The translations under genes and the position numbers were made by a program. This document shows, piece by piece, positions 1 through 64,000 of a stretch of DNA of 64,000 nt. The stretch is from Arthrobacter sp. FB24 (lineage in GTDB: Bacteria; Actinomycetota; Actinomycetes; Actinomycetales; Micrococcaceae). The stretch lies in contig NC_008538.1 in NCBI RefSeq assembly GCF_000196235.1, forward strand, positions 51,508 to 115,507, given 5' to 3'. The notes under the pieces are model-generated. The model was given only the letters and a program-made list of their open reading frames with translations, was not told the DNA's origin and did not search any database. Numbering within the stretch: the stretch's first letter is position 1; every line of letters starts with the position of its first letter.

Positions 1-39
1 GGCCTCGAACAGGTCCGTTCTAGTTACGAGTAAGTAAAT

Positions 40-78
40 GCTACGGATTTGCTATCAGTTTGATAGCAAATCCGTAGC
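40..78. repeat. Perfect 18-bp inverted repeat, 3-bp loop
   Basis: Arms at 40-57 and 61-78 are exact reverse complements (left arm GCTACGGATTTGCTATCA). There is no T-run after it, so it is not a typical intrinsic terminator; a recombination or regulator site, or the end of a gene outside the window, is possible. Positions 1-394 hold no gene I can support. Confidence 0.6.
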
Positions 79-305
79 CCCTGGGGGCTTCGAACGTGGT
101 GTCCGTCAAAGGTCGCGTGCCAGTGACCCAATCACGTGGAGGCTGGGTTGCACGGATTGATCACAGAAGGCCGGCCGTGAAGCCATCAAACTCAGAAGCC
201 TGGGGCGGCTCTCCCGCAGCTACTTGGGCACCGCGCTGGTGTATATCAATATCGACCTTTTTTGACTGCTCCTGCGCAACCAACAGTTCGGCTACGCTGA
301 AGCAC

Positions 306-361
306 AGATTTCTTTGCAGAGGGAAACCAGGAAGGGCCGACACTGACGGTGTCGGCCCTTC
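306..361 (+). terminator. Two-hairpin terminator element, copy A
   Basis: A short AGATTTCTTTGCAGAGGGAAA-like block (306-326) that can form a weak hairpin is followed by a strong hairpin, stem 331-343 with 349-361 and a 5-nt loop. The same arrangement recurs at 18489 and 20627. It lies just beyond the end of the minus-strand gene at 395, so it may serve as a terminator for either direction or be the tail of a small RNA. Confidence 0.6.
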
Positions 362-394
362 TGCATCTTGGTAAGACCTATCGGGATGTTTCCG

Positions 395-1360
395 TTAGGC
401 GTGGGAGCTCTCTTCTTCTTGAACGGTGCGGAGTCTTAGTAGTTCGACGCCCTCTTGGGGAGTGCTGGCCGCGCCTAGCTCATCTTCGACTATGAAGTAG
501 GGGCTAACCCGGCTCTCGCGCCGCCCGAGTTCGACCTTCCAAGCCTTGCCGCTCGGGACAAGCCTCCCCATAACCTGTTGGGTCGATGCCCATTTAACGG
601 TGAGCGATCCGTCGTTGATATTGCGACTAGTGACAAGCTCCCCATATTTGATTTCACCGAGTCCTGCCCGGACTCCTTTCAACGGCTGACCACTGGGGTG
701 GACATGATAGAAATCCCATCGGGGATACCCGTCCGCGTCTCTCCAAAAGACCCTGAAGTCGATGCCCTTAAGGTGCCCGCGGTCGGTTACCTCGCCGCTG
801 AATCGATAAGGATCCGCCGGGTCGTTTCCGGGGATAGTTGGACCATCTTTGTGCTCCATCACTATCTCGTCCATGGGCGCGGTGATGCGAATGTCTTTCA
901 TCGGTCCACTACCACTTATGCCCGAGAAGTCCGACAGGAGGAACCAATCGACCCCATTCACAGGGGAGTCAGAGACGTAGGCGATGTTGAACGCTTCGGG
1001 TTTGGCGTTTCGCTCCGCTACCTCCGCGAGAGCTTCTTTTTCACCTTGCTCAATGAGTTCATTCCGTTTCCGTTTGCCGGTAACCCGAAGGTCGAGCAAC
1101 AACATAAAAGGGTTCTTCAAGAGCTTAAATATGCTAAATGCGAACCGTCGTGTTGCCGGTACCCCAAACACGATGGCCAGCAATACGACCACGACGAGCG
1201 GGGCAAACTGCTGCCAGAATGCGGGATTTGTAGGTCCGGAGATTGTCCCGGTCCAAATCGCTGTGAAATAGACGATGGCTGCAGCACCTACGACTCCACC
1301 TATTGCGCCGGCAATAGAGTTTTCGACGATGCCGTTCTTTTTCTTCTGCTGTTCAGCCAC
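395..1360 (-). CDS. Hypothetical two-helix membrane protein, 321 aa
   Basis: I do not recognise a named family. The N-terminal 70 residues hold two hydrophobic segments (about 16-38 and 50-68) after a lysine-rich start, consistent with a membrane anchor. A basic stretch (about 92-100) follows and the remaining ~215 residues look soluble and mixed alpha/beta. It is a single gene, transcribed in the same direction as the genes at 1463 and 2550, and sits at the edge of a defence-like island. Membrane-anchored proteins of unknown function are common beside restriction and abortive-infection genes, but nothing in the sequence shows a catalytic motif, so no function is assigned. Confidence 0.75.
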   Translation of the reverse strand: MAEQQKKKNGIVENSIAGAIGGVVGAAAIVYFTAIWTGTISGPTNPAFWQQFAPLVVVVLLAIVFGVPATRRFAFSIFKLLKNPFMLLLDLRVTGKRKRNELIEQGEKEALAEVAERNAKPEAFNIAYVSDSPVNGVDWFLLSDFSGISGSGPMKDIRITAPMDEIVMEHKDGPTIPGNDPADPYRFSGEVTDRGHLKGIDFRVFWRDADGYPRWDFYHVHPSGQPLKGVRAGLGEIKYGELVTSRNINDGSLTVKWASTQQVMGRLVPSGKAWKVELGRRESRVSPYFIVEDELGAASTPQEGVELLRLRTVQEEESSHA

Positions 1361-1462
1361 TTAGGAATCCTAGCCTGTGACCACACAAGCAAGTGGCCCC
1401 CCGGTGAAGATCACTATCTTCGATAGCCAAAAACGACCGACTCTATACCCCAAGTTCGCTCC

Positions 1463-2488
1463 TCAGCGCATGCGCTCGGCGAGCTGGTCGAAAAACTCGG
1501 CCACCATCCTGTCTGCGTCGTCTTTCATTAGTTCGGCCCCGCCAAACCGGTAGACCTCGTAGCCAGCGAGCCTGAGCCGTCGGTCCTCGGCGACCATATC
1601 GCTGTAGAGGGCTGGGCTCGCGGTATCGCCGTTCGCGTAGTGCTGTTTCCCGTCGACTTCGAGGACCACGCGGTGCCTGCTGGAGAACAGGATGAGGAAG
1701 TCCATCCGCTGCCGCGCCAACGGGCTGCCGTTTTGGCCGACAGATCGGCGGGACAACTGGGTCGCGGGGTCGAAATGAAGGTAGACCTGGGGGATCAACG
1801 CTGGGATGGCGAATCCATAGGCCTTGTAGCGAGCCGCATAAGCGTCGAAGACCCGTAGTTCGACCGGGTTGTCGTCAAGGGAAGCCCGCAGGCGGTTGTG
1901 CAGGTCCAGACCGACATCCCGCGGTGGCACATCGTCGGCGAATCCCTGTCGCTCTCGCCACCACTTAATCAGATTGCTATAGGTCAGACCATCAGCAGGG
2001 ATCGGCTGATCATATACGAGGCAGTACTCGCCGTTGCGGGTGATCTCGATGTCGTTGTTGAGGGCATCGCGCAGCACAAGTTCGGGCTTGGGCCCGTTCG
2101 CTGCGAAGATCAAGTTTTTTGCCGGCGTGCCGACGCCTCCGCCGCGGTCGTACTCTGCGAGCAGAGCAGTTAGGTCGGCGAGGAGCCTGTCGGTCACCTC
2201 GAGCTCGGTGACCATGCGGCGCGCCAGGGCCACGAGCGTCGGGAGATCCCAGTCTTCGGTGTACCCCCTGATGATGTCGCGCTTGGTGTACTCGCTGTCG
2301 GTTGGCTGGCGATCCGTCTTCGACCACGACAGCTTGAGCTCTTCGGAGAATACAGCCTGAAGGTCCTGCCGAGTGTAGGTGTGGATGAACGCTTCTTCGA
2401 TCGCACTGCGGAACGAGCGCGACGACGCCTTCACCGGCACCCTCGGGGCGTCGGTGACGCTCTCTGCGAAGAAGTTGAATCCGCTCAT
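1463..2488 (-). CDS. Putative abortive-infection-type protein with C-terminal PD-(D/E)XK-like nuclease domain
   Basis: The 341-aa protein has two parts. Residues ~25-105 form a helical domain resembling the N-terminal adaptor domains (AbiJ-N or effector-associated type) found on antiphage effectors. The C-terminal ~100 residues carry RMDFLILF, VVLEVDGKQHY and then EDRRLRLAGYEVYRF, the pattern of a Vsr/DUF559-like restriction-endonuclease fold, in which the first D and the E-x-D-G-K block are the likely metal ligands. Known families with this build act as cytoplasmic nucleases triggered by infection; that role is inferred here. The gene is followed on the same strand by the membrane-protein gene at 395 and preceded by a hypothetical at 2550, and lies 4 kb from a type ISP restriction system. 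Family assignment of the N-terminal part is the weaker half. Confidence 0.65.
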   Translation of the reverse strand: MSGFNFFAESVTDAPRVPVKASSRSFRSAIEEAFIHTYTRQDLQAVFSEELKLSWSKTDRQPTDSEYTKRDIIRGYTEDWDLPTLVALARRMVTELEVTDRLLADLTALLAEYDRGGGVGTPAKNLIFAANGPKPELVLRDALNNDIEITRNGEYCLVYDQPIPADGLTYSNLIKWWRERQGFADDVPPRDVGLDLHNRLRASLDDNPVELRVFDAYAARYKAYGFAIPALIPQVYLHFDPATQLSRRSVGQNGSPLARQRMDFLILFSSRHRVVLEVDGKQHYANGDTASPALYSDMVAEDRRLRLAGYEVYRFGGAELMKDDADRMVAEFFDQLAERMR

Positions 2489-2549
2489 CCCACCATTGTC
2501 CTTGCCACCGTCGACAGTCTGACACCGATAAAGCCTGAGCCAGTATCGG

Positions 2550-3230
2550 CTATCGCCTTTCGCTGACGTCCTTGTAGTGGTCCGCGGTCCAGTGACCGGC
2601 GTAGAGTCCCCGGTCGGTGCGCCGGTGCATGCGCGTATCGATCGAGGGCGAAGCGATGATCGAATCGCGCAGCGGCGTCAGCGCGTCCACCACGATCGTT
2701 CCGAGGTGGGCGAGGATCTCGATCTGACCGGTCGAATGCCCGAGGAGCAAGGGGGCCACTTTGCCCAGGACGTGGTCGGGCTCATCCTTGGGCACGCCGA
2801 AGTGGACGCCGCCGTCCACGTTGGCGTAGTACTTGACCACCTCGAGGACGGTCAGCGCCCGTCCCTGGACCTGCCCCACCGTCGCCCCGATGAAGTGCTT
2901 CAGCTTCGGCAGCGCCGGGTCCTCAGGCCCGCCGACCAGCTCTGGTCCGCCGAGCCGGAGGAGATACGGCAGGTCCGCGTCGTCGCGGCCGACGAGAGGA
3001 GCGGTCCACTGCTTGATGCGGAACTCAGTCGGCACCTCTGGGCGAACGGCCCGAACAGTATTGAGGAGAGGTCTCGCATCGATGAGGAGCTTGCGCAGAA
3101 GCGGCGCGATCCCGAGCAGCTCGTAGCGGCTCCGCCCGCCCGGATCCTCGCTCCGTCGTCGGACATCGGCGACTGTCTCAACGAAGAGCCATTCGGCCAG
3201 CATCGTCTCGGGGCCTATCTTCGGTGCCAT
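2550..3230 (-). CDS. Hypothetical protein, 226 aa
   Basis: No named family recognised. The protein is soluble, without signal peptide or membrane segments. The N-terminal half is rich in helices and contains a conserved-looking LLIDARPLLNTVR stretch; the middle has a KHF...TVLEVVKYYANVDGGVHFG segment with Asp and His residues that could be functional. It starts 62 bp upstream of the nuclease gene at 1463-2488 on the same strand, so the two may be cotranscribed and work together, for example as partner or immunity proteins. That link is inference from position only. Confidence 0.65.
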   Translation of the reverse strand: MAPKIGPETMLAEWLFVETVADVRRRSEDPGGRSRYELLGIAPLLRKLLIDARPLLNTVRAVRPEVPTEFRIKQWTAPLVGRDDADLPYLLRLGGPELVGGPEDPALPKLKHFIGATVGQVQGRALTVLEVVKYYANVDGGVHFGVPKDEPDHVLGKVAPLLLGHSTGQIEILAHLGTIVVDALTPLRDSIIASPSIDTRMHRRTDRGLYAGHWTADHYKDVSERR

Positions 3231-3558
3231 GTTGCCATCTTCTGCTGGTCAGACGGATCGCGGTCACGTTCTCTGTTGCTGACCACAGGAACCCAGTGTA
3301 TGCACGCGCTTGTCATCCATTCCGGACTATCCCTTCGCAGAACTGCCTGATGGGGACGTTCTTAGCTGCGACATTCAAAAACGACCATTTCTGACTAGTC
3401 TTTTCGACTTGCCGGAATAGGTGCCGAAGAATGCCGTCTAGGGCCGGTATTTTTGATCACAACCCGTTGCCGATATCAAAGCTGGCCGGACAGGGGGAAA
3501 GAGGGTTTTTGACCTATTTTCGGTCAAGAAGGGACCCCGCGACTTGAAAGGCGGCTAT
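3231..3558. other. 328-bp intergenic region upstream of resolvase
   Basis: No gene is supported here. It separates the leftward gene at 2550 from the rightward resolvase and must hold both promoters. Tn3-type resolvases usually have their res site directly upstream, so this is the natural place to look for one, but I could not define paired subsites by eye. An 11-bp string CAAAAACGACC at 3374-3388 is also found near 1429. Confidence 0.4.
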
Positions 3559-4164
3559 GTGAGCCGGAACGTGATTGGTTATGCCCGGGTCAGTACCCGG
3601 GGGCAGTCCCTGGATGCCCAGGTCGACGCGCTGGTCGCTGCGGGTGCTATCAAGGTCTTCATGGAGCACGCATCGGGTGCGACGCAGGCGCGGGCGCGGT
3701 GGCAGGACTGTTTAGAGCACCTGCAGCCGGGCAACATCCTGGTAGTGACGGACCTGACCAGGCTGGGGCGCAGCACCGCGGATCTGTCCGACATCGTCAC
3801 GGTCCTGGGGCGCAGGGGGATCGGCTTCCGGTCGCTGGCTGAGCCCTGGTTGGACACGACCAGCGCACACGGGAAGCTGATCTTTGACATGTTCGCGTCT
3901 TTGGCCGAGTACGAACGCTCCCGGTTGTCCGAACGCACTAGGGCAGGGCTGGCGGCCGCGAAAGCTCGCGGCCGCCAAGGCGGCCGTCCGACGGCGATGA
4001 CGCCGGCGAAACTCGAGGCCGCAAAGGACCTGCGCCGTCAGGGAAAGAAGCTCCAGGAGATCGCCGAAACCCTCAGTGTGAGCATGTCCACGCTCACCAG
4101 GGCGCTCGGCCCGCGAACGGGCAAGCAGACACAGGAACCGGCCGCCGTTCGGACGGCTGCTTAA
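3559..4164 (+). CDS. Serine recombinase/resolvase, Tn3-resolvase family
   Basis: The protein starts with VIGYARVSTRGQSLDAQ, in which the serine of YARVST is the catalytic nucleophile. The resolvase core continues with TDLTRLGRS, an AEYERSRLSERTRAGL segment at the start of the long E helix, and a C-terminal helix-turn-helix DNA-binding domain (about 150-190). At about 200 aa it has normal length for a resolvase or DNA invertase. I chose GTG 3559 because AAAGG lies 7-11 nt upstream; TTG 3544 would add five residues. No transposase gene is adjacent, so it is either a lone resolvase left by a Tn3-type element or a plasmid multimer-resolution enzyme. It indicates past transposition or plasmid maintenance. 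Confidence 0.93.
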   Translation: MSRNVIGYARVSTRGQSLDAQVDALVAAGAIKVFMEHASGATQARARWQDCLEHLQPGNILVVTDLTRLGRSTADLSDIVTVLGRRGIGFRSLAEPWLDTTSAHGKLIFDMFASLAEYERSRLSERTRAGLAAAKARGRQGGRPTAMTPAKLEAAKDLRRQGKKLQEIAETLSVSMSTLTRALGPRTGKQTQEPAAVRTAA

Positions 4165-4620
4165 GTTATCTCCGTACGCAGCAGCGAGACACCCGTTTTG
4201 GAACAACAAACCGTACAGCCAGGTTACGCGGCAGTCCGCGGATCTGGATCGGCGGGGGAGTGTCCCGCCGCGGGCGTCATGGTTCCAAGGAAATGGAACA
4301 GCGTCCTTCAAAGAGGACCGGCACGCCTGTTTCACACAGTCCAGTCCCTCATGCACGTGTACGAAGGATGCGCTTGCAGCGCGAACCGTAACGGGGAGTT
4401 TCCGAAGCGACTGACCAACAGGATGGGCTGATGTGAAAGGAGTACCAATGCCCATCAGATTCCCTCGAAGTGCGCCACACCTCACAAACCTTGGCGAAGG
4501 TTCGCAAGCGGAGCCGAGAAATTCTCTAACGCTTCATTGAACTTGTCCATCGATGGATGCGCTATGCTTACTGTCAGAACCGGTTGAAATTGTGATGGCG
4601 AAGGGAAAGAGGTAACAAAT
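4165..4620. other. 456-bp intergenic region with two small hairpins
   Basis: No gene is supported. Hairpins CGGCGGG/CCCGCCG (about 4250-4270) and GTTCCA/TGGAAC (about 4282-4299) follow the resolvase and may terminate it. The last 30 bp carry a purine-rich ribosome binding site, AAAGAGGTAACAA, for the gene at 4621. Confidence 0.4.
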
Positions 4621-5058
4621 ATGGCATTCAAAGTTTTCGAGAAGGGCAGCGCTCCCGCTCCAACCATTCCCACCGTTACCATACAGAAGCGCGGAATGTT
4701 CTCCCTGAACGAAGCGGCCTTCTCCTTGATCGACGAGCCCGAGGCTGTGCAGTTTCTTTGGGATGATGAAAAGCGACTCATAGCTATCCAAGCCGCAAAG
4801 TTGACCGATCCCAACGCGTACCCGACCCGTCGGCAGGGGCCAGCGGGAGCGACGCCGCAGAAGCGGGGCATCGTGTTGATAGCGGGGACGATGTTTACGA
4901 AGTTCATCGGCATCGATACATCAGTTGCGAAGCGGTGGGTACCGGATCGTGAGGGCGACATGCTGATCGTGGATCTAAACAAGCCGGCTCAGACGGTTGC
5001 ATCTAACCGAAGAAGCGCCGATGAGGCGGCTGACAAGATCGAGGAAGAAAGCCGATGA
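4621..5058 (+). CDS. Conserved hypothetical protein of actinobacteria (FKVFEKGSAP type), 145 aa
   Basis: The protein opens with MAFKVFEKGSAPAP and TVTIQKRGMFSLNEAA, a start I recognise from small uncharacterised actinobacterial proteins; no function is known to me. It looks like a compact beta-rich protein: an N-terminal KRG..SLN..A module, a middle part mentioning bound-like LWDDEKRLIAIQAA, and a charged tail from about residue 125. There is no signal peptide. It is the first gene of a three-gene operon, with a good AGAGGTAA ribosome binding site, and precedes two DUF3800-like paralogues by 20 bp or less. It could be a sensor or DNA-binding partner of those proteins; this is inference from context. 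Confidence 0.8.
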   Translation: MAFKVFEKGSAPAPTIPTVTIQKRGMFSLNEAAFSLIDEPEAVQFLWDDEKRLIAIQAAKLTDPNAYPTRRQGPAGATPQKRGIVLIAGTMFTKFIGIDTSVAKRWVPDREGDMLIVDLNKPAQTVASNRRSADEAADKIEEESR

Positions 5059-5077
5059 GCAAGGACATGCGCGGCAC

Positions 5078-5521
5078 GTGTTGACTAGGAATTACTTCAT
5101 TGTCGATGAGACAAAGCAGCGGGGTTATCTGCTTGTGGCCGGCGTTTTGGTTCCATCCGGTCACGCTGATGTACGTAGGGAACTACGCGGACTTATCCAG
5201 CCCGGACAGTGTGGCCTGCATATGAAGGACGAGAGGGATTCGCGTAGAAAAGAGATCGTAGACGTGAGTGTGCGTGCGGAAGTTGAGGCCACCGGTTACG
5301 ATGCGAGACGAAGATTCTCCAACGAGCCGAAAAGCCGAGCGGAAGGCTTTCGTAAACTTGTCAACGATATCGCGGCTCAACCTGGGCAGTCGCTTCTCGT
5401 GATTGACAAGCATGAGTCACTTGTTCAACGCGATCGTGAATGCCTGATCGAGTTCTCTCGCAAGCCCGGGCGTAAAGACCAAATGCGCTATGAACACATG
5501 AAGTCAGAGTTGGGTGAGTGA
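5078..5521 (+). CDS. DUF3800-like protein, C-terminally shortened paralogue of the next gene
   Basis: Residues FIVDETKQRGYLLVAGVLVP match the N-terminus of the following gene (VFVDESKSKAYYVAASVIAP), and the similarity runs on through HMKDERDSRR / HFKGESDSSR and IDKHESL / ESDESLEQ. The DE(S/T) near the N-terminus is the first acidic motif of the DUF3800 RNase-H-like group. The protein stops at YEHMKSELGE, where the partner goes on for about 40 residues with a second acidic motif (SDAVAW); so it lacks part of the presumed active site. The start is uncertain: GTG 5078 is taken, with AAGGA 12 nt upstream; ATG 5021 would overlap the previous gene. Its stop overlaps the next start (GTGA), so the two are translationally coupled. 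Confidence 0.7.
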   Translation: MLTRNYFIVDETKQRGYLLVAGVLVPSGHADVRRELRGLIQPGQCGLHMKDERDSRRKEIVDVSVRAEVEATGYDARRRFSNEPKSRAEGFRKLVNDIAAQPGQSLLVIDKHESLVQRDRECLIEFSRKPGRKDQMRYEHMKSELGE

Positions 5522-6066
5522 ATCCCTTGATCCCTCCCGGTGCACACGTCTTCGTTGACGAGTCCAAGTCGAAGGCCTACTACGTAGCCGCGTCGGTGAT
5601 TGCGCCCGCGGACGTCGCCGGCGCGAGGCGTGCGATCGCCGCATTGCGACGTTCAGGACAACGGAGGGTCCACTTCAAGGGTGAAAGCGACAGTTCCAGG
5701 AACGCGTTCCTCAACGGCGCCATCCAAGCGGGGCTGACGACCCGGCTGTACGTCGCCAGGAACATGCCGGATAAGATCGCCAGGCCGTTGTGTTTAGAGA
5801 GTCTGCTCGATGATCTGGTGGCGGCAGGCGCCAAGAAGCTTGTGCTGGAGAGCGATGAATCGTTAGAACAGGCGGATCGCCGGTTCATTGCACAGCACTT
5901 GAAGTCTCACGGTGGAGGGGAGGGCTTGCATTACATGCACTGCAAACCATATGAGGAACCGCTTCTTTGGGTCAGTGACGCTGTTGCCTGGTGCCATCAG
6001 AAAGGCGGAGACTGGACCCGCAAGGCGGCCCCGCTGGTCCAGGAGATTGTCATCTGTGACCGTTAA
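5518..6066 (+). CDS. DUF3800-like protein (predicted RNase H-like fold), 182 aa
   Basis: The N-terminal HVFVDESKSKAYYVAAS pattern and the later WVSDAVAW resemble DUF3800 proteins, which begin with a D-E-S motif and end with an acidic motif in a helix; the fold is predicted to be RNase H-like. Intervening motifs HFKGESDSSR and LVLESDESLEQADRR are shared with the shortened paralogue just upstream. GTG 5518 overlaps the stop of that gene. Enzymatic activity is unproven; nuclease activity is an inference from the fold. It is the last gene of the operon that starts at 4621, and is followed by 245 bp without a gene. Confidence 0.75.
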   Translation: MNPLIPPGAHVFVDESKSKAYYVAASVIAPADVAGARRAIAALRRSGQRRVHFKGESDSSRNAFLNGAIQAGLTTRLYVARNMPDKIARPLCLESLLDDLVAAGAKKLVLESDESLEQADRRFIAQHLKSHGGGEGLHYMHCKPYEEPLLWVSDAVAWCHQKGGDWTRKAAPLVQEIVICDR

Positions 6067-6311
6067 ACAACGCGGGCCCGGCTCGTCATACCATCCGGAA
6101 GACTGCCAGACCCACTTCTCAGGGCTACTGCCCCTTGCAATACCGATGCTACCTCAAAAGGAATGTTTGGGAACACTCCTTGTGAGAAAGCTAACTAGAT
6201 CTCACAACTGGATTCATTAACTGGAAGAGATCCGGCGGGGACTGTCCCAGTTTCAAGGATGTGGGATGGGCGACCTGGTCGGCGGCGTGCCCCATCAGAC
6301 CGTCAAAGATG
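6067..6311. other. 245-bp convergent intergenic region
   Basis: It lies between the rightward operon ending at 6066 and the leftward type ISP gene ending at 6312. No gene or clear terminator hairpin is seen. Confidence 0.4.
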
Positions 6312-9300
6312 TCACACGGCGAGCTCGGGCAGGGCTCCGATGATCCGGTTGGATTCAAGGCTCAATGTCACGATCTTGGCAATTAGGTCGATGATGTAGC
6401 GCGGCTCCTGATGATCGCGGGACCAATCATTGGGGTCATTGACAATACCGGAGTCCTTGTCGGTCTTGACCCGGTACCTCTCTAGGATCCAATCCAAGGC
6501 GGAGCGCGAACCGAGCATGTACTCGTGGACCTCGACGGGAATGCCTTCAAGGGTGATATTTCCGTTGTAAATTATGCGGGTCTTATCCCACGATCCGGCC
6601 TTACCTTCGTACTTCATCTTGATCACTGCGTACCTGGTGTAGTCGTCGGCATCTAGCACCAAACCGGTATGACGTTCATTCAGCGGGAACGGGTCTAGGT
6701 CCTCGTAACCGATGTGCAGGGCTGCCAACTGCCGGCCGGCATCAGCGAACGCATGAAAGTCGTTGCCTGCTATTTTCGGAATGCGGGGGAGCATTCTCTT
6801 GAGGTCCGCGGCGAAGCGTTCACGGTAGTCGGGCGAGTGGAGGATGCCATAGACGTAGTAGAAGATGTCGTCTTTGCTCACGCACGATCCGTAAAACGTC
6901 CGATAATCGGCCAGGGCCGCGTCTGTCACGTTGTCGGTGCGCCCGTCCTCAGCGTCTAGCGGCGAGGCCGTAAGTTCCGATAACAAGTCGTCGCCATGAA
7001 CTGGTTTGGTGTACGAGTAGCGGGGGAAGAACTGGCCTCCGCTTCCGGCCCCAGTGACGTGGAGGTCCGGCACAAGATCGGTCATCAACACGCCAAACGG
7101 CACAGCCGAACCGTTCCCAACAATGTAGAAGCCAAAGTTATTTTCGCCGCTAGGTGGGAAGATCGATTCTAACTGGGACCATTCGTGGTTCATCTTGCGT
7201 TCGTAGTAAACGGCCTGCTTGTTGAACGGTCGATAAGTCGCAGTCCGAATAGCAGATTCCCTGTATTCCACTTCTTCATCCCTGGCGAGTGATTGGCGCA
7301 GGCTTCTAGTCCAGCTGATCTCCATTCCGTTCGAGTTCAGTCTGGGTGTCAATTGGCCCACTCGCGTCGCGAGCGTGCCCGTTTTCAGGCCGGGCTTGAT
7401 GGTGCTCCGGTCGGCCTCGTAGGCGGACACATGTCGATCAACGTTCTGGGCCATGGCTGACCGGCTGCTGTTGTAAACCCACGCATCTCGCCCGGTTTCG
7501 AGCCCCCGCGAGAAGATGTTGAAGATTCGAATTCCTTCTTTGGCCCGGGAGCCGATGGGCGTGAAAGTTTCGAAGATATCGTCTCGTTGGTTGATCCAGT
7601 CTCCCTCCACGTTAGGGGTAAGTCGTTCCCAGGGAATGGTGGCCAGGGTGGCTTCGTCGACGATGGCAAGTTTTTGCTTGCGGTCGAGGTAGTCACCGAT
7701 GTCCCGGTAATTGAGCCGGCATCCGGCCACAGCTCCGGGGCGCTTGACGAGCAGCAGAACGGCAACCGTCGTCTTGCTGCCTTCGCCAAAGACGTTGTCC
7801 TTTTCCTTCCGCCGTTGTTCCCCGGCACCCCGCGCGTTCCCACGCAGGTTGTAAACGTAGATCTCGTGAAACTCAGTCGTGAGAGTCTTGCGGAGTCCGT
7901 CGGCGGTGTTGCCGTCGATGTATCCCCCGTTGGAGACGTAACAAACCACTCCGCCGTGTTCGGAGTTCAGTACGCGATTGGAAGCCCAGCGGATGGCGCG
8001 GATATATGAGTCATAGAGGGAGTTCACATTCGTTGCCGTGGACTGTGCCACATAACTTCTGCGGATGGACTCGTCCAGGGTCGGGTATTTGAGGTTGGCG
8101 TTGTTGTCGTTGCCGCTGGATTGGCCGACGGAGTAAGGCGGGTTGCCGATGATCACCCGGATATCGAGAGCGTTCTGCTTGACCACGCGATCGTTATTGT
8201 TGGTGAAGACGTGTTCGTCAAGGGTGTCTCCGTCTTCCGTCATTTGGAAGGTGTCGGTGAGCACGATCCCCCCAAACGATTCATAGCCGACCGTGTCAGC
8301 GTCACGGCCCTGTTCGACGGCTTGTTCAGTGAGGATTCCGTGGAAGGTGGCCTCGATGTTGATCGCCGCGATGTAGTAGGCCATGAGCAGCAGCTCGTTG
8401 GCGTGCAGCTCCTGGGTGTACTTGCGCAGTAGGTCTTCGGGTTTGATCAGTCCTGACTGCAACAGGCGCACGACGAACGTCCCGGTCCCGGTGAACGGGT
8501 CGAGTACGTGGACGCCTTCATCGGAGATTGAAACCCCGAACTCTTTCTTCAATACGTCGTCGACGGCGCGCAGGATGAAATCGACGACTTCAACCGGCGT
8601 GTAAACGATTCCCAGTGATTCGGCGGTGCGGGGGAAAGCGAGCTTGAAGAACTTTTCGTAGAGCTCAGTGATGATCTTCTGCTTGCCGGCGGCCGTGCCC
8701 ACACCCTCGGCTTTCACCCGCACGGATCGGTAAAAGTCTTCGAGGTTCTGGACCTCCGAGTCAAGGTTGTACTGCTCGAGTACCAACACCATGGAGTCCA
8801 TGACCTGGGACACCGGGTTGTGAGCGGCGAAAGAATAGTCCTCGAACAACGCCTCGAACACGGGCTTGGTGATCAAGTGCTGGGAGAGCATGTCGATCGC
8901 GTCGGACTCGCTGATGGAGGCGTTCAGGTTCCCCCGCAGGCCCTCTAGGAAGCCAGCGAATTCGTCCCGCACCCGGGCATCAGGGCCATCGAGTATCGTA
9001 CGGATCCGGATGATGTGCCGGTCAGCAATGCCCTTGACGTCTTCGGCCCATTGTTCCCAGTAGCGGCGGTCCCCGACCTTGCGGACCATACGGGCGAAAA
9101 TCGCGTTACGCCACTCGTCCGCATTGGCCATATGGAACAACGCCTCGGGTCCCGGCCTATCCGAGGAACCGGGCATCTCACCCGGGCCGTCTCCTGGACC
9201 GAACGGGTCGGCAACGGTGATGATATCGATTTTGTCGTTCGTGTTGCCGTTCAGGTCCAGCTTGTTGATCATCGCTTCGAACCGGTCATCATGGGCCCGC

Positions 9301-11153
9301 AGTGCCTGGAGGACATCCCAGACGACCTTGTACTTCTTGTTGTCGTTCAGCGCGGTTTCCGGGTCTTCGGAGGCCGGAACCGCGATCGGCAGGATGATGT
9401 ACCCGTATTCCTTCCCTTCGGAGCGGCGCATGACACGGCCCACGGCCTGCACCACGTCGACCTGGGAGTTGCGGGGGTTCAGGAATAGCACCGCGTCCAA
9501 GGACGGGACGTCCACGCCTTCGGTGAGGCATTTGGCGTTGGACAGGATCCGGCACACGTTGCCCTTGGTTTCGTCCTGCAGCCAGTCCAGTTTCGCGGAG
9601 CGTTCGAGGACGTTGAACGTGCCGTCGACATGTTCGGCTTCCAGCTTCAACGCGTCGTCATCTTCGACCAGCAGTTGCCGGCCGATGAGTTCGAACTGTT
9701 CGGCCAGTTTCTTGGATTCCTTGATGTTCCGGGCGAACGCGACCGCCCTGTTCATAGGGGACGTATCTCCGATGGAGAGACGCTCGCCGTTGACGCCGCG
9801 CTTGGACAGGCCGTTCCAGCAGCCCACGATTCGGGCGGCGTCATCCAGGGACAGGTCTCCATTTTCTTGGAACAAGCCCTGGAAGGATCGGGACACCGCT
9901 TCCTCATTTACCGCCAGGACCAGGACCTTGTAATCGGAGAGGTGACCCATCTCTACGGCTTTACCGAAGCCCAGGTGGTGGAATTCCGGCCCGTAGACTG
10001 CGACATCATCCATGGAGTAAACGGCCACATCGTTCTCTGCCGCCTTCGCCTTCGAATCCTGCACATAGATCCGCGGCGTCGCCGTCATATACAGACGTTT
10101 CTTGGCGCGCAGGTAGGCCTGGTCGTGGACACGCACGAAGGCCGAGTCATCATGCTCCGCCTCCGTAATCCCCGTCGTCCGGTGTGCCTCATCGCAAAGG
10201 ATCACATCAAAGTCCGGCAGTCCGAGGGCCTGGGCCTGGGCGATGACGTCGATGGACTGGTAGGTAGAGAACACCACTGTGACCGCTTCCTGGCCGGTGC
10301 TGATGCTCGTCCGGTAGAAGAGTTTCTGCGGGTCCGTGGTGGCAGGGAACGCCAGATCGTGTACGGACACGTCCTCGTGTTCGCGGCGGCCGACCTTCGT
10401 GTCCGAACACACGGCCAGCGGCCGCAACGGAACGGTGGCCTGGGCCGTCCACTCGTTCAGCGTCTGCTGCAGCAGAGCTATGGAGGGCACCAGGAACAGG
10501 GCGGTACCGCCGACAGGAACCATTTCCTCGACGATCTTCAACGAGGTGTAGGTCTTGCCCGTGCCGCAAGCCATGATCAGCTTCCCGCGATCAGAGGTCT
10601 GAAATCCTGTGATCACATCGTCGATCGCATCGCGCTGATACTTGCGCGGTTCCTTACGATCGATCTGCCGCATTTCCTCGGGCCGGTCCAGATCAAACTC
10701 AGCCCAATCAATGGTCGAATCCGCCAGATCCTGCAGCCGCAACCTGGTCATCGGCTTCGACTGGCCCTCCAGTGCGGTTTCGGCGTGCTTGGACCACTTG
10801 TCCGTGGTGGAAACGACCAGACCGTAGGAGAAGTCGACCTTGCCGGCGGCCGTGAAAAAAGAATCGATGTGCTTCTTATCCAGTGTCCGTTGCGGATCAT
10901 AGAACTTACACTGGATCGCAGTCAGTTCCCCGGTGTAGCGGTCCTTCGCGACCAGATCGATCCCCGTATCCACCTGCCCTCTGCGGTCCGGCCACTCATC
11001 CCATAGCCACACATCGGAGAACTGATCCGAGTACTTGGGTTCCAACTGCAGATACCGCTTGAACAACCGCTCGAATTTCGTGCCCTTGTCCCGCTCATTT
11101 TTGGCGGAGAAATAGAGACGGTCGAGCAGCTGCTCGAAAGTGTTAGAACCCAT
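6312..11153 (-). CDS. Type ISP single-chain restriction-modification enzyme (nuclease-helicase-methyltransferase)
   Basis: About 1613 aa, close to the length of LlaGI/LlaBIII-type enzymes. Domain order is visible: an Mrr-like nuclease with D66 and the Q81-C82-K83 motif; a superfamily 2 helicase with Walker A CGTGKT (196-201), DEAH (321-324), TATP (357-360) and QAVGRVMR (569-576); a helical coupler; and an N6-adenine methyltransferase with DPFTGTGTF (885-893) and NPPY (1004-1007), followed by a target-recognition region. Such proteins methylate one strand of an asymmetric site and use ATP-driven translocation to cut unmodified foreign DNA. I chose ATG 11153; an upstream extension to 11732 would run through the oppositely oriented SRAP gene and is not credible. 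Start lies 63 bp from that divergent gene. All core motifs are intact, so it is probably active. Confidence 0.93.
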   Translation of the reverse strand: MGSNTFEQLLDRLYFSAKNERDKGTKFERLFKRYLQLEPKYSDQFSDVWLWDEWPDRRGQVDTGIDLVAKDRYTGELTAIQCKFYDPQRTLDKKHIDSFFTAAGKVDFSYGLVVSTTDKWSKHAETALEGQSKPMTRLRLQDLADSTIDWAEFDLDRPEEMRQIDRKEPRKYQRDAIDDVITGFQTSDRGKLIMACGTGKTYTSLKIVEEMVPVGGTALFLVPSIALLQQTLNEWTAQATVPLRPLAVCSDTKVGRREHEDVSVHDLAFPATTDPQKLFYRTSISTGQEAVTVVFSTYQSIDVIAQAQALGLPDFDVILCDEAHRTTGITEAEHDDSAFVRVHDQAYLRAKKRLYMTATPRIYVQDSKAKAAENDVAVYSMDDVAVYGPEFHHLGFGKAVEMGHLSDYKVLVLAVNEEAVSRSFQGLFQENGDLSLDDAARIVGCWNGLSKRGVNGERLSIGDTSPMNRAVAFARNIKESKKLAEQFELIGRQLLVEDDDALKLEAEHVDGTFNVLERSAKLDWLQDETKGNVCRILSNAKCLTEGVDVPSLDAVLFLNPRNSQVDVVQAVGRVMRRSEGKEYGYIILPIAVPASEDPETALNDNKKYKVVWDVLQALRAHDDRFEAMINKLDLNGNTNDKIDIITVADPFGPGDGPGEMPGSSDRPGPEALFHMANADEWRNAIFARMVRKVGDRRYWEQWAEDVKGIADRHIIRIRTILDGPDARVRDEFAGFLEGLRGNLNASISESDAIDMLSQHLITKPVFEALFEDYSFAAHNPVSQVMDSMVLVLEQYNLDSEVQNLEDFYRSVRVKAEGVGTAAGKQKIITELYEKFFKLAFPRTAESLGIVYTPVEVVDFILRAVDDVLKKEFGVSISDEGVHVLDPFTGTGTFVVRLLQSGLIKPEDLLRKYTQELHANELLLMAYYIAAINIEATFHGILTEQAVEQGRDADTVGYESFGGIVLTDTFQMTEDGDTLDEHVFTNNNDRVVKQNALDIRVIIGNPPYSVGQSSGNDNNANLKYPTLDESIRRSYVAQSTATNVNSLYDSYIRAIRWASNRVLNSEHGGVVCYVSNGGYIDGNTADGLRKTLTTEFHEIYVYNLRGNARGAGEQRRKEKDNVFGEGSKTTVAVLLLVKRPGAVAGCRLNYRDIGDYLDRKQKLAIVDEATLATIPWERLTPNVEGDWINQRDDIFETFTPIGSRAKEGIRIFNIFSRGLETGRDAWVYNSSRSAMAQNVDRHVSAYEADRSTIKPGLKTGTLATRVGQLTPRLNSNGMEISWTRSLRQSLARDEEVEYRESAIRTATYRPFNKQAVYYERKMNHEWSQLESIFPPSGENNFGFYIVGNGSAVPFGVLMTDLVPDLHVTGAGSGGQFFPRYSYTKPVHGDDLLSELTASPLDAEDGRTDNVTDAALADYRTFYGSCVSKDDIFYYVYGILHSPDYRERFAADLKRMLPRIPKIAGNDFHAFADAGRQLAALHIGYEDLDPFPLNERHTGLVLDADDYTRYAVIKMKYEGKAGSWDKTRIIYNGNITLEGIPVEVHEYMLGSRSALDWILERYRVKTDKDSGIVNDPNDWSRDHQEPRYIIDLIAKIVTLSLESNRIIGALPELAV

Positions 11154-11216
11154 GGGAACATCTTGCCCCACCCGGGTTGGCCTTCCGTTGAATGCGACGT
11201 GGGGCACAATGAATCC

Positions 11217-11921
11217 ATGTGCGGCAGATACGTGATGTCCAAGGCCACCGGGGACCTTCTCAGCCAGTTCGAGGCTAAGGAGATCGAAGGCAGCCCGCCG
11301 CCGCCCAGCTGGAACGTCGCTCCGACCCAGGACGTCCCCATCATCGCGGAACGCCTGGACGAGGGCGCCATGGATCGCCGGCTGTTGATCGCCCGCTGGG
11401 GTCTTGTTCCGTCCTGGGCCAAGGACATCAAGATCGGTTCGAAGCTGATCAACGCACGCAGCGAGTCGATCCTGGACAAGCCCTCGTTCCGCAAGGCTGC
11501 CGTCAAACGTCGGGCGCTGGTCCCGGCGGAGGGATATTACGAGTGGCAGAAGACCGAGGACGGGAAGAAGATCCCGAATTACCTCTACTCCGAAAATGAG
11601 AATGTGCTCGCCTTCGCCGGGCTGTATGAGTTCTGGCCGGACCCGTCCCTTCCCGAAGATGACCCACACCGGTGGCTGCTCAGCTGCACCGTCCTGACCA
11701 CGACGGCGCATGACTCCCTCGGGCACGTCCATGACCGGGCACCCGTCATCATTCCGCCAGGCATGTATGCCCAGTGGCTGGACCCCGACACGACGGACAA
11801 GGAAAAGGTGCAGGAGATCCTCGACGCCATCCCTGAACCGGTTCTGACGCCCCGGGTGGTCACCGACCGGGTCAACAGCGTGCGGAACAACGGCCCGGAA
11901 CTTATCGAGCCGGCCCCCTAA
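11217..11921 (+). CDS. SRAP (HMCES/YedK) family abasic-site DNA-protein crosslink protein
   Basis: The start ATG 11217 gives Met-Cys-Gly-Arg, placing the catalytic cysteine at position 2, as required in this family, in which Cys2 is exposed after methionine removal and bonds covalently to abasic sites in single-stranded DNA. Further hallmarks are WNVAPTQDVPII, RWGLVPSWAKD, NARSES, PAEGYYEW and the HDRAPVII segment with the active-site histidine. It is 234 aa, normal length. The gene diverges from the type ISP gene with only 63 bp between starts, so promoters are shared. It acts in the cytoplasm in protection or repair of abasic sites. The proximity of a translocating restriction enzyme may be accidental. 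Confidence 0.96.
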   Translation: MCGRYVMSKATGDLLSQFEAKEIEGSPPPPSWNVAPTQDVPIIAERLDEGAMDRRLLIARWGLVPSWAKDIKIGSKLINARSESILDKPSFRKAAVKRRALVPAEGYYEWQKTEDGKKIPNYLYSENENVLAFAGLYEFWPDPSLPEDDPHRWLLSCTVLTTTAHDSLGHVHDRAPVIIPPGMYAQWLDPDTTDKEKVQEILDAIPEPVLTPRVVTDRVNSVRNNGPELIEPAP

Positions 11922-12010
11922 TCACTGCTCTACTGTGTGCGGCCACCAAAGCCGTAATCGGCCGGAGGCGCGGCCGGGAGCTCTGGGAGGACATCTGGAG
12001 TGCACCCTTC

Positions 12011-13300
12011 CTAGGCTCCGTCCAGCGCGCCGCTTGAAATGAGCTCATGCAGATTTCGGTAGAGGTTGTCGGGTCGCCCTAGCCGTCTATTTGACTGCTT
12101 CATCTGCGAGATAGCTGAGCGTTCGCCGACGATGTGATCTGCATATCCTGCAGCACAGGTTAGGTAGATGAGGTCGGTGAGATCGTTGCCTTTCCACGCA
12201 GTCCCCCCATTAACCTGTTTCTCGTGCAATACCTCTCGATAAAGGCCAAGGCACGGCATTTGGACCAAGTCGTCCCGCCAGCCGCCATGGATCCACAGGT
12301 GTAGCTGGTCCACGTTGAGCCTTGCTGCCTGCGCGGCTACCGCGACCTCTTTGCGGACATCGTCAAGAAAGTAGACATCCGTGCTCATGCGCTTACCGTG
12401 GCTACCGCGCTCTTGGCCCGCCAACCAATCAGTGACGAATTGAAACTTCTCAACCCATTGCGGGGTCTCGCCTTGCTGAACGGGCTCGCGGCCCAGCATC
12501 ACGGACAAATGACTCGATATTGAGGTCATAGCATCCGCCGCCAGCTGCATGTCCTTGGGCAGAGGATCGTCGCCCCAGTCTTTGGGCACCGTACGGGACG
12601 AATGAATTGCGTTGGGCGCCAAGGTGAAGACTTCTGGCTCAACAGCAAGGATCTTGTCGCTGTATCTCTTCTCGAGACTCCGCTGCAGTTCACTTCTCCT
12701 CACCGTCAGCGGATCCTGCAGTTGCCACCCGCCACTGAGCTGGGCAATGGTAAGAGCCAAACGATACCTGCGCTCATTGTCCGACCACTTACATGTTTCA
12801 GCCATGTGAGCAGACGACAGAGGGAGGATGACCTTCCTAGCGAGGACGAGCTCGATCAACGTCTCGGCCGCCTCACGTTCAGCCACGGAAGAGATGCGGC
12901 CGGGGTTATAGATTGCGTTGGCTAGAGTGCTCCAGTCCTTCTGATCCAGGTAAATTACCTGCCGGCCATTTATCGGGGAGTGGCTTTGAAGCGTCGGCAG
13001 CTCAGCGCCAATGACGTCACCTCGCTCGGTTTCCAGCACGATCCGGTTCGCCAGCATGAAGTACGTGCTCTTTACGATCACCTCAGTCCGGGCTCTCGAT
13101 AAGGCCGTATTGGGGATGAAGGCCTCTTTGCCGTCCGATCGGACAAATCGACATACACCGGTTTGCCAATCAATTTCGACAAGGATCAAAGAAACACCCG
13201 CCGGTAGCGGGGAACCCAATGTTTCCGCGTTGCCACGTATGGACTCATCTTCGCTTTGAGCTGCTTGGCCCGACACTGGTCCTCCTTCGTTCCGCGACAT
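12011..13300 (-). CDS. Hypothetical protein with PIN-like domain, possible defence effector
   Basis: The 429-aa protein has an N-terminal ~100-residue beta-rich part (EIDWQTGVCRFVRSDGKEAFI) and then a region opening with VIYLDQKDWSTLANAI. This LDQ-x-x-W pattern, a later AHMAETCKW and the NDLTDLIYLTCAAGYADHIVGE block are arranged like the acidic residues of PIN-like nucleases (Asp early, Glu in the middle, Asp in a C-terminal helix, then a YADxxVGE strand). PIN-like proteins of this size are found in antiphage islands; they act as RNA or DNA nucleases in the cytoplasm. No partner gene is adjacent on this strand. It sits between SRAP and a decayed ligase. Function is inference. Confidence 0.6.
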   Translation of the reverse strand: MSRNEGGPVSGQAAQSEDESIRGNAETLGSPLPAGVSLILVEIDWQTGVCRFVRSDGKEAFIPNTALSRARTEVIVKSTYFMLANRIVLETERGDVIGAELPTLQSHSPINGRQVIYLDQKDWSTLANAIYNPGRISSVAEREAAETLIELVLARKVILPLSSAHMAETCKWSDNERRYRLALTIAQLSGGWQLQDPLTVRRSELQRSLEKRYSDKILAVEPEVFTLAPNAIHSSRTVPKDWGDDPLPKDMQLAADAMTSISSHLSVMLGREPVQQGETPQWVEKFQFVTDWLAGQERGSHGKRMSTDVYFLDDVRKEVAVAAQAARLNVDQLHLWIHGGWRDDLVQMPCLGLYREVLHEKQVNGGTAWKGNDLTDLIYLTCAAGYADHIVGERSAISQMKQSNRRLGRPDNLYRNLHELISSGALDGA

Positions 13301-13392
13301 ATAGCCTAGGCAGTGACGCCTCGCCTCTGAGCATATGGCCCGCCTTCAAGACGCTCCTACGCTCTTCCGAGGCCCTGCGAAATGGCTGCCTC

Positions 13393-13763
13393 TCACTGGC
13401 GATCAAAGGGTGATGAAATCGCGTCCGGATGCAACTCCGGACGTACGCGGAGGACGCGGAGTGGGTGGCGGAAGGACCTGCCTGACCAGGCCGTATCGAC
13501 GGAGACTTCCACTGCCACGGGTTCGACCAGGGTCAGCGCCACCGGTTCCTGTCGCGGTTGAACCGGTCCAGGGTGGTTCCTTTCACGGTCGTGGGCTAGG
13601 AATGGGTGCCGCGGGGAGGTTTCAGCCAGCGCGCAAGTTCCCGCGCAGCTGCCGTCTTCAACGGTGTGGATCTCCCGACGATCCGCAGCTCCCCGTCCAT
13701 GACCAGCCCGGCCACGACTTCCCGTGGTTCGGTGATCGGCCCGATGACTGGGCCGTGCCTGGC
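13393..13763 (-). pseudogene. Remnant of ATP-dependent DNA ligase, C-terminal part
   Basis: On the minus strand, 13763 to 13596 reads REVVAGLVMDGELRIVGRST and TAAARELARWLKPP before a TAG. A different frame, 13595 to 13393, then reads VALTLVEPVAVEVSVDTAWS and HPLRVLRVRPELHP. Both are typical of the C-terminal end of actinobacterial ATP-dependent DNA ligases, so this is a 3' fragment with at least one frameshift. The catalytic nucleotidyltransferase domain is absent. It lies directly downstream of the DUF6504-like gene. Positions 13301-13392 hold nothing else I can see. Confidence 0.65.
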
Positions 13764-14090
13764 TTAGGCGGCCGCGGCTCCGGCGTCGGTGATGCCGGCC
13801 AATAGCCACTGCTCCGACAGCGGATCGCGGCGCAGCTCGAAGGTACGCAGCGCCGAAGTGGAGGTCAGTCGGACCTGGACCTGCCAATGTTCGACGCTGA
13901 CCAGGTCCCCGCAGCCGACCGGTGCCCGCTTGGCCGTGTTCCACCAGTCCGCCCGGGCAAACCAGTGGACCGGCTCCGCCCCTACCGCCCAGATCCTGCC
14001 GTCATACCTGACGGCCAGGGGAATGCCCTTCGCGGTAAACCGGACCTGTACCGGCACATCCAGAGGGCTGTCAGTTGTTGCTCTTGCCAC
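13764..14090 (-). CDS. DUF6504-like protein, 108 aa
   Basis: The pattern of a variable-strand opening (VPVQVRFTAKGIPLAVRYDG), RIWAVGAEP, WFARADWW and a terminal TFELRRDPLSEQWLL resembles DUF6504 proteins. In actinobacteria these usually lie beside the ImuB/DnaE2 mutagenesis genes; here no polymerase is present, only a DNA-ligase remnant downstream. GTG 14090 overlaps the end of the upstream gene by 20 bp, so the two are probably cotranscribed and coupled. Role unknown, possibly in DNA damage response; inference only. Confidence 0.65.
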   Translation of the reverse strand: MARATTDSPLDVPVQVRFTAKGIPLAVRYDGRIWAVGAEPVHWFARADWWNTAKRAPVGCGDLVSVEHWQVQVRLTSTSALRTFELRRDPLSEQWLLAGITDAGAAAA

Positions 14091-14403
14091 GGGTCCGCTC
14101 TCCCAAATTCCTGTTCATCATTTCCTCCCGGCGGGTTACCGCCGAACTCCATACCCAGGTCCGGTACGTGACCGGCCCGTCCTTCCACGTCACTTCGGCC
14201 GCCTTCGCTGTCCAGGCAAAAACTTCGCCGTCCACCAGTTCCGCGCAGTTCGGGAACCGAATCCAGGCTTTCACTGGTATCCCTGGATACCCGTTCTTGA
14301 CCGGGAAGTGCTCGAAATCGAGCTCTTCCACGGTCAGCCCGATTGGGCCGGCCCGCCGTGCGTACTGCGCCTGCAGCGCGGTCGCAAAATCTTCGGAGGA
14401 CAT
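14071..14403 (-). CDS. Hypothetical protein, 110 aa
   Basis: No family recognised. The protein is soluble and contains aromatic-rich motifs (EHFPVKNGYPGIPVKAWIRF, AWTAKAAEVTWKDGP) and a basic tail. A stretch such as VFAWTAKAAEV...WVWSSAVTRR suggests a small beta-barrel-like fold. ATG 14403 begins a two-gene operon with the DUF6504-like gene, overlapping it by 20 bp. The next gene upstream is separated by a strong hairpin terminator. Confidence 0.65.
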   Translation of the reverse strand: MSSEDFATALQAQYARRAGPIGLTVEELDFEHFPVKNGYPGIPVKAWIRFPNCAELVDGEVFAWTAKAAEVTWKDGPVTYRTWVWSSAVTRREEMMNRNLGERTRGKSNN

Positions 14404-14440
14404 ACCACAACCTTAGAACATATATTCGAATAGACACGCC

Positions 14441-14475
14441 AAAGGATGGCGGCCAACGAATGGCCGCCATCCTTT
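14441..14475 (-). terminator. Intrinsic terminator, 15-bp perfect stem
   Basis: Arms 14441-14455 and 14461-14475 are perfectly complementary, with A3/T3 flanks, a 5-nt loop and TTTT on the plus side. It ends the small leftward genes at 14519-15161. Confidence 0.8.
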
Positions 14476-14518
14476 TCAGTATTAGAGAGGGGTCTGACAA
14501 AAGGACCAGGATTCTTCC

Positions 14519-14818
14519 CTACAGGCCCTTCGCGCCTTCGTCCGTGTCCTTTTCTATGCCTTTGATCGTGCGGGTCATGGCCCGCACGGAGTCCAGGTTT
14601 TCCTCCCAGCGGCTGCCATCACGCGTACAAGCACGAAATGACCTCACGCCGGCTTCCTGGGCGGCCTGCCGAAGCTCGGCCCACGCCTCTTCCAGGTCGG
14701 CAAGCTCTGCCGGGCCAAGTTCAGGACGTCCGTCCTCCACGGGCGCTGCCGCAGGGAAGGACTCAGCTGCAGCTGGTGTCCGACGCCGGCCAATAAAGTC
14801 TCGCAGTCGAAAAGCCAT
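14519..14818 (-). CDS. Small hypothetical protein, 99 aa
   Basis: ATG 14818 is chosen because AGAGGAGAT lies just upstream; an extension to 14878 has no such site. The protein begins MAFRLRDFIGRRRTP, has a low-complexity Ala/Pro stretch, and a charged helical centre (ELADLEEAWAELRQAAQEAG). No family is recognised. It overlaps the end of the zinc-ribbon reading frame upstream by about 55 bp, pointing to a short operon that ends at the 14441 terminator. Confidence 0.6.
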   Translation of the reverse strand: MAFRLRDFIGRRRTPAAAESFPAAAPVEDGRPELGPAELADLEEAWAELRQAAQEAGVRSFRACTRDGSRWEENLDSVRAMTRTIKGIEKDTDEGAKGL

Positions 14819-15161
14819 ATCTCCTCTTAGTAACCGGGTAGTCGAAGTCGTCGGACTCCGGGTTTTCCGCGATGGCAATATCCCTCAGGGCTTGTTCCTT
14901 TGTAACCTCTTGCCCCTGGGGATCCAGCAACGCCCAACGAAAGACCGGATCCGGGCCGGGCTGAACGACCCGCCGCACCCAACGGTAGCCGTGCTCTTTG
15001 AGCTTTTCCTTGTCGTCCCGGAACTGCTTGTCCTTTTCGATGGCCCGCTGCACCCTGGTTGCCGCGGATCAATCGGCGACGCACCGGCTGCAGACGTGCC
15101 GGCGGCCGTCGGCGCTGGGATCGACCATTTCCTTACAAGCTCCGCATCGTTTCAGCTCCAT
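14763..15161 (-). pseudogene. Zinc-ribbon protein gene interrupted by an in-frame TGA
   Basis: ATG 15161 begins MELKRCGACKEMV, followed by HVCSRCVAD: two C-x2-C pairs, a zinc ribbon. A TGA occurs at 15071-15069, and the same frame continues (SAATRVQRAIEKDKQFRDDKEKLKEHGYRW...) to a stop at 14763. Either the gene is a nonsense mutant, or it is split into a 30-aa zinc-ribbon peptide and a 96-aa protein starting at GTG 15053. The downstream part is well formed (VFRWALLDPQGQEVTKEQAL), so the one-codon explanation is preferred. Function unknown. Confidence 0.55.
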
Positions 15162-15234
15162 GCCCGCAAGCTACCAGAAGGGCCCGACGCTAGATGCTGG
15201 TCGGCTCTCTCGTGGCCGGGGCAGTGAAGGGCAG

Positions 15235-15648
15235 GCTCGCGGGGCTCGCCCTGGTTTCCGCTGCGCTCCAACCAGTTGAAGGGCGTCCGCTGGCGCGGCC
15301 GGCTGTTGGGTCCAGGGCGTGCCGTCGCAGAGCTCCGGACCCCCTGGCCCTGTGTGTCTACGACGCTTTTTGGCTGCTGTCCTGACGGATTGTACGTGTC
15401 CGCTCCGGCCCGTCTAGCCCCTCCTTCGTCGGGGCCTGCGGTTCAGGAAATGTCCCTGCGGCGCTCCTTCGTCGCTGATTTCCTCCGGGAATTTCCCGCC
15501 CCTTGCCCTGCGGGTAGACAGGCCTCCGTCGACCACAGCTCCGCAAGCTTCGCCAGCAGCCAAAAACAACGGGGGGAGAGGGGACGCTGGCCGGTCACCT
15601 AAGCCGCCCCACCCACCAACCCTTTCGGCAAAAAAGGAGCAACACCAC
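15235..15648 (+). repeat. Structured leader repeat, copy 1
   Basis: First of three long direct repeats that end at a ribosome binding site and ATG. The core (15281-15648) aligns with 16747-17096 and 18612-18976. It is closed by a 12-bp perfect inverted repeat, TTTTGGCTGCTG at 15368-15379 and its complement at 15554-15565, around nested weaker stems. The inner stem differs from copies 2 and 3 in both arms together (TCCC with GGGA instead of TCTTC with GAAGA). Downstream is the shared AACCCTTTCGGC and AAAAAAGGAGC site. Probably a promoter and folded 5' leader of the gene at 15649. Confidence 0.8.
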
Positions 15649-16080
15649 ATGAACGCAGTCACCAAGAGGACCGTGACCACCGTCGACACCGGCGAAACGG
15701 TCCACGATGTGCCCGTGCTCGTCGATTACCACATGAACGACGGCTACGACTGGATGGACGTCATTAGCGAACACGGCTGGGCCGTGATCCCCAGCTGGGG
15801 ATGTGATGGCTGGGACCTGGGCCAGTGGCCGTACGTCATGGTCGCCGCGATCCGTACCGCCGACGAGATCGGGAACCTGTTCGGCATGGCCACCTACTGC
15901 GAAGGCGACGTACGAACGACCTTCTATCGGACCAAGGCGAGGTTCTGGACCGCGATAAGTGAGCAGGCCTTCTTCCACTGGAAGAACGGACAGGCCCACG
16001 GCCCGGCAGACCTGCCCGAAGCCGCCGCCGAACTACCCAGCCGGTACCGGATGCCTTACGTCGTGCTGGACGCCGCCTAA
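15649..16080 (+). CDS. Hypothetical plasmid-type protein, 143 aa
   Basis: No family recognised. It is a soluble, acidic, tryptophan-rich protein (DYHMNDGYDWMDVI, WGCDGWDLGQWPYVM) without signal peptide. The start has an AAAAAAGGAGC ribosome binding site shared with the DUF4192 and ParB genes, because all three lie behind copies of the same leader repeat. This suggests the three are expressed together under one control. It is followed by the gene at 16158 after 77 bp. Confidence 0.75.
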   Translation: MNAVTKRTVTTVDTGETVHDVPVLVDYHMNDGYDWMDVISEHGWAVIPSWGCDGWDLGQWPYVMVAAIRTADEIGNLFGMATYCEGDVRTTFYRTKARFWTAISEQAFFHWKNGQAHGPADLPEAAAELPSRYRMPYVVLDAA

Positions 16081-16157
16081 CCAGCACTGACAACCGCTGT
16101 ACTGCCCGGCCGGAGCCGGGCAGTGCAGCGGCCAAACGACTTCAAAGGAGCTAGCAT

Positions 16158-16508
16158 ATGAGCAACGACACCACCGCCCCCAAGGGAATCACCGCCCTGA
16201 TCTACCGCGACGCCCTGGGTACGGACTTCTCGAACCGGGGCATCTCCGCCCGGGCTATGGAAGTAACCGTCATTGGCGAGGGCATCGACCCGGTTTTCGA
16301 GGCCACCGAGCAACGGCCCGCCGTCCGGCTCGTCAAAACTGAGACCTTCCACCGTGAGACCGTGATTCACGCCGAGCCGGTCATCCCGGAAGGTGAACCC
16401 GCACCGTGGTATATGTTCGGCGGCACGTTTATCTTCAGCAGTGACGCCAGGTTCCGCCGCGCAGCCGGACACTACGGAGCGGTCCCGCTGCACGACCGCC
16501 GCGAATAG
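16158..16508 (+). CDS. Hypothetical protein, 116 aa
   Basis: No family recognised. The start is well defined by CAAAGGAGCTAGCAT directly before ATG. The protein is soluble with alternating short strands (GITALIYRDALGTDF, AMEVTVIGEGIDPVFE, RPAVRLVKTETFH) and ends at HDRRE. It follows the 143-aa gene on the same strand and is probably cotranscribed with it; a GC-rich inverted repeat follows its stop. Confidence 0.7.
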   Translation: MSNDTTAPKGITALIYRDALGTDFSNRGISARAMEVTVIGEGIDPVFEATEQRPAVRLVKTETFHRETVIHAEPVIPEGEPAPWYMFGGTFIFSSDARFRRAAGHYGAVPLHDRRE

Positions 16509-16545
16509 GGCCGAGGGTGGCCGGTCTTTCGGGGCCGGTCACCGC

Positions 16546-16601
16546 GGGCGGTCCGCCGTCGTGGCCGGCTTTCGCTGGTGGTTGGCGGCGGCGGACCGCC
16601 C
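16546..16601. repeat. 13-bp inverted repeat GGGCGGTCCGCCG, copy 1
   Basis: Arms at 16546-16558 and 16589-16601 are exact complements with a 30-bp spacer. A matching element lies at 20417-20472, after parB, in inverse orientation. It may terminate transcription or be a partition or binding site. Confidence 0.6.
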
Positions 16602-16700
16602 ATCCCGCAGTAGCCAGGTGCCGGGGCGTCGGCCGTCGGCGGCAAGCCAAGGGTTGGCGGTGTCGTTGGGTTGTTCCTGGGCGCGTTGGTGAAAGAACAT

Positions 16701-17096
16701 GCTCGCTGGGCTCGCACTGGTTTGCGCTGCGCTTCAACCAGTTGATGGGCGTCCGCTGGCGCGGCCGGCTGTTGGGTCCAGTGCCGGCTCCGCCGTCCCT
16801 GGCCCTTTTGTGTCTACGACGTTTTGGCTGCTGTCCTGACGGATTGTACGTGCCCGTTCCGGCGCCTCTAGCCCCTCCTACGTCGGGGCCTGCGCCCCGG
16901 AAAGTCTTCTCCGGCGCTCCTTCGTCGCTTATTTCCTCCGAAGATTTTCCGGGTCTTGCCCTCACGGGTAGACGGGCCTGCACGGGCACAGCTCCGCAAG
17001 CTTCGCCAGCAGCCAAAACAACGGGGGAGAGGGGAGCTGGCCGGTCACTTGAACCGCCCCACCCACCAACCCTTTCGGCAAAAAAGGAGCAACACC
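16701..17096 (+). repeat. Structured leader repeat, copy 2
   Basis: Near-identical to copy 3 and recognisably related to copy 1; similarity to copy 1 begins about 46 bp further left (16701) than for copy 3. Closing stem 16822-16833 with 17007-17018. It leads into ATG 17097 through AAAAAAGGAGCAACACC. Confidence 0.85.
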
Positions 17097-18110
17097 ATGA
17101 ACGACTTCATCAAATTCACCGGCCCGGCCGACGTCCTGGCCTTCATTCCGCACACGCTGGGACAGACCCCCACGGAATCCTTTGTCGCCCTGACCATGCA
17201 GGGCAACAAGATCGGCGCGACCCTGCGGGTGGATGCCCCGTTCGGGCAGGATCCCGTTGGTTACGCCCAAACCATCGTCAGCTACCTGACCGCTGACGAG
17301 GCCGCCACCGGCAGCCTGCTGGTCATCTACACCGACGAGAGCACGACCGACGGCAGCAGCCCCTACGCTGGGCACGTGCAGGCCCTGAGCACCGAACTGG
17401 AAACCGCCGGGATGCCCCTGCAGGACGCATGGCTGGTGACCTCTGAATTGTGGCGGAACTACCACTGCACGGACACCGGCTGCTGCCCCGACCAGCCGCT
17501 GGATGCCATCACCACCAGCAACGGCAACGCCGCCCTGATCTACCGAGGGAGCGCCGTGACCGGCTTCATCGCACCGGCACCCTTCACCGGAGACGAGACG
17601 GCCCGCGAGGCTATCACCGCGCGCAAGCCTGACGGCTGGCCGGAAGACCTCGAAGCCAGCCGTGCTGCCTGGGCCAGGGTGCTGAAGGACCCCAAGAGCC
17701 TAACGACCGAGACCGCGTACCAGCTGGCAGGAGCGTTGCAGCACCCCACCATCCGGGACTACATGATGGGCGACATCGTCCCGCACGCGCCCGAGCAGTT
17801 CACCTCCGTCATGCTGGGTGTGTTCCCCACCCGCCCCGACTGGGCGCGCGTGGACACGGCACAGGAAGTCGCGTTCGAGCTGATGAAAGCCACCCCGGAA
17901 GGGCAGCGCGCCCCCATGTTGTGCCTGATCGGCTGGCTCGAATGGCTCAAAGGACAATCCAGCTTCGCCGCCCGGTACTTCAAGCTCGCCCTGGAGGACA
18001 CCGCCGGGTACCGGCTGGCGGAACTGCTGGACGAACTGGTCAACCGCGGCCTGCTGGCAGACTGCAGCCGGGACCGGAAAAAGGCCTATGACCGCCGCCT
18101 GAAGCGCTAG
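17097..18110 (+). CDS. DUF4192 family protein
   Basis: The N-terminus FTGPADVLAFIPHTLGQTPTES followed by FVALTMQGNKIGATLRVDAP is diagnostic of DUF4192, a family common in actinobacterial chromosomes and plasmids. Length is 337 aa, normal. Later features include HLLVIYTDES, a substrate-like pocket region with cysteines (TDTGCCPDQP), and a helical C-terminal part with tetratricopeptide-like spacing (LIGWLEWLKGQSSFAARYFKLAL). Biochemical function is not established. ATG 17097 follows a strong ribosome binding site at the end of leader copy 2; an upstream extension would run into the leader. A hairpin terminator follows at 18118. Confidence 0.92.
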   Translation: MNDFIKFTGPADVLAFIPHTLGQTPTESFVALTMQGNKIGATLRVDAPFGQDPVGYAQTIVSYLTADEAATGSLLVIYTDESTTDGSSPYAGHVQALSTELETAGMPLQDAWLVTSELWRNYHCTDTGCCPDQPLDAITTSNGNAALIYRGSAVTGFIAPAPFTGDETAREAITARKPDGWPEDLEASRAAWARVLKDPKSLTTETAYQLAGALQHPTIRDYMMGDIVPHAPEQFTSVMLGVFPTRPDWARVDTAQEVAFELMKATPEGQRAPMLCLIGWLEWLKGQSSFAARYFKLALEDTAGYRLAELLDELVNRGLLADCSRDRKKAYDRRLKR

Positions 18111-18117
18111 CTTCGAC

Positions 18118-18152
18118 AGGGCCGGACTCCACTACAAGAAGGGTCCGGCCCT
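18118..18152 (+). terminator. Hairpin terminator after the DUF4192 gene
   Basis: Perfect 9-bp stem, AGGGCCGGA at 18118-18126 with TCCGGCCCT at 18144-18152, eight bases after the stop codon. T-run is weak. Confidence 0.7.
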
Positions 18153-18308
18153 CCCCGCGGGATCTTCGCCAGGTGCGCGGCGGCCTCCCCCGCTTCGCTC
18201 CGCCGGCCGCGTAAACGCTGCGCGGGCGCCGCGACTTCAGCCGGCGCGCAGGAACTGCCGATACTGTGAAAGGACACCGCCGTCCCGTCCAGCCAAGGAG
18301 TCCCGAGC

Positions 18309-18461
18309 GTGGCAGATCAATTCCGCATGACCGAAGACGATACCGTTGCCCCGGACGCGAGCCCCCTTGAAGACATCCTGGAACTGAGCCTGCTCACCGC
18401 AGGCCCAGCCACCGGACCAGTAGACCGGCCAAGGAAAGACCACCGACACTACGAGCAGTAA
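18309..18461 (+). CDS. Small acidic peptide, 50 aa
   Basis: GTG 18309 is preceded by AAGGAG with 9-nt spacing, and the frame runs 50 codons to TAA at 18461. The peptide is acidic at the N-terminus (FRMTEDDTVAPDASPLEDIL) and basic at the end (DRPRKDHRHYEQ). No family recognised. A two-hairpin terminator element begins 28 bp downstream, giving a complete small transcription unit between the DUF4192 and ParB genes. Confidence 0.5.
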   Translation: MADQFRMTEDDTVAPDASPLEDILELSLLTAGPATGPVDRPRKDHRHYEQ

Positions 18462-18488
18462 ACCCAAGCAGCACTGACGCTGCACCAC

Positions 18489-18548
18489 AGATTTCCTTAT
18501 TGCCGAGGGAAATTCAGGAAGCCGGCACGGACAGTGCCGGCCTTCCTT
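18489..18548 (+). terminator. Two-hairpin terminator element, copy B
   Basis: AGATTTCCTTATTGCCGAGGGAAA-like block followed by a GC-rich hairpin (18517-18545, one bulge). Shares CACAGATTTC and CAGGAA context with copy A at 306. Confidence 0.7.
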
Positions 18549-18611
18549 CATGTGCGCAGCATGTAGCTGTGGACCGGGGGAGTGGGTGTTCGCCAGGGCT
18601 CACACCGATAA

Positions 18612-18976
18612 GGGCGTCCGCTGGCGCGGCCGGCTGTTGGGTCCAGTGCCGGCTCCGCAGGGCTCCGCCGTCCCTGGCCCTGTGTTGTCTGCGACGTTTT
18701 TTGGCTGCTGTCCTGACGGATTGTACGTGCCCGTTCCGGCCCGTCTAGCCCCTCCTTCGTCGGGGCCTGCGCCCCGGAAAGTCTTCTCCGGCGCTCCTTC
18801 GTCGCTTATTTCCTCCGAAGATTTTCCGGGTCTTGCCCTCACGGGTAGACGGGCCTGCACGGGCACAGCTCCGCAAGCTTCGCCAGCAGCCAAAACAACG
18901 GGGGGAGAGGGGAGCTGGCCGGTCACCTAAGCCGCCCCACCCACCAACCCTTTCGGCAAAAAAGGAGCCACACCAC
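18612..18976 (+). repeat. Structured leader repeat, copy 3
   Basis: Closing stem TTTTGGCTGCTG at 18699-18710 with 18884-18895. Middle stem 18727-18745 with 18848-18866 pairs at 17 of 19 positions. Inner stem 18773-18791 with 18812-18830. The leader ends at AAAAAAGGAGCCACACCAC before ATG 18977 of parB. Small indels between copies break every reading frame, so the conservation is of nucleic acid, not protein. Confidence 0.85.
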
Positions 18977-20332
18977 ATGAACGCAACACCCACGCTTGAA
19001 ATGCTCGACCCGGCCACGCTGACCGTCGACGTTAACGTCCGTAAGGACGCCGCCCTGACACCCGATTTCATTGCCAGCATCAAAGAACATGGCGTGATGG
19101 AACCGGTGATCGCCCACCGCAAGGACGACGGCACCGTGCACGTGCTGATGGGCCAGCGCCGCACCCGCGCCGCCGTGGAAGCGCAGCGGCCTCTGATCCC
19201 GGTGATGATCATCGACAGCCCCGAGGAAGCCGAACGTATCGTGACTCAGGTGGTGGAAAACATCCAGCGCGCTGAACTGACCGAAGCGGACGAAGCCGAC
19301 GCCTACCACCAACTGTCCCTGATCGGCGTCTCGGCCACCGCGATCGCCAAGAAGACCGGGCGCACCAAGACAACGGTGGAGTCCGCATTGAAGGTCAAGT
19401 CCTCCGACGCGGGAGCCGCCGCCCTGCGCAAAGGATGGACCATCGAAGAGGCGCTAATCATGGCTGAGTTTGAGTCAGATGAAGAGGCCACGGAGGAGCT
19501 CGAATCGGTCATCATGGACGAACCTGACCAGCTTCTGCACGTCGCGCAGCGGCTGCGAGACCGGCGCGAAAGCGCCGCCGCCCTCGCGGCGCTGATCGCC
19601 GACCTGGAAGCCCAGGGCAAGACCATCGTGGAGGATGCCGGACACTACGCCGACGACGACAACCTCTACGTCACCGCCGCCAAACGGGAGGACGGGGAAC
19701 CAGCCACCGAGGACGACGCCAACGCCGTTCTGATCACCACGGACTACCGGGGCCAGCACCGGACCCACTCCGTGATCGCGGGGTGGAAGGAGACGGGCTT
19801 CGCACCGAAGTACGAACGCTACGACGGCGGCCGCCCAGCGCAGAAAGGCCCCATGACCGAGGAGCAAAAGGCCGAGCGCAAAACCCTGATTGAGAACAAT
19901 AAAGCGATGCTGTCCGCGCAGGTGGTACGCCGTGAATTCGTGACCGGCCTGCTGTCGAAGAAGCAGCCACCGAAGGGCTGGCAGTACTTCACCGTCCACG
20001 CGATCACCCACCATCCGGAAACGGCCAGCGGTTACGACGGCGAGGTGGCCGCGGGAATGGTCGGGGCGAAGGTTGACGAGCCGAAGACCTGGGCGTGGAA
20101 CCCGCTCCGCACGCACGTGGCGAAATCCACCGCACGGCCTGAATTCTCCCTGATCGCACTGATCTGCGCGGGGTATGAGAAGACGGTCGCAAAGGACTCG
20201 TGGCGGTCCCCCTCCCAGACTCACAGGGACTACCTGAACCAACTGGTTCTTTGGGGATACAAGGCATCAACTGTTGAACAGCTGATCATCGACAGCGACA
20301 AGCCAGCCGAGGAAGAAATCCAAGCGGCCTAA
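18977..20332 (+). CDS. parB: ParB/RepB/Spo0J family partition protein
   Basis: The N-terminal ParB nuclease-like domain is clear: VDVNVRKDAALTPDFIASI, GVMEPVIAHRKDDG and GQRRTRAAVEAQR, the arginine-rich ParB box, then VVENIQRAELTEADEADAY. A helix-turn-helix follows (SATAIAKKTGRTKTTVESAL). The C-terminal half (about 230-450) is specific to plasmid or conjugative-element ParB-like proteins. Length 451 aa. ATG 18977 follows the shared ribosome binding site at the end of leader copy 3. No parA is present beside it, so it may be an orphan regulator or partition protein. It binds DNA in the cytoplasm, probably with CTP, as the family does. Confidence 0.9.
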   Translation: MNATPTLEMLDPATLTVDVNVRKDAALTPDFIASIKEHGVMEPVIAHRKDDGTVHVLMGQRRTRAAVEAQRPLIPVMIIDSPEEAERIVTQVVENIQRAELTEADEADAYHQLSLIGVSATAIAKKTGRTKTTVESALKVKSSDAGAAALRKGWTIEEALIMAEFESDEEATEELESVIMDEPDQLLHVAQRLRDRRESAAALAALIADLEAQGKTIVEDAGHYADDDNLYVTAAKREDGEPATEDDANAVLITTDYRGQHRTHSVIAGWKETGFAPKYERYDGGRPAQKGPMTEEQKAERKTLIENNKAMLSAQVVRREFVTGLLSKKQPPKGWQYFTVHAITHHPETASGYDGEVAAGMVGAKVDEPKTWAWNPLRTHVAKSTARPEFSLIALICAGYEKTVAKDSWRSPSQTHRDYLNQLVLWGYKASTVEQLIIDSDKPAEEEIQAA

Positions 20333-20339
20333 CTCCAAA

Positions 20340-20372
20340 CCTTGCCGGGCGGAACACCACCGCCCGGCAAGG
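20340..20372 (+). terminator. Hairpin terminator after parB
   Basis: Perfect 13-bp stem, CCTTGCCGGGCGG at 20340-20352 with its complement at 20360-20372, seven bases after the stop. No T-run follows. Confidence 0.75.
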
Positions 20373-20416
20373 CCAGTACCGATCACCACGGCAGGGCCGG
20401 GAACCTCGCAAACGTC

Positions 20417-20472
20417 GGGCGGTCCGCCGCCCGGGGCGAACCACGGCAGCCACTCACCAGCGGCGGACCGCC
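20417..20472. repeat. Inverted repeat GGCGGTCCGCCG, copy 2
   Basis: Arms 20418-20430 and 20460-20472 with a 29-bp spacer; the reverse complement aligns with the element at 16546-16601, including parts of the spacer. The 414 bp between parB and the gene at 20747 hold this, a small GCACCC/GGGTGC hairpin at 20595-20611, and the element at 20627, but no gene. Confidence 0.6.
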
Positions 20473-20626
20473 GTTAGGCGCGGCATGGGCAGAAGCCCAC
20501 CAGGGGTGCCGCGCACACCAACGTGACGGGTACCCGGCGTCGTCCGGTTCGCGGTGTTTTAGGCCGCCGGCAATGCACGGGGTGCCGCACCAGTGCACCC
20601 TTCATGGGTGCGCTAGAGTGAATGAA

Positions 20627-20680
20627 AGATTTCCTTTTGCCGAAGGACAAAAAAGGACCGGAATGTTCCGGTCCTTTTTT
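20627..20680 (+). terminator. Two-hairpin terminator element, copy C
   Basis: AGATTTCCTTTTGCCGAAGGA can form a TCCTT/AAGGA hairpin; it is followed by a perfect 15-bp stem (20649-20663 with 20666-20680) ending in six Ts. It is the best intrinsic terminator of the three copies and faces the leftward gene ending at 20747. Confidence 0.8.
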
Positions 20681-20746
20681 GTGTGCAGCGGCTTTCAGGG
20701 GTGTCAGCGCGGCGGCTTGGGTTTCACAACAGCGTGGGTTTTAGGC

Positions 20747-21055
20747 TCACCCTTCGCTGAAGGATGTGCCGGATTCCTGGGCGGAATCCTGTTCGGATCC
20801 GGCGGAGCGCTTTGCCGTCCGCCGGCGCTTTACCGCCGATGGTTCGAGGCCAAGTTTCTTCAGTTCCTCGGTACTCCATCCATCCCGGGTGGCCTGCACG
20901 TAGGCGCGCTTGTCATCGCGTTCGGCGGCAACAAGCTGGTCCCGCAACTCGGTGATTCGCTGGCGGCTCTTCACCAGGGCAGTGACGGATTCAATGCGGG
21001 AGTCCAGCAGCGCGCGGGCCTGGTTTCGTGTCTGTTCAATGTCGAGGGTAGCCAT
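20747..21055 (-). CDS. Hypothetical helical plasmid protein, 102 aa
   Basis: No named family recognised. Residues 1-60 form an alpha-helical, coiled-coil-like stretch (RALLDSRIESVTALVKSRQR, LRDQLVAAERDDKRAYVQA) followed by DGWSTEELKKLGL and a basic, Ser-rich tail (AVKRRRTAKRS). It resembles small accessory proteins encoded beside mobilization genes. It forms a leftward pair with the HTH gene at 21065, whose stop is 10 bp upstream. Confidence 0.7.
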   Translation of the reverse strand: MATLDIEQTRNQARALLDSRIESVTALVKSRQRITELRDQLVAAERDDKRAYVQATRDGWSTEELKKLGLEPSAVKRRRTAKRSAGSEQDSAQESGTSFSEG

Positions 21056-21064
21056 GGATTCAGC

Positions 21065-21325
21065 CTAACGATCATCCCGACGCCGGCTCCGGCGGACGCG
21101 CCCATCCTGGCATGACATGTCCGAGGCAACCGGAGAATTTTGCGCCAGGAGGTGGGCGTTCAGGGGATCGTTGAACCAGTCCCGCAGATAGTCGTCGGAG
21201 TAGCTGACGGTTCGTGCTGTGAACTGGAAGTATTCGGGCCCGATGCCGCGCCGCCGCCACTGCCGCAGCTGCATCGGGGAAACCCCGTATTGCCTGGCCA
21301 CTTTGGTAGGTGAGATGAGAGCCAA
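21065..21325 (-). CDS. MerR/excisionase-type helix-turn-helix protein, 86 aa
   Basis: The N-terminus SPTKVARQYGVSPMQLRQWR is a winged-helix DNA-binding motif of MerR or excisionase type, followed by RRGIGPEYFQFTARTVSYS and YLRDWFND, the layout of plasmid-borne excisionase-like regulators. It is short, lacks an effector domain, and has a basic C-terminus. It is divergently oriented to mobC with a 422-bp gap and likely binds in that gap to control mobilization or its own transcription. Confidence 0.8.
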   Translation of the reverse strand: MALISPTKVARQYGVSPMQLRQWRRRGIGPEYFQFTARTVSYSDDYLRDWFNDPLNAHLLAQNSPVASDMSCQDGRVRRSRRRDDR

Positions 21326-21747
21326 AACTGTACCTTTCGCTTGCTCTATGCCGCGTTCCTTTCGGCACGCTTGCCGAAACTTGGCCGGTGAAGGAATTGG
21401 CCAGTTGGAGCGGCCGGACCGTGGAATACCGGAGCGGAGCGAGGATATGCCGCGAAAGCCGGCTGCGGAGACTTGCCAAGGAAGGACCGGGCAGTAGCCT
21501 CAACCAGCCGAAACGGAACGACGCAGTCGTTTTGAATAAGTCAGACGCGCAGCGTCCTGCAGGGCAGTGCCCAGGAACCACCCCAAGCGCCAAATGCGGG
21601 CGCGGGTGATTTTCCGGAGCAAGCTATTGGGTTATGTGCCATAACCCGCGTGTTGATCCGCGGCCTGCGGCCCTGGATGCGGCACACTCGTCAGTGTGGC
21701 CCGGAGATTCCGGGTCGCTGCGCTGGGCATTGGGGGAGGGGACCGGG
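21326..21747. other. 422-bp region upstream of mobC, candidate oriT
   Basis: No gene is supported. It contains two perfect hairpins, TTTCGGCA/TGCCGAAA at 21360-21379 and GGGTTAT/ATAACCC at 21629-21647, the second about 100 bp before mobC. Origins of transfer of MobC/relaxase systems usually lie here and carry such an inverted repeat beside the nick site. I could not match a known nick consensus, so the assignment is by position and structure. Confidence 0.45.
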
Positions 21748-22140
21748 ATGACTGAAGAGCCGAAGTCGCCACGCCGGATCTCCCGCCGCCGCCGCGCCAA
21801 CATTGACGGCGACACCCAGTACGTGCGGGTTTCGATGTCGGAGTTCGAACGCGCTCAGTTGAAGGTGCTGGAGGAACGGACCGGGCGCAGCCCGTCGGAG
21901 ATCCTTGTCAGCGCGGCCCTGTACGCGGAGAACTCGGAGTCGCTGGCCGAGCGGCGGGCGATGGCCGTGGAATTCATCGCGGCCCGCCGCTACCTCGCTG
22001 CCCTGTCAAACAACGTCAACCAGCTCGCCCGGCACGCGAACGCCACGGACGAATTCCCGGAAGCAGCCCGCACCGTTTTGACCCGGGTACGGGGGGTTGC
22101 TGACCGCATCAATACGATGCTGGATTCGATGGTGCGCTGA
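21748..22140 (+). CDS. mobC: MobC family relaxosome accessory protein
   Basis: The 130-aa protein has an N-terminal basic ribbon-helix-helix part (RISRRRRANIDGDTQYVRVSM, ERAQLKVLEERTGRSPSEIL) and the MobC signature ARRYLAALSNNVNQLARHAN near residues 75-95. MobC helps the relaxase nick oriT. ATG 21748 has a GGGGAGGGG-type site; a longer frame back to 21634 is not needed. Its stop overlaps the relaxase start (TGATG), showing translational coupling. Confidence 0.9.
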   Translation: MTEEPKSPRRISRRRRANIDGDTQYVRVSMSEFERAQLKVLEERTGRSPSEILVSAALYAENSESLAERRAMAVEFIAARRYLAALSNNVNQLARHANATDEFPEAARTVLTRVRGVADRINTMLDSMVR

Positions 22141-23699
22141 TGATTCCCAACATCACCAAGGGCACCCGCATGCACGGGCTCATCGCATACCTTGCCGGTC
22201 CCGGGCGGACGAACGAGCACACCGATCCGCACCTTGTCGCTGGCTCACCGTCGATCATGGCCTGGCACAACGACGATGAACTGAACGCCGATGCCGCCCA
22301 GGCCATTGCCAAGGAACTGGACCGGGCCAGGAGCGTCCTGGGCGTGGAGATTCCCGGCGGGCATGTCTGGCACTGCTCCCTTTCGCTGCGCGCCGAGGAA
22401 GGCGACCTTACGGACCAAAAGTGGGCTGAGATTGCGCAGGACTTCATGGACGAGATGGGGTTCACCGAAGCCAGCGGACGGGCGCCGGCCCAGTGGGTGG
22501 CGATCCGTCACGGCCACAGCAAAGCCGGGAACGACCACATCCACATCGCTGCCTCCATGGTCCGCGAGGACGGCACGAAGTGGAGCAGCTGGCGGGACTT
22601 CCCCCGGGCGCAACAAGCCGCCCGGGAGCTTGAGAAGAAGTACGGCCTGGAAGAACTTTCACCCACGCATTCCACCCGTGGGCTCCGGCCGGGAGAACGT
22701 GAAGCCTCCGAGCGGCGGGGAGCCCCGGAACCGGAACGCCGGTCCCTGGAACGCAAGGTCCGTGCCTGCGCGACGTCCGCCCAGGATGAGGCCGAATTCA
22801 TTCGACGACTGCGCCGTACCGGTGCCCTTGTCAGGCCGCGGTACGCGTCCGGACGTGACGATGTCGTGGTCGGCTACAGCGTGGCAGAACGTGCCCCCAA
22901 AGGTGGCCGGCCTGTTTGGTTCGGCGGCGGTCACCTCGCCAAAGACCTTGCCCTGCCCAAGCTCCGTGCCGAGTGGCCTGACATCCCACAAGGTGCCGCC
23001 GAGGCGGTCGCAGAATGGCAGGCAGCTGCACGTGGACGCCGCCCGGTCAAGATCGGCCGCGAAGCCCACGAACCGGACCTGCAAATGTGGGAGCAGTACA
23101 GCGACGAAGTTGCCCGGCTCCGCGAAACGCTACGCTCCGTCCCGCTGGACGATCACGCGACCTGGGCGCACGTTTCACGCGAGACATCCGGCGCCTTCGC
23201 AGCCTGGTCCACGGCAACCGAGGCAACGCCCGGACCACTCGCAGCAGCAGCTGACGAGCTGTCCAAGACAGCACAACTGCGGCGCTACCCAGTCCGCCCC
23301 ATCCGCAGCGCAGGACCATCTGCCCGCGGAGCCTCGCTCATGCTCATGGCAGCTTCGATGGGCGGCACCGGAACCGCCGCGCAGGCAATCATGCTGCGCC
23401 AGCTGCTCAACGTCGCCAAGGCCGTCCACGACATGCACAAGGCATCAAATGATCTGCGCAGAGCACGCCAGATCAGCCACATGGTCAAGCACCACCTGAG
23501 CCAGGTCTCTGCCGCACTACCCAGCGTCCCTGCGACCACGCCCACAGCGGATAGCGAAGCTGCCGCCGCGGTACGAGCGAGTGCAGCCGGTCAGGTTTCG
23601 GGTCGGTCCGCGGGCTCCGTGCTGCCGCCGAAATACGTGCAGGCACGCACCCACGCGAGCACCCGAAGCGGGAGTACCCGCCCAGACATTGAGAGATAA
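22140..23699 (+). CDS. mobA: Relaxase/mobilization nuclease
   Basis: 519 aa. The N-terminal relaxase domain has ITKGTRMHGLIAYLAG, WHCSLSLRAEEG with DLTDQKWAEIAQDFMDEMG, and RHGHSKAGNDHIHIAASMV, whose histidines near 124-135 form the metal-binding H-x-H motif. The catalytic tyrosine is expected in the N-terminal 20 residues (Y17). The C-terminal half is Ala/Arg-rich and probably couples to a transfer partner. Function: nicks oriT and pilots the strand during conjugal mobilization. It follows mobC directly. No type IV secretion genes are in the window, so it would need help from another element. Confidence 0.9.
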   Translation: MIPNITKGTRMHGLIAYLAGPGRTNEHTDPHLVAGSPSIMAWHNDDELNADAAQAIAKELDRARSVLGVEIPGGHVWHCSLSLRAEEGDLTDQKWAEIAQDFMDEMGFTEASGRAPAQWVAIRHGHSKAGNDHIHIAASMVREDGTKWSSWRDFPRAQQAARELEKKYGLEELSPTHSTRGLRPGEREASERRGAPEPERRSLERKVRACATSAQDEAEFIRRLRRTGALVRPRYASGRDDVVVGYSVAERAPKGGRPVWFGGGHLAKDLALPKLRAEWPDIPQGAAEAVAEWQAAARGRRPVKIGREAHEPDLQMWEQYSDEVARLRETLRSVPLDDHATWAHVSRETSGAFAAWSTATEATPGPLAAAADELSKTAQLRRYPVRPIRSAGPSARGASLMLMAASMGGTGTAAQAIMLRQLLNVAKAVHDMHKASNDLRRARQISHMVKHHLSQVSAALPSVPATTPTADSEAAAAVRASAAGQVSGRSAGSVLPPKYVQARTHASTRSGSTRPDIER

Positions 23700-23716
23700 C
23701 ACCAAGGAGGGGAACC

Positions 23717-24505
23717 ATGAGCGAATCTGACGGCATTGATGAGGCTCTTGAGGGAATGTCGCGCGTTGGGCTGACTGTCGCCGGCCGGCTCGGTGAGCAG
23801 CTTGCCAGGGCACGCGAGCAAGAGCTGCGTCGTGCCCAAGCGTCCGAGGAACAACAGGCCCGCGAGCTGCAGGCCCGGTTCGATGCGGAGCGGGCAGCCG
23901 CCCGCGCGCAGCTCGCCCCGGTCATGGACAACCGGTGGTGGGACACAGCCAACGGCCGCGACGTCGAAAGGGTCCATCAAGCGGCCACCGCGTGGAAGGA
24001 CCACGACCCGGCGGCGCGCGACGCGGCCGAGGTGATCCGTGACCAGGTGCAGCGCCGCTACGGCTTGGACGTGAACAACCTCGGTGCCAATGAAGCAACG
24101 GTGGCGGAGGCCTTGGCTAAAGCTGAACGGGACCGCGAACAGGCAGAACAGGAACGCCGTTCCGGCCGTGATGAGAACGCCCAGGCCGTGCAGCTGCTGG
24201 CCGAGGCCGACCGGGAAGATCGCAACCGCGAACGAGACGTCACCGAAGAGAACCAGCACCCTGAAGCGCTACGCGAAGAGGCGGGCATCAAATACGACTC
24301 AGCCGAACGTCGCCAGGAATTAGCAGCCAGCCTGGAAGGCATGGCCGACCGCGAAGCCGTACAGGCACGGCTCAGCGCCGATCAAGACCAAGGCACGCCA
24401 GCCAGTGCGGCAGTGGCAAAGACAACAGGGCGGAGCCCGAAGGCCCGCAAGACACGCGGAGCCAACGGCCAGACCAAGCTTCTGCAGAAAGGCATGAGCC
24501 GGTAG
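23717..24505 (+). CDS. Coiled-coil mobilization-associated protein, 262 aa
   Basis: The protein is almost entirely helical and charged (LARAREQELRRAQASEEQQA, LAKAERDREQAEQERRSG), with a short globular patch near residues 75-95 (MDNRWWDTANGRDVERVHQA). Proteins like this are encoded after the relaxase in Arthrobacter-type plasmids; MobB-like assistance in relaxosome assembly is possible. CAAGGAGGGGAACC precedes ATG. It ends the mob operon; no terminator is obvious. Confidence 0.75.
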   Translation: MSESDGIDEALEGMSRVGLTVAGRLGEQLARAREQELRRAQASEEQQARELQARFDAERAAARAQLAPVMDNRWWDTANGRDVERVHQAATAWKDHDPAARDAAEVIRDQVQRRYGLDVNNLGANEATVAEALAKAERDREQAEQERRSGRDENAQAVQLLAEADREDRNRERDVTEENQHPEALREEAGIKYDSAERRQELAASLEGMADREAVQARLSADQDQGTPASAAVAKTTGRSPKARKTRGANGQTKLLQKGMSR

Positions 24506-24636
24506 AACACCCGATCAGCGAGCTTCGTGTCGAACTGCGCTGTTGGGTGACTGAACTTAGCTAGATCTCTGAACCTAGCTACTTCGCTGGGCACGTCGTA
24601 CTCGGCATTGTCAGAGGCATCGGCTATATTCCGCGC

Positions 24637-25794
24637 ATGGACAGCGAATCAACGTCGGAGCGCCGGGATATCTACGCGGTCCTTGGTTCCCCTGACTCGC
24701 GCTTTCCCGTCGAAGCGCCGGCAGATCCGAAGGAAGCCCGCCGGCTGAAGGGCGGAAACAGTTTCTACTGCTCGACCGCACTTGGCGGGTGCGGAGGGGA
24801 ACTGACCTTTGCCATCGGCGACGTCAACATTCCCCACTTCAGGCACCAGGCGGGAAGCAGATGTTCACTGATCTCGTCCAAGACCCTGGCCGACCGCTAC
24901 ACCCACCTTGCCATCCAAGAAGCATTGCGGGCGTGGATCGAAACCATGCCGGGCTTCTCCTGCCGCCTTGAGGTCTCCATAGAAAGCGGACGCACGGACG
25001 TCCTGGTGACAGGTCCGTCCTTCGAGGTTGCCCTCGAAGTGCAGCGTTCAGCGCTGTCTGCCCGCAACGCCCTGGAACGGACGGCGGTCTACAGCCATAG
25101 AGCCAACGCAGTGCAATGGCTGTACGCATTCAGGGACATCGATGCCTACAAGGCGGAGCTTGCCGACCGCGGATGGAGCCTGAGGATCTGGTACGGGTGG
25201 GCCAAGAAGGAATGCAGGATCGGCGTCAGCTACGAAACCGAAACCGGCGCGGAGGTGGAAATAAAGGAAGCCGGCGGACCGCTGACAGACTGGGACATAT
25301 CCTTTCGTGGTTTGGACTCGGTCCACCTCCGCAAGGCAAAAGCGGCAGTGGAGCGCCTGAGAGCGACGGAGCGGGAGCGACGCCTGGAGCAGGCCAGGGA
25401 GGAGGCTGCCCGCGAAGCCGCGGAAAAAGCGCGTAAAGAGGCCGCGCGGCTCCGTCACATCGCAGACCAGAGAGCAGCGCACGAGTCTCTTCTCAGGGCC
25501 TTGCAGCACACCCCGGAGGGGCTGGAAAACAAATGGCCATCGTCGTGGCCCCAGCTTAAAGGCAGCCCGGGACAGGTCTCATGGGCAGAATCGATTCGTG
25601 CCCGGGCCGTCGCTTTGTTGCGTGAAGAATTGGTCGAGGAGTGGCTTCCCCAAGCCAGGGGAGTACCGGTTGCGCGGTGGCTGGCTTTACAATCATCGGC
25701 GGCATTCTGGATTCATTGCCGCTTCAATGACACCTTTGCTTTTGTTCAAGCGTACGAGCACCAATTCGGATCCCCGTGGCACCCCCAACGTTGA
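24637..25794 (+). CDS. Competence protein CoiA-like protein
   Basis: 385 aa with a CoiA-like plan: an N-terminal zinc-binding part (FYCSTALGGCGGELTF, HFRHQAGSRC), then THLAIQEALRAWIE, and a PD-(D/E)XK-type core with GRTDVLV and ALEVQRSALSARN (D and E-x-Q). The central NALERTAVYSHRANAVQWLY matches CoiA. The C-terminal third is a long helix (residues 230-280) and a tail. CoiA-family proteins are linked to DNA processing during transformation; in actinobacterial plasmids the role is unknown. No promoter is obvious, and the 131 bp before it hold no gene. Confidence 0.8.
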   Translation: MDSESTSERRDIYAVLGSPDSRFPVEAPADPKEARRLKGGNSFYCSTALGGCGGELTFAIGDVNIPHFRHQAGSRCSLISSKTLADRYTHLAIQEALRAWIETMPGFSCRLEVSIESGRTDVLVTGPSFEVALEVQRSALSARNALERTAVYSHRANAVQWLYAFRDIDAYKAELADRGWSLRIWYGWAKKECRIGVSYETETGAEVEIKEAGGPLTDWDISFRGLDSVHLRKAKAAVERLRATERERRLEQAREEAAREAAEKARKEAARLRHIADQRAAHESLLRALQHTPEGLENKWPSSWPQLKGSPGQVSWAESIRARAVALLREELVEEWLPQARGVPVARWLALQSSAAFWIHCRFNDTFAFVQAYEHQFGSPWHPQR

Positions 25795-25901
25795 CGGTGC
25801 GTGGGCCGGCACCGCGGCGCGTCAGCCCTTGATGTCGAAGTCCAGGTACAGGTTGTCGAACACAAGTAGGATCACATGCCGAATCCCAATTTGGAGGGTA
25901 T

Positions 25902-26495
25902 TCAGTTGTCTTCGGACTTGCCCATCGCAGCGGCGGACACAGTTTCCCAGCGCTTCTGGGCTCCTTGCCGGCTGATCCCGAACGCTCGTCCGATCTTGTC
26001 CCATGAGACGCCCGCCGCCCTGGCGGCTGCGACGGCGTCGTCGAGCTGGGCTTCGAGATCCTTCAGGCTCCGGCTCAGGGTGCCGATGGTGTGTAGCGAC
26101 AGGTCCGGCGCGATGTGCCGGTGCCACACATTCAGGAACACGGGCTCCAAGTCCTCCCGGTCGCTTATATCAGCTGCCTCGGCGCTGGCCGGCGGTCCGG
26201 CGTAGATGCGCCCCGCGGCGACGTCCTCGTCGGAAGGGTCCCAGACCCGCGTCCATAGCGGGTCCAGGATGACGTGTTCCCGGAACGGAACACAGCTGCA
26301 GGCGACCCTCCAGCCGACCACCTGCGACGGCGGGCGCCACGCCTCGCGGGTTGGATCCTCCTCATGCCCAACCGGCCGGCCGTCGGGCGTCATCAGGTTT
26401 ATCTCCATATACCTGCCGCCGGACCCGTACATACCGTCCGCGAAGACGCAGACCACATAGCCCTCATGCTCGCTGCCCTCGGTAAACCAGCCCAT
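25902..26495 (-). CDS. Hypothetical protein with C-terminal helix-turn-helix
   Basis: 197 aa from ATG 26495, which has a GGGAAG site; GTG 26510 would add five residues. Residues 1-130 form an unrecognised domain (WFTEGSEHEGYVVCVFADG, GWRVACSCVPFREHVIL). The C-terminus (about 135-190) has a helical DLEAQLDDAVAAARAAG stretch and the DNA-binding motif VSWDKIGRAFGISRQGAQKRW, of the sigma/Helix-turn-helix_23 type. An array of TTGCTA-like half-sites lies in its promoter, so autoregulation is likely. Confidence 0.75.
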   Translation of the reverse strand: MGWFTEGSEHEGYVVCVFADGMYGSGGRYMEINLMTPDGRPVGHEEDPTREAWRPPSQVVGWRVACSCVPFREHVILDPLWTRVWDPSDEDVAAGRIYAGPPASAEAADISDREDLEPVFLNVWHRHIAPDLSLHTIGTLSRSLKDLEAQLDDAVAAARAAGVSWDKIGRAFGISRQGAQKRWETVSAAAMGKSEDN

Positions 26496-26520
26496 CGTGC
26501 TTCCCTTCACCGCCCGCCAA

Positions 26521-26581
26521 TTGCTACAGTGACAGTATGAACGCTAGCAACTCTTGTTGACAAGCGTCATGGCTGTAGCAA
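26521..26581. promoter_or_regulatory. Dyad array upstream of HTH gene (TTGCTACAG ... CTGTAGCAA)
   Basis: Perfect 9-bp inverted repeat at 26521-26529 and 26573-26581, with a third partial site, GCTAGCAA, at 26543. It sits 26-86 bp upstream of the start at 26495, where a leftward promoter with a TTGTCA -35-like box is possible. Likely binding sites for the adjacent HTH protein. Confidence 0.5.
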
Positions 26582-26704
26582 CTTTAGTGGCATCCCTGCG
26601 GATTCAGTCTGAGCGTATTCGTTGAGGAGAGACGGCGAGGTGGGCGGACTGCCTGGCCTGCGTTGCCTATGGCGAATTGGCTTAGGTATTGCCTAGGGTG
26701 AGCC

Positions 26705-26938
26705 ATGAGCGCAAACAGGAACCCTTTGGGTGGAGATCCTCGTCGAACTGCCCGATGGGCGGCGGTTGGTCTGTGGATCGTCAGCGTTTTCTGTGCGGTG
26801 AAAACGGTCTTTGACGTCATGAATAACGACTTCCGCTTGATCTATCTTGTGCTCATGTTGGCCTCTCTGGGACTGGCCATCGTTTATACCCTGATTTGGC
26901 GGAACGCAAAGCAGGAATCAGTCAGAGACGAGCCATAG
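26705..26938 (+). CDS. Small two-helix membrane protein, 77 aa
   Basis: Two hydrophobic segments (about 18-36 and 43-65) separated by FDVMNNDFRL, with charged ends. No family recognised. ATG 26705 has a GGTGAG site 4 nt upstream. It stands alone between the HTH gene and the recombinase module, convergent with the latter. Confidence 0.6.
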   Translation: MSANRNPLGGDPRRTARWAAVGLWIVSVFCAVKTVFDVMNNDFRLIYLVLMLASLGLAIVYTLIWRNAKQESVRDEP

Positions 26939-26954
26939 CCCTCACCCAGTGACG

Positions 26955-28472
26955 TCAGGGCGTCGTGCGGAGATTGACGTAGCGTGACCAGGCGTCGCCT
27001 GCTGCGTCGGCGTGGAGGAAGGCTACTTGGTGGCTATAGCCAAGGGCGTTGGCGACCAGTGGCGGTGGTGAGGCTAAGAGGTGTTCGTCGAGGGCCGTGT
27101 TTCGTGCGCCCTGAAGATCGATGCCCAAGCTTCGGAGCCTATCCATGATGCCGTTTGGGTGAAGTGGTTGTCCGGCCCGGATCCCCGGGAAGAGCCAAGG
27201 GCTTTGTGCGTCTGATCCTGTTCTGAGATTCGGACGGCCTTTAAGGTGCTCTCGAAGCAAGCCGGCGAAGGGTTCGGGAATGGGCACTGGGTGCGGGCCG
27301 AAGGTGATCCGCATGTTGCCGGTGCTTTCATTGGTTTCGATAGCGTCGGTTCGGAGTTTGGCGACCCGCACGAGCGGTTGGGCGTAGAGAAGCAGCAGGA
27401 TGCCGGCGACTCGGTAGGTCAGGGACTCGCTGGTGCCTGTAAGCAGTTCCCGGAGCCATGCCAGGCGCTGGTCCTGGGTGATCGTTGGGCGGGTTTTGGC
27501 GGTGTAGTGGCCCATGTCCACGCGGTGGTTTGTGCCGGTGTTTTTGATGAAGACGATGAAGGTGCGGATGGCTTTTCTGGTCGTGGGACCGGTGGCGAGC
27601 CAGGTTTCGATGTCTTGTTGGGTGCAGTTCGCCGCTGTCCGCTGGTGGGTTTCCCAGAGCCAGTCCAGAAACTTGATGGTTTCGGTGATCTCTTGTTTGG
27701 CGGAGTGGACCGGAGCTTGGGCGCTCTTCTCCGGTGTTGTGATGGATCGGATGCGGCGGAGGTGATGCCAGGTGGCGAACTGTGCGACGGGTTTGGCGAC
27801 CTCCTCGGGCAAGTGGCGGAGCTTGTCGTCAATCCAGGTTTCGAACCGGGCCAGATGCGGGTCTTGGTAGGGGAGGAGTCCGTGGTGGATGAACAGGGCG
27901 CGCAGGTGATTGGCTTCGCGGTTCGCTGACTTAGCCGCGGCATCGAGTCCTTCGTGCGTCAGCGGAGTCTCCCCGCTCGATAGAGAGCCGAGGAGGGCTT
28001 GGACTTTGGGGGAGCGCTTCCAGGTGATGATGCTTTCGGGCCGTTCTGCTTTGCAGAGGACATCGACGATTTTGCCGGCGGTCTCCGGGTCGGCAGGGTG
28101 CGTGAGCAGTAGTTCGTTGAGGTCCTCCCGGAGGGCGCAGCGGGCGCATATGCCGCGCCGGTAGAACTCGCCCTCCGTATTGCAACGGGTGCAGTGGAAG
28201 TCGTGGAGGATGCCGGCGCAGGGCGCGCAGCGTGGCCCTCCGCTGATGTCCGGTGGCCCGGGTAGAAGTCTGTGCTGGCCGCACTCCGGACAGGTCCCGT
28301 GGGTGCGGGTGGCGGTGGTGAAGCAGGGGCCGCAGATTCGGCCTTCGGGCCAGGTGGCGCGGGTTCTGCCGGCGGCCCGGCCGCAGCGTGCGCAGGAAGC
28401 GGTCCCGGTGGTGCGGGGCCGGCCGCGGCTGGTGCTGCGGGGACTGAGGCCTTCGGGCTTGTCAGTGATCAT
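26955..28472 (-). CDS. Third protein of recombinase trio, zinc-ribbon N-terminus and degenerate tyrosine-recombinase-like domain
   Basis: 505 aa. The first 120 residues hold many C-x2-C pairs (CARCGRAAGR, CGPCFTT, CPECGQ, CAPCAG, CTRCNTEGEF, CARCAL), a string of zinc ribbons. The rest looks like a tyrosine-recombinase family member: an N-terminal SAM-like part, AGILLLLYAQPLVRVAKLRT for the first Arg region, and a C-terminal AFLHADAAGDAWSRYV where a tyrosine is present, but the HxxR box is degenerate. It overlaps the HTH gene and completes a three-gene operon with the integrase at 28794. In related trio modules the third protein assists the active recombinase. Confidence 0.75.
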   Translation of the reverse strand: MITDKPEGLSPRSTSRGRPRTTGTASCARCGRAAGRTRATWPEGRICGPCFTTATRTHGTCPECGQHRLLPGPPDISGGPRCAPCAGILHDFHCTRCNTEGEFYRRGICARCALREDLNELLLTHPADPETAGKIVDVLCKAERPESIITWKRSPKVQALLGSLSSGETPLTHEGLDAAAKSANREANHLRALFIHHGLLPYQDPHLARFETWIDDKLRHLPEEVAKPVAQFATWHHLRRIRSITTPEKSAQAPVHSAKQEITETIKFLDWLWETHQRTAANCTQQDIETWLATGPTTRKAIRTFIVFIKNTGTNHRVDMGHYTAKTRPTITQDQRLAWLRELLTGTSESLTYRVAGILLLLYAQPLVRVAKLRTDAIETNESTGNMRITFGPHPVPIPEPFAGLLREHLKGRPNLRTGSDAQSPWLFPGIRAGQPLHPNGIMDRLRSLGIDLQGARNTALDEHLLASPPPLVANALGYSHQVAFLHADAAGDAWSRYVNLRTTP

Positions 28473-28800
28473 TGTCGATGATGCGCGCCCGTCGTGGTCT
28501 GACGGTGCGGTTCAGGTCGACGACGTTGGGGGCGCTGGTGCCTGTTTTGCGGGCGCGGACGTCGGCGGCTGTGACGGTGATGAGGTCTTCGGGTCCGCAG
28601 GAGAAGATGTCGCAGATCGCGGCGATGACCTGCAGTGCGACGCGTTCGGGCTTCTGGTTGACGAGACGGTAGACCTGTGGCCGGGACAAGGTGATGCCGC
28701 GCTCGGCCAGCAGGGGGATGAGGTCGGTGGTGTTGTGCAGTCCCCGTGCTGCCATGAGCTCGGAGAGCCGCCATTTGTATTCGACTTCGCGTTTCACCAT
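28462..28800 (-). CDS. XRE-type helix-turn-helix protein of recombinase trio, 112 aa
   Basis: MVKREVEYKWRLSELMAARG and LLAERGITLSRPQVYRLVN form a Cro/C1-type HTH, followed by LQVIAAICDIFSCGPEDLI, typical of XRE proteins. A basic C-terminus follows. It overlaps both neighbours by a few bases (28794-28800 and 28462-28472), so the three genes form one operon and are translationally coupled. It probably binds the element ends or controls the operon. Confidence 0.85.
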   Translation of the reverse strand: MVKREVEYKWRLSELMAARGLHNTTDLIPLLAERGITLSRPQVYRLVNQKPERVALQVIAAICDIFSCGPEDLITVTAADVRARKTGTSAPNVVDLNRTVRPRRARIIDNDH

Positions 28801-29900
28801 TGACCTCGCATCTGCACGCCCAGGACTTCGTCCATGGTGCGGTCCAGGGCCGCCCGGAGGGTCGTGTTGCGGAAGTCGTCGCTGACGAACTGGTAGATCC
28901 CGGTGGTGGAGGCGTGTTCGTGGCCCATTTGATGTTGCACGAATCTAGGATCCCATCCGTCCTCGAGCAGGTGCGTTGCATAGGAGCGCCGGAGCGAATG
29001 CAGGTCCAGGCCATCCATTGGCAGGCCCAGCTCGTTGAGGTAGCGCCGGAGCCGGCGCAGCAGGGTGGATTCACAGATCAGGCCGCCGCGTTCGCTGGGG
29101 AACAGGTCCAAGGTGTCGAGTGTGCCTCGTCCGTTGGCGAGCCAGTCCTCGATGACTCCGGCGGTCCAGTCGAAGACCGTCAGGACGCTGCGGGGTTTGT
29201 GGGGGGAGCCCTTGCGTGATTTGCCGAACCGGACCTTGCAGACGCCTGCCTTGCCGAACCTTCGTGCTTGGGGGTTGGCCGCAAAGTCGATGGTTTGCAG
29301 GTGCCGGAGCTCGTTGAATCTGAGCCCGTACGAGTAGGCGACTTTCAGCATGACGGCGTCCCGGTAGGCTGCCTGCCAGCCTTTCTTGCCTGAGGCGGCG
29401 ATGAGTTCGACCTGGTCGTCGGCGTGATCGAACAGCATCTGCAGTTCGGTCTTGGTGAAGGGCCGCTTGGAGGCGCGTCCTTCGTACTCCTGCGTGTGGG
29501 TGGCGGTGTTCCAGTCAAAGAAGACCTGGGAGGGGTGTGTGCCGAAGCGTTGTTCGCAGACCTGGTCCCAGCCGTAGTCGGGGTTCGACACGTAGGACGT
29601 GAACCGGCGGAGCGTGGACTGGTAGCCGCGGATAGTGGAGTGCTTCAGCTGGTGGATCGAGCGGAGGTCACCGAAATACTCCTCGACTTGCTCCGGTGCC
29701 CAGTTCCACGGGAACTCGTTCACATGGTTGACGAACCGGCGGACGGACTCGATGCCCTTGTCGATTGTGTCGAACTGGAGGTTCCTGGAGAGCTGCTGGT
29801 TGCGCCAGCCGGTCAGCATGTCTTCGAGCGTCTGTTCCTCGGGATGCAGCAGCTGAACAGCGCTCAGCTGCAGCACACGCCCGGACCCGTCGACCGCCAT
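28794..29900 (-). CDS. Tyrosine-type site-specific recombinase/integrase
   Basis: 368 aa from ATG 29900, chosen for GAGGCG about 8 nt upstream and homologous-looking start; TTG 29948 would add 16 residues. The catalytic set is complete: R194 (YGLRFNEL), a Lys in the beta-hairpin (about 224-227, FGKSRKG), H301-x-x-R304 (HSLRRSYATHLL), H327 (MGHEHASTT) and Y336 (GIYQFV). It is the first gene of a three-gene module (integrase, HTH, zinc-ribbon protein) resembling the recombinase-in-trio or Tn554-like plan. It may mobilise adjacent DNA, including the catabolic genes that begin 0.7 kb upstream, but no element ends are defined. Confidence 0.93.
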   Translation of the reverse strand: MAVDGSGRVLQLSAVQLLHPEEQTLEDMLTGWRNQQLSRNLQFDTIDKGIESVRRFVNHVNEFPWNWAPEQVEEYFGDLRSIHQLKHSTIRGYQSTLRRFTSYVSNPDYGWDQVCEQRFGTHPSQVFFDWNTATHTQEYEGRASKRPFTKTELQMLFDHADDQVELIAASGKKGWQAAYRDAVMLKVAYSYGLRFNELRHLQTIDFAANPQARRFGKAGVCKVRFGKSRKGSPHKPRSVLTVFDWTAGVIEDWLANGRGTLDTLDLFPSERGGLICESTLLRRLRRYLNELGLPMDGLDLHSLRRSYATHLLEDGWDPRFVQHQMGHEHASTTGIYQFVSDDFRNTTLRAALDRTMDEVLGVQMRGQW

Positions 29901-30572
29901 TTTTCGCCTCACAGTTCCGTCGAAGTTTGTGCTCAAATCCTGAATCAATGATTCATTAAATGCATCATCAGCGCAAAACCGCAGGTCAGACGCTTGTGTC
30001 GGTCGCTCTGAGGATGGGCGTTGCAGCCGTCAGGAGCGCTTGGGCCGCGGCGCATCAAAGCCGTCAGGCCGCAAATTCCGCGGAATCTCAATGGAGTTAG
30101 AGAACTCCTTGCCGATCAGGGGGATCGGGGCGATTGATTCATCTGATGCAATACGCAGAGCACTAGTTGACATAATCTCCATTATCGGCGTTCCGAAAGC
30201 AATGAAAAGTAGGGGTGCCAAGACCGTCGCCCCGGCGTCGGTCGCTGAGTTGCCGTGCTTTGCGGAGCCAGGTGTCCCGGCGAGCTGCAGTAAGCGGCTG
30301 AAGAGGTAACACGATGTCGCCGCCCTGGGCGAATCACACCAAATTCCGTTTCATCATGCGCTGAAGTGCGGGAACCCCTTAATCCCGCGTTGCAGGCGCG
30401 CGCCGTGCTTCTTCGGCCGCTCCAGTGCGGCGCGCCGCCGCCGCACCGCTGCGAAGGCGGGCGTAGTCGTTCTGGCACTGCAATCGGTCCAGGCGCCGAC
30501 GGACCATTCGTCTATAAAGAGGAATACCAACAAATGGCCTTACCATTATACTGGTCGGAAGGAGGAGGCTGC
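29901..30572. other. 672-bp region between recombinase module and catabolic cluster 1
   Basis: No gene is supported. It holds two similar AT-rich strings, GAATCAATGATTCAT near 29941 and GATTGATTCATCTGATGC near 30132, that could be element ends, and the promoter and operator of the MFS gene (TATAAA at 30513, operator at 30534). A 63-codon minus-strand frame at 30030-30221 is open but has no recognisable product. Confidence 0.4.
30534..30546. promoter_or_regulatory. Predicted GntR operator, site 1
   Basis: ATGGCCTTACCAT fits the TGG-N-CTWACCA pattern also found at 32567 and, on the other strand, at 38843. It lies 27 bp before the MFS start and downstream of a TATAAA box, a position suited to repression. 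Confidence 0.6.
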
Positions 30573-31799
30573 ATGTCACGTACCGACGATTCTGCACCGG
30601 ACGATCCGCGGCGCCTTCGTCGCGACCACCACCTCATCCAGTCAGCGAATCTCGGATTCTCGGTCGCGCAGGCAATGGCGGCCGTCGCCGTGCCAATCCT
30701 GGCCGTGTACGCGGGGCACCCCATCGAGCTGATCGGGATCATTGTCGCGGTCTCTGCGGTGTCGCAGACCGTCGCGCGCCTTGGCATGGGCACCCTGATG
30801 AGCCGGCTGCCCACCAAGCACTTCATTGCTGCCGCTACGCTGCTGCTGTCTGCATCCTGTTTCCTCCTCGGCTTCAGCACCGAGTTGTGGGCCTTCATCA
30901 TTGCCCAGCTCCTGCAAGGAGCCGCGCGCGCGTATTTCTGGACCGGAAGCCAGACGCATGTTGTCCGCGCGTCCGAGTCCGCCGTCACCGCGCTCTCCCG
31001 CCTGAACGTGGTTCAGGGCGTAGGCCAGCTGATCGGACCGGCACTCGCGGGCTTCATTGGTGCCTGGTCCCTGCAGATGTCCCTCCTGGCAGCGGGCGCA
31101 CTCGCGGCGATCGCGCTCGCGCCGGCGATCGCACTCGTCAGATTTGCCCCGTTCCCACAGCGGAGCCGCCACGGCACCGGGCGCCCTCGGCAGATCTGGC
31201 GTCAGCCAGGTGTCGGCATGGCTGCCAGCATGGCGGCGGTCGCGGGTGCGTGGCGCGGCATCCTCAATTCCTACCTGCCCGTTATCCTGACCGCGGCCGG
31301 CCACAGCATTCCCGTCGCCGGCGCGCTGATGACGGTCGCCAATCTCGCGTCCCTTTGCGGCAGTGCGTTCTCCCGCCGCATCCATGCCGCGGGTCCGCGC
31401 GTCGCGAATGCGATCGGCACGGCGGGGGCAGGCCTCGGACTTGTGCTTGCGTCGTTTTTCCCGAATCCGATCTGGGTAGTCGCTGTGGGGCTCACCATCT
31501 CGGGCCTCGGTGCCGGGATTCTGCAGACGGTCGGTCCGGCATTGGCTGTGGATTCCATCAGCGAAGAGGATCGTGGGCGTGCCATCGCATCCATCGGGAC
31601 GTTCCGGTCAATATCGCTGTTCGTGTCCCCTCTGGCGACCGCAGGGCTCATCCTCATCGTTCCCAGCGCTGCTATCGCCGCGGGGATCGCCGGTATCATC
31701 ATTTCTACGCCAACCCTGTCTACTCTGATCAGACGCAGAGGCCAGGCGAGGACGTCCCAGGAAGGCACCCATGACCACGACGAAGACTTTGCGAACTGA
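30573..31799 (+). CDS. MFS transporter, aromatic acid or drug efflux/uptake type
   Basis: 408 aa with about 12 hydrophobic segments. ATG 30573 follows GGAAGGAGGAGG; the open frame further upstream is not needed. The signatures [16 protein letters not shown] and [19 protein letters not shown] and GPALAGF are shared with the MFS protein at 47639, so the two clusters carry paralogous transporters. It probably moves an aromatic acid or its metabolite across the cytoplasmic membrane; direction is not visible. Overlaps the GntR gene by 29 bp, and its promoter holds a predicted operator for that regulator. Confidence 0.85.
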
Positions 31800-32511
31800 C
31801 CGCCCCGTGAGAACGGTTTCCACCGATCTGTTCATCCCGATCGAGGCGCAGCGTTCCTCTCAGACGGTCGCAGACCGGATCCGGACCATGATCCAGGAGG
31901 GTGTGATCGCCGTTGGGGATCGCCTGCCATCCGAACGGGACCTGTGCGATCAGCTGGGCGTGAGCCGCGTCACGGTCCGTGAAGCGCTGCGAATCCTTGA
32001 GACGAACGGGCTGGTCACCGTCAAGGTCGGCGTGAGCGGCGGTGCGTTCGTCACAGTTCCAACGATCGACGTCGTGCGCGACAGCATCGGCGACCTTCTC
32101 GCACTCTCGGCTCTGACAGCGGCAGAGATCACGGAGGCGCGGACGCTTCTCGAACTGAGTGTGGTCCCGCTGGTGTGCGAGCGTGCAACGGAGTCAGACA
32201 TTGCGGAGCTCTACGCCATCTGCGACCGCACCCTCGCGGAGCGCGAGCGAGGCGACTACAACGTTCGCACATCCCTGAGCTTCCACCTCCGCGTCGCCGC
32301 AGCCGCGCACAACCCCGCGGTCCTCATGCTGCTCACGTCGATTCAGCAGCCGATCCTCCGGTCACTGCAGGACGCGGGCCACCACGACACCAGCGGCGTC
32401 GAGGAACACCGCCGCTTCACCGATGCCATCGCCGCCCGCGACGTTGAGGCCGCAATCGCCATCATGCGCGACCACCTCGGACGAACGGCGGCCCGTGTGG
32501 TCCAGGGCTAA
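31771..32511 (+). CDS. GntR family regulator, FadR/FCD subfamily
   Basis: 246 aa. The winged HTH is clear ([51 protein letters not shown]), followed by an FCD effector-binding domain with [14 protein letters not shown] and the metal-binding [13 protein letters not shown] and [10 protein letters not shown] segments. Such proteins usually repress catabolic genes and release DNA when they bind a carboxylate. It overlaps the MFS gene and precedes the oxygenase operon, and FadR-like sites occur at 30534, 32567 and 38843. Inference: it represses transport and oxygenase genes of cluster 1 in the absence of substrate. Confidence 0.93.
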
Positions 32512-32526
32512 GGCACGCCCCAGCCC

Positions 32527-32579
32527 TTGACAAACAAAGCCAAATCAAGGATGCTCATTATCACAAATGGTCTAACCAT
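32527..32579 (+). promoter_or_regulatory. Promoter and GntR operator of oxygenase operon
   Basis: TTGACA (32527-32532), a 17-bp spacer and GATGCT (32550-32555) make a sigma70-like promoter. ATGGTCTAACCAT at 32567-32579 is a perfect TGGT-CTA-ACCA dyad of the FadR/GntR type, just downstream of the -10 box. Confidence 0.7.
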
Positions 32580-32628
32580 TACGCGGTTGTAAACATTCCC
32601 GCGTGAAGATACGTCCCAGGAGTGATCA

Positions 32629-32826
32629 ATGCGGATCGAAGCCAAGAGACATTTATGCCAGAGCTACGGCAACTGCGTAGCCGTCGACCCGGAGCACCTC
32701 GACCTCGACGACGAAGGGCTCGTCGTGGTCACTCGGGATTCCGTCGCGGACGGCGAGGTCGCAGCCGTCCAGGCGGGAATCCGCAGCTGCCCCGTGAACG
32801 CGCTCGTCCTCGTCGACGGAGAGTGA
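32629..32826 (+). CDS. Small [3Fe-4S] ferredoxin of oxygenase system 1
   Basis: 65 aa. Cysteines at C10, C16 (CQSYGNC) and C54 (SCPVNAL) form the C-x5-C...C-P pattern of single-cluster [3Fe-4S] ferredoxins that serve actinobacterial Rieske oxygenases and cytochromes P450. The start has an AGGAGTGATCA site. It lies 2 bp before the FAD reductase gene and upstream of the alpha/beta oxygenase genes; it passes electrons from reductase to oxygenase. A paralogue occurs in cluster 2 (53854). Confidence 0.93.
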   Translation: MRIEAKRHLCQSYGNCVAVDPEHLDLDDEGLVVVTRDSVADGEVAAVQAGIRSCPVNALVLVDGE

Positions 32827-32828
32827 CC

Positions 32829-34082
32829 GTGCCTACCCTCACCGCTGCCCCGCCGCGCATAGTCATTGTCGGCGGTTCCGTCGCTGGTGCACGCACCGCA
32901 CAGGCGCTACGCTCGCAGGGCTTTTCCGGCGAACTTTTCGTCATCGAGCCCGAGGCCGGGGAGGCCTACGACCGGCCGCCACTGTCCAAGGAGTATCTGA
33001 CCGGCGTCTGGTCCCGCGCGCAGCTCGACCTGATCCCCGGTGGCTGGGCGTCCGTGGACACCACGGTCATCCCGGCGCACGCCACAGCGCTGAATGTGCA
33101 GGAACGCCAGATCACGCTCTCCGACGGACAAGTGATCGGCTACGACGCACTGGTGATCGCAACGGGTCTCTCGCCTCGGCGTCTGGTCGCGGATGACGGT
33201 GAACCGATCGGCCACGTTATCGGCACGGCGTCCGACGCTGATGCCCTCCGCGACCAGCTCCGCCATGGGGCTCACGTCGTCGCGGTAGGCGGCGGGTTCA
33301 TCGCCGCCGAAGCAGCGTCCGTGGCCCGCGAGCTCAGCCTTCCGGCCACGATCATCACCCGCCGCGGCACACTGCTCGAGGGCAGCCTCGGTGCCGTCGT
33401 CGGTGCGCACATCGCGGCCACCCACCGCGATCGCGGCGTCGACCTGCGGACGGATGCACGCATCACCTCAATCGCCCGTGACGGCAGCGGCGCCGTGATC
33501 ACACTGGTCGGCGGGGAGCGGATCCACGCCGACGTTCTCGTCGCCGGCATCGGATCAGAGCCCAACACCTCCTGGCTCCGGGACTCGGGCATACGGGTCG
33601 ACGCCGGCGTCATCACGGACGCCCGGTGCCGCGCCTTCGGCGCTGCCGGGGTCTACGCTCTGGGGGACGTCGCGCACTTCTACGACGTCCACTCCGCCAA
33701 GCTCCGCCGGGTCGGCCACTGGACGAACGCTGCCGACCAGGCGACCGTCGTCGCCCACAACCTCCTGCACCCGCAGGATCCGATCGGATACCGGGAGGCC
33801 CCCTACTTCTGGTCGGACCAGTTCGGCGAGAAGATCCAGGTCGCCGGACACCCGGATCAGGATGCCCACGTCGATCTCCTGACGCTGGACGGCCCCATCC
33901 CGCGTCGGATCGCGATCTACTCGCACGGCGATGACGACGGTTGCGGCGCGGTCGTCACCTTCGGCTGGCCCCGCGGCATGGTCGCCGTGCGCCGCTTGAT
34001 GCCGCTCGAACCGACGACCGCCGAGATGCTTGGCGAGCTCGAGAAACTCGCAGCGGGCGCACGCCTTGTCGCCGCCGTCTGA
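32829..34082 (+). CDS. FAD-dependent ferredoxin reductase of oxygenase system 1
   Basis: 417 aa from GTG 32829. The Rossmann motif IVGGSVAGARTAQALRS and the YDRPPLSKEYLTG block are typical of the BphA4/ferredoxin-NAD reductase family. A second dinucleotide motif (VVAVGGGFIAAEAASVARE) binds NADH, and GVYALGDVAHFYDV contacts FAD. It oxidises NADH and reduces the adjacent ferredoxin. It sits 2 bp after the ferredoxin stop and 47 bp before the alpha subunit; all are in one operon. Confidence 0.95.
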   Translation: MPTLTAAPPRIVIVGGSVAGARTAQALRSQGFSGELFVIEPEAGEAYDRPPLSKEYLTGVWSRAQLDLIPGGWASVDTTVIPAHATALNVQERQITLSDGQVIGYDALVIATGLSPRRLVADDGEPIGHVIGTASDADALRDQLRHGAHVVAVGGGFIAAEAASVARELSLPATIITRRGTLLEGSLGAVVGAHIAATHRDRGVDLRTDARITSIARDGSGAVITLVGGERIHADVLVAGIGSEPNTSWLRDSGIRVDAGVITDARCRAFGAAGVYALGDVAHFYDVHSAKLRRVGHWTNAADQATVVAHNLLHPQDPIGYREAPYFWSDQFGEKIQVAGHPDQDAHVDLLTLDGPIPRRIAIYSHGDDDGCGAVVTFGWPRGMVAVRRLMPLEPTTAEMLGELEKLAAGARLVAAV

Positions 34083-34129
34083 AGCCGGTCCTTTTCTTCC
34101 CGTTCCGTACACGAAAGTGAGTTTTCACG

Positions 34130-35647
34130 ATGACCACAAACATCTGTTCCAGTTCAGAAACTTGTCCGACGTCAGAAACGTGTCCCACGCCGGCATCTCA
34201 GACCGAGGACCCGCGCCGCGCCCGTGATCTGGTCGACTTGGAGTCCGGGCAGATCAGCCGGGAGGTCTTCTTCAACCAGGAGATCTTCGATCTCGAAATG
34301 CAGAATCTGTTCCCCCGTGCCTGGCTTTTCGTCGGCCATGCCTCGCAGATCCCGAACCCGGGCGACTACTTCTCGTCGTGGATGGGCAGCGACCCGGTCC
34401 TGCTCACACGCGACGTGGACGGTGGGATCTACGTGCTGCTGAACTCCTGCCGCCACCGCGGCATGCGCGTGTGCCGTTATGACGAGGGCAACACGATGCA
34501 GTTCACCTGCCCCTATCACGCATGGTCGTATTCGATGGACGGCAGCCTGGTTAACGTCCCTGGGGACCTCTTTGGCGTCCCGCATATGAAGGCCGCCTAC
34601 AGCGGCAAGCTCGATAAGCAGAACTGGGGCCTTGTGCGCTGCCCTAAGGTCTACAACTACAAGGGCCTCGTCTTCGCCAACTGGGATGAAAACGCGGAGG
34701 ACTTCCTTGACTACGCCGGCGACTTCCACTGGTGGCTGGACAACCTTGCCGATGCCTTCGATGGCACCCCCGGCGACACTGAGGTCTTCCACGGTGTACT
34801 CAAGTGGCGCATCAAGTCGAACTGGAAGTTCGTCTCTGAAAACTTTCTCGGCGACACCTACCACGGCGCATCGACGCACGCCTCGGTCGAGGCCATCGGC
34901 ATCGGCCCTGGCGGCCGCGGCAAGCGCCGCCACGGCGAACGTCAGGACGAGGGCGGCCACTCGACGGGCCGTATGAAGACCTCGTTCCGCAACGGTCATG
35001 GCGCCAGCGACAACCTCGCCTATGAAATCGCCTATCCCCAGTTCGTTGAGCCGGAGATGAACGAGTACTTTGACCAGGCCTGGGCGACCCGCAAGGAGCG
35101 CCTGGACGCGGAGGGCCGCCTCCTCGGCGGTCGCGGGCCGGCGACGATGTTCCCGAACATGTCGTTCGCGGCCGGCTTCCCGCGGAGCATCCTCGTCGCG
35201 CATCCGATCAGCCCCACCGAGACCGAGGTGTGGCGCTGGTTCCTCAGCGATAAAAAGGCCCCCGAGCACGTGCGTGAGTGGCTGCGCCAGTACTACATGC
35301 GCTATGGCGGCCCTGCGGGCATGACCGAGCAGGACGACATGGAGAACTGGGACTACGCCACCCAGGCGTCCAAGGGCGTCGTTGCCCAGCGGTACCCGTA
35401 CAACTACCAGCAGGGTCTCGGCACCGAGCAGCTCTCTGAGCTCGATCGTGCGGTGCATTCCAACCACGCGATCTCCGGCGAGGTGAACGCCCGGGCCTTC
35501 TACCGCCGCTGGTCGGAGTTCGTCGACAACCTCAGCTGGGACGAGCTCCTCGAGATCGCGAAGTCGGACGATCGGATTGACGCGATTATTCGCCGTCAAG
35601 AGGAAGACGCGGTTGCGGAAGCCGCCGCAGGGAAGGTAAGCCACTGA
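34130..35647 (+). CDS. Rieske non-heme iron oxygenase, alpha subunit (system 1)
   Basis: 505 aa. Rieske cluster ligands C107-x-H109 and C127-x2-H130; mononuclear iron site NFLGDTYHGASTH (H245, H250) with the later EQDDMENW aspartate; PNMSFAAGFPR is the usual conserved block. Together with the beta subunit it is a phthalate- or toluate-type dioxygenase; the substrate is not shown, but the nearby decarboxylase-type enzyme and dicarboxylate transporter suggest an aromatic dicarboxylate. The first 30 residues form an unusual Cys-rich tail with a duplicated SETCPT, encoded by an 18-bp tandem repeat, before homology starts at about residue 31. The stop overlaps the beta-subunit start. Confidence 0.93.
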   Translation: MTTNICSSSETCPTSETCPTPASQTEDPRRARDLVDLESGQISREVFFNQEIFDLEMQNLFPRAWLFVGHASQIPNPGDYFSSWMGSDPVLLTRDVDGGIYVLLNSCRHRGMRVCRYDEGNTMQFTCPYHAWSYSMDGSLVNVPGDLFGVPHMKAAYSGKLDKQNWGLVRCPKVYNYKGLVFANWDENAEDFLDYAGDFHWWLDNLADAFDGTPGDTEVFHGVLKWRIKSNWKFVSENFLGDTYHGASTHASVEAIGIGPGGRGKRRHGERQDEGGHSTGRMKTSFRNGHGASDNLAYEIAYPQFVEPEMNEYFDQAWATRKERLDAEGRLLGGRGPATMFPNMSFAAGFPRSILVAHPISPTETEVWRWFLSDKKAPEHVREWLRQYYMRYGGPAGMTEQDDMENWDYATQASKGVVAQRYPYNYQQGLGTEQLSELDRAVHSNHAISGEVNARAFYRRWSEFVDNLSWDELLEIAKSDDRIDAIIRRQEEDAVAEAAAGKVSH

Positions 35648-36186
35648 TGTCGACGCCGGACTACTCGAAGGGACAGGACCGCTGGGCGCTGCTGCAGGAG
35701 GTCTCCGAGTTTCTGTTCATCGAAGCGGACCTCCTGGACGAGCGCCGCTATAACGAGTGGCTGGATCTGCTCGCAGACGACTACCAGTACAGCGTTCCGC
35801 TGCGTATGAACGTCGAATATGCCGAGGCGGACACCCGCGGCGAGACGAAGGCCGGGTCCGAGGTCTGCTGGTTCGATGAGCCGAAATCTACTGTCGAGCT
35901 GCGCGTGATGCAGCTCGCCACCGGCGTGCACTGGGCCGAGGAACCCGTCTCCCGGGTCTCGCACCTGGTGACGAACGTCCGCATCGAGGAAGTTACCTGG
36001 CCCGAGGTCAAGCTCTCGAGCCGATTCCTCGTTTACCGTAACCGCGTGGCCGACGAGACCGACTTCTTCGTCGGCCGTCGCAAGGACACCCTCCGCAAGA
36101 CGGACGACGGGTGGAAGGTCGCTAACCGCTACCTGCTGCTGGACCAGACAGTGCTACTCGCGAAGAACCTTTCCGTCTTCCTCTGA
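35647..36186 (+). CDS. Aromatic-ring-hydroxylating dioxygenase, beta subunit (system 1)
   Basis: 179 aa, SnoaL/NTF2-like fold typical of the beta subunit. The motifs EADLLDERRYNEWLDLLADD, VPLRMNVEY, SRVSHLVTNVRIEEV and the C-terminal RYLLLDQTVLLAKNLSVFL are characteristic. It overlaps the alpha stop by one base (TGATG) and is followed by a strong terminator. It has a structural role in the alpha3beta3 oxygenase. Confidence 0.95.
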   Translation: MSTPDYSKGQDRWALLQEVSEFLFIEADLLDERRYNEWLDLLADDYQYSVPLRMNVEYAEADTRGETKAGSEVCWFDEPKSTVELRVMQLATGVHWAEEPVSRVSHLVTNVRIEEVTWPEVKLSSRFLVYRNRVADETDFFVGRRKDTLRKTDDGWKVANRYLLLDQTVLLAKNLSVFL

Positions 36187-36222
36187 TGATGGGCGCCGTC
36201 CGAGACGACGGCTCCCTCCCTC

Positions 36223-36278
36223 GTTCCCGCCCTGCTGAAGGTGCTCTCCCCGGTACCTTCCGCAGGGCGGGAACCTTT
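36223..36278 (+). terminator. Strong intrinsic terminator after oxygenase beta gene
   Basis: Perfect 13-bp stem (36223-36235 with 36262-36274) with an inner GAAGGT/ACCTTC stem, followed by CTTTT. It closes the ferredoxin to beta operon. Confidence 0.85.
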
Positions 36279-36298
36279 TGCTGGGAGAAGACTGGAGT

Positions 36299-37049
36299 AT
36301 GCCTGCTGCCGAAACGAAAACACAGCCCAGCTATCCGGTCTCCTCGGTCGGCAATACCCTCCGTCTCCTCCTGATGTTCAAAGAGCGGCAGCGCCTCCGC
36401 TTATTCGACGCCGCGCACGAGCTCGGCGTCTCGGCATCCACCGCCTATGGGCTCCTCGCGATGCTGCAGTCCTACGGCTTCATCGCCAGGAGCCTGGGGT
36501 TCGGACCGTACGTCCTGGGCTCGGCGCTTCTGGACTTGGGCCTGTCTGCCGTGCGGAATATGGATGTTCGCTCGCTGGCACGTCCCATCCTCGCGGACCT
36601 GGCCCTAAGACTGGACGAGTCCGTCCACCTCGTCTTCCTCGAAGGCGACAACGTCCGCTACGTGTACAGCGTCGAGGGACCGTGAGCAACTGCGAATAGC
36701 GGATCGCACAGGTCAGGTGTTCCCTGCGCATACCAGTGCCATGGGGGCGCGATGCTTGCAGACTCCCACCCGACCACCTCGCGGGGACGCTTGCGCGGGC
36801 TCGCTGCCTAGGACGTCGACGTCGCCGCCCTCGAATGCGCAGCTTCCTCAGATCCGCCAGCTGGGCTACGCGCTCAACGCTCGTCCGGATGACGTCACGT
36901 CCTTGGCGATGACCGTCGAGGATCCGCGTGGCGCAACGATCACCGCGATCAGTGCCGCCGGCCCATCGACCCGTATGGCTCAGCAGGGGCAGAAGCAGAT
37001 CGCCCGCCGGCTTCACGCTGCGGCCGCGCAGTACGCGCTGCTCCCAAAT
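36299..37049 (+). pseudogene. Broken IclR family regulator gene
   Basis: ATG 36299 starts a normal IclR HTH (SSVGNTLRLLLMFKERQR, AAHELGVSASTAYGLLAML) and the first half of the effector domain up to YVYSVEGP, where a TGA occurs. Homology continues in other frames: EQLRIADRTGQVFPAHTSAM, MLADSHPTTSRGRLRGLAA, then IRQLGYALNARPDDVTSLAM and AISAAGPSTRM. At least two shifts and a TAG (near 36813) are needed to read it. So it is a decayed regulator; the upstream GntR gene would now be the only functional one in cluster 1. The homologue at 56024 is intact. Confidence 0.85.
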
Positions 37050-37054
37050 GAATG

Positions 37055-37092
37055 TCGATGCCCGCCCGGCAGGAGTGCCGGCCGGGCATCGA
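37055..37092. terminator. Bidirectional terminator between IclR remnant and aldolase gene
   Basis: Imperfect long hairpin, TCGATGCCC at 37055-37063 with GGGCATCGA at 37084-37092, with an inner CCGGCA/TGCCGG stem. Located between convergent genes. Confidence 0.7.
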
Positions 37093-37109
37093 CCGTGTTC
37101 ACGTAGTGC

Positions 37110-37829
37110 TCAGCGCACAGCGAGTCCGGCGTGTCCAAGCCGCGCTCGGTGGTAGTTCCAGACGAAACCGTCGTTGAACGTTGAGCCGAGGTCGGGCATC
37201 ACCGCCATATCAGCCTCCGGGACCTCATAGCTCACTGTTCCCATCGAGCTCGCGTTCACAAGCATCCGCGCCAGGATCTCCACATTCAGCGCGCGTACGA
37301 CCGCCTGCTCGACCGTCGCGCCCACCGTCACGATCCCGTGTCCGCGCAGAACCAGCGCCGGTGCCGTGCCGAGGGCGGATGCGACTTCCCGTCCAAGCTC
37401 GGCCGTGTTGATCAGAAGGCTGCGCGGGTAGGTCGGGATCCCCTCAGCGGCCATGCGCATTGCCGGGATGTTGTACGCGCCGACAACGGGTAGCAGGGCG
37501 ACACCGGCGAGGTCGGCCGCGATGACCGCAGGAGCGTGCGCGTGCACAACCGCCTGCGCGTCAGGGCGCGCCGCCAGCACCTCAGCATGGATCGGAAGTT
37601 CATTCGGCGCCTGGAATCCCCCCTCAAGCGCGCGCTCGGGGACGACTTCGTGGATGTCCCCCGGCTGGGTGAACAGCAGCCCGCTCTCCTGTGGCCCGCG
37701 ACAGCGGATCGCGATGCCGGCGTCGGTGCGCAGGCTTACGTGGCCGAGGACATCCTCCGCTAACCCGGCATGGGCGATAATTCGGCAGGCCTCGGCGAGT
37801 AGCTCTCGTGCCGATGCGTCGAATGCCAT
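37110..37829 (-). CDS. Class II aldolase-like decarboxylase (dihydroxyphthalate decarboxylase type)
   Basis: 239 aa of the class II aldolase/adducin family. Zn ligands are visible in VVHAHAPAV (H-x-H) and RGHGIVTVG; the N-terminal GHVSLR and RCRGPQESGLLFT are typical of the phthalate-pathway members. Its paralogue in cluster 2 (55281) lies in the phtC position, so this one probably removes a carboxylate from a dihydroxy aromatic diacid to give protocatechuate or a related catechol. Stop of the dehydrogenase upstream overlaps the start (ATGA) and the two form a leftward operon. Substrate is inferred. Confidence 0.85.
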   Translation of the reverse strand: MAFDASARELLAEACRIIAHAGLAEDVLGHVSLRTDAGIAIRCRGPQESGLLFTQPGDIHEVVPERALEGGFQAPNELPIHAEVLAARPDAQAVVHAHAPAVIAADLAGVALLPVVGAYNIPAMRMAAEGIPTYPRSLLINTAELGREVASALGTAPALVLRGHGIVTVGATVEQAVVRALNVEILARMLVNASSMGTVSYEVPEADMAVMPDLGSTFNDGFVWNYHRARLGHAGLAVR

Positions 37830-38722
37830 CAGCTCTCCCGCACGGTCGTACGCAACTGCGTCAGAAGCTCCGTGCTCTCGGGGTAGGGACGCTTCGCGTA
37901 GTCTCCTTCCGCGGCGGCGCCGAAGAATTCCGCGGCGGCCGACAGCGTTGCGCTTGTAACACCGAGCGAGTCGGCGAGAGCGGTGGCCAGCTTCATGTCC
38001 TTGGCGATCGTCGTTGCGGGCGCATGCTTTGCCACCGCTCGTTTATTTCCGCTGTAGTACTCCACGACGCCCTTGAACCCGCCGACGACACCGCTTGACC
38101 GCTCGAGCGCATCGATCACCTTCGCGACGTCAAGACCAGCCTGCTGGGCGATGACGAGGGCCTCCGCCACAGCGAGGTGGGTCGCGTACTTCACGTGCTG
38201 GTGCACGAGTTTCGTGGCGAAACCATCCCCCAGGGCGCCCGCGTAGAGCAGCGTCCCGGCGACGTCCTGCACGATTGACTCCGCGCCGCCGAGTACCCCC
38301 GCCTCGCCGCCGATCATGACGGTGAGGTTCGGGGCCGTGCCGGACACCGGCGCATCGACGTAGCGGGCACCGTTGCCAAGCGCCGCGACACGCTGCGCGA
38401 CGTCCTGTGCGAGTTCCGGGTCTCCCGTCGTCATATCCACGATCAGGGCACCCGCACGAAGCCCGGCAAGCACTCCGGCTTCCTCGTCATAGAGCACCTC
38501 ACGCACTGCCGTGGGATTCGGCAGGGCAAGGAAAATTACATGGCTCTGTTCTGCGAGTTGGCGGGGACTCACCGACGGAGCGGCCCCGATCATCGCCGTT
38601 GTCGCGACGCGATCCGTGTGCCGGTCCCATACCGCGACCGAATGGTCGGCCGCGATGAGACTCGCGGCGAGGGCCTTGCCCATCCCTCCGAGTCCGACGA
38701 CTCCCACGTGATTTGGATCCAT
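37829..38722 (-). CDS. 3-hydroxyisobutyrate dehydrogenase-like NAD-dependent oxidoreductase
   Basis: 297 aa. The N-terminal dinucleotide fold has VGVVGLGGMGKALAASL; later motifs are DAPVSGT, KLVHQHVKYATHLAVAEALV (catalytic Lys in family K-L-x-x-N-x) and KDMKLATALADSLGV, the plan of the beta-hydroxyacid dehydrogenase family. In KLVHQHVKY the usual Asn is His. ATG 38722 has AAAGGTGAAAG just upstream. Overlaps the class II aldolase gene. In cluster 1 no other dehydrogenase is present, so it is the candidate for oxidation of the cis-dihydrodiol; this would be unusual for the family and is inference. Confidence 0.85.
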   Translation of the reverse strand: MDPNHVGVVGLGGMGKALAASLIAADHSVAVWDRHTDRVATTAMIGAAPSVSPRQLAEQSHVIFLALPNPTAVREVLYDEEAGVLAGLRAGALIVDMTTGDPELAQDVAQRVAALGNGARYVDAPVSGTAPNLTVMIGGEAGVLGGAESIVQDVAGTLLYAGALGDGFATKLVHQHVKYATHLAVAEALVIAQQAGLDVAKVIDALERSSGVVGGFKGVVEYYSGNKRAVAKHAPATTIAKDMKLATALADSLGVTSATLSAAAEFFGAAAEGDYAKRPYPESTELLTQLRTTVRES

Positions 38723-38842
38723 AACTTTCACCTTTCATGCACCATTGCCTGGAATGCACCGCTGCCGCAACCGGATTCAGGCATCCTCGTCCCGGGCGGC
38801 ATCATCTGCTTCTCGCGGAGCGATATCGCCTCCCAAACATAT

Positions 38843-38883
38843 TGGTTAGTCCATTGACATGGCAAGACCAATGGCCATAAGCT
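38843..38883 (+). promoter_or_regulatory. tct promoter with GntR operator, site 3
   Basis: TGGTTAGTCCA at 38843-38853 reads TGGACTAACCA on the other strand, one base from the site at 32567. It abuts TTGACA (38854-38859); TAAGCT follows at 38878-38883 with an 18-bp spacer. The 260 bp between divergent genes at 38722 and 38983 hold no gene. Confidence 0.6.
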
Positions 38884-38982
38884 CCTGAAGATAAGTTTTC
38901 CGGACCGCGAAAACCCCTTGCCCTGCTTTGAGTACGGGCGTTACAGGGATCGACCTGGCAAGGACGCCAGAAAGGAGCGCCA

Positions 38983-40494
38983 ATGCTTGACGCAATCTGG
39001 AGCGCGCTCGGCGAGGCCCTCAGCCCGATGTCGCTAATCATGCTGCTTATCGGCGTTGTGATCGGCTTTCTCGTCGGCATCCTCCCGGGCATCGGCGGTG
39101 CGGTCACGCTCGCCCTGCTCATCCCCGTGACCTTCGGCATGGATCCGGTGCCGGCCTTCTCGCTTCTGCTGGGCATGTATGTCGTCTCCGCGATCGCCGG
39201 CGACTTCACCTCAATCCTGTTCGGGATCCCCGGTGAGCCAACGGCAGCAGCCATGGTGCTCGACGGCTATCCGCTTAATAAGAAGGGGCAGGCCGGGCGC
39301 GCGCTTGGCGCCTCCCTGTCAAGCTCGGCGATAGGGTCGATCTTCGGTGCGGTCCTGCTCATGGCGCTGATCCCGGTGATGCGGCCGCTCATCTTGAGCA
39401 TCAGCGCGCCCGAACTGTTCGCCGCGGCCGTGCTCGGCCTGACGTTCATCGCGTCGCTCTCCGGCGGTATCATCCACAAGGGCCTGGTCATGGCCACGAT
39501 CGGCGTGCTCCTCTCGCTCGTCGGGCTCGATCCGAACCTCGGCATCGAGCGGTACACCTTCGGAAGCCTGCACCTCTGGGAGGGCATCGGCATTGTCCCC
39601 GTCGTCGTCGGTCTCCTCGGCGGTGCCGAAGTGCTGCAGTCCATGCTCGACAAAGACGGTGACACCAAGACGGCCGTGCCGCCACACCTTGGCGGCATCC
39701 TCGTCGGCGTCAAGGATTCCTTTCGCCACTGGTCGTTGATGCTGCGCACCAGTGCCATCGGTGCCGTCCTGGGAATGATGCCCGGTCTCGGAGGATCGGT
39801 GTCCCAGTTCATCGCCTACGGCCACGCCAAGCAAACCTCGAAGCATCCCGAGGAGTTCGGCAACGGTTCGATCGAGGGCGTGATCGCCGCAGGTGCGACC
39901 ACGACAGCGAAGGACGGGGGCCACCTCGTACCGACGATCGCCTTCGGCGTGCCGTCGGGCGCGAGCATGGCGGTGCTACTCGGCGCGTTCCTGATCCTCG
40001 GCCTGAATCCTGGCCCCGAGATGCTGGGCGAGCACCTCAACGTGACGCTCTCGCTCGTGTGGATCATCGTGCTGAGCACGATCGCGGCTGTCATCCTCGG
40101 CTACCTGCTGATCCGTCCCCTTGCCAAGCTCACCTCGGTGACCGGAAGGCTGCTCGTACCGTTTCTCATCACGATGCTCACCATCGGCGCATTCTCGAAC
40201 ACCAGCTCGCTCGACGACGTCTGGATCATGCTCGTCTTCCTCGCCATCGGCGTGATGTGCAGCCGCTTCAAGTGGCCCCGCATCCCGCTGCTGCTTGGTC
40301 TGGTGCTCGGCGAGATCCTCGAGCGGTACTTCACCGTCAGCTACGCGCTGTTCCAGTTCAACTGGCTCAGCCGGCCCGGCGTGATCGTCATCGAGGTCAT
40401 CATCGCCGGCATGATCATGTTCACCGCGGTCCGCACCGCTCGCAAAAAGCGCGCCGATAAGCGCGAGCTCCTGGCCACCGGAGGTCTCGTATGA
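38983..40494 (+). CDS. tctA: Tripartite tricarboxylate transporter, large permease TctA
   Basis: 503 aa, about 12 hydrophobic segments, with the family signature FLVGILPGIGGAVTLALLIP followed by DPVPAFSLLLGMYVVSAIAG and the second repeat LGMMPGLGGSVSQFIAYGHA. It is the main channel of a solute-binding-protein-dependent secondary transporter in the cytoplasmic membrane; related systems take up citrate, terephthalate and other aromatic or dicarboxylates. ATG 38983 has an AAAGGAG site. The stop overlaps the TctB gene (ATGA). Confidence 0.97.
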   Translation: MLDAIWSALGEALSPMSLIMLLIGVVIGFLVGILPGIGGAVTLALLIPVTFGMDPVPAFSLLLGMYVVSAIAGDFTSILFGIPGEPTAAAMVLDGYPLNKKGQAGRALGASLSSSAIGSIFGAVLLMALIPVMRPLILSISAPELFAAAVLGLTFIASLSGGIIHKGLVMATIGVLLSLVGLDPNLGIERYTFGSLHLWEGIGIVPVVVGLLGGAEVLQSMLDKDGDTKTAVPPHLGGILVGVKDSFRHWSLMLRTSAIGAVLGMMPGLGGSVSQFIAYGHAKQTSKHPEEFGNGSIEGVIAAGATTTAKDGGHLVPTIAFGVPSGASMAVLLGAFLILGLNPGPEMLGEHLNVTLSLVWIIVLSTIAAVILGYLLIRPLAKLTSVTGRLLVPFLITMLTIGAFSNTSSLDDVWIMLVFLAIGVMCSRFKWPRIPLLLGLVLGEILERYFTVSYALFQFNWLSRPGVIVIEVIIAGMIMFTAVRTARKKRADKRELLATGGLV

Positions 40495-41042
40495 GCACCG
40501 AAATGATCCACTCCATCGAAGGCGACGGCGAGGGCGGCTCGCGGGGGCGCCACGTGCACAAGCCCGATCTGATCATCACATCCGTGCTGCTCGTCGTGTT
40601 CGTCGTGGCGTTCCTGATGGCCACGGGCTGGAGGGACCTCGCCGCCTACTTCCCTCTCGGCGTCAGCGGCGTGGGTGTGATTGCCAGCGCCTCCTTACTC
40701 GTACGGGTGCTGTTCTTCCCGCCCAAGCCGGCCGCCCCGAAGACCAACGTGCCCGAGGCCGCCAAGTCGGTGGCCGAGCAGGAGTACGAGTTCTTCAAGA
40801 ACCTCTCGACGCGGGACTGGATCACCTCGCTCGGCTGGCTCGGCGGCTTCTTTGTCGCACTGTCGGTCTTCGGTATCTACCTCGCCATGGTCGCCTTCAC
40901 CGTAGGTTACCTGCGCTTCCAAACCGCCAAGTCGTGGTGGTTCGCCGCCATCTACGCGGCCCTGCTCGGCGGCGTCATCTACGTGGTCTTCGCGATCGCC
41001 CTCAAACTGCCGCTGCCGGGCGGGCTGCTCGGCCTCGCCTGA
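40491..41042 (+). CDS. tctB: Tripartite tricarboxylate transporter, small permease TctB
   Basis: 183 aa with four hydrophobic segments, a variable loop after the second and a hydrophilic N-terminus (GDGEGGSRGRHVHKPDLI). These are the usual features of TctB proteins, which are poorly conserved; the assignment relies on position between TctA and TctC. Overlaps tctA by four bases. Confidence 0.93.
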   Translation: MSTEMIHSIEGDGEGGSRGRHVHKPDLIITSVLLVVFVVAFLMATGWRDLAAYFPLGVSGVGVIASASLLVRVLFFPPKPAAPKTNVPEAAKSVAEQEYEFFKNLSTRDWITSLGWLGGFFVALSVFGIYLAMVAFTVGYLRFQTAKSWWFAAIYAALLGGVIYVVFAIALKLPLPGGLLGLA

Positions 41043-41127
41043 GCGCCCGTTTCCCTGCTCTCCCTTCCCGCGTCACCGCCCGGCCGCCTATGGTCCGGGC
41101 GCACCAAAATCGAAAGGACCCGTCCCA

Positions 41128-42153
41128 ATGCGTAAGCTCGCACTCGGCCTCGCCGCCCTCGCCCTCGCCGGCGGCGCACTCACAGGCTGCTCGTCGGCAG
41201 GTGCCACCGGCGCGTCAACCTCCCCGGAGGACGCAGCGGCCAAACTGAAAAACCAGACGATCACGCTGGTCGTCCCGTTCGACCCGGGCGGGGGCTACGA
41301 CGCCTACGCCCGCATGTTGGCCCCGAAGCTTGCCGACGAGCTCGGCGCTACAGTAATTGTCGAGAACAAGCCCGGCGCGGGCGGCATCCTCGCCACGAAC
41401 GAGTCCGTGCACGCCAAGCCGGACGGGAAAACCCTCGTGCTGCTCAACGGCCCCGGCCACCTCGGTGCTGCGATCGCGAAGACCAACGGCGTCCGGTACG
41501 ACGCGAAGACAATGAGTTACATCGGCCAAATCAGCTCCGAACCCGACGTGCTCGCCACCAGCAAGTCCTCCAGCATCGCGTCAGTGGACGACATCGCTGG
41601 CAAACGCTTCGCGGCCACCGGCCCCGGCTCAAACGAGTACATCGACGCCGTAGTTCTGAACCAGCTCCTTGGCATGGACAACCAGGTCGTGACCGGTTTC
41701 AAGTCCAGCAACGAGGCCAGCCTCAACGTTATCCAGGGCAACGTCGAGCTGCATTCGCGCTCGTTCGGCAGCCAGCAGCCAGGTATCAACGCCGGCGATC
41801 TTAAACCGATCCTCGTCATCGGCGAGAACACCGGTGAGAAGGAGATCAAGGACGTCGACAACCTCCTCGACGTGGTGAAGGGCGACCAGAAGGAACTCGC
41901 AACGCTGCACACGAAGCTCATCTCCAGCGGCCGCCTCCTCGCGGCCCCCCCAGGAATGGACCCGGGCACGCTGCAGACAATCCGCGACGCCTTCGAGAAG
42001 GTCATGACCGACAAGGCCTTCATCAAGGCTGCCGCCGACACCAAGCGGCCGGTCCACTATACGAGCGGCGACGACGTGCAGAAGCTCGTCAACGACGTGA
42101 TGGGCTCACCACAGGAGTACGTCGACCTCATCACGAAGGCCTACACGGGCTGA
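41128..42153 (+). CDS. tctC: Tripartite tricarboxylate transporter, solute-binding lipoprotein TctC
   Basis: 341 aa. The signal sequence ends in LTGC (C21), a lipobox, so it is anchored to the outer face of the membrane. TctC signatures are ITLVVPFDPGGGYDAYARML, VIVENKPGAGG and TNESVHAKPDGKTL with GRLLAAPPGMDPGTLQTIRDAF. Binds the substrate and delivers it to TctAB. An 85-bp gap separates it from tctB. A terminator follows. Confidence 0.96.
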   Translation: MRKLALGLAALALAGGALTGCSSAGATGASTSPEDAAAKLKNQTITLVVPFDPGGGYDAYARMLAPKLADELGATVIVENKPGAGGILATNESVHAKPDGKTLVLLNGPGHLGAAIAKTNGVRYDAKTMSYIGQISSEPDVLATSKSSSIASVDDIAGKRFAATGPGSNEYIDAVVLNQLLGMDNQVVTGFKSSNEASLNVIQGNVELHSRSFGSQQPGINAGDLKPILVIGENTGEKEIKDVDNLLDVVKGDQKELATLHTKLISSGRLLAAPPGMDPGTLQTIRDAFEKVMTDKAFIKAAADTKRPVHYTSGDDVQKLVNDVMGSPQEYVDLITKAYTG

Positions 42154-42170
42154 TCACCGACGTTCAACAG

Positions 42171-42209
42171 GGGGTGTCCCAGAAACCCTCCTGGGACACA
42201 CCCCGTCTT
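42171..42209 (+). terminator. Hairpin terminator after tctC
   Basis: GGGGTGTCCCAG at 42171-42182 pairs with CTGGGACACACCCC at 42191-42204 (two extra bases), followed by GTCTTT. It also ends the convergent gene at 42214. Confidence 0.75.
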
Positions 42210-42213
42210 TGCC

Positions 42214-42858
42214 TCAGGACCGAGGTAAGGCCGACCCGGATGCCGGCGAGATGACCTTTGCCCGGAAGAGCGTGCGCGCCATGCGCGCGAAACGATCGAT
42301 AACGAGCGGCAAGGGCAAGCCCGATTGGCTACGGACGTTCTCCGCCGGCACCGGATCCGTCCCCACGCAATCACCCGCATCCATTGCATAATCAACGATG
42401 CCCTGCGCGAGGATGACGCCGTCCTGCTTGACGACCGCGCAAGCGCCGACCACGCCCATCGGTGTCCAAATCGTTCCGCCTGCCTGCAGGCTCACCTGCA
42501 TTCCCAGCTGGCGCAACGAGGCGAGCACCCATTCAGACGCGGCTTCGAGCGGGTCCTCCGTTCCGCTGATCCCGAGCGTTTCCCTGGTGGCGATCGTCGA
42601 CCACAGGATGGCCGCAGGTCCGGCAGCAAGCCACTGCCCACCGGGCGTGGGGCGCGCAACAACGGGCACGTCCTCCCGCGGCGCTGTGCGAGACGCTTCC
42701 TCCGCGACCAGCACGACGGTCCGGTCCGGCTGCCAGAGACGCATCACCGCCCCCCGTCGTCCCGCAGAGACGTCCGAAACGAGGCCGAGGTCACGGGCGA
42801 CGCCATCGAGGGGAGCTCGCGGCTCCGGCTCCACATGAAGCTCCCAGCACGGACGCAT
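42214..42858 (-). CDS. Lipoate-protein ligase A-like (biotin/lipoyl ligase fold) protein
   Basis: 214 aa. RLWQPDRTVVL, PVVARPTPGGQWLAAGPAAILWS resemble the R-R-x-T-G-G-G-A...G-x-L-x-W/S core of LplA/BirA-like enzymes, and VVGACAVVKQDGVILAQGIV matches the usual K-I-x-G-x-A region, but the Lys and Gly spacing are off, so it may be a non-classical member. Known members attach lipoate or biotin, or have lost activity. It converges with tctC and has no obvious partner; link to aromatic catabolism is unclear. Start ATG 42858 has weak support. Confidence 0.6.
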   Translation of the reverse strand: MRPCWELHVEPEPRAPLDGVARDLGLVSDVSAGRRGAVMRLWQPDRTVVLVAEEASRTAPREDVPVVARPTPGGQWLAAGPAAILWSTIATRETLGISGTEDPLEAASEWVLASLRQLGMQVSLQAGGTIWTPMGVVGACAVVKQDGVILAQGIVDYAMDAGDCVGTDPVPAENVRSQSGLPLPLVIDRFARMARTLFRAKVISPASGSALPRS

Positions 42859-43400
42859 GCTTCCATCATAGGGGCCTGGTTCGGGACGAACGGGCGGCGG
42901 AAGTCAGTGACAATCTCAATGACCGGTCGACACACCACCGGATCCTCGGCTCTCCCGATCCAGGGTCTCGTCATGTCCGCGTCATGTCCAAGTTTTCCGA
43001 CCCGTTCGCTGGGGAAGGGGCCAACCAAGGCGTGTGAAGCGTCCCCGATCGTTGGCGAGCCGGTCTTCTAGGACGACCGCGGTCCATTCCGATACCTGGA
43101 CGAGAGACTATCGGGCCTGGACGGTGAGCCCTGCGGGCTTTCGAACCACAACCGTTTGCTGGACCCTGACCATTCCTCTACAGACACATCACCGCCTTTG
43201 ATTGTCGGCGCTCGAACACCCACCGTCCCCGTTGTTGCAACGGCAGAGCGGGCATCGAAGCCATTAGAACGACATCAGGGTGGTCAAGAACAAAGGCCTA
43301 CCACTGCCTCTGCTGTACAGAACTTTTATCTGGACAGCAGTAAAGTGATGTGTTTCACTTGTACAACCACGGATCTGACACGAAGATGAGGGAGAGCCGA
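42859..43400. other. 542-bp region between clusters 1 and 2
   Basis: No gene is supported. Near its right end there is an inverted repeat CTGCTGT/ACAGCAG (43310-43316 with 43334-43340), an AAGTGA/TCACTT dyad (43343-43360) and a CAGA-N8-TCTG pattern at 43318-43333, all close to the start at 43401, so it probably holds the promoter and an IclR-type operator of the ABC operon. Confidence 0.45.
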
Positions 43401-44405
43401 ATGAGTTTTGAACCAATGGGACGCCGCGGATTTATCAAGATCACAGCGGCAGCGGGCGGGACGTTATTTCTGGGAGGCCTCACGGCGTGCGGCCAGGACA
43501 GCGGCGGCAGCGGCGGGGGTAAGAAGGGATATTCCGGCGACGTTGCTATTACTGGTCTGGCCAGTCTTATTCATTCCGCCCCCTTCTTTATCGCCCAGAC
43601 GGAAGGCTACTACGAGGAAGAGGGGCTGACCCTTGAGCATATTCAGTTCCCAGGGGGGCTTGACACTGTTCGAGGAATCGAATCCGGCATAGGTTTCGGT
43701 ACGTCGTCCACTATTCCCGTCTTTATCGCGGCCGAGAAGGGCATGGACGTAAAAATCTTCGGCAATGTTTATACGGCGGCTTCTGTCGACTTCATTGCGC
43801 TGCCCGACTCTCCCGTCACCTCCATTGAGGATGTCAGGGGCAAGAAAGTGGCAGTCAGCACGCCAGGATCAAACTCCTCGTATTTCGCAGACCGCACGCT
43901 GCGGGCCGCTGGCTTAGTCCCAGGCAAGGACGTTGAACTTATCAGCGTCGGCTCAGCGAGCGATTCGTGGACCGCCGTCTCCCAGAAAGTTGTTGACGTA
44001 GCGTGGACGGCTTCGCCGCTTTCCGAGAAAATCGCCTCCGAAAGCGGAGCGAAGGTGATCTGGCGTTCCCGCGACTACGTAACGGACTGGTCGGACACCT
44101 GCCTCGTCGCGACAGGATCCTTCATCGACGAAAATACCGAGGCGTTGAAGGGCTGGGGCCGTGCGCTCAAGAAGGCGATGGACCTGATTACCAACGACCT
44201 CGAAAAGGCCGCCGACGCCTACGGGAAGGCAATCAAATACGAGCCCAAGGTGGCTCTTGAGGCGCTGAAGAACTCGCAGAACTTCTACAGCCTGGACTTC
44301 ACCGATGCCCAGCTGGCCGCCGTCGTCGCCGCCGGTAAAGAACAAGGCCAGATCACCAAAGAACCGGACATGAACGCCATCGTTATGAGGAACTTCCTTT
44401 CATGA
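43401..44405 (+). CDS. ABC transporter solute-binding lipoprotein (NitT/TauT or PatD-like)
   Basis: 334 aa from ATG 43401, which has GAGGGAGAG before it. MGRRGFIKITAAAG has twin arginines (R8-R9) of a Tat signal, and the lipobox is LTAC (C30), so it is exported folded and lipid-anchored. The rest is a SsuA/TauA-like periplasmic binding domain (HSAPFFIAQTEGYYEEEGLTL, GRGIESGIGFGTSSTIPVFI). In Rhodococcus a similar ABC operon (patDABC) imports phthalate. Position upstream of a pht-like operon supports the same role. The stop overlaps the ATPase gene. Confidence 0.9.
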   Translation: MSFEPMGRRGFIKITAAAGGTLFLGGLTACGQDSGGSGGGKKGYSGDVAITGLASLIHSAPFFIAQTEGYYEEEGLTLEHIQFPGGLDTVRGIESGIGFGTSSTIPVFIAAEKGMDVKIFGNVYTAASVDFIALPDSPVTSIEDVRGKKVAVSTPGSNSSYFADRTLRAAGLVPGKDVELISVGSASDSWTAVSQKVVDVAWTASPLSEKIASESGAKVIWRSRDYVTDWSDTCLVATGSFIDENTEALKGWGRALKKAMDLITNDLEKAADAYGKAIKYEPKVALEALKNSQNFYSLDFTDAQLAAVVAAGKEQGQITKEPDMNAIVMRNFLS

Positions 44406-45229
44406 GCCAGATATCCCCGATCGATTCAGTAGGACACGACAGTGACGTCGTTTTCGACAATATCGGAATGACTTTCGGCACCGCGACAGGAGTCACCCAC
44501 GCAGTCGCTAACGTTTCGGGCGCCATACCGGAAGGCAAATTCGTTTCCGTTATCGGTCCCAGCGGCTGCGGAAAAAGCACCTTGCTTGACATGGTCGGCG
44601 GCCTGCTGAAGCCCACGCAGGGTTCGGTCAGCATAAACGGTGAAAGCGTGACCGGCCCCCGGCGGGACACTGCCATGGTGTTCCAAGAAGACTCCACCCT
44701 GCACTGGCGCACGGTCCTGGACAATGTCGCTTTCGGCCTCGAGGTCAAAGGCGTCCCGAAAGCGGAGCGCCATGAGCGCGCCCGCCGCATGATCGAACTT
44801 GTCGGGCTCACCGGTTTCGAGGACCACCGCCCCGGCCAGCTTTCCGGAGGAATGAAGCAACGTGTTGCGATCGCACGGGCCTTGGCCATGGAGCCGCGCG
44901 TCCTGCTCATGGATGAGCCTTTTGGCGCCTTGGACCAGCAGACCCGGCAGTTCATCGGCCGGGAACTGCTCCGTATCTGGGAAAAGACACGCAATAGAGT
45001 CCTGTTCATCACCCACGATATCCAGGAAGCCGTGTACCTTTCCGACGAGGTTTGGGTCATGTCAGCCAGGCCCTCCGTTGTCAAAGAGGTGGTAACCATC
45101 GATCTGCCACGGCCCCGGCCGGAGGGAACCCACGCGCTGCCAAGGTTCCGTGAGTTGGAAGACCACCTCTGGGCGCTGGTAAAGGTTGAGGCGGAGAAAA
45201 CGTTGGGACCAGGGGCGCGGCTGGCGTGA
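44402..45229 (+). CDS. ABC transporter ATP-binding protein
   Basis: 275 aa with Walker A GPSGCGKST (52-60), Q-loop MVFQEDSTL, signature LSGGMKQRVAIARAL, Walker B VLLMDEPFGALD and the H-loop FITHDIQEAVYL. This is the nitrate/sulfonate/taurine (SsuB) branch of importers. Overlaps both the SBP gene and the first permease gene. It powers uptake of the presumed aromatic acid. Confidence 0.97.
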   Translation: MSQISPIDSVGHDSDVVFDNIGMTFGTATGVTHAVANVSGAIPEGKFVSVIGPSGCGKSTLLDMVGGLLKPTQGSVSINGESVTGPRRDTAMVFQEDSTLHWRTVLDNVAFGLEVKGVPKAERHERARRMIELVGLTGFEDHRPGQLSGGMKQRVAIARALAMEPRVLLMDEPFGALDQQTRQFIGRELLRIWEKTRNRVLFITHDIQEAVYLSDEVWVMSARPSVVKEVVTIDLPRPRPEGTHALPRFRELEDHLWALVKVEAEKTLGPGARLA

Positions 45230-46026
45230 GCGTTCTGGAGAAGACCCCGGCCGTGCCGGCCAAGCAAAAGGCCGCTATGGTACCGCGTTCATCGCTGGTC
45301 CGTTGGGCAATCATTGTGACGCTTGTCGTTGTCCTTGAGCTCACTACCAGAACCGGCATGATCAGCCGGTCCCTCATGGTGCCACCATCGGAGATTCTGA
45401 CCCGGCTGGCCTCGATCGTCCCGACGGAACAGTTTGGCCAGGACGCAGCCCGAACCCTTACTACCATTCTGGTGGCGTTCACCATCGGACTTGTGCTGGG
45501 AGTCCCGCTCGGGGTTTTCTTGTGGCGGGTACCGGCTGCAGGGCGCATCCTTGAGCCCTTCATCGTCACCGGCTATGCAATGCCCACTTTGTTGTTTTAT
45601 CCGGTTCTTTTGGCCGTGATGGGACTCAACGCGGGACCGATCATCGTTATAGCCGCATCGATGTCCCTGATTCCAATTGCGCTGACCACGATGGTTGCCC
45701 TGAACGCCATCAAGCCTATTCTTCACAAGCTCGCCAATTCGGTCAGCGCCTCCCCGCGGCAGTACTACTTAAAAGTTCTCTTTCCGGCGGCGACGCCGCT
45801 TATTTTCCCGGGCGTGAAGCTCGGATTTATCTACGCCGTCATCGGCACCGTTGCCATGGAGTTCATCCTCGCGTCCCAAGGAGTCGGCTTCCGCGCCGGC
45901 TTCTACTACCGGGAACTGAACACAGCAGACATGTGGGCCTATATCGCTGTTGTCATCGTCCTCAGCGTACTGGTCAACAGCGTGCTTACCTGGCTGGAGA
46001 AACGCATCAGAAGGGACATGCTGTGA
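45226..46026 (+). CDS. ABC transporter permease 1
   Basis: 266 aa from GTG 45226. Six or so membrane segments and the BPD_transp_1 EAA loop (ASPRQYYLKVLFPAATPLIFPG) identify an importer permease of the SsuC type. Overlaps the ATPase gene by four bases and the second permease gene likewise. Confidence 0.95.
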   Translation: MSVLEKTPAVPAKQKAAMVPRSSLVRWAIIVTLVVVLELTTRTGMISRSLMVPPSEILTRLASIVPTEQFGQDAARTLTTILVAFTIGLVLGVPLGVFLWRVPAAGRILEPFIVTGYAMPTLLFYPVLLAVMGLNAGPIIVIAASMSLIPIALTTMVALNAIKPILHKLANSVSASPRQYYLKVLFPAATPLIFPGVKLGFIYAVIGTVAMEFILASQGVGFRAGFYYRELNTADMWAYIAVVIVLSVLVNSVLTWLEKRIRRDML

Positions 46027-46823
46027 GTACCGATGTAACGATTCCTTCGTTGCCGACAGTCACCACTCAACAGAGTGCGAACAGATCCAGGGTCATCCGG
46101 GACAACGTGTGGCGTGCTGCCGTGTTGGTGGCCTTGGTGCTCCTGTGGGCACTGCTGTCTTCCATAAGTGACCTCGTCGCTTCGCCCACTGACTCGCTCA
46201 ACGCGCTGGCGAAGCGCTTCGCCGATGGCTCCATTTACCGGCACCTCAACGCGACCTTGCAGGCGGTGGCTATCGGTTTCCTCATCGCTGCTGCCATAGG
46301 CTTTCCACTGGGCTATGCCATTGGCCGGAGCAAGTTTCTCGGTGCCGTCTTCGATCCCATCGTCGCAGGCGCCTTCGCCATCCCGCGCGTAATCTTTTTT
46401 CCCATCCTTCTCCAGATTTTCGGAGTGGGTGTGGGAGCGCAATCGGCGATGGCCGCGCTGGCAGCGGTATTCCCCATCATGGTCTCAACAACCGCAGGCG
46501 TCCGCGCCATCAACCCGCTCCTGCCCAAGCTGGCACGCTCGCTGAGCCTATCCCCGCTGCAGACGGTGACCAAGATATACATTCCGGCCATGGCACCCTC
46601 GCTCATGGTTGGCATCCGTATCGGTTTCAGCATCGCGTTCATCAACGTGATCATCGCCGAATTCTTCGCTGCGCGTGCCGGTCTCGGGCTTTTGGCGCTG
46701 CGGGCCTACGGCATGCTGGACCTGCCAACCATGTACGGCATCATCGTGCTCCTCGCTGCGATCGCACTGGCCGGGAACCTCGCCCTGTGGGCAGTCGAAC
46801 GGCGGCTGGGCAACAAGGTCTAG
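46023..46823 (+). CDS. ABC transporter permease 2
   Basis: 266 aa from GTG 46023, overlapping the preceding stop (GTGA). Contains the EAA loop LSPLQTVTKIYIPAMAPSLM and about six hydrophobic segments. Two distinct permeases suggest a heterodimeric channel, as in the phthalate (Pat) importer. Confidence 0.95.
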   Translation: MSTDVTIPSLPTVTTQQSANRSRVIRDNVWRAAVLVALVLLWALLSSISDLVASPTDSLNALAKRFADGSIYRHLNATLQAVAIGFLIAAAIGFPLGYAIGRSKFLGAVFDPIVAGAFAIPRVIFFPILLQIFGVGVGAQSAMAALAAVFPIMVSTTAGVRAINPLLPKLARSLSLSPLQTVTKIYIPAMAPSLMVGIRIGFSIAFINVIIAEFFAARAGLGLLALRAYGMLDLPTMYGIIVLLAAIALAGNLALWAVERRLGNKV

Positions 46824-46892
46824 CCCCAGGGGGCCTGCACGCCCGCTTGCCTACGTGTCTGAGTACTGAAACGCTCTAAGAAAGGGGAAAGC

Positions 46893-47549
46893 ATGTCTGC
46901 GACTGCTGCCCGAGAGGAATACCAGAGGTTAAGGTCCCAATTCAAGGAAAAGGGACTGGGCGGAAGGATCGGTTTCGGGAGCCGCCCGGCGCTTCTGGTG
47001 GTTGACATGATCCGCGGATTCACGGATTCAAGATCGCCCTTGGCCGGAGACCTTGACGAACAGCTAAAGGCAGCCCAGGAACTTCTTGGAAGAGCTCGGG
47101 GCGCTGGCGTTCCGATCATCTTTTCAACTGTCGCGTACGACACCGACCTGCAGGAGGCCGGTAAATGGATCCGGAAAATCCCGTCCAACAGCTGGTTGGT
47201 TGAGGGAAGCGAATGGGTGGAACTCGACGACAGGCTCGAGCGCCAAAACAATGAAATGCTGCTCGTGAAAAAGTATGCATCCTGCTTTTTCGGCACCGAT
47301 CTCGCGGCCCGTCTGGTGTCCAAAGGCATCGATACGCTGATCCTCATCGGCTGCACCACCAGCGGATGCATCCGGGCTACCGCCGTGGATTCATGTTCCT
47401 ACGGATTCCACACCATCGTTGTTGAGGAGGGCGTCGGAGACCGGGCCGAACTGCCGCACCTCGCCAGCCTTTTCGACATTGACAACAAATACGGCGATGT
47501 TGTCGGTCTGGAAGAAGCAAACACCTATCTCGAACATGTCCGCGGGTAA
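46893..47549 (+). CDS. Isochorismatase-superfamily cysteine hydrolase (N-carbamoylsarcosine amidase-like)
   Basis: 218 aa. Catalytic triad pattern of the family: D38 ([12 protein letters not shown]), K126 (LLVKKYAS) and C159 ([14 protein letters not shown]). The [12 protein letters not shown] block is that of N-carbamoylsarcosine amidase-like and ureidoacrylate/maleamate-type hydrolases, which cleave amide bonds; isochorismatases lack this cysteine. A well placed AAGGGGAAAG site precedes the ATG. It lies directly after the ABC importer, so it may release an amide or ester group from an imported aromatic compound; the substrate is unknown. A hairpin follows. Confidence 0.85.
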
Positions 47550-47551
47550 GC

Positions 47552-47580
47552 CCGGCACGGCGCAGAAATCGCCGTGCCGG
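47552..47580 (+). terminator. Hairpin after the cysteine hydrolase gene
   Basis: Perfect 11-bp stem CCGGCACGGCG (47552-47562) with its complement (47570-47580), then CTCTCT. It may attenuate readthrough into the MFS gene. Confidence 0.7.
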
Positions 47581-47638
47581 CTCTCTAACCGGACTCCGAC
47601 CCAAGGGCGGCGTGCCATCATCCTGCAAAGGCCAGACC

Positions 47639-48868
47639 GTGGGCCTGTCCGGCGCTGACAGAATCCTGAGCATTGCCGCGACGGTATTGTTCTCGTTCGC
47701 CCTTGGAACCCTGGCAGTGGTGGTGCCGATATTGGCCATTGCCGTGGGGTACAGCACGGTCGAAGTCGGAATGATGGTTGCACTTGCAGCAGTCTCGCAG
47801 TTAGTGACCCGGATCTTCCTGGGAGCACTGATGCGCAGGGTCCCAGACAAAGCCCTCCTCGTGGGAGCAGCGCTCATGATTGCCGTCTCGTGCGCTCTGA
47901 TCGCAGTCTCAGATGCATTGGCAATTTTCGTAGTATCCCAGCTGGTCCAGGGCTCGGCTCGAGCCTTGTTCTGGACCAGCAGCCAGACGCACGCCGTCCG
48001 CATGTCGACCTCGTCTGTCAAGGGACTGACTGACGTGAATCTCGCCGCAGGGGTCGGAGCACTGCTGGGACCTGCACTTGCCGGTTATCTCTGGGAACTT
48101 TCGACACCGCTGCCGCTGATCGTGGCGGCAGCGGCAGGATCGGCGGCCGTCATCCCTGCTGCCCTTCTGACTAGGCTTCCTGTGTTCGCTCCGGAGCATG
48201 CCACAGGCGGAATAATGGCGCGAGGCCTCTGGCGGCGCCCTGGCGTCGATGCCGCCTGCTGGATGAACGCTGGAGCGGGCGCCTGGAAGAGCCTCTTGGA
48301 CTCCTACGTTCCCATCGTGCTCTCCCTTGCCGGCCAACCCGTCGCCGTCATCGGAATCCTGGTAGCCATACCCAACGCTGCCGTCCTGGCCGGAAGTGCA
48401 TCTGCGAGCTGGCTGCGCAGGCGGGGAAACAGGACGTCCCTTCTCACGGGCCTCCTGGCCACGGGGACGGGCTTGGCCGCGGCGGGGCCACTGGCCGGCG
48501 CCGCAGTTGCCGCCGCCGCCGCCCTCGCTGTTTCCGGCGTTGGTGCCGGGATCCTCCAGACTGTCGGACCGGCCATAGCTGCAGATGAAGTGCACCCGGA
48601 AGAACGCGGGGATGCTCTCTCCCTGACTGGCACGGTACGGGCTTCAGCGCTCTTCCTAACACCGTTTGTGATGGCACTGCTGGTCAGCGTGGTCCCTGTT
48701 GCCGCAGCGCTGGTCACGGCCGGCGTCCTCATGACCCTTCCAGCAGCTGGAAGTATCCGCAGAAAAGACCTTCCAGCGCAGATCGCGCCAACAGAATCAG
48801 GTCCAGGCAGGCCGCTCCAACAAACTCAGCTTGAAGCTCCCGAGAAAAAGGTGCCCGATGACAACTGA
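47639..48868 (+). CDS. MFS transporter, paralogue of the cluster 1 transporter
   Basis: 409 aa, about 12 hydrophobic segments. GTG 47639 has AAAGG 8 nt upstream; GTG 47612 is an alternative. FLGALMRRVPDKALLVGAAL and ARALFWTSSQTHAVRMSTSS and GPALAGYL match the transporter at 30573, so each catabolic cluster has its own member of this subfamily. Probably moves an aromatic acid or a pathway intermediate. Overlaps the aldo/keto reductase gene by 11 bp. Confidence 0.85.
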   Translation: MGLSGADRILSIAATVLFSFALGTLAVVVPILAIAVGYSTVEVGMMVALAAVSQLVTRIFLGALMRRVPDKALLVGAALMIAVSCALIAVSDALAIFVVSQLVQGSARALFWTSSQTHAVRMSTSSVKGLTDVNLAAGVGALLGPALAGYLWELSTPLPLIVAAAAGSAAVIPAALLTRLPVFAPEHATGGIMARGLWRRPGVDAACWMNAGAGAWKSLLDSYVPIVLSLAGQPVAVIGILVAIPNAAVLAGSASASWLRRRGNRTSLLTGLLATGTGLAAAGPLAGAAVAAAAALAVSGVGAGILQTVGPAIAADEVHPEERGDALSLTGTVRASALFLTPFVMALLVSVVPVAAALVTAGVLMTLPAAGSIRRKDLPAQIAPTESGPGRPLQQTQLEAPEKKVPDDN

Positions 48869-49721
48869 AACGACTGACACCACTGCTTCGGACATTCCCC
48901 GGCTGAAATTGCCGCACGGACACACCATTCCCCGGCTTGGCCTCGGAACCTGGCCGATGCTGGAAGACGAGTGCGAAACTGCGGTGCGTTTCGCACTGCA
49001 GAGCGGTTACCGCCTGGTCGACACCGCGTTCCAGTACAGAAACGAAGAAGCAGTCGGCCGGGGCATCCGCACCGCCGGCGTCCCCCGATCCGAATTATTT
49101 ATTTCCAGCAAGTTCAACAAAGAGTCCCACAGCATCGATGGAGTGCAGCGCGCCTACGACGAGAGCCTGCGCAAACTCGGCCTTGACCATCTGGACATGT
49201 TCATGTGTCACTGGCCGGTTCCGGCCTTGGGCAAGTACGTGGACGCCTGGAAGGGCCTTGTGAAGTTGCTGGAGGAGGGCCGTGTAAAAGCCATTGGAGT
49301 TTCAAATTTCAAACCAGCCCACCTGAAGGACATTATCGATGCAACGGGAGTAGTTCCGGACGTAAACCAGATCCAACTGAGCCCCGACCTTGCCCGGACT
49401 GAGCCGCGCGCTGTCCACAGGTTATTGGGAATAGTCACCGAAGCCTGGAGTCCTATCGGTCGGTCCTCCGGTCTGCGGGCGAATCCGCTGATCATCGAGA
49501 TCGCTCAGCGCCTGGACAAATCTCCAGCCCAAGTCCTGCTGCGGTGGCATGTCCAACAGGACATCGTCCCCATCCCGCAAGCATCCGACCCTCTGTGGCT
49601 CAAAGAAAACTTATCCGTTTTCGACTTCTCGCTCACCGCGGGAGAGATGGCCTCGATTCGGAAGTTGGACAGGGGCGAAGAGGCCGCCCGTGATTCTGAC
49701 TCACCCGAAAATGGCCATTGA
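48858..49721 (+). CDS. phtB: Aldo/keto reductase, probable dihydrodiol dehydrogenase (PhtB position)
   Basis: 287 aa. Catalytic tetrad D55, Y60, K85 and H118 is intact, with GVSNF and the C-terminal LLRWHVQQDIVPIPQAS NADP-binding region, typical of the AKR5-like group. ATG 48858 overlaps the MFS gene. Its position directly upstream of phtAa-type genes (now separated by IS110) matches phtB, the cis-3,4-dihydroxy-3,4-dihydrophthalate dehydrogenase in the order phtBAaAbAcAdCR. I infer the role from gene order; enzyme class alone does not prove it. Confidence 0.7.
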   Translation: MTTETTDTTASDIPRLKLPHGHTIPRLGLGTWPMLEDECETAVRFALQSGYRLVDTAFQYRNEEAVGRGIRTAGVPRSELFISSKFNKESHSIDGVQRAYDESLRKLGLDHLDMFMCHWPVPALGKYVDAWKGLVKLLEEGRVKAIGVSNFKPAHLKDIIDATGVVPDVNQIQLSPDLARTEPRAVHRLLGIVTEAWSPIGRSSGLRANPLIIEIAQRLDKSPAQVLLRWHVQQDIVPIPQASDPLWLKENLSVFDFSLTAGEMASIRKLDRGEEAARDSDSPENGH

Positions 49722-49744
49722 CTCGGCCTATGCTCCTCTCTCTG

Positions 49745-50039
49745 AAGTGAGTTTCTCAGGGGCGCTTTCGCTCCGCCGTGGGGGCCGAAAATGTACTGCT
49801 GTGGGGAACCTTTGCGGTGTCGGGGCTGCCGGAGCAGACTGAAGAGTGTGTTCCGGTCGACCCCGGTCTCTCTTTAGTGCCGGTGAGCCTGTAAGTGAGT
49901 TTGGTGGTGGAGGGCGCAGCTTTTGTCCGCGGGACCGTGGAATGTTGCCGTTGAGCACGAATGTCAGATTTGTTGTTTATCCGCCTTCCCCGGGACACAG
50001 ACGCCATCTGTTGGACTGTTCGAGGAAGGGTGAGCTCTC
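49745..50039 (+). ncRNA. Candidate bridge RNA region of IS110 left end
   Basis: In the IS110 group a structured RNA that pairs with target and donor DNA is transcribed from the left end, ahead of the transposase. This stretch of ~295 bp is noncoding and contains a repeated AAGTGAGTTT (49745 and about 49890) and several GC-rich hairpins. The RNA itself is an inference. Confidence 0.4.
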
Positions 50040-51284
50040 ATGGAGGTCATTCACCCGCGCTGCGCGGGTGTCGATATTTCAAAGAAGGACGCGAAGGTCT
50101 GTGTCCGCATCCAGGGCCGCGGCGGCCGGTCCACCACATCCACCATCACGACCTGGGGTTCGATGACGGGGCAGATCCTGGGGCTAAAGGAACACCTCCT
50201 GGACGAGCACGTGGATCTGGTGGTCATGGAGGCCACCGGTGATTACTGGCGCCCCTTCTACTACCTGCTTGAAGACGACGGACTGAACATCATCCTGGTC
50301 AATGCCCATGACGCCAGGAACGTCCCGGGCCGCAAAACCGACGTTTCCGACGCTGCCTGGCTTGCCGACCTGGGCGCCCACGGGCTGGTCCGGGCCTCCT
50401 TCGTGCCCCCGCCTCCGATCCGTGAACTGCGGGACCTGACCCGGGCCCGGACCATCATCACTCAGGAACGGACCCGGGAAATCCAGCGCCTGGAGAAACT
50501 CCTCGAGGACGCCTGCATCAAACTATCCTCGGTAGCTTCGAACATCACCGGGGTCTCCGGACGACTGATCCTCCAAGCACTCATCGACGGGCAGACCGAC
50601 CCCGCGGCCCTGGCAGAGATGGCCCAACGCCGGCTGCGGTCCAAAATCCCTGAACTCACCCAAGCCCTCAACGGCCGGTTCACCGAACACCACCGCTACA
50701 TGACCGGACTCTATCTGCACCGGATTGATGCCCACACCGCCGATATCAACGACCTCAGCGCCAGGATCGAGGCGGCGATGGAGCCCTTTCGTTTCGCCCG
50801 GGAGCTCCTCGTGAGCATCCCGGGGTTCAGCACCACCATCGCGGAAATCTTCATCGCCGAAACCGGCGCCGACATGAGCGCATTCGCCACCGCAGGGCAG
50901 CTGGCATCCTGGGCCGGTACTTCCCCGGGATCCAACGAATCCGCCGGACGGGTCAAATCCACCAAAACACGGCCCGGCAACCGGTACCTCAAAGGTGCCC
51001 TGGGCATCGCTGCTCTGTCCTGCGCGAAATCGAAGAACACCTACCTCGGTGCCAGATACCGGCGCATTGCCTCCCGGCGCGGACCCGCCAAAGCCCTCGT
51101 CGCCGTCGAACACTCCATCCTCACCGCAGCGTGGCACATGCTCACCACCGGCGAACTCTACAACGACCCCGGCGCCGACTACTTCACCCGGCAGACACCC
51201 GTTAAAACCATGGCCCGGGCCGTCAGACAACTAGAATCCCTCGGCTATCAAGTCATTCTCGAACCCCTGCAACAGACCGGATAA
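50040..51284 (+). CDS. IS110 family transposase
   Basis: 414 aa. The N-terminal DEDD domain shows VDISKKDAKVCVRIQ, VVMEATGDYWRPFYYLLE and RKTDVSDAAWLADL, and the C-terminal Transposase_20 domain shows LVSIPGFSTTIAEIFIAETG and SWAGTSPGSNESAGRVKSTK with the catalytic serine in ESAGR, then RYLKGAL. All expected motifs are intact, so it may be active. The start ATG 50040 follows AAGGGTGAGCTCTC. Confidence 0.96.
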   Translation: MEVIHPRCAGVDISKKDAKVCVRIQGRGGRSTTSTITTWGSMTGQILGLKEHLLDEHVDLVVMEATGDYWRPFYYLLEDDGLNIILVNAHDARNVPGRKTDVSDAAWLADLGAHGLVRASFVPPPPIRELRDLTRARTIITQERTREIQRLEKLLEDACIKLSSVASNITGVSGRLILQALIDGQTDPAALAEMAQRRLRSKIPELTQALNGRFTEHHRYMTGLYLHRIDAHTADINDLSARIEAAMEPFRFARELLVSIPGFSTTIAEIFIAETGADMSAFATAGQLASWAGTSPGSNESAGRVKSTKTRPGNRYLKGALGIAALSCAKSKNTYLGARYRRIASRRGPAKALVAVEHSILTAAWHMLTTGELYNDPGADYFTRQTPVKTMARAVRQLESLGYQVILEPLQQTG

Positions 51285-51338
51285 CACCGCTCACCCCACG
51301 CACCCCACCGCACTCACCTAATTTTCATGTCAGAGGGG

Positions 51339-51402
51339 TTGACGAACGTCACATTTTCAGTCATTCTCTTGAATACAGAAATATTCTCTGCAAAACAGAG
51401 AA
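51339..51402 (+). promoter_or_regulatory. Promoter and palindromic operator of phtAa operon
   Basis: TTGACG (51339-51344), 17-bp spacer, CATTCT (51362-51367). Just downstream is TTCTCTG-N5-CAGAGAA at 51384-51402, a perfect 7-bp dyad, and a partly palindromic CAGAAATATTCTCTG at 51376-51390. The position downstream of the -10 box, 34 bp before the start, suits an IclR-type regulator site. Confidence 0.6.
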
Positions 51403-51435
51403 ACCAGCATGCGGGCCCAACGAAGGAGACCTTTC

Positions 51436-52899
51436 ATGACAGATCAGACCAGCGTCATCCAGGACGTGCAACGAGGCATGATTCCTGCACACATCTACAA
51501 CGACAAGGAGATCTTCGAACTCGAAAAGGAGCGCCTCTTCGGACGGAGCTGGCTCTTCGTCGCCCATGAGTCGGAGGTGCCAGAAGCCGGCGACTACGTG
51601 GTGCGCCGCGTGCTGGAAGACTCATTCATCATTTCCCGCGACGAGCAGGGCGAAATCCGCGCCCTCTTCAATATGTGCCTGCACCGCGGAATGCAGGTCT
51701 GCCGGGCCGAAATGGGAAACGCCTCGCATTTCCGTTGCCCCTACCACGGCTGGTCCTACCGCAATGACGGACGCATTGTGGGCCTGCCGTTCCATAAGGA
51801 GGCCTACGGCGGCGAAGAGGGCTTCAAGAAAAAAGGGCAGACCCTGCTTCCCGCCCCGTCCCTGGGCGTATATAACGGGCTGATTTTCATTAGCCTTGAC
51901 CCCGACGCGGAACCCCTCGAGGACTTCCTGGGCGACTTCAAGTTCTACATGGACTACTACACCAAGCAAAGTGCTGACGGCATTGAACTCCGCGGCCCTC
52001 AGCGGTGGCGGGTCAAGGCGAACTGGAAGATCGGTGCCGAAAACTTCGCCGGCGACATGTACCACACGCCCCAAACGCACACGTCGGTGGTTGAAATTGG
52101 CCTCTTCCGCGAGCCAAAGGCGGAGAAGCGCAAGGATGGCACAACGTACTGGGCCGGTAACGGCGGCGGAACCACCTACAAGCTTCCCGAAGGCACCCTG
52201 GAAGACCGGCTGCGCTACGTCGGTTACCCGGACGACATGATCGCGCGGATGAAGGAACAATGGAGCCAGGAGCAGCTCGATGTCGTGGGCAAGGACGGGT
52301 TCATGGTCTCGGCCGCCTCGGTCTTCCCAAACATGAGCTTCGTCCATAACTGGCCCCGTGTAGAAGAAGACTCCGACGAAGTTCTCCCATTTATCTCCAT
52401 CCGCCAATGGCAGCCCATCAGCGAAGACGAGACCGAGATCGTTTCCTGGTTCGCCGTGGACAAGAACGCGTCCGAGGAATTCAAGGCGCTTTCGTACAAG
52501 GCCTATCTCATGTGCTTCGGCAGCGGCGGCATGTTCGAACAGGATGACGTTGAAAACTGGGTCTCGCTGACGAGCACGGCGGGTGGCCCGATGGCCCGCC
52601 GCCTGCTGCTCAACAGCCGTATGGGCATGCTGGAAAACGGGCAGAACGTTGTAGAACCGCTGACCTCCGATGAGTATTCAGGGCCAGGTTCCACCCGGAT
52701 CGGCTACAGCGAATACAACCAGCGTGAACTGCTGCGGCGGTGGGCCGACCACTTGGGACGGCCGATGGAGAAGGCGGCTCAGCTGCACGTCGGCACCGAC
52801 CCGATTCAGGCACCCCCGGCCGGCGGGGCGGGCCCTTCACTGGCCCCCGCCGGAAGCACCGTTGTCCCAACTGCGCAGATCATTTCAGAGGAGGCCTAG
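51436..52899 (+). CDS. phtAa: Rieske dioxygenase alpha subunit, phthalate 3,4-dioxygenase type (system 2)
   Basis: 487 aa. Rieske ligands C81-x-H83 and C101-x2-H104; mononuclear iron site in NFAGDMYHTPQTH and EQDDVENW; FPNMSFVHNWPR is the conserved block. Start ATG 51436 has AAGGAGACC. With beta, ferredoxin, reductase, decarboxylase and IclR downstream it matches the phthalate dioxygenase operon order, so ortho-phthalate is the likely substrate: dioxygenation at carbons 3 and 4. It differs from the system 1 alpha subunit in length and in the region around 250-280, so the substrates are probably different. Confidence 0.88.
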   Translation: MTDQTSVIQDVQRGMIPAHIYNDKEIFELEKERLFGRSWLFVAHESEVPEAGDYVVRRVLEDSFIISRDEQGEIRALFNMCLHRGMQVCRAEMGNASHFRCPYHGWSYRNDGRIVGLPFHKEAYGGEEGFKKKGQTLLPAPSLGVYNGLIFISLDPDAEPLEDFLGDFKFYMDYYTKQSADGIELRGPQRWRVKANWKIGAENFAGDMYHTPQTHTSVVEIGLFREPKAEKRKDGTTYWAGNGGGTTYKLPEGTLEDRLRYVGYPDDMIARMKEQWSQEQLDVVGKDGFMVSAASVFPNMSFVHNWPRVEEDSDEVLPFISIRQWQPISEDETEIVSWFAVDKNASEEFKALSYKAYLMCFGSGGMFEQDDVENWVSLTSTAGGPMARRLLLNSRMGMLENGQNVVEPLTSDEYSGPGSTRIGYSEYNQRELLRRWADHLGRPMEKAAQLHVGTDPIQAPPAGGAGPSLAPAGSTVVPTAQIISEEA

Positions 52900-52901
52900 C
52901 C

Positions 52902-53501
52902 ATGAGTGTTGAAGCCGACCGCAACGGCAAGACCCTTTCCGAACAGTCCGTTCTGGGCGGGCATGCCCCGCGCACCCAGAGAACAGGAGAATCCCTCCCG
53001 TTCGACGACGCGCTCCACCTTCAGGCGCACCGCTGGCTGGTTGATGAAGCCTATCTCCTGGACGCCCAGGACTACGACGCCTGGATGTCACGAATCGCTG
53101 AAGACGTGCACTATCTCATGCCGGTCCGGGTAACGACCGCCCTCGGCGCCGGATACACCACGTCCCCCGGCATGGCCCATCTCGACGAAAACAGGTACTC
53201 GCTCAGCCGGCGGGTAGCGCGTTTCGCCACCGAACATGCCTGGACAGAAGACCCGCCTTCACGGTTACGCCACTACGTCACGAACGTTCGAACATTCCGC
53301 ACAGACAATCCGGATGAAATCATCGTGGATTCGGCGGTCCTGCTCTTCCGCAGCAGGGGTGACGTGCGTGAAGCAGCCACGGTGTCCGCCGGCCGGGAAG
53401 ACCTGCTGCGCCGTACCGGAACGGGATGGGAGCTCGCACGCCGAACCATCATGGTGGACGAATCGGTTATCCGCATGCAGAACCTGGCCATATTCCTATG
53501 A
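52902..53501 (+). CDS. phtAb: Rieske dioxygenase beta subunit (system 2)
   Basis: 199 aa, NTF2-like. LQAHRWLVDEAYLLDAQDYDAWMSRIAEDVHYLMPV, RLRHYVTNVRTFRT and the C-terminal ELARRTIMVDESVIRMQNLAIFL are the usual landmarks; compared with system 1 the N-terminus is about 25 residues longer. It follows alpha by two bases and overlaps the next gene (CTATGA). Confidence 0.9.
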   Translation: MSVEADRNGKTLSEQSVLGGHAPRTQRTGESLPFDDALHLQAHRWLVDEAYLLDAQDYDAWMSRIAEDVHYLMPVRVTTALGAGYTTSPGMAHLDENRYSLSRRVARFATEHAWTEDPPSRLRHYVTNVRTFRTDNPDEIIVDSAVLLFRSRGDVREAATVSAGREDLLRRTGTGWELARRTIMVDESVIRMQNLAIFL

Positions 53502-53836
53502 AAATCGGATGGGAAGGCGAGGAAGAAGACCGCCTTGCCGCCATTCGCGCGGCAGAGGAACGCCTCCGGCTGGAAGCACACACCACCGGCGCCCCGATCG
53601 TCATTGCCAATGAGTTTTCCGAAGTGCACATCAGCAGGGTGGAGACACGCAACGGTTCCAGGCTGATGATCACATCCCCGCGCTCCGGCCAGTGGGTCTC
53701 TTTGTGCCCCCTGGAACTTGAGTCACTGACCTGGCAGGCGCCGGCAACGTTCTCCGCCATGATCGGAAATCCCTTCGGTCCGCTCATCCCCGAGGATGAA
53801 CGGCCGCCCCAATTCAAGAAGAACAGCAAAACTTAG
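53498..53836 (+). CDS. Small hypothetical protein inside dioxygenase operon, 112 aa
   Basis: No family recognised. It starts MKIGWEGEEEDRLAAIRAAEER (helical, charged), then has strands (APIVIANEFSEVHISRVETR, RLMITSPRSGQWVSLCPLEL) and a proline-rich end. ATG 53498 overlaps the beta-subunit stop by four bases, so it is translated with it; the ferredoxin follows after 17 bp. System 1 has no counterpart. A role in assembly or as an accessory of the dioxygenase is possible but not shown. Confidence 0.8.
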   Translation: MKIGWEGEEEDRLAAIRAAEERLRLEAHTTGAPIVIANEFSEVHISRVETRNGSRLMITSPRSGQWVSLCPLELESLTWQAPATFSAMIGNPFGPLIPEDERPPQFKKNSKT

Positions 53837-53853
53837 GCCAAGGAGCTTTGAAC

Positions 53854-54048
53854 ATGCCTGTCGTAAAAGCAGACCTCGCAGCCTGCCAAGGGTACGCCAA
53901 CTGCGTTGTCGGGGCGACCGACTACTTCGATCTGGATGATGACGGGATCGTAGTCCTCCTCAAGACCGAGGTACCCGAGGCTGACCGAGCCCGCGTCGTG
54001 GAGGCAGCCCGCAGCTGCCCCGTTTCCGCCCTGATAGTGGAGGACTAG
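53854..54048 (+). CDS. phtAc: [3Fe-4S] ferredoxin (system 2)
   Basis: 64 aa. C11-x5-C17 (CQGYANC) and C55-P (SCPVSAL) are the ligands of a single [3Fe-4S] cluster. Close paralogue of the protein at 32629. ATG 53854 has an AAGGAGCTTTG site; the reductase start follows its stop directly. It shuttles electrons to the dioxygenase. Confidence 0.93.
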   Translation: MPVVKADLAACQGYANCVVGATDYFDLDDDGIVVLLKTEVPEADRARVVEAARSCPVSALIVED

Positions 54049-55281
54049 TTGGATACAGTAACTGTCATCGTCGGTTCCTCCATCGGGGGCGTGCGCACGG
54101 CGCAGTCCTTACGCCTGGAGGGATACGAAGGACGCATCGTCATCGTCGGTGAAGAAACAGAACTGCCCTACGACAAACCACCCTTGTCCAAGGCCGTCCT
54201 GGCGGGTACAGCGACCGAAGCCTCCGCCTGCTTGCTGAACCGCGACCAGGCGCAGGAACTGGGCATAGAACTGGAGCTTGGACATGCCGCTACCGGGATC
54301 GACGTCGCGGGCAACCTGCTCCAGCTGCAGGGCCGTGAAGCTCTGCGCTTCGATAACTTGGTCATTGCCACAGGCGCCTTTGCCCGGCCCTCCCCGTGGG
54401 GACACCGGCCCGGCATCCATGTTCTTCGTACCCTCGACGATGCCCGCAGCCTTCGCGCAGATCTTGCAAAGGGGGGACAGCTGGCTGTCATCGGTGCGGG
54501 GTTCATCGGGGCAGAAGCCGCGGCGACAGCACGAGGACTCGGTCTGGAAGTGACAGTCATTGACCCCCTCCCGGTCCCCATGAGCCGGATCTTCAATGCT
54601 GAAGTCGGGCAATGGTTCGGAGACCTTCACCGCAGCAACGGCGTGACGACGATCTTTGGTACCGGGGTTGAGACCATCGACGGCGAACAGGGCTCCTTCA
54701 CCCTGCGGCTCACCAACGGCCAGAACCTGGAGGCCGCCACAGTTCTGGTCGGAATTGGCGCCGTTCCCAATGATGCCTGGCTCAGTTCTTCGGGTCTGCT
54801 CGTGGATAACGGACTGGTGCTCGACGAATACTGCCGTACGGTGGACGCCCCGCAAATCTACGGCGTCGGCGACGTTGCCCGGTGGCGGCACCAAAAACAC
54901 GGCGAGGATATCCGGATTGAGCACTGGACGAACGCCGTCGAGCAGGCAGCGTGCGTGGCTTACAACATCACCCATCCGGAGAACCCCCGCGCCTACACTC
55001 CGGTCGAATACGTCTGGAGCGACCAACATGACTGGAAGATCCAGGTGGTAGGCCGGGTGGGCGGAAACGCCGAACACGTTACCATCGGGCATCCGGAAGT
55101 TCACGGCCGCTTTGCCGCCCTCTACACAGTCGACGGTACCAACCTGAGCGGTGCAGCGATCGTGAACTGGCCAAAGGCCCTTCTGGCATGCCGGCGGGGC
55201 ATGGGTCCGGGGATCACGGTCCAAGAACTGCGGGAAAAACTAGAACCGATGCTGGACCCCCAGCCACTGACGGCATCGTAA
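54049..55281 (+). CDS. phtAd: Ferredoxin reductase, FAD-dependent (system 2)
   Basis: 410 aa from TTG 54049, immediately after the ferredoxin stop. IVGSSIGGVRTAQSLR binds FAD, PYDKPPLSKAVLAG is the family signature, LAVIGAGFIGAEAAATARG binds NADH, and IYGVGDVARWRH contacts FAD. The stop (TAA) overlaps the next ATG by one base (TAATG). Confidence 0.94.
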   Translation: MDTVTVIVGSSIGGVRTAQSLRLEGYEGRIVIVGEETELPYDKPPLSKAVLAGTATEASACLLNRDQAQELGIELELGHAATGIDVAGNLLQLQGREALRFDNLVIATGAFARPSPWGHRPGIHVLRTLDDARSLRADLAKGGQLAVIGAGFIGAEAAATARGLGLEVTVIDPLPVPMSRIFNAEVGQWFGDLHRSNGVTTIFGTGVETIDGEQGSFTLRLTNGQNLEAATVLVGIGAVPNDAWLSSSGLLVDNGLVLDEYCRTVDAPQIYGVGDVARWRHQKHGEDIRIEHWTNAVEQAACVAYNITHPENPRAYTPVEYVWSDQHDWKIQVVGRVGGNAEHVTIGHPEVHGRFAALYTVDGTNLSGAAIVNWPKALLACRRGMGPGITVQELREKLEPMLDPQPLTAS

Positions 55282-56027
55282 TGGGACAAACTCAGCCGCC
55301 CCCGGCACACGCCGCGGAAAGGGAAGCCATTGCATTGGCCTGCCGCGTGCTGGCACACCGCGGCCTGGCAGACGGAATCCTCGGCCATATCAGCCTCCGA
55401 ATAGGCGAGAACAGCCTGCTCGTTCGATGCAGGGGCCCCCAGGAGCGAGGATTGGCATTCACCGAAGCCAGCGACATCCGCCTGGTGGACCTCGACGGCA
55501 ACCCTGCTGCTGAGGGCGAGCTGGAGGGAGGCTACGCCGTCCCGAACGAACTTCCACTGCACACCGAACTGTTACGGCAACGCAGTGACATTAACGCGGT
55601 CGTCCACGCGCACCCGCCGCGGGTTGTCGCCGCGGACCTCGCCGGGCTTGGTGTCCGCCCGATCGTCGGAGCCTTCGATATTCCCGGGACCCGCCTGGCA
55701 GCCGGCGGGGTGCCCGTGTACCCGCGAGGAGTGCTGGTCAGGAACCGCCAGCTGGCGGCGGAAATGCTCCACGCCATGGGTGACCGTCCTATAGTGCTGC
55801 TCCGCGGCCATGGGCTGACCAGCGCCGCGGAGACTGTGGAGCAAGCAGTGCTCCAGGCGATCAGCGTAGATACGCTTGCCGGGTTGTCACTCCAGGTAAC
55901 GGCATCCGGGGGAGAGCTCGCAGACCTTCCAGAATCGGACATGGCTGAACTGCCCGACCTGGGTGGATCGTTCAACACCCAAACGGCCTGGAGACACGAA
56001 CTCGCCCGGCTGAAGGCCGCCGAGTGA
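55281..56027 (+). CDS. phtC: Class II aldolase-like decarboxylase, PhtC-like (3,4-dihydroxyphthalate 2-decarboxylase)
   Basis: 248 aa. GHISLRIGENSLLVRCRGPQERGLAFT, VVHAHPPRV (H-x-H) and LLRGHGLTSA are the class II aldolase metal-binding blocks. It is a paralogue of the cluster 1 protein at 37110 and stands in the phtC position; PhtC is the 3,4-dihydroxyphthalate decarboxylase that yields protocatechuate. Overlaps the reductase stop, and the IclR gene overlaps its own stop. Confidence 0.87.
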   Translation: MGQTQPPPAHAAEREAIALACRVLAHRGLADGILGHISLRIGENSLLVRCRGPQERGLAFTEASDIRLVDLDGNPAAEGELEGGYAVPNELPLHTELLRQRSDINAVVHAHPPRVVAADLAGLGVRPIVGAFDIPGTRLAAGGVPVYPRGVLVRNRQLAAEMLHAMGDRPIVLLRGHGLTSAAETVEQAVLQAISVDTLAGLSLQVTASGGELADLPESDMAELPDLGGSFNTQTAWRHELARLKAAE

Positions 56028-56875
56028 AGCTAGCCACCAAAGGAAAACAGAGACCCGCACTCGGGCTGGATACGATGTTAGGCATGCAGTCAACAAATAC
56101 AGACACCGAGTCCAGAAACGGTCCGCCCCCGCAGTACCGTATCGAATCTGTTGACAATGCATTGCGACTGCTACTGCTATTCGAAACCCAACCCAGCATC
56201 CGGTTGACAGATGCGAGTAACTATCTGGGAGTCGCATCCTCGACGGCGCACCGGCTTATGGGGATGTTGCTCTACCGGGGTTTCGTGCGGCAAAATCCGG
56301 CTACTCGCGCCTATGAGCCAGGCCAGGCGCTCAGCTCCATTGCTTTCGCCATCAGGCGTCAAGTGGACATAAGGACCCTCGCCCGCCCTGTCCTTGAACA
56401 GCTATTCCAGCAAACAGGGGAAACGGTCCACTTCGCCCGTCTCGAGAGGACAGATGCCCAATTCATCGATGCCATCGAAAGCTCAAGGGCAGTGCGGGTA
56501 GGTTCCCGACAAGGCCTCACGTTACCGGCGAATTGCACTGCTACAGGAAAAGCGATGTTGAGCCGGCTCACCCAGGAGCAGCTACATGCGCTCTACCCGA
56601 AGAAGGAACTCCCAGGCCTGACAGGAAACTCCATAACGTCGCGGGTTGACCTTGAAGCCGAACTTGATGAAATTCGCCGCATTGGTTACGCGACAAGCAG
56701 GGAAGAAAGCGAAGACGGGGTCACTTCGGTCGCCGTATCGATTGCGGGACCGAGCGGCACGCTTTACGGAATAAACGTTTCGGTGCCCGCCCATCGCATG
56801 TCCGACAAGCTGCGAGCCGAACTCGGGGAAATGCTTCGCACCTCCGCTGAGGACCTTCAAGGACTGCTGCTTTAG
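56024..56875 (+). CDS. phtR: IclR family transcriptional regulator, PhtR-like
   Basis: 283 aa. HTH IESVDNALRLLLLFETQPSI, LTDASNYLGVASSTAHRLMG, then effector domain with LPANCTATGKAMLS and EESEDGVTSVAVSIAGPSGT. GTG 56024 overlaps the decarboxylase stop (GTGA); ATG 56075 is an alternative start. Last gene of the operon, as phtR is in the pht operons. Likely regulates the promoters at 51339 and perhaps 43310; whether as activator or repressor cannot be said. Confidence 0.88.
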   Translation: MKLATKGKQRPALGLDTMLGMQSTNTDTESRNGPPPQYRIESVDNALRLLLLFETQPSIRLTDASNYLGVASSTAHRLMGMLLYRGFVRQNPATRAYEPGQALSSIAFAIRRQVDIRTLARPVLEQLFQQTGETVHFARLERTDAQFIDAIESSRAVRVGSRQGLTLPANCTATGKAMLSRLTQEQLHALYPKKELPGLTGNSITSRVDLEAELDEIRRIGYATSREESEDGVTSVAVSIAGPSGTLYGINVSVPAHRMSDKLRAELGEMLRTSAEDLQGLLL

Positions 56876-56878
56876 CCC

Positions 56879-57130
56879 TCACAGCGCGGTGGCGCCCTTG
56901 ACTCCTGGCTCGTTGACGGGATCGCTTTCCTTGCCTTCCATAGCGGGGGGTCCATCCAAGATCTGGGCGATGGTGGAGCCGACTAATTCGAAGTGGCTGA
57001 TTTCTGCTGCCGCGGGGGCATCGACGCCGTACGCGAGACCTGACTTGACGAGGATCCGGCATTGGACTGTGCCATACGCCGGGTCACGGCGGCAAACAGC
57101 CTGCCCGGGGCCGTCTCGGAACTTACGGGC
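56879..57130 (-). pseudogene. Unidentified 83-codon open frame, possible gene remnant
   Basis: An open frame on the minus strand, reading VQCRILVKSGLAYGVDAPAA and SHFELVGSTIAQILDGPPAM, has protein-like composition and codon bias but no start codon and no family I recognise. It follows a stop at 57131, and a second frame (MRDAPTTVEKEQAKRG...) precedes it. It could be the decayed tail of a gene of the lig operon. 57131-57303 holds nothing clearer. Confidence 0.3.
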
Positions 57131-57303
57131 TCATACGGTGGGCCGAACGAGCTCAGGCGTTTGACCCAGCTCACCGTGGACCCCGGTGCGAAGTGGAAAG
57201 CAGGACCGCGCTTCGCCTGTTCCTTCTCCACGGTCGTCGGCGCGTCTCGCATCGACGTAAATGTCTGCAGGACCTGTATCAGTCAAGACGTCACGGCAGG
57301 GCC

Positions 57304-58002
57304 TCAGGGCGCGCGAAAACTGTGCAACGACTTGATGGATGCCGCGAGGTCGGAGCGGAAGAAAGCCAACATCTCCGCAGCACGAGCCGCGTTGTTGGAG
57401 GATGTCGCGACAGCACCCGCGAAGACCGTGCTGATCGCGCAGTCGGCCGGGAGGACGCCGAGGATACACACGCCGGGCTGCCCGACCAGTTCGCTGAGCT
57501 GCTGCAGGCCGAGATCGACCTCACCATCTGCGAGCAGGCGCGCCACGGGCACGCCTGGACGGGCCTGCACAAGCCGGTCGCTGACTTCATCGGTCATGCC
57601 CCAGTGGTCGATCATTCGCAACAGCTCAAGGCCGCTCGGTCCGGTGGAATATCCGATGCGGAATGCCGCGCGCAGGGCGCTGCGAAGCTCGTCGGCATTC
57701 GTAAAGGCCGTGCCTCCGGAACATGCTGCTGCATCGGCGCTGCGTGCGGCCACGCCTACGGCGACATCCGACAGTACGATCGGGGCGATGGATGCCGGGT
57801 CGACGTGCCGCTCGGCAGCGAGGCGTTGGAGAGCGTCCTCGGCGAGGAACACAAGGTCGAACGGCTCGCCGGCGGTCACCCGCTGGGCGGCGTCCACTCC
57901 GCCTACGGATTCGAGCTGCAGAAGCGGTAGCCCCGCCGCGGCGGCAGCTTCGGCAAGGTCGGCGAGAACGCGGCGGGTGGCCATCGACGAGATCGCTTTC
58001 AT
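57304..58002 (-). CDS. ModA-like substrate-binding-fold protein without signal peptide
   Basis: 232 aa. It has the profile of the molybdate-binding type (PBP-like_2): a strand-helix opening AISSMATRRVLADLAEAA, GVDAAQRVTAGEPFDLVFLA, ALRAAFRIGYSTGPSGLELL, GVPVARLLADGEVDLGLQQL, VCILGVLPADCA and AAEMLAFFRSDLA. No signal peptide is present, so it should stay in the cytoplasm. It is the last gene of the protocatechuate operon and overlaps the AKR gene (ATGA). Similar proteins occur in other PCA 4,5-cleavage clusters; roles as metabolite carrier, sensor or isomerase are guesses. Confidence 0.75.
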   Translation of the reverse strand: MKAISSMATRRVLADLAEAAAAAGLPLLQLESVGGVDAAQRVTAGEPFDLVFLAEDALQRLAAERHVDPASIAPIVLSDVAVGVAARSADAAACSGGTAFTNADELRSALRAAFRIGYSTGPSGLELLRMIDHWGMTDEVSDRLVQARPGVPVARLLADGEVDLGLQQLSELVGQPGVCILGVLPADCAISTVFAGAVATSSNNAARAAEMLAFFRSDLAASIKSLHSFRAP

Positions 58003-58973
58003 GCGGCATCCTCGAAAGTCTCAGCGTCTACTTCGGCGGCAGATGCTGGCGCATATCGCGCGCCAGAGATGGTGGCCGTGCCAATCAGCTCGCCGGCCCG
58101 CGTCAGCAGCGCGCCGTCGACAGAGATGTCGGCCGCCGCCATGTTCTCACGCAGGTGCGCGACGCTCGTTGTTCCCGGGATCGGCAGAACATGATCGCCG
58201 CGGGAGATCAGCCAGGCCAGCGCGAGCTGTGCTGGGGTGCAACCGGCCTCCGCAGCCAGCTCTCGCCAAGAGGCCAGCAGCGTCACATTTGCACCCCAGT
58301 GCTCGGGCTGGAAGCGCGGCATACTGCGGCGGATGTCGTTTGGGGACAGCTCAGTTGGGTCCTTGATCGCATCGGCGAGGAAACCCCTTCCGACCGGCGA
58401 AAACGCAACCAGAGTCACGCCGTCCTCGCGAGTGGCGTCGAGCATGCCAAGCTCGGCATTGCGACTCCACAGCGAGTACTCGTTCTGCACGGCTGCGATA
58501 GAGGTGATTGCCTGCGCCTCGCGCAGTCGCCCGACCGACACCTCGGACAGGCCGATTGCGCCGATCTTGCCCGCGGCGACCATCTCGACCAGCGCGCCGA
58601 CGCTATCGCCGATTGGCACCTTCTTGTCCCACCGGTGAAGGTAGTACAGGTCGATGTAGTCGACGCCAAGGCGGCTCAGCGAAGCGTCGACCTGTGCCCG
58701 CAGCGTATCGGGGCGTCCATCGATGACTTTCACGCCGTCGACGGACGCCATCCCGCACTTGCTCGCCAGGAAGACCTCGTCACGGCGCCCCACGATCGCA
58801 GCACCTACAAGCTCTTCGTTGCGGCCGCCGCCGTACAGTGTTGCCGTGTCGAGCATCCCGATGCCTTCATCGAGAGCTGTGCGCAGCATCGTCAGCCCCT
58901 CGTCACGCGACGGGGGGACACCGTACGCGTGACTCAGCGACATACAGCCCAGGCCGATGGGGGGTAGCCTCAC
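57999..58973 (-). CDS. Aldo/keto reductase in protocatechuate operon
   Basis: 324 aa. Tetrad D42, Y47, K72, H113 present; LLASKCGM, YIDLYYLHRWD, GLSEVSVGRL and PIPGTTSVAHLRENM place it in the AKR13-like group. GTG 58973 overlaps the LigC stop and the gene overlaps the ModA-like gene. The ring-cleavage path needs no reductase here, so it may act on a related aldehyde or on the dihydrodiol of the upstream oxygenases. Substrate unknown. Confidence 0.85.
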   Translation of the reverse strand: MRLPPIGLGCMSLSHAYGVPPSRDEGLTMLRTALDEGIGMLDTATLYGGGRNEELVGAAIVGRRDEVFLASKCGMASVDGVKVIDGRPDTLRAQVDASLSRLGVDYIDLYYLHRWDKKVPIGDSVGALVEMVAAGKIGAIGLSEVSVGRLREAQAITSIAAVQNEYSLWSRNAELGMLDATREDGVTLVAFSPVGRGFLADAIKDPTELSPNDIRRSMPRFQPEHWGANVTLLASWRELAAEAGCTPAQLALAWLISRGDHVLPIPGTTSVAHLRENMAAADISVDGALLTRAGELIGTATISGARYAPASAAEVDAETFEDAA

Positions 58974-59923
58974 GACAGCTGCTTCTCAAGCGAGCCGAGC
59001 ACTCGGTAGCAGTCGATCACGTGGCGAAGCGAGGAGTTCGGCTCGCGTCCCTCGCGGATAGCCGAAATGAATTCACGATCCTGCAGCTCAATACCGTTCA
59101 TGCTGACAGCGACATGCGACACGTCTATCGGCTCCTCACGGCCGTTGTAGAGATCGTCGTAACGCGCGATGTAGGTCTCGGTGTCGCCGATGTAGCGGAA
59201 GAACGTGCCGAACGGCCCGTTGTTGTTGAACGACAGCGACAGTGTACAGATCGCGCCCGACTCGCTCTTGAGCTGGATCGACATGTCCATCGCGATGCCG
59301 AGTTCAGGGTGGATCGGGCCCTGGATCGCGTTCGCATGCACGATCTTGCCTGCCTGGTAGGCGAACAAGTCAACGGTGTGCGCGGCATGATGCCATAGCA
59401 GGTGGTCGGTCCAGGACCGGGCCTCGCCCTTCGCGTTCGTGTTGGTGCGGCGGAAAAAGTACGTCTGCACGTCCATTTGCTGCACGTGGAACTCCCCTGA
59501 CGCGATCCGGTTATGCACCAACTGGTGCGAGGGGTTGAAGCGGCGGGTGTGGCCGACCATTGCGACGCGATTGGATGATTCAGCCGCCTCGAGCGCTGCC
59601 TCGGCGTCCACGATCGAGTCGGCCAACGGAATCTCGACCTGCACGTGCTTGCCGGCGGCGAGCACCGCCTGGGTCTGAGACGCGTGGAGCCCCGTGGGCG
59701 TCGCAAGGATCACCGCGTCGACGTCGTCGCGCTCGAGCACGGCGTCCAGGCCGACAACGGCGTTCTCGACGCCGTATTTCTCGGCAACTGCCTGGGTCGG
59801 TTCGAGCCGCGTGCCGCTGACGACGGTTACCTCGACATCGGGGATGTTCATCAGGCCGTCGAGATGTTTCATGCCGAAGGCGCCTGCGGCGCCGACGACG
59901 GCCACACGGATCTTCTCAGTCAT
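58970..59923 (-). CDS. ligC: 4-carboxy-2-hydroxymuconate-6-semialdehyde dehydrogenase (LigC-like)
   Basis: 317 aa of the Gfo/Idh/MocA family. NAD-binding VAVVGAAGAFGMKHLDGL, catalytic-region KHVQVEIPLADS and HTRRFNPSHQLVHNRIA, then WHHAAHTVDLFAYQ, which are typical of LigC. It oxidises the hemiacetal of the ring-fission product to 2-pyrone-4,6-dicarboxylate. ATG 59923 has AAAGGAG upstream; a longer frame to 59974 is not needed. Located between ligAB and the AKR gene in the order ligJ-ligK-ligI-ligAB-ligC. Confidence 0.9.
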   Translation of the reverse strand: MTEKIRVAVVGAAGAFGMKHLDGLMNIPDVEVTVVSGTRLEPTQAVAEKYGVENAVVGLDAVLERDDVDAVILATPTGLHASQTQAVLAAGKHVQVEIPLADSIVDAEAALEAAESSNRVAMVGHTRRFNPSHQLVHNRIASGEFHVQQMDVQTYFFRRTNTNAKGEARSWTDHLLWHHAAHTVDLFAYQAGKIVHANAIQGPIHPELGIAMDMSIQLKSESGAICTLSLSFNNNGPFGTFFRYIGDTETYIARYDDLYNGREEPIDVSHVAVSMNGIELQDREFISAIREGREPNSSLRHVIDCYRVLGSLEKQLS

Positions 59924-59948
59924 GGGGGCTCCTTTGTTGCGGATGCGG

Positions 59949-61250
59949 TCAGTCGGTCGGGTTCGTGAGAACAAGGTGGCCGACGGCGGTGTTCGACGCG
60001 GGCACGTGGTAAAAGCGGTGATTCACCTCGGGGCTCTCGCCTCCGAACTGATCATCCATCGCACCGCGCGCGATGAGCCAGTCGACTAGCTCGATGCCCT
60101 CGGAACCGGCCTCGTCGACGTACTCCATGTGCTGCCATTCTGTCAGGCCCACGGGGTCGGCGATGAGGTGGTCCAGGAATGCGTTGTCCCACTCCTCGTT
60201 AATGAGGCCAGCGCGGGGGCCCTGCAGCTGGTGGCTCATGCCGCCGGTTCCCCAAATTTGAACGTTGAGCGGCTCACCGTCCCACTTGTCCAGCGCGCGG
60301 CGGAGCGCACGCCCGAGTTCGTAGCAGCGACGTCCGGACGGCACCGGATACTGCACAACGTTCACGGCGAGGGGGATGACCCTGACGGGCCATTCCTCGA
60401 CATCGCCATACACAAGCGACAGCGGCACCGTGAGGCCGTGATCCACGACCATCTCGTTGACGAGCGTGAGGTCGAAGTCATCCTGGATCACGGACTGGGC
60501 GATGTGTGCGGCCAGCTCGGGATAGCCTTTGACGTCGGGCACAGGGCGGGGGCCATAGCCCTCGTCCGCGACCGGGTACTCCGCGCCGGTGCCGAGTACG
60601 AAGGTCGGGATGATCGAGGAGTCGAAGGCTGTGGCGTGGTCGTTGTACACCAGGATGACGACGTCGGGCAGGTTCTCCTTGGCCCACTCTCGCGTCCACT
60701 CATACCCGGAGAACACCTTCTTCCAGTACGGCTCCTCGGTCTTACCGAGGTCCATCGCTGCGCCGATCGCCGGCACGTGCGAGGTGAATAGTGCCGAGGT
60801 GTACTGCGCCGGAGCATCCTGCCGCACCGTCTCCGCCTTCTCGCCGGGCTCAGGAGGCGTCCATCCGTCGAGGTCCTTGAGGCGGTTTCCCTCCGGGCGG
60901 CGCCCACCGCCGATCATCATGTCTCGGTACGCGGCCTCAGACATGCCCGTCATCGAGCCGGCCATCTGCTGAAAGCTCAGGCCGTGAGTGGCGCCGATCT
61001 TGGCCAGGAAGTAGATGTTCCCGCCCTCGGCGATGCAGGTGTTGAGGTCGATGTCGAGCACCGCCTGGCGCTGCACCGGGTTGAGAGGCCACTCGTCCAG
61101 GTACGCACCGCGGTCGGCCAGATACCGTTCGCGGTTCTCCGGTTTCATCAGCGACATGCAGAACTGGTTTAGGTTGTAGCCCTTTCGGGCCTGGTCGGCA
61201 TCAAAGATGGTGGTGCCAGGGACGTCTTTGTATGGTTTGTCGAGTGTCAT
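59949..61250 (-). CDS. ligAB: Protocatechuate 4,5-dioxygenase, fused alpha and beta chains (LigAB)
   Basis: 433 aa from ATG 61250 (AAGGAGTATGAC upstream). Residues ~18-115 are LigA-like (KGYNLNQFCMSLMKPENRER, LAKIGATHGLSFQQMAGSMT) and ~140-430 are LigB-like with iron ligands H158 (LFTSHVPAIG) and H205 (VYNDHATAF), then VVDHGLTVPLS and GTGGMSHQL. It cleaves protocatechuate between carbons 4 and 5 with O2 and Fe(II). The chains are separate in Sphingobium but fused in Arthrobacter (PcmA). Overlaps nothing; LigI stop is 1 bp before the ATG. Confidence 0.95.
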   Translation of the reverse strand: MTLDKPYKDVPGTTIFDADQARKGYNLNQFCMSLMKPENRERYLADRGAYLDEWPLNPVQRQAVLDIDLNTCIAEGGNIYFLAKIGATHGLSFQQMAGSMTGMSEAAYRDMMIGGGRRPEGNRLKDLDGWTPPEPGEKAETVRQDAPAQYTSALFTSHVPAIGAAMDLGKTEEPYWKKVFSGYEWTREWAKENLPDVVILVYNDHATAFDSSIIPTFVLGTGAEYPVADEGYGPRPVPDVKGYPELAAHIAQSVIQDDFDLTLVNEMVVDHGLTVPLSLVYGDVEEWPVRVIPLAVNVVQYPVPSGRRCYELGRALRRALDKWDGEPLNVQIWGTGGMSHQLQGPRAGLINEEWDNAFLDHLIADPVGLTEWQHMEYVDEAGSEGIELVDWLIARGAMDDQFGGESPEVNHRFYHVPASNTAVGHLVLTNPTD

Positions 61251-61251
61251 G

Positions 61252-62190
61252 TCATACTCCTTCGGGCCAGTAGAGGCGGCGAGGATTGTCGACAAGCAGC
61301 TGCCGTTGCAGTTCCGACGTCGCCGCGATCTGCGGGATGTAGTCGACCAGAAGCCCGTCGTCGGGCATGTGGTCCTTGAGGTTGGGGTGCGGCCAGTCGG
61401 TTCCCCAGAGGACGCGGGAGGGGAACTCCTCGACTACGCGGCGGGCGAAGGGGACGACGTCGCGGTAGGCGTGCTGTTCGCCTTCGAGGGCGCGGGGGCC
61501 GGTGACGGACAGACGCTCTGGGCAGGAGACCTTGGTCCACACGTTAGTGTTCTCACGCATGAATCGCAGGAACAGTTCGAACTCGGGACCGTCCGGATCC
61601 TTGGTAACGTCGGGCCGTCCCATGTGATCGACGACCAAGTCGGTCGGGATCGACGAAAAGAAGTCGTACAGCTCGGGCAGATCCTCGGCTTCGAAGTAGA
61701 TCACAACGTGCCATCCAAGTGGCGCGATCTTGGCCACGATCTCCTCGAGCGAGTCGGTGGGCACGCGGTCGACCAGACGTTTCACGAAGTTGAACCGGAC
61801 GCCCCGTACCCCGGCCTCATGCAACTCGGCGAGTTGATCGTCGGTCACGTCACGGCGGACGGTCGCAACACCGCGGGCGCGACCTTCGCTACGCTGCAAT
61901 GCGTCGACCAGGGCCCGGTTGTCGGAACCGTGGCATGTCGCCTGTACGATGACGTTCCGGTCGAATCCCAGCTGGTCTCGCAAGGCGAACAGCTGGTACG
62001 CCGAGGCGTCGCATGGAGTGTACTTGCGCTGAGGTGCGTAGGGGAACTGCCCGCCCGGCCCGAACACATGGCAGTGGGCGTCTACAGAGCCCTCTGGCAG
62101 CCGGAACGTCGGTGTGCTCGGTCCGTCGTACCAGTCGAGCCAGCCCTCCGACTTCTCGAAATCTCCGGTGGTATCGCCGTGTGTCATCAT
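61252..62190 (-). CDS. ligI: 2-pyrone-4,6-dicarboxylate lactonase (LigI)
   Basis: 312 aa amidohydrolase. VDAHCHVFGPGGQFPYAP has the H39-x-H41 pair, and VLWGTDWPHPN supplies the C-terminal Asp; VIVQATCHGSDN, GVRGVRFNFV and LVVDHMGRPD are LigI landmarks. It opens the lactone to 4-oxalomesaconate. Start ATG 62190 overlaps the LigK stop (ATGA); ATG 62187 is an equal alternative. Confidence 0.94.
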   Translation of the reverse strand: MMTHGDTTGDFEKSEGWLDWYDGPSTPTFRLPEGSVDAHCHVFGPGGQFPYAPQRKYTPCDASAYQLFALRDQLGFDRNVIVQATCHGSDNRALVDALQRSEGRARGVATVRRDVTDDQLAELHEAGVRGVRFNFVKRLVDRVPTDSLEEIVAKIAPLGWHVVIYFEAEDLPELYDFFSSIPTDLVVDHMGRPDVTKDPDGPEFELFLRFMRENTNVWTKVSCPERLSVTGPRALEGEQHAYRDVVPFARRVVEEFPSRVLWGTDWPHPNLKDHMPDDGLLVDYIPQIAATSELQRQLLVDNPRRLYWPEGV

Positions 62191-62882
62191 CAGTTCTCCA
62201 CGTATTCCAGGCCGGCCTTGGCGAGAGGCCCGCGCATGCCGTAGACATCCAGGCCCAAGGCGCCCTCGCGGAACTTCATGCGTTTGGCTTCCTCGTTATC
62301 CTCGCGCTTCTGGCTGGCGTCTGCCACCGCTCTGACAAGCTCACGCGGGACAACCACGACGCCGTCGACGTCGGCCACGACCACGTCGCCAGAGTTCACC
62401 ACGGCGTTCGCGACCACTACGGGGATGTTCACCGATCCGAGGGTGGCCTTGACCGTGCCTTTGGCGTTGACAGCGCGGGAGAACACCGGGAAATCCATCT
62501 TCTCCAGATCGGCGACGTCGCGGACACCACCGTCGATCACCAAGCCCTTGCAGCCGCGGGCGGTCAGCGAGGTGGCGAGCAGCTCGCCGAAGAAGCCGTC
62601 CTCGCTTTCGGTAGTGCAGCCGGCGACGATCACATCGCCTTCCTGCACCTGCTCGACGGCGACGTGGAACATCCAGTTGTCACCAGGCTGTAGCAGCACG
62701 GTCACTGCCGGACCACAGAGCTTAGCGCCGGTGTAGGCCGGCCTGATGTAGGGGCGCAGGAGCCCGACTCGCCCCATCGCCTCATGGATAGTGGAGACGC
62801 CGAACTGCGAAAGCCGTTTGACGTCCGTGGGATCCGGACGTTCGATGTTGGTGCGGACGATGCCGAGGTTGTTCAGTCGCAT
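62190..62882 (-). CDS. ligK: 4-carboxy-4-hydroxy-2-oxoadipate aldolase/oxaloacetate decarboxylase (LigK)
   Basis: 230 aa, RraA-like fold. FGVSTIHEAMGRVGLLRPYI, CKGLVIDGGVRDVADLEKMD (G-G-x-R-D motif binding Mg and pyruvate enolate) and VVNSGDVVVADVDGVVVVP are the family signatures. It cleaves CHA to pyruvate and oxaloacetate. Lies 11 bp after the LigJ gene. Confidence 0.94.
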   Translation of the reverse strand: MRLNNLGIVRTNIERPDPTDVKRLSQFGVSTIHEAMGRVGLLRPYIRPAYTGAKLCGPAVTVLLQPGDNWMFHVAVEQVQEGDVIVAGCTTESEDGFFGELLATSLTARGCKGLVIDGGVRDVADLEKMDFPVFSRAVNAKGTVKATLGSVNIPVVVANAVVNSGDVVVADVDGVVVVPRELVRAVADASQKREDNEEAKRMKFREGALGLDVYGMRGPLAKAGLEYVEN

Positions 62883-62893
62883 TGATGGTCCTC

Positions 62894-63922
62894 TCAGAGC
62901 CCGCGCGCAATAAGGGCGCGGTCAAGCCGTGGGTAGACACGGCGGGCGTTGTCTTCGAACACCTGCGCGCGCTGCGCGTCGTTCAGGTTCGTGGTGGCGT
63001 CGACGTACCGCTTGGTGTCGTCGAAGTAGTGTCCGCTGCGCGGGTCGACGTCGCGCACGGCGCCGATCATCTCGCTCGCGAACAGGATGTTCTCGGTCGG
63101 GACGACCTTGGTGAGAAGGTCGATGCCCGGCTGGTGGTACACGCAGGTGTCGAAGAACACGTTGTTCAGCAGGTGCTCCTCGATTGCGGGCTTGCCCAGC
63201 GCCATTGCGAGCCCACGGAAGCGCCCCCAGTGGTAGGGAACGGCGCCGCCGCCGTGAGGGATTACGAGCTTCAACTCGGGAAAGTCGCCGAACAGGTCGC
63301 CCTGGAGTAGTTGCATGAACGCGGTGGTGTCGGCATTGAGGTAGTGCGCTCCGGTCGTGTGGAAGGCCGGGTTGCACGACGTGCTGACGTGCACCATCGC
63401 AGGGATCTCGTATTCGACGAGTTTCTCGTATACCGGGTACCACGAGCGATCGGTCAGCGGCGGGGACGTCCAGTTGCCGCCGGACGGGTCGGGGTTGAGG
63501 TTCACGGTGACGGCGCCGAGTTCCTCGACGGCGCGCGTAAGCTCGGCAACGCTCGTCGCGGGATCCGTACCGGGGGACTGTGGGAGCATCGCCCCCATTA
63601 GGAAGCGTTCGGGGTAGAGCTCGCTGACGCGGGCGCACAGGTCGTTGCAGATCCGGGCCCAGGTCTCGCTCACAGCGAGGTCTCCGATGTGGTGGGCCAT
63701 GAACGAGGCACGAGGGCTGAATACGGTGACGTCGCTGCCGCGCTCGTTCATGAGCTTGAGCTGGTTGGCCTCGATGGTCTCACGGATGTCGTCATTGCTG
63801 ATGCGCAGGGTCGCAGGGTCAGGAGCGTCCGTGCGTCCTTCAGTGAACGCGATCTGCAGATCACGCCAGGCTCCGAGCTGTGTTGGAGCTGTGGTGTAGT
63901 GGCCGTGGATGTCGATAATCAC
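62894..63922 (-). CDS. ligJ: 4-oxalomesaconate hydratase (LigJ)
   Basis: 342 aa from GTG 63922, which has AAGGACGACAC upstream; starts further left are weaker. IIDIHGHYTT holds H6-x-H8 of the amidohydrolase-type metal site; ERGSDVTVFSPRASFMAHHI, YPERFLMGAMLPQSPGTDP and VIPHGGGAVPYHWGRFRGLA are typical of LigJ. It hydrates 4-oxalomesaconate to 4-carboxy-4-hydroxy-2-oxoadipate. It is the first gene of the seven-gene leftward operon. The promoter must lie in or beyond 63923-64000, which carries no gene. Confidence 0.93.
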   Translation of the reverse strand: MIIDIHGHYTTAPTQLGAWRDLQIAFTEGRTDAPDPATLRISNDDIRETIEANQLKLMNERGSDVTVFSPRASFMAHHIGDLAVSETWARICNDLCARVSELYPERFLMGAMLPQSPGTDPATSVAELTRAVEELGAVTVNLNPDPSGGNWTSPPLTDRSWYPVYEKLVEYEIPAMVHVSTSCNPAFHTTGAHYLNADTTAFMQLLQGDLFGDFPELKLVIPHGGGAVPYHWGRFRGLAMALGKPAIEEHLLNNVFFDTCVYHQPGIDLLTKVVPTENILFASEMIGAVRDVDPRSGHYFDDTKRYVDATTNLNDAQRAQVFEDNARRVYPRLDRALIARGL

Positions 63923-64000
63923 GCGTGTCGTCCTTGTCACTGAGTGTAAACGGTGCGAAAGCAGCTGCACTTCGTTGGATCAGTGCTGCCCCAAATTGAC

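Follow-up and report, generated by a model that had tools for sequence, protein, structure and literature searches.

What is a long, folded repeat doing in front of three different genes of one plasmid? The window analysed here, i.e., the whole stretch of 64,000 nucleotides from the Arthrobacter sp. FB24 contig NC_008538.1, had been predicted from its letters alone to carry three direct repeats that form a cis-acting RNA or DNA structure and co-regulate the genes behind them.

Three repeats with a common end

The three direct repeats were borne out, and the aligned copies show a mean column identity of 90%. Copies 2 and 3 are 99% alike over repeat D1 (206 nt), copy 1 has diverged by indels, and repeats D2-D5 make up the remainder of the repeated stretch outside D1. 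Every copy runs up to the ribosome binding site AAAAAAGGAG and an ATG (15649, 17097 and 18977), and the genes that follow are, as predicted, a hypothetical, a DUF4192 gene and a ParB-like gene (Table 1). The closing arms TTTTGGCTGCTG and CAGCAGCCAAAA lie at 15368-15379/15554-15565, 16822-16833/17007-17018 and 18699-18710/18884-18895. They are perfect, as the original prediction had it, but the 197-198 bp given as the distance between them is, by these coordinates, the whole span including the arms and not the gap. The concerted change described for the inner stem was also seen in the aligned copies, with GTCCC/GGGA in copy 1 and GTCTTC/GAAGA in the others.

Searches for a function of the 143-aa protein behind copy 1 gave no match in Pfam, PADLOC or PDB. 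It has 115 relatives, of which most of the named ones are from Arthrobacter, Paenarthrobacter or Pseudarthrobacter and two carry Bacillales names. For the DUF4192 protein, the PDB search gave just a weak match to a TPR protein (E 0.0047).

Table 1. Positions in the window of the three hairpins, the promoter elements within them, the genes behind them and the putative transfer functions.
Feature	Position	Strand	Remarks
Copy 1 hairpin, folded minus strand	15368..15565	-	Whole repeat about 15227-15648, before the 143-aa gene
Copy 1 putative -10, TACAAT	15389..15394	-	Promoter scan; 4/6 bases unpaired in predicted fold
Copy 1 putative -35, TAGACG	15411..15416	-	16 nt from the -10; paired with right arm in predicted fold
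143-aa protein gene behind copy 1	15649..16080	+	No Pfam, PADLOC or PDB match
Next gene, same strand, 116-aa hypothetical	16158..16508	+	No Pfam or PADLOC match
Copy 2 hairpin, folded minus strand	16822..17018	-	Whole repeat about 16693-17096
Copy 2 putative -10, TACAAT	16843..16848	-	Read off the sequence, as was the -35; copy included in the 98 vs 21 wobble count
Copy 2 putative -35, TAGAGG, weaker	16865..16870	-	Site scores 8/12, under the limits of the 15000-19100 scan
DUF4192 gene behind copy 2	17097..18110	+	Pfam, 9e-39
Copy 3 hairpin, folded minus strand	18699..18895	-	Whole repeat about 18612-18976
Copy 3 putative -10, TACAAT	18720..18725	-	Promoter scan; 4/6 bases unpaired in predicted fold
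Copy 3 putative -35, TAGACG	18742..18747	-	Promoter scan; paired with right arm in predicted fold
ParB-like gene (ParB_N) behind copy 3	18977..20332	+	Pfam, 6.4e-10
Predicted oriT core	21615..21647	-	CGGAGCAAGCT, 3 nt, inverted repeat GGGTTATG/CATAACCC
MobC-like relaxosome gene	21634..22140	+	PF05713, 8.5e-6; start as listed
Relaxase gene, MobA/VirD2-like nuclease domain	22140..23699	+	PF03432, 4.4e-18

A plasmid family with a fixed position before genes

A search of other plasmids for homologues, the check proposed with the original prediction, found the element in 62 plasmid records. From these, 22 stretches were picked for diversity and fetched, and together with the window they hold 71 matches; a further 153 matches were found in 71 of 79 genome loci. 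All matches are oriented in the sense of the gene (71/71 and 153/153), where 22 of the 71 are so by construction, the plasmid stretches having been turned by one match, and the genome loci were oriented by their ParB match. Nearly all matches that reach the 3' end of the model stop at an ORF start (62/63 and 122/125, counts that took in no partial matches, i.e., 8 of the 71 and 28 of the 153). An SD-like motif is found at 60/62 and 119/122 of those starts, and the median distance from hairpin to gene is 84 nt. We would like to note that the copies share descent, and counts over copies are not counts of independent events.

Seen from the genes, 51 of the 55 ParB-like genes for which 400 bp of upstream sequence was available have a copy at their start and four are without one. 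In stretches L012, L015 and L019, the glutaredoxin-ssb pair has no copy directly upstream. Arrays similar to integron attC sites were set aside because the elements here are placed upstream of genes, at a fixed distance and with a ribosome binding site.

When one copy was searched across the order, an approach that reaches near relatives only, 10 of 396 genomes gave matches. In four of these every match was shorter than 50 bases, and they include the sole genome from outside the family (28 bases). The ParB-like loci of Actinotalea (L125) and Cryobacterium (L127) gave no profile match. The former has an unrelated large hairpin before its ParB-like gene, without a promoter scoring at least 8, and the latter has one 8/12 minus-strand site about 420 bases upstream.

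A conserved fold and the strand that probably forms it

The predicted pairing holds in homologues: of 44 pairs compared across 33 diverged copies, 24 have changes in both partners, whereas shuffling gives a mean of 13.8 and none of 500 shuffles reached 24. Covariation and fixed placement together rule out a functionless mobile element or repeat, and they support the view that the element is a conserved, covarying cis-acting structure positioned to co-regulate plasmid genes, which is the half of the original prediction that stands.

The other half was a cis-acting RNA leader, in which a plus-strand transcript would carry the whole hairpin and control termination or translation downstream. A conserved, covarying fold immediately upstream of a ribosome binding site is what such a leader would look like, and copy 3 as RNA beats its shuffles in folding (z -3.27). 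Copy 1, however, folds no better than shuffles (z 0.78) and copy 2 lies at -1.84, and single-sequence z-scores of this kind are weak evidence alone. In the pairs common to four folds, wobbles on the minus strand, which read as A-C on the plus strand, exceed G-U on the plus strand by 98 vs 21 cells and by 68 vs 17. These counts vary with the choice of pairs: over all pairs of the plus-RNA fold the balance favours the plus strand (146 vs 100, and 83 vs 71) because this set includes two near-constant G-U pairs, present in 59/61 and 61/61 copies, which would speak for a leader. The minus strand is the better folder under both parameter sets. When the window and four loci were searched against Rfam, no family reached its gathering score; two weak sub-threshold matches both lie outside the hairpins.

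A promoter motif in the left arm

Read on the minus strand, the left arm contains a sigma-type promoter motif, TAGAC-N16-TAnnAT, with TAGAC and not TTGAC as the usual -35. Of 60 copies (one more, without the right-arm motif, was omitted from the 61), 59 score at least 8/12 and 45 score at least 9, in contrast to 0/60 at each control position (left plus, right plus and right minus) and 0.75% of 1200 shuffled left arms. New copies behave similarly, 89 of 96 having the motif (left plus 0, rest of the element 1) in a test run without the right-arm requirement, the right-arm motif being absent in 15 of the 96 and in 13 of a distant subset of 40. This subset had been selected by BLAST pieces of at least 220 bases, and 35 of the 40 have the site; by global alignment, 37 new copies are below 92% identity to every earlier copy, 32 of them with the motif (left plus 0, rest 1). 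The rate drops with distance, to 14/18 below 88% identity and 10/13 below 85%. Within the -10 of 33 diverged copies, A2, A5, T6 and the following CC are invariant, T1 is kept in at least 90%, and positions 3-4 are variable.

In the window itself, a stock promoter scan of 15000-19100 returned exactly two sites, on the minus strand of copies 1 and 3 (shuffle mean 0.3), and no sigma-like site on the plus strand. With the wobbles of the shared pairs mainly on the minus strand and the only promoter found lying in its left arm, the RNA half of the original prediction is not supported, and we consider a leader transcript very unlikely.

On duplex DNA the motif would point away from the gene, and it may be active in that direction. 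An ordinary leftward promoter of double-stranded DNA, making antisense or upstream RNA while the inverted repeat serves something else, would account for this direction of the -35 and -10. It does not explain, however, why the -35 covaries (in helix 3) with a partner about 130 columns off, nor why the genes are found so consistently on the opposite side, and we regard it as extremely improbable. In the predicted minus-strand fold, the -35 is in duplex with the right arm, and the -10 is mostly unpaired and points outward from the hairpin base into the gene; predicted mean pairing probabilities over 60 copies are 0.88 for the -35, 0.31 for the -10 and 0.97 for the closing stem. Of 157 copies, 135 have a mini-hairpin loop of the GNA or GNNA type after the -10; such loops are known to be very stable in DNA (PMC4686876). 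A point against a promoter in this fold is that the last T of the -10 is able to close a 3-bp mini-hairpin. As modelled, the promoter would serve the gene only when the minus strand is folded.

The probable transferred strand and a proposed mechanism

Downstream of the three copies, a predicted oriT core is followed by a MobC-like gene and a relaxase gene (Table 1). The predicted nic falls between 21619 and 21620 of the minus strand; the listed start of the MobC-like gene overlaps the oriT repeat, so its real start may be further in. All seven plasmids in which the oriT core was recognised have it, together with its inverted repeat, downstream on the plus strand. The bare 10-mer CGGAGCAAGC without the repeat, excluded from this count, occurs once more on the plus strand (L018) and twice on the minus strand (L010 and L016). 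mobC or relaxase genes lie downstream on the plus strand in all nine stretches where they are annotated or were found with Pfam, and the remaining 14 of the 23 stretches have no annotated mobC or relaxase within the fetched DNA. By the polarity rule that places nic 3' of the relaxase hairpin (PMC4814116), applied here to MOBP plasmids, the transferred strand would be the minus strand, i.e., the template of the genes.

We propose, with a probability of about 0.84, that each copy is a Frpo/ssi-type ssDNA promoter located in a conjugative plasmid's leading region; the copies are most likely zygotic-induction promoters of Micrococcaceae plasmids. During transfer, the minus strand would enter the recipient first, 5' end foremost from oriT at about 21.6 kb, so that all three copies would enter within about 6.3 kb of nic. 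While single-stranded it would fold, the left arm serving as non-template strand (-35 TAGAC, 16 nt, -10 TAnnAT) and the right arm as template, with the -35 within a duplex and the -10 already open in a bubble. The vegetative RNA polymerase of the recipient would then initiate near the hairpin base and transcribe outward through about 84 nt with the ribosome binding site and on into the 143-aa, DUF4192 or ParB-like gene. Since this predicted start is near the right closing arm, the hairpin would be absent from the RNA. Such a switch would be active only during single-strand entry, making the first genes readable before a second strand exists; second-strand synthesis would remove the hairpin and turn the promoter off, yielding an early burst of establishment proteins.

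The minus-strand fold and the promoter motif would fit equally well a site that is mainly an ssi, at which RNA polymerase primes the second strand in the recipient and the genes are bystanders, and both promoter and priming roles are described for Frpo in PMC7736820. Against this, the matches end almost without exception at ORF starts with SD-like motifs (counts above), and priming alone would seem to require fewer copies per plasmid. Priming as the main role is very unlikely in our judgement, and the two roles are compatible rather than exclusive.

Comparison with known systems

ssDNA promoters have been demonstrated experimentally for the E. coli plasmids F and ColIb-P9, and our literature search found no report of them in this branch of bacteria. 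As with Frpo1 and Frpo2 of F and ssi2 and ssi3 of ColIb-P9, repeated long hairpins stand here before leading genes directed towards oriT: the copies precede several such genes in one orientation (71/71, with the 22 noted above by construction, and 153/153), and the genes run towards a predicted adjoining oriT core (7/7 where recognised) and mobC or relaxase gene (9/9 where present in the stretch). Folding of the putative transferred strand is predicted to rebuild a -35 and -10 directed into the gene, as the single-strand fold is described to do in Frpo (PMC9849209). A further shared feature is that, on the F map, an SSB gene and a ParB-family gene (between ssb and psiB) lie behind Frpo2.

The two differ in host (Micrococcaceae here, Enterobacteriaceae for Frpo/ssi), in length (a hairpin of about 200 nt vs the 328-bp Frpo region given in PMC9024699), and in the downstream set, which here comprises 143-aa, DUF4192, DprA-like and ParB-like genes. 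Because the sequences show no similarity to Frpo of F (nhmmer none; blastn best E 0.23 among the matches listed), we would say that the element works like Frpo, not that it is a homologous member. The sigma consensus that the scan detects in the copies here is also not detected in Frpo1 or Frpo2, with no site of at least 9 and none of at least 8, and the scan thus stands without validation on the classic case.

The EGeRS sequences of the pLS20 family (PMC8708921) are likewise conserved repeats in front of establishment genes, on a conjugative plasmid of Gram-positive bacteria. The authors of that paper argue against ssDNA promoters, as the EGeRS fold is without a promoter and the strand transferred is the non-template one. 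Here, in contrast, the fold contains a promoter motif, and the transferred strand would be the template.

With less assurance, we lean towards a broader reading, namely that this is a sequence-unrelated family of ssDNA promoters in Actinomycetota plasmids, with a pre-melted -10 of its own (a bubble in which each strand has mini-hairpins), and that in MOBP and MOBF plasmids alike it drives a set of uncharacterised establishment genes (143-aa, DUF4192, DprA-like and ParB-like). ssDNA-triggered zygotic induction would then have arisen more than once, or be far older and wider than the enterobacterial Frpo. Such a wide family outside E. coli plasmids, if real, would make the switching-on of genes before double-strandedness testable in another phylum, and it offers a sequence signature for locating leading regions, oriT and establishment genes in Micrococcaceae. 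Judged by their position, the DUF4192 and 143-aa families probably act in establishment or anti-defence.

Samuel et al. 2024 (PMC11541004) describe anti-defence islands located between oriT and often umuCD homologues, with 90.3% of those umu genes not oriented with the T-strand; the main text of that paper does not contain the terms 'Actino', 'DprA' or 'DUF4192'. Similar to the Frpo'/Frpo* islands described there, five islands here are flanked by umuD/Y-family genes on the opposite strand.

Copies of the element and their spread

The original prediction described three folded leaders as a candidate cis-acting RNA or DNA structure co-regulating plasmid genes, and the three repeats are indeed present, each about 365-420 bp long and ending at the start codon of the 143-aa, DUF4192, or ParB-like gene. 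The window is part of a 115,507-base contig in a genome of four contigs, and a whole-genome search placed the element (the leader with its hairpin of about 200 nt) at these three sites only, five further matches all being shorter than 30 bases. Searching other plasmids, as had been proposed, retrieved element matches in 62 of 72,556 plasmid records, at 175 places. By genus these records belong to Arthrobacter (35), Paenarthrobacter (16), Pseudarthrobacter (9), and Citricoccus (2), and by mobility type they are conjugative (43), mobilizable (10), or non-mobilizable (9).

A family profile was grown from the three window copies and run on the window and on stretches from 22 of the 62 plasmid records. 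It gave 71 matches, at most five per stretch and including split pieces of single copies; all 71 lie on the plus (gene-sense) strand, 22 of them by construction, since each plasmid stretch was oriented by one match. A ParB-like protein scan of genome contigs yielded 79 loci, oriented by the ParB match, 71 of which carry the element, with 153/153 matches on the ParB strand. Of the 55 ParB-like genes with 400 bp of upstream sequence, 51 have a copy that runs up to their start. When ORFs of at least 40 aa were counted, matches reaching the 3' end of the model stop at an ORF start in 62/63 cases in the window and plasmid stretches and 122/125 in the genome loci, the median distance from hairpin end to ORF start being 84 nt. 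The annotated genes behind copies encode the 143-aa family, DUF4192, DprA-like, and ParB-like proteins and a few other small hypotheticals; behind the Citricoccus copies lie one or two small hypotheticals, then a glutaredoxin gene. The design is kept in three Sinomonas and Tersicoccus copies inspected singly, both genera belonging to the Micrococcaceae.

One DprA-like gene behind a copy (plasmid stretch L012, 17346-18251) matches the PADLOC ShosA models (1.1e-47) and Pfam DNA_processg_A (8.5e-63); its product, a plasmid DprA, may manage incoming single-stranded DNA rather than being a defence protein.

Folding strand and covariation

Wobble pairs were counted in 61 copies. Each strand was folded to a consensus with RNA and with DNA parameters, and the count covers the 49 pairs present in all four folds. 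Departures leave G-T on the minus strand, the inferred transferred strand, 98 times vs. 21 on plus; restricting the count to the 30 copies with less than 92% identity gives 51 vs. 9. For 33 hairpins with less than 90% identity, the four folds share 51 pairs and the count is 68 vs. 17; under both parameter sets the better fold is that of the minus strand. The result is mixed if all pairs of the plus-RNA fold are taken by themselves, with G-T on plus 146 vs. 100 in the 61-copy set and 83 vs. 71 in the 33 diverged hairpins, because that fold adds near-constant G-U pairs on plus; counting shared pairs is the fairer method.

Covariation is seen at 31 of the 49 shared pairs (61 copies). The pairing and concerted changes originally noticed in the window extend to the 33 diverged copies, where 95.7% of cells are paired (84.8% shuffled) and 24 of 44 pairs change on both sides (13.8 shuffled). 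The covariation score is 0.343; shuffling lowers it to 0.143, and sliding to 0.107 or less.

A predicted promoter in the left arm

A sigma-type scan of 15000-19100 returned two sites, both on minus and both in left arms of the hairpins. A single promoter pattern fits 57 of 61 copies, with TACAAT (24), TAGAAT (20), TACGAT (5), TAAAAT (5), and three single variants as the -10; the remaining four have CATAAT, which in the scanned copy of plasmid stretch L016 stands 16 nt from TTGACG. Sites scoring at least 8/12 occur in the left minus arm of 59/60 copies and in 0/60 each for left plus, right plus, and right minus, while 0.75% of 1200 shuffled left arms reach this score. Among new copies, 89/96 have the left-minus site; by global identity to all earlier copies, these are 32/37 below 92%, 14/18 below 88%, and 10/13 below 85%. 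As controls, each of these sets has 0 sites in left plus and 1 in the remainder of the element.

Within the -10, all 33 diverged copies share A2, A5, and T6; T1 occurs in 90% or more of them, and positions 3-4 are variable. The mean pairing probability in the fold of the minus strand is 0.88 for the -35 and 0.31 for the mostly open -10. Adjoining the -10 is a CC-loop-GG mini-hairpin with a GNA loop in 99/157 copies and GNNA in 36/157, and loops of this type are described as giving very stable DNA mini-hairpins (PMC4686876). The -35/-10 aims at the hairpin base, and therefore an RNA started there would have the right arm as its template and run outward toward the gene; RNA polymerase is predicted to start near the base.

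A large hairpin of unrelated sequence also lies directly before a distant ParB-like gene in an Actinotalea ferrariae contig (L125:3521-4020). It has no promoter match of at least 8 and is possibly an analogue of the element in another family.

The oriT-like core and the leading region

Promoter, mobilization, and oriT-like features in the window
Feature	Position	Strand	Remarks
Promoter, copies 1 and 3		minus	TAGACG-16-TACAAT; sigma-type scan
Promoter, copy 2		minus	TAGAGG-16-TACAAT; read from sequence
Conserved oriT-like core	21615-21647		CGGAGCAAGCT with covarying inverted repeat; common to seven MOBP-type plasmids
MobC gene	21634-22140	+	downstream of ParB-like gene, same strand
Relaxase gene	22140-23699	+	downstream of ParB-like gene, same strand

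When the region before mobC was aligned in six plasmids, CGGAGCAAGCT was invariant and followed, after 3-4 nt, by an inverted repeat in which changes in one arm are matched in the other. The core also occurs in a seventh plasmid (L029), and in 7/7 plasmids the elements precede it on plus. The gapped pattern is found once in the window and in 0/100 shuffles; three other occurrences of the bare 10-mer (one plus, two minus) all lack the repeat. On the strand that is cut, conjugative nic sites are described as following the hairpin on its 3' side (PMC4814116), and by this polarity rule the cut strand would be minus. Transfer would then proceed leftward from the 5' end, first through ParB and next through DUF4192 and the 143-aa gene, so that minus would be the template of the leading genes. 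In L012, L016, and L023, a MOBF relaxase replaces MobC/MOBP and the genes still aim at the relaxase; no oriT was found at these three stretches.

Comparison with Frpo

From sequence, we strongly predict that the element represents, in plasmids of Micrococcaceae, a family of single-stranded promoters like Frpo, Frpo/ssi being the single-stranded-DNA promoters of E. coli plasmids such as F and ColIb-P9. The likeness is one of anatomy and place, and common descent is not claimed. F carries Frpo1 and Frpo2, described as required for early, transient expression (PMC9849209), and Frpo/ssi transcripts are also described as primers of second-strand synthesis (PMC7736820). As described for the leading genes of F, the minus strand is, by inference here, the template. 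The element has no sequence similarity to F's Frpo, and the latter, unlike the element, has no sigma site in the promoter scan used here. Frpo homologues are given as 13,089 in 6,006 elements (PMC11541004), and in the accessible text of a PLSDB BLAST survey with 18 Frpo sequences the string 'Actino' occurs 0 times (PMC12826799). In searches of open-access full text, we found no report of an actinobacterial single-stranded-DNA promoter.

Genes around the leading regions

The leading islands of five plasmid stretches (L009, L012, L014, L024, and L028) have, as neighbours on the opposite strand, umuD or Y-family polymerase genes and an ATP-dependent ligase gene. The umuD/Y-family flank resembles the boundary described for anti-defence islands of other plasmids, which are bounded by oriT and often umuCD (PMC11541004, in its accessible text). 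In the window, the opposite strand upstream of the leading region encodes an 1806-aa single-chain restriction-modification protein of type ISP (6312-11732, minus; PF18135, PF13156, PF22240), and a CoiA-like competence nuclease domain protein is encoded downstream of the relaxase (24637-25794, plus). Genes for an MFS transporter, a pyridine nucleotide reductase, and a Rieske ring-hydroxylating oxygenase (30366-35647, plus) probably form a catabolic cluster.
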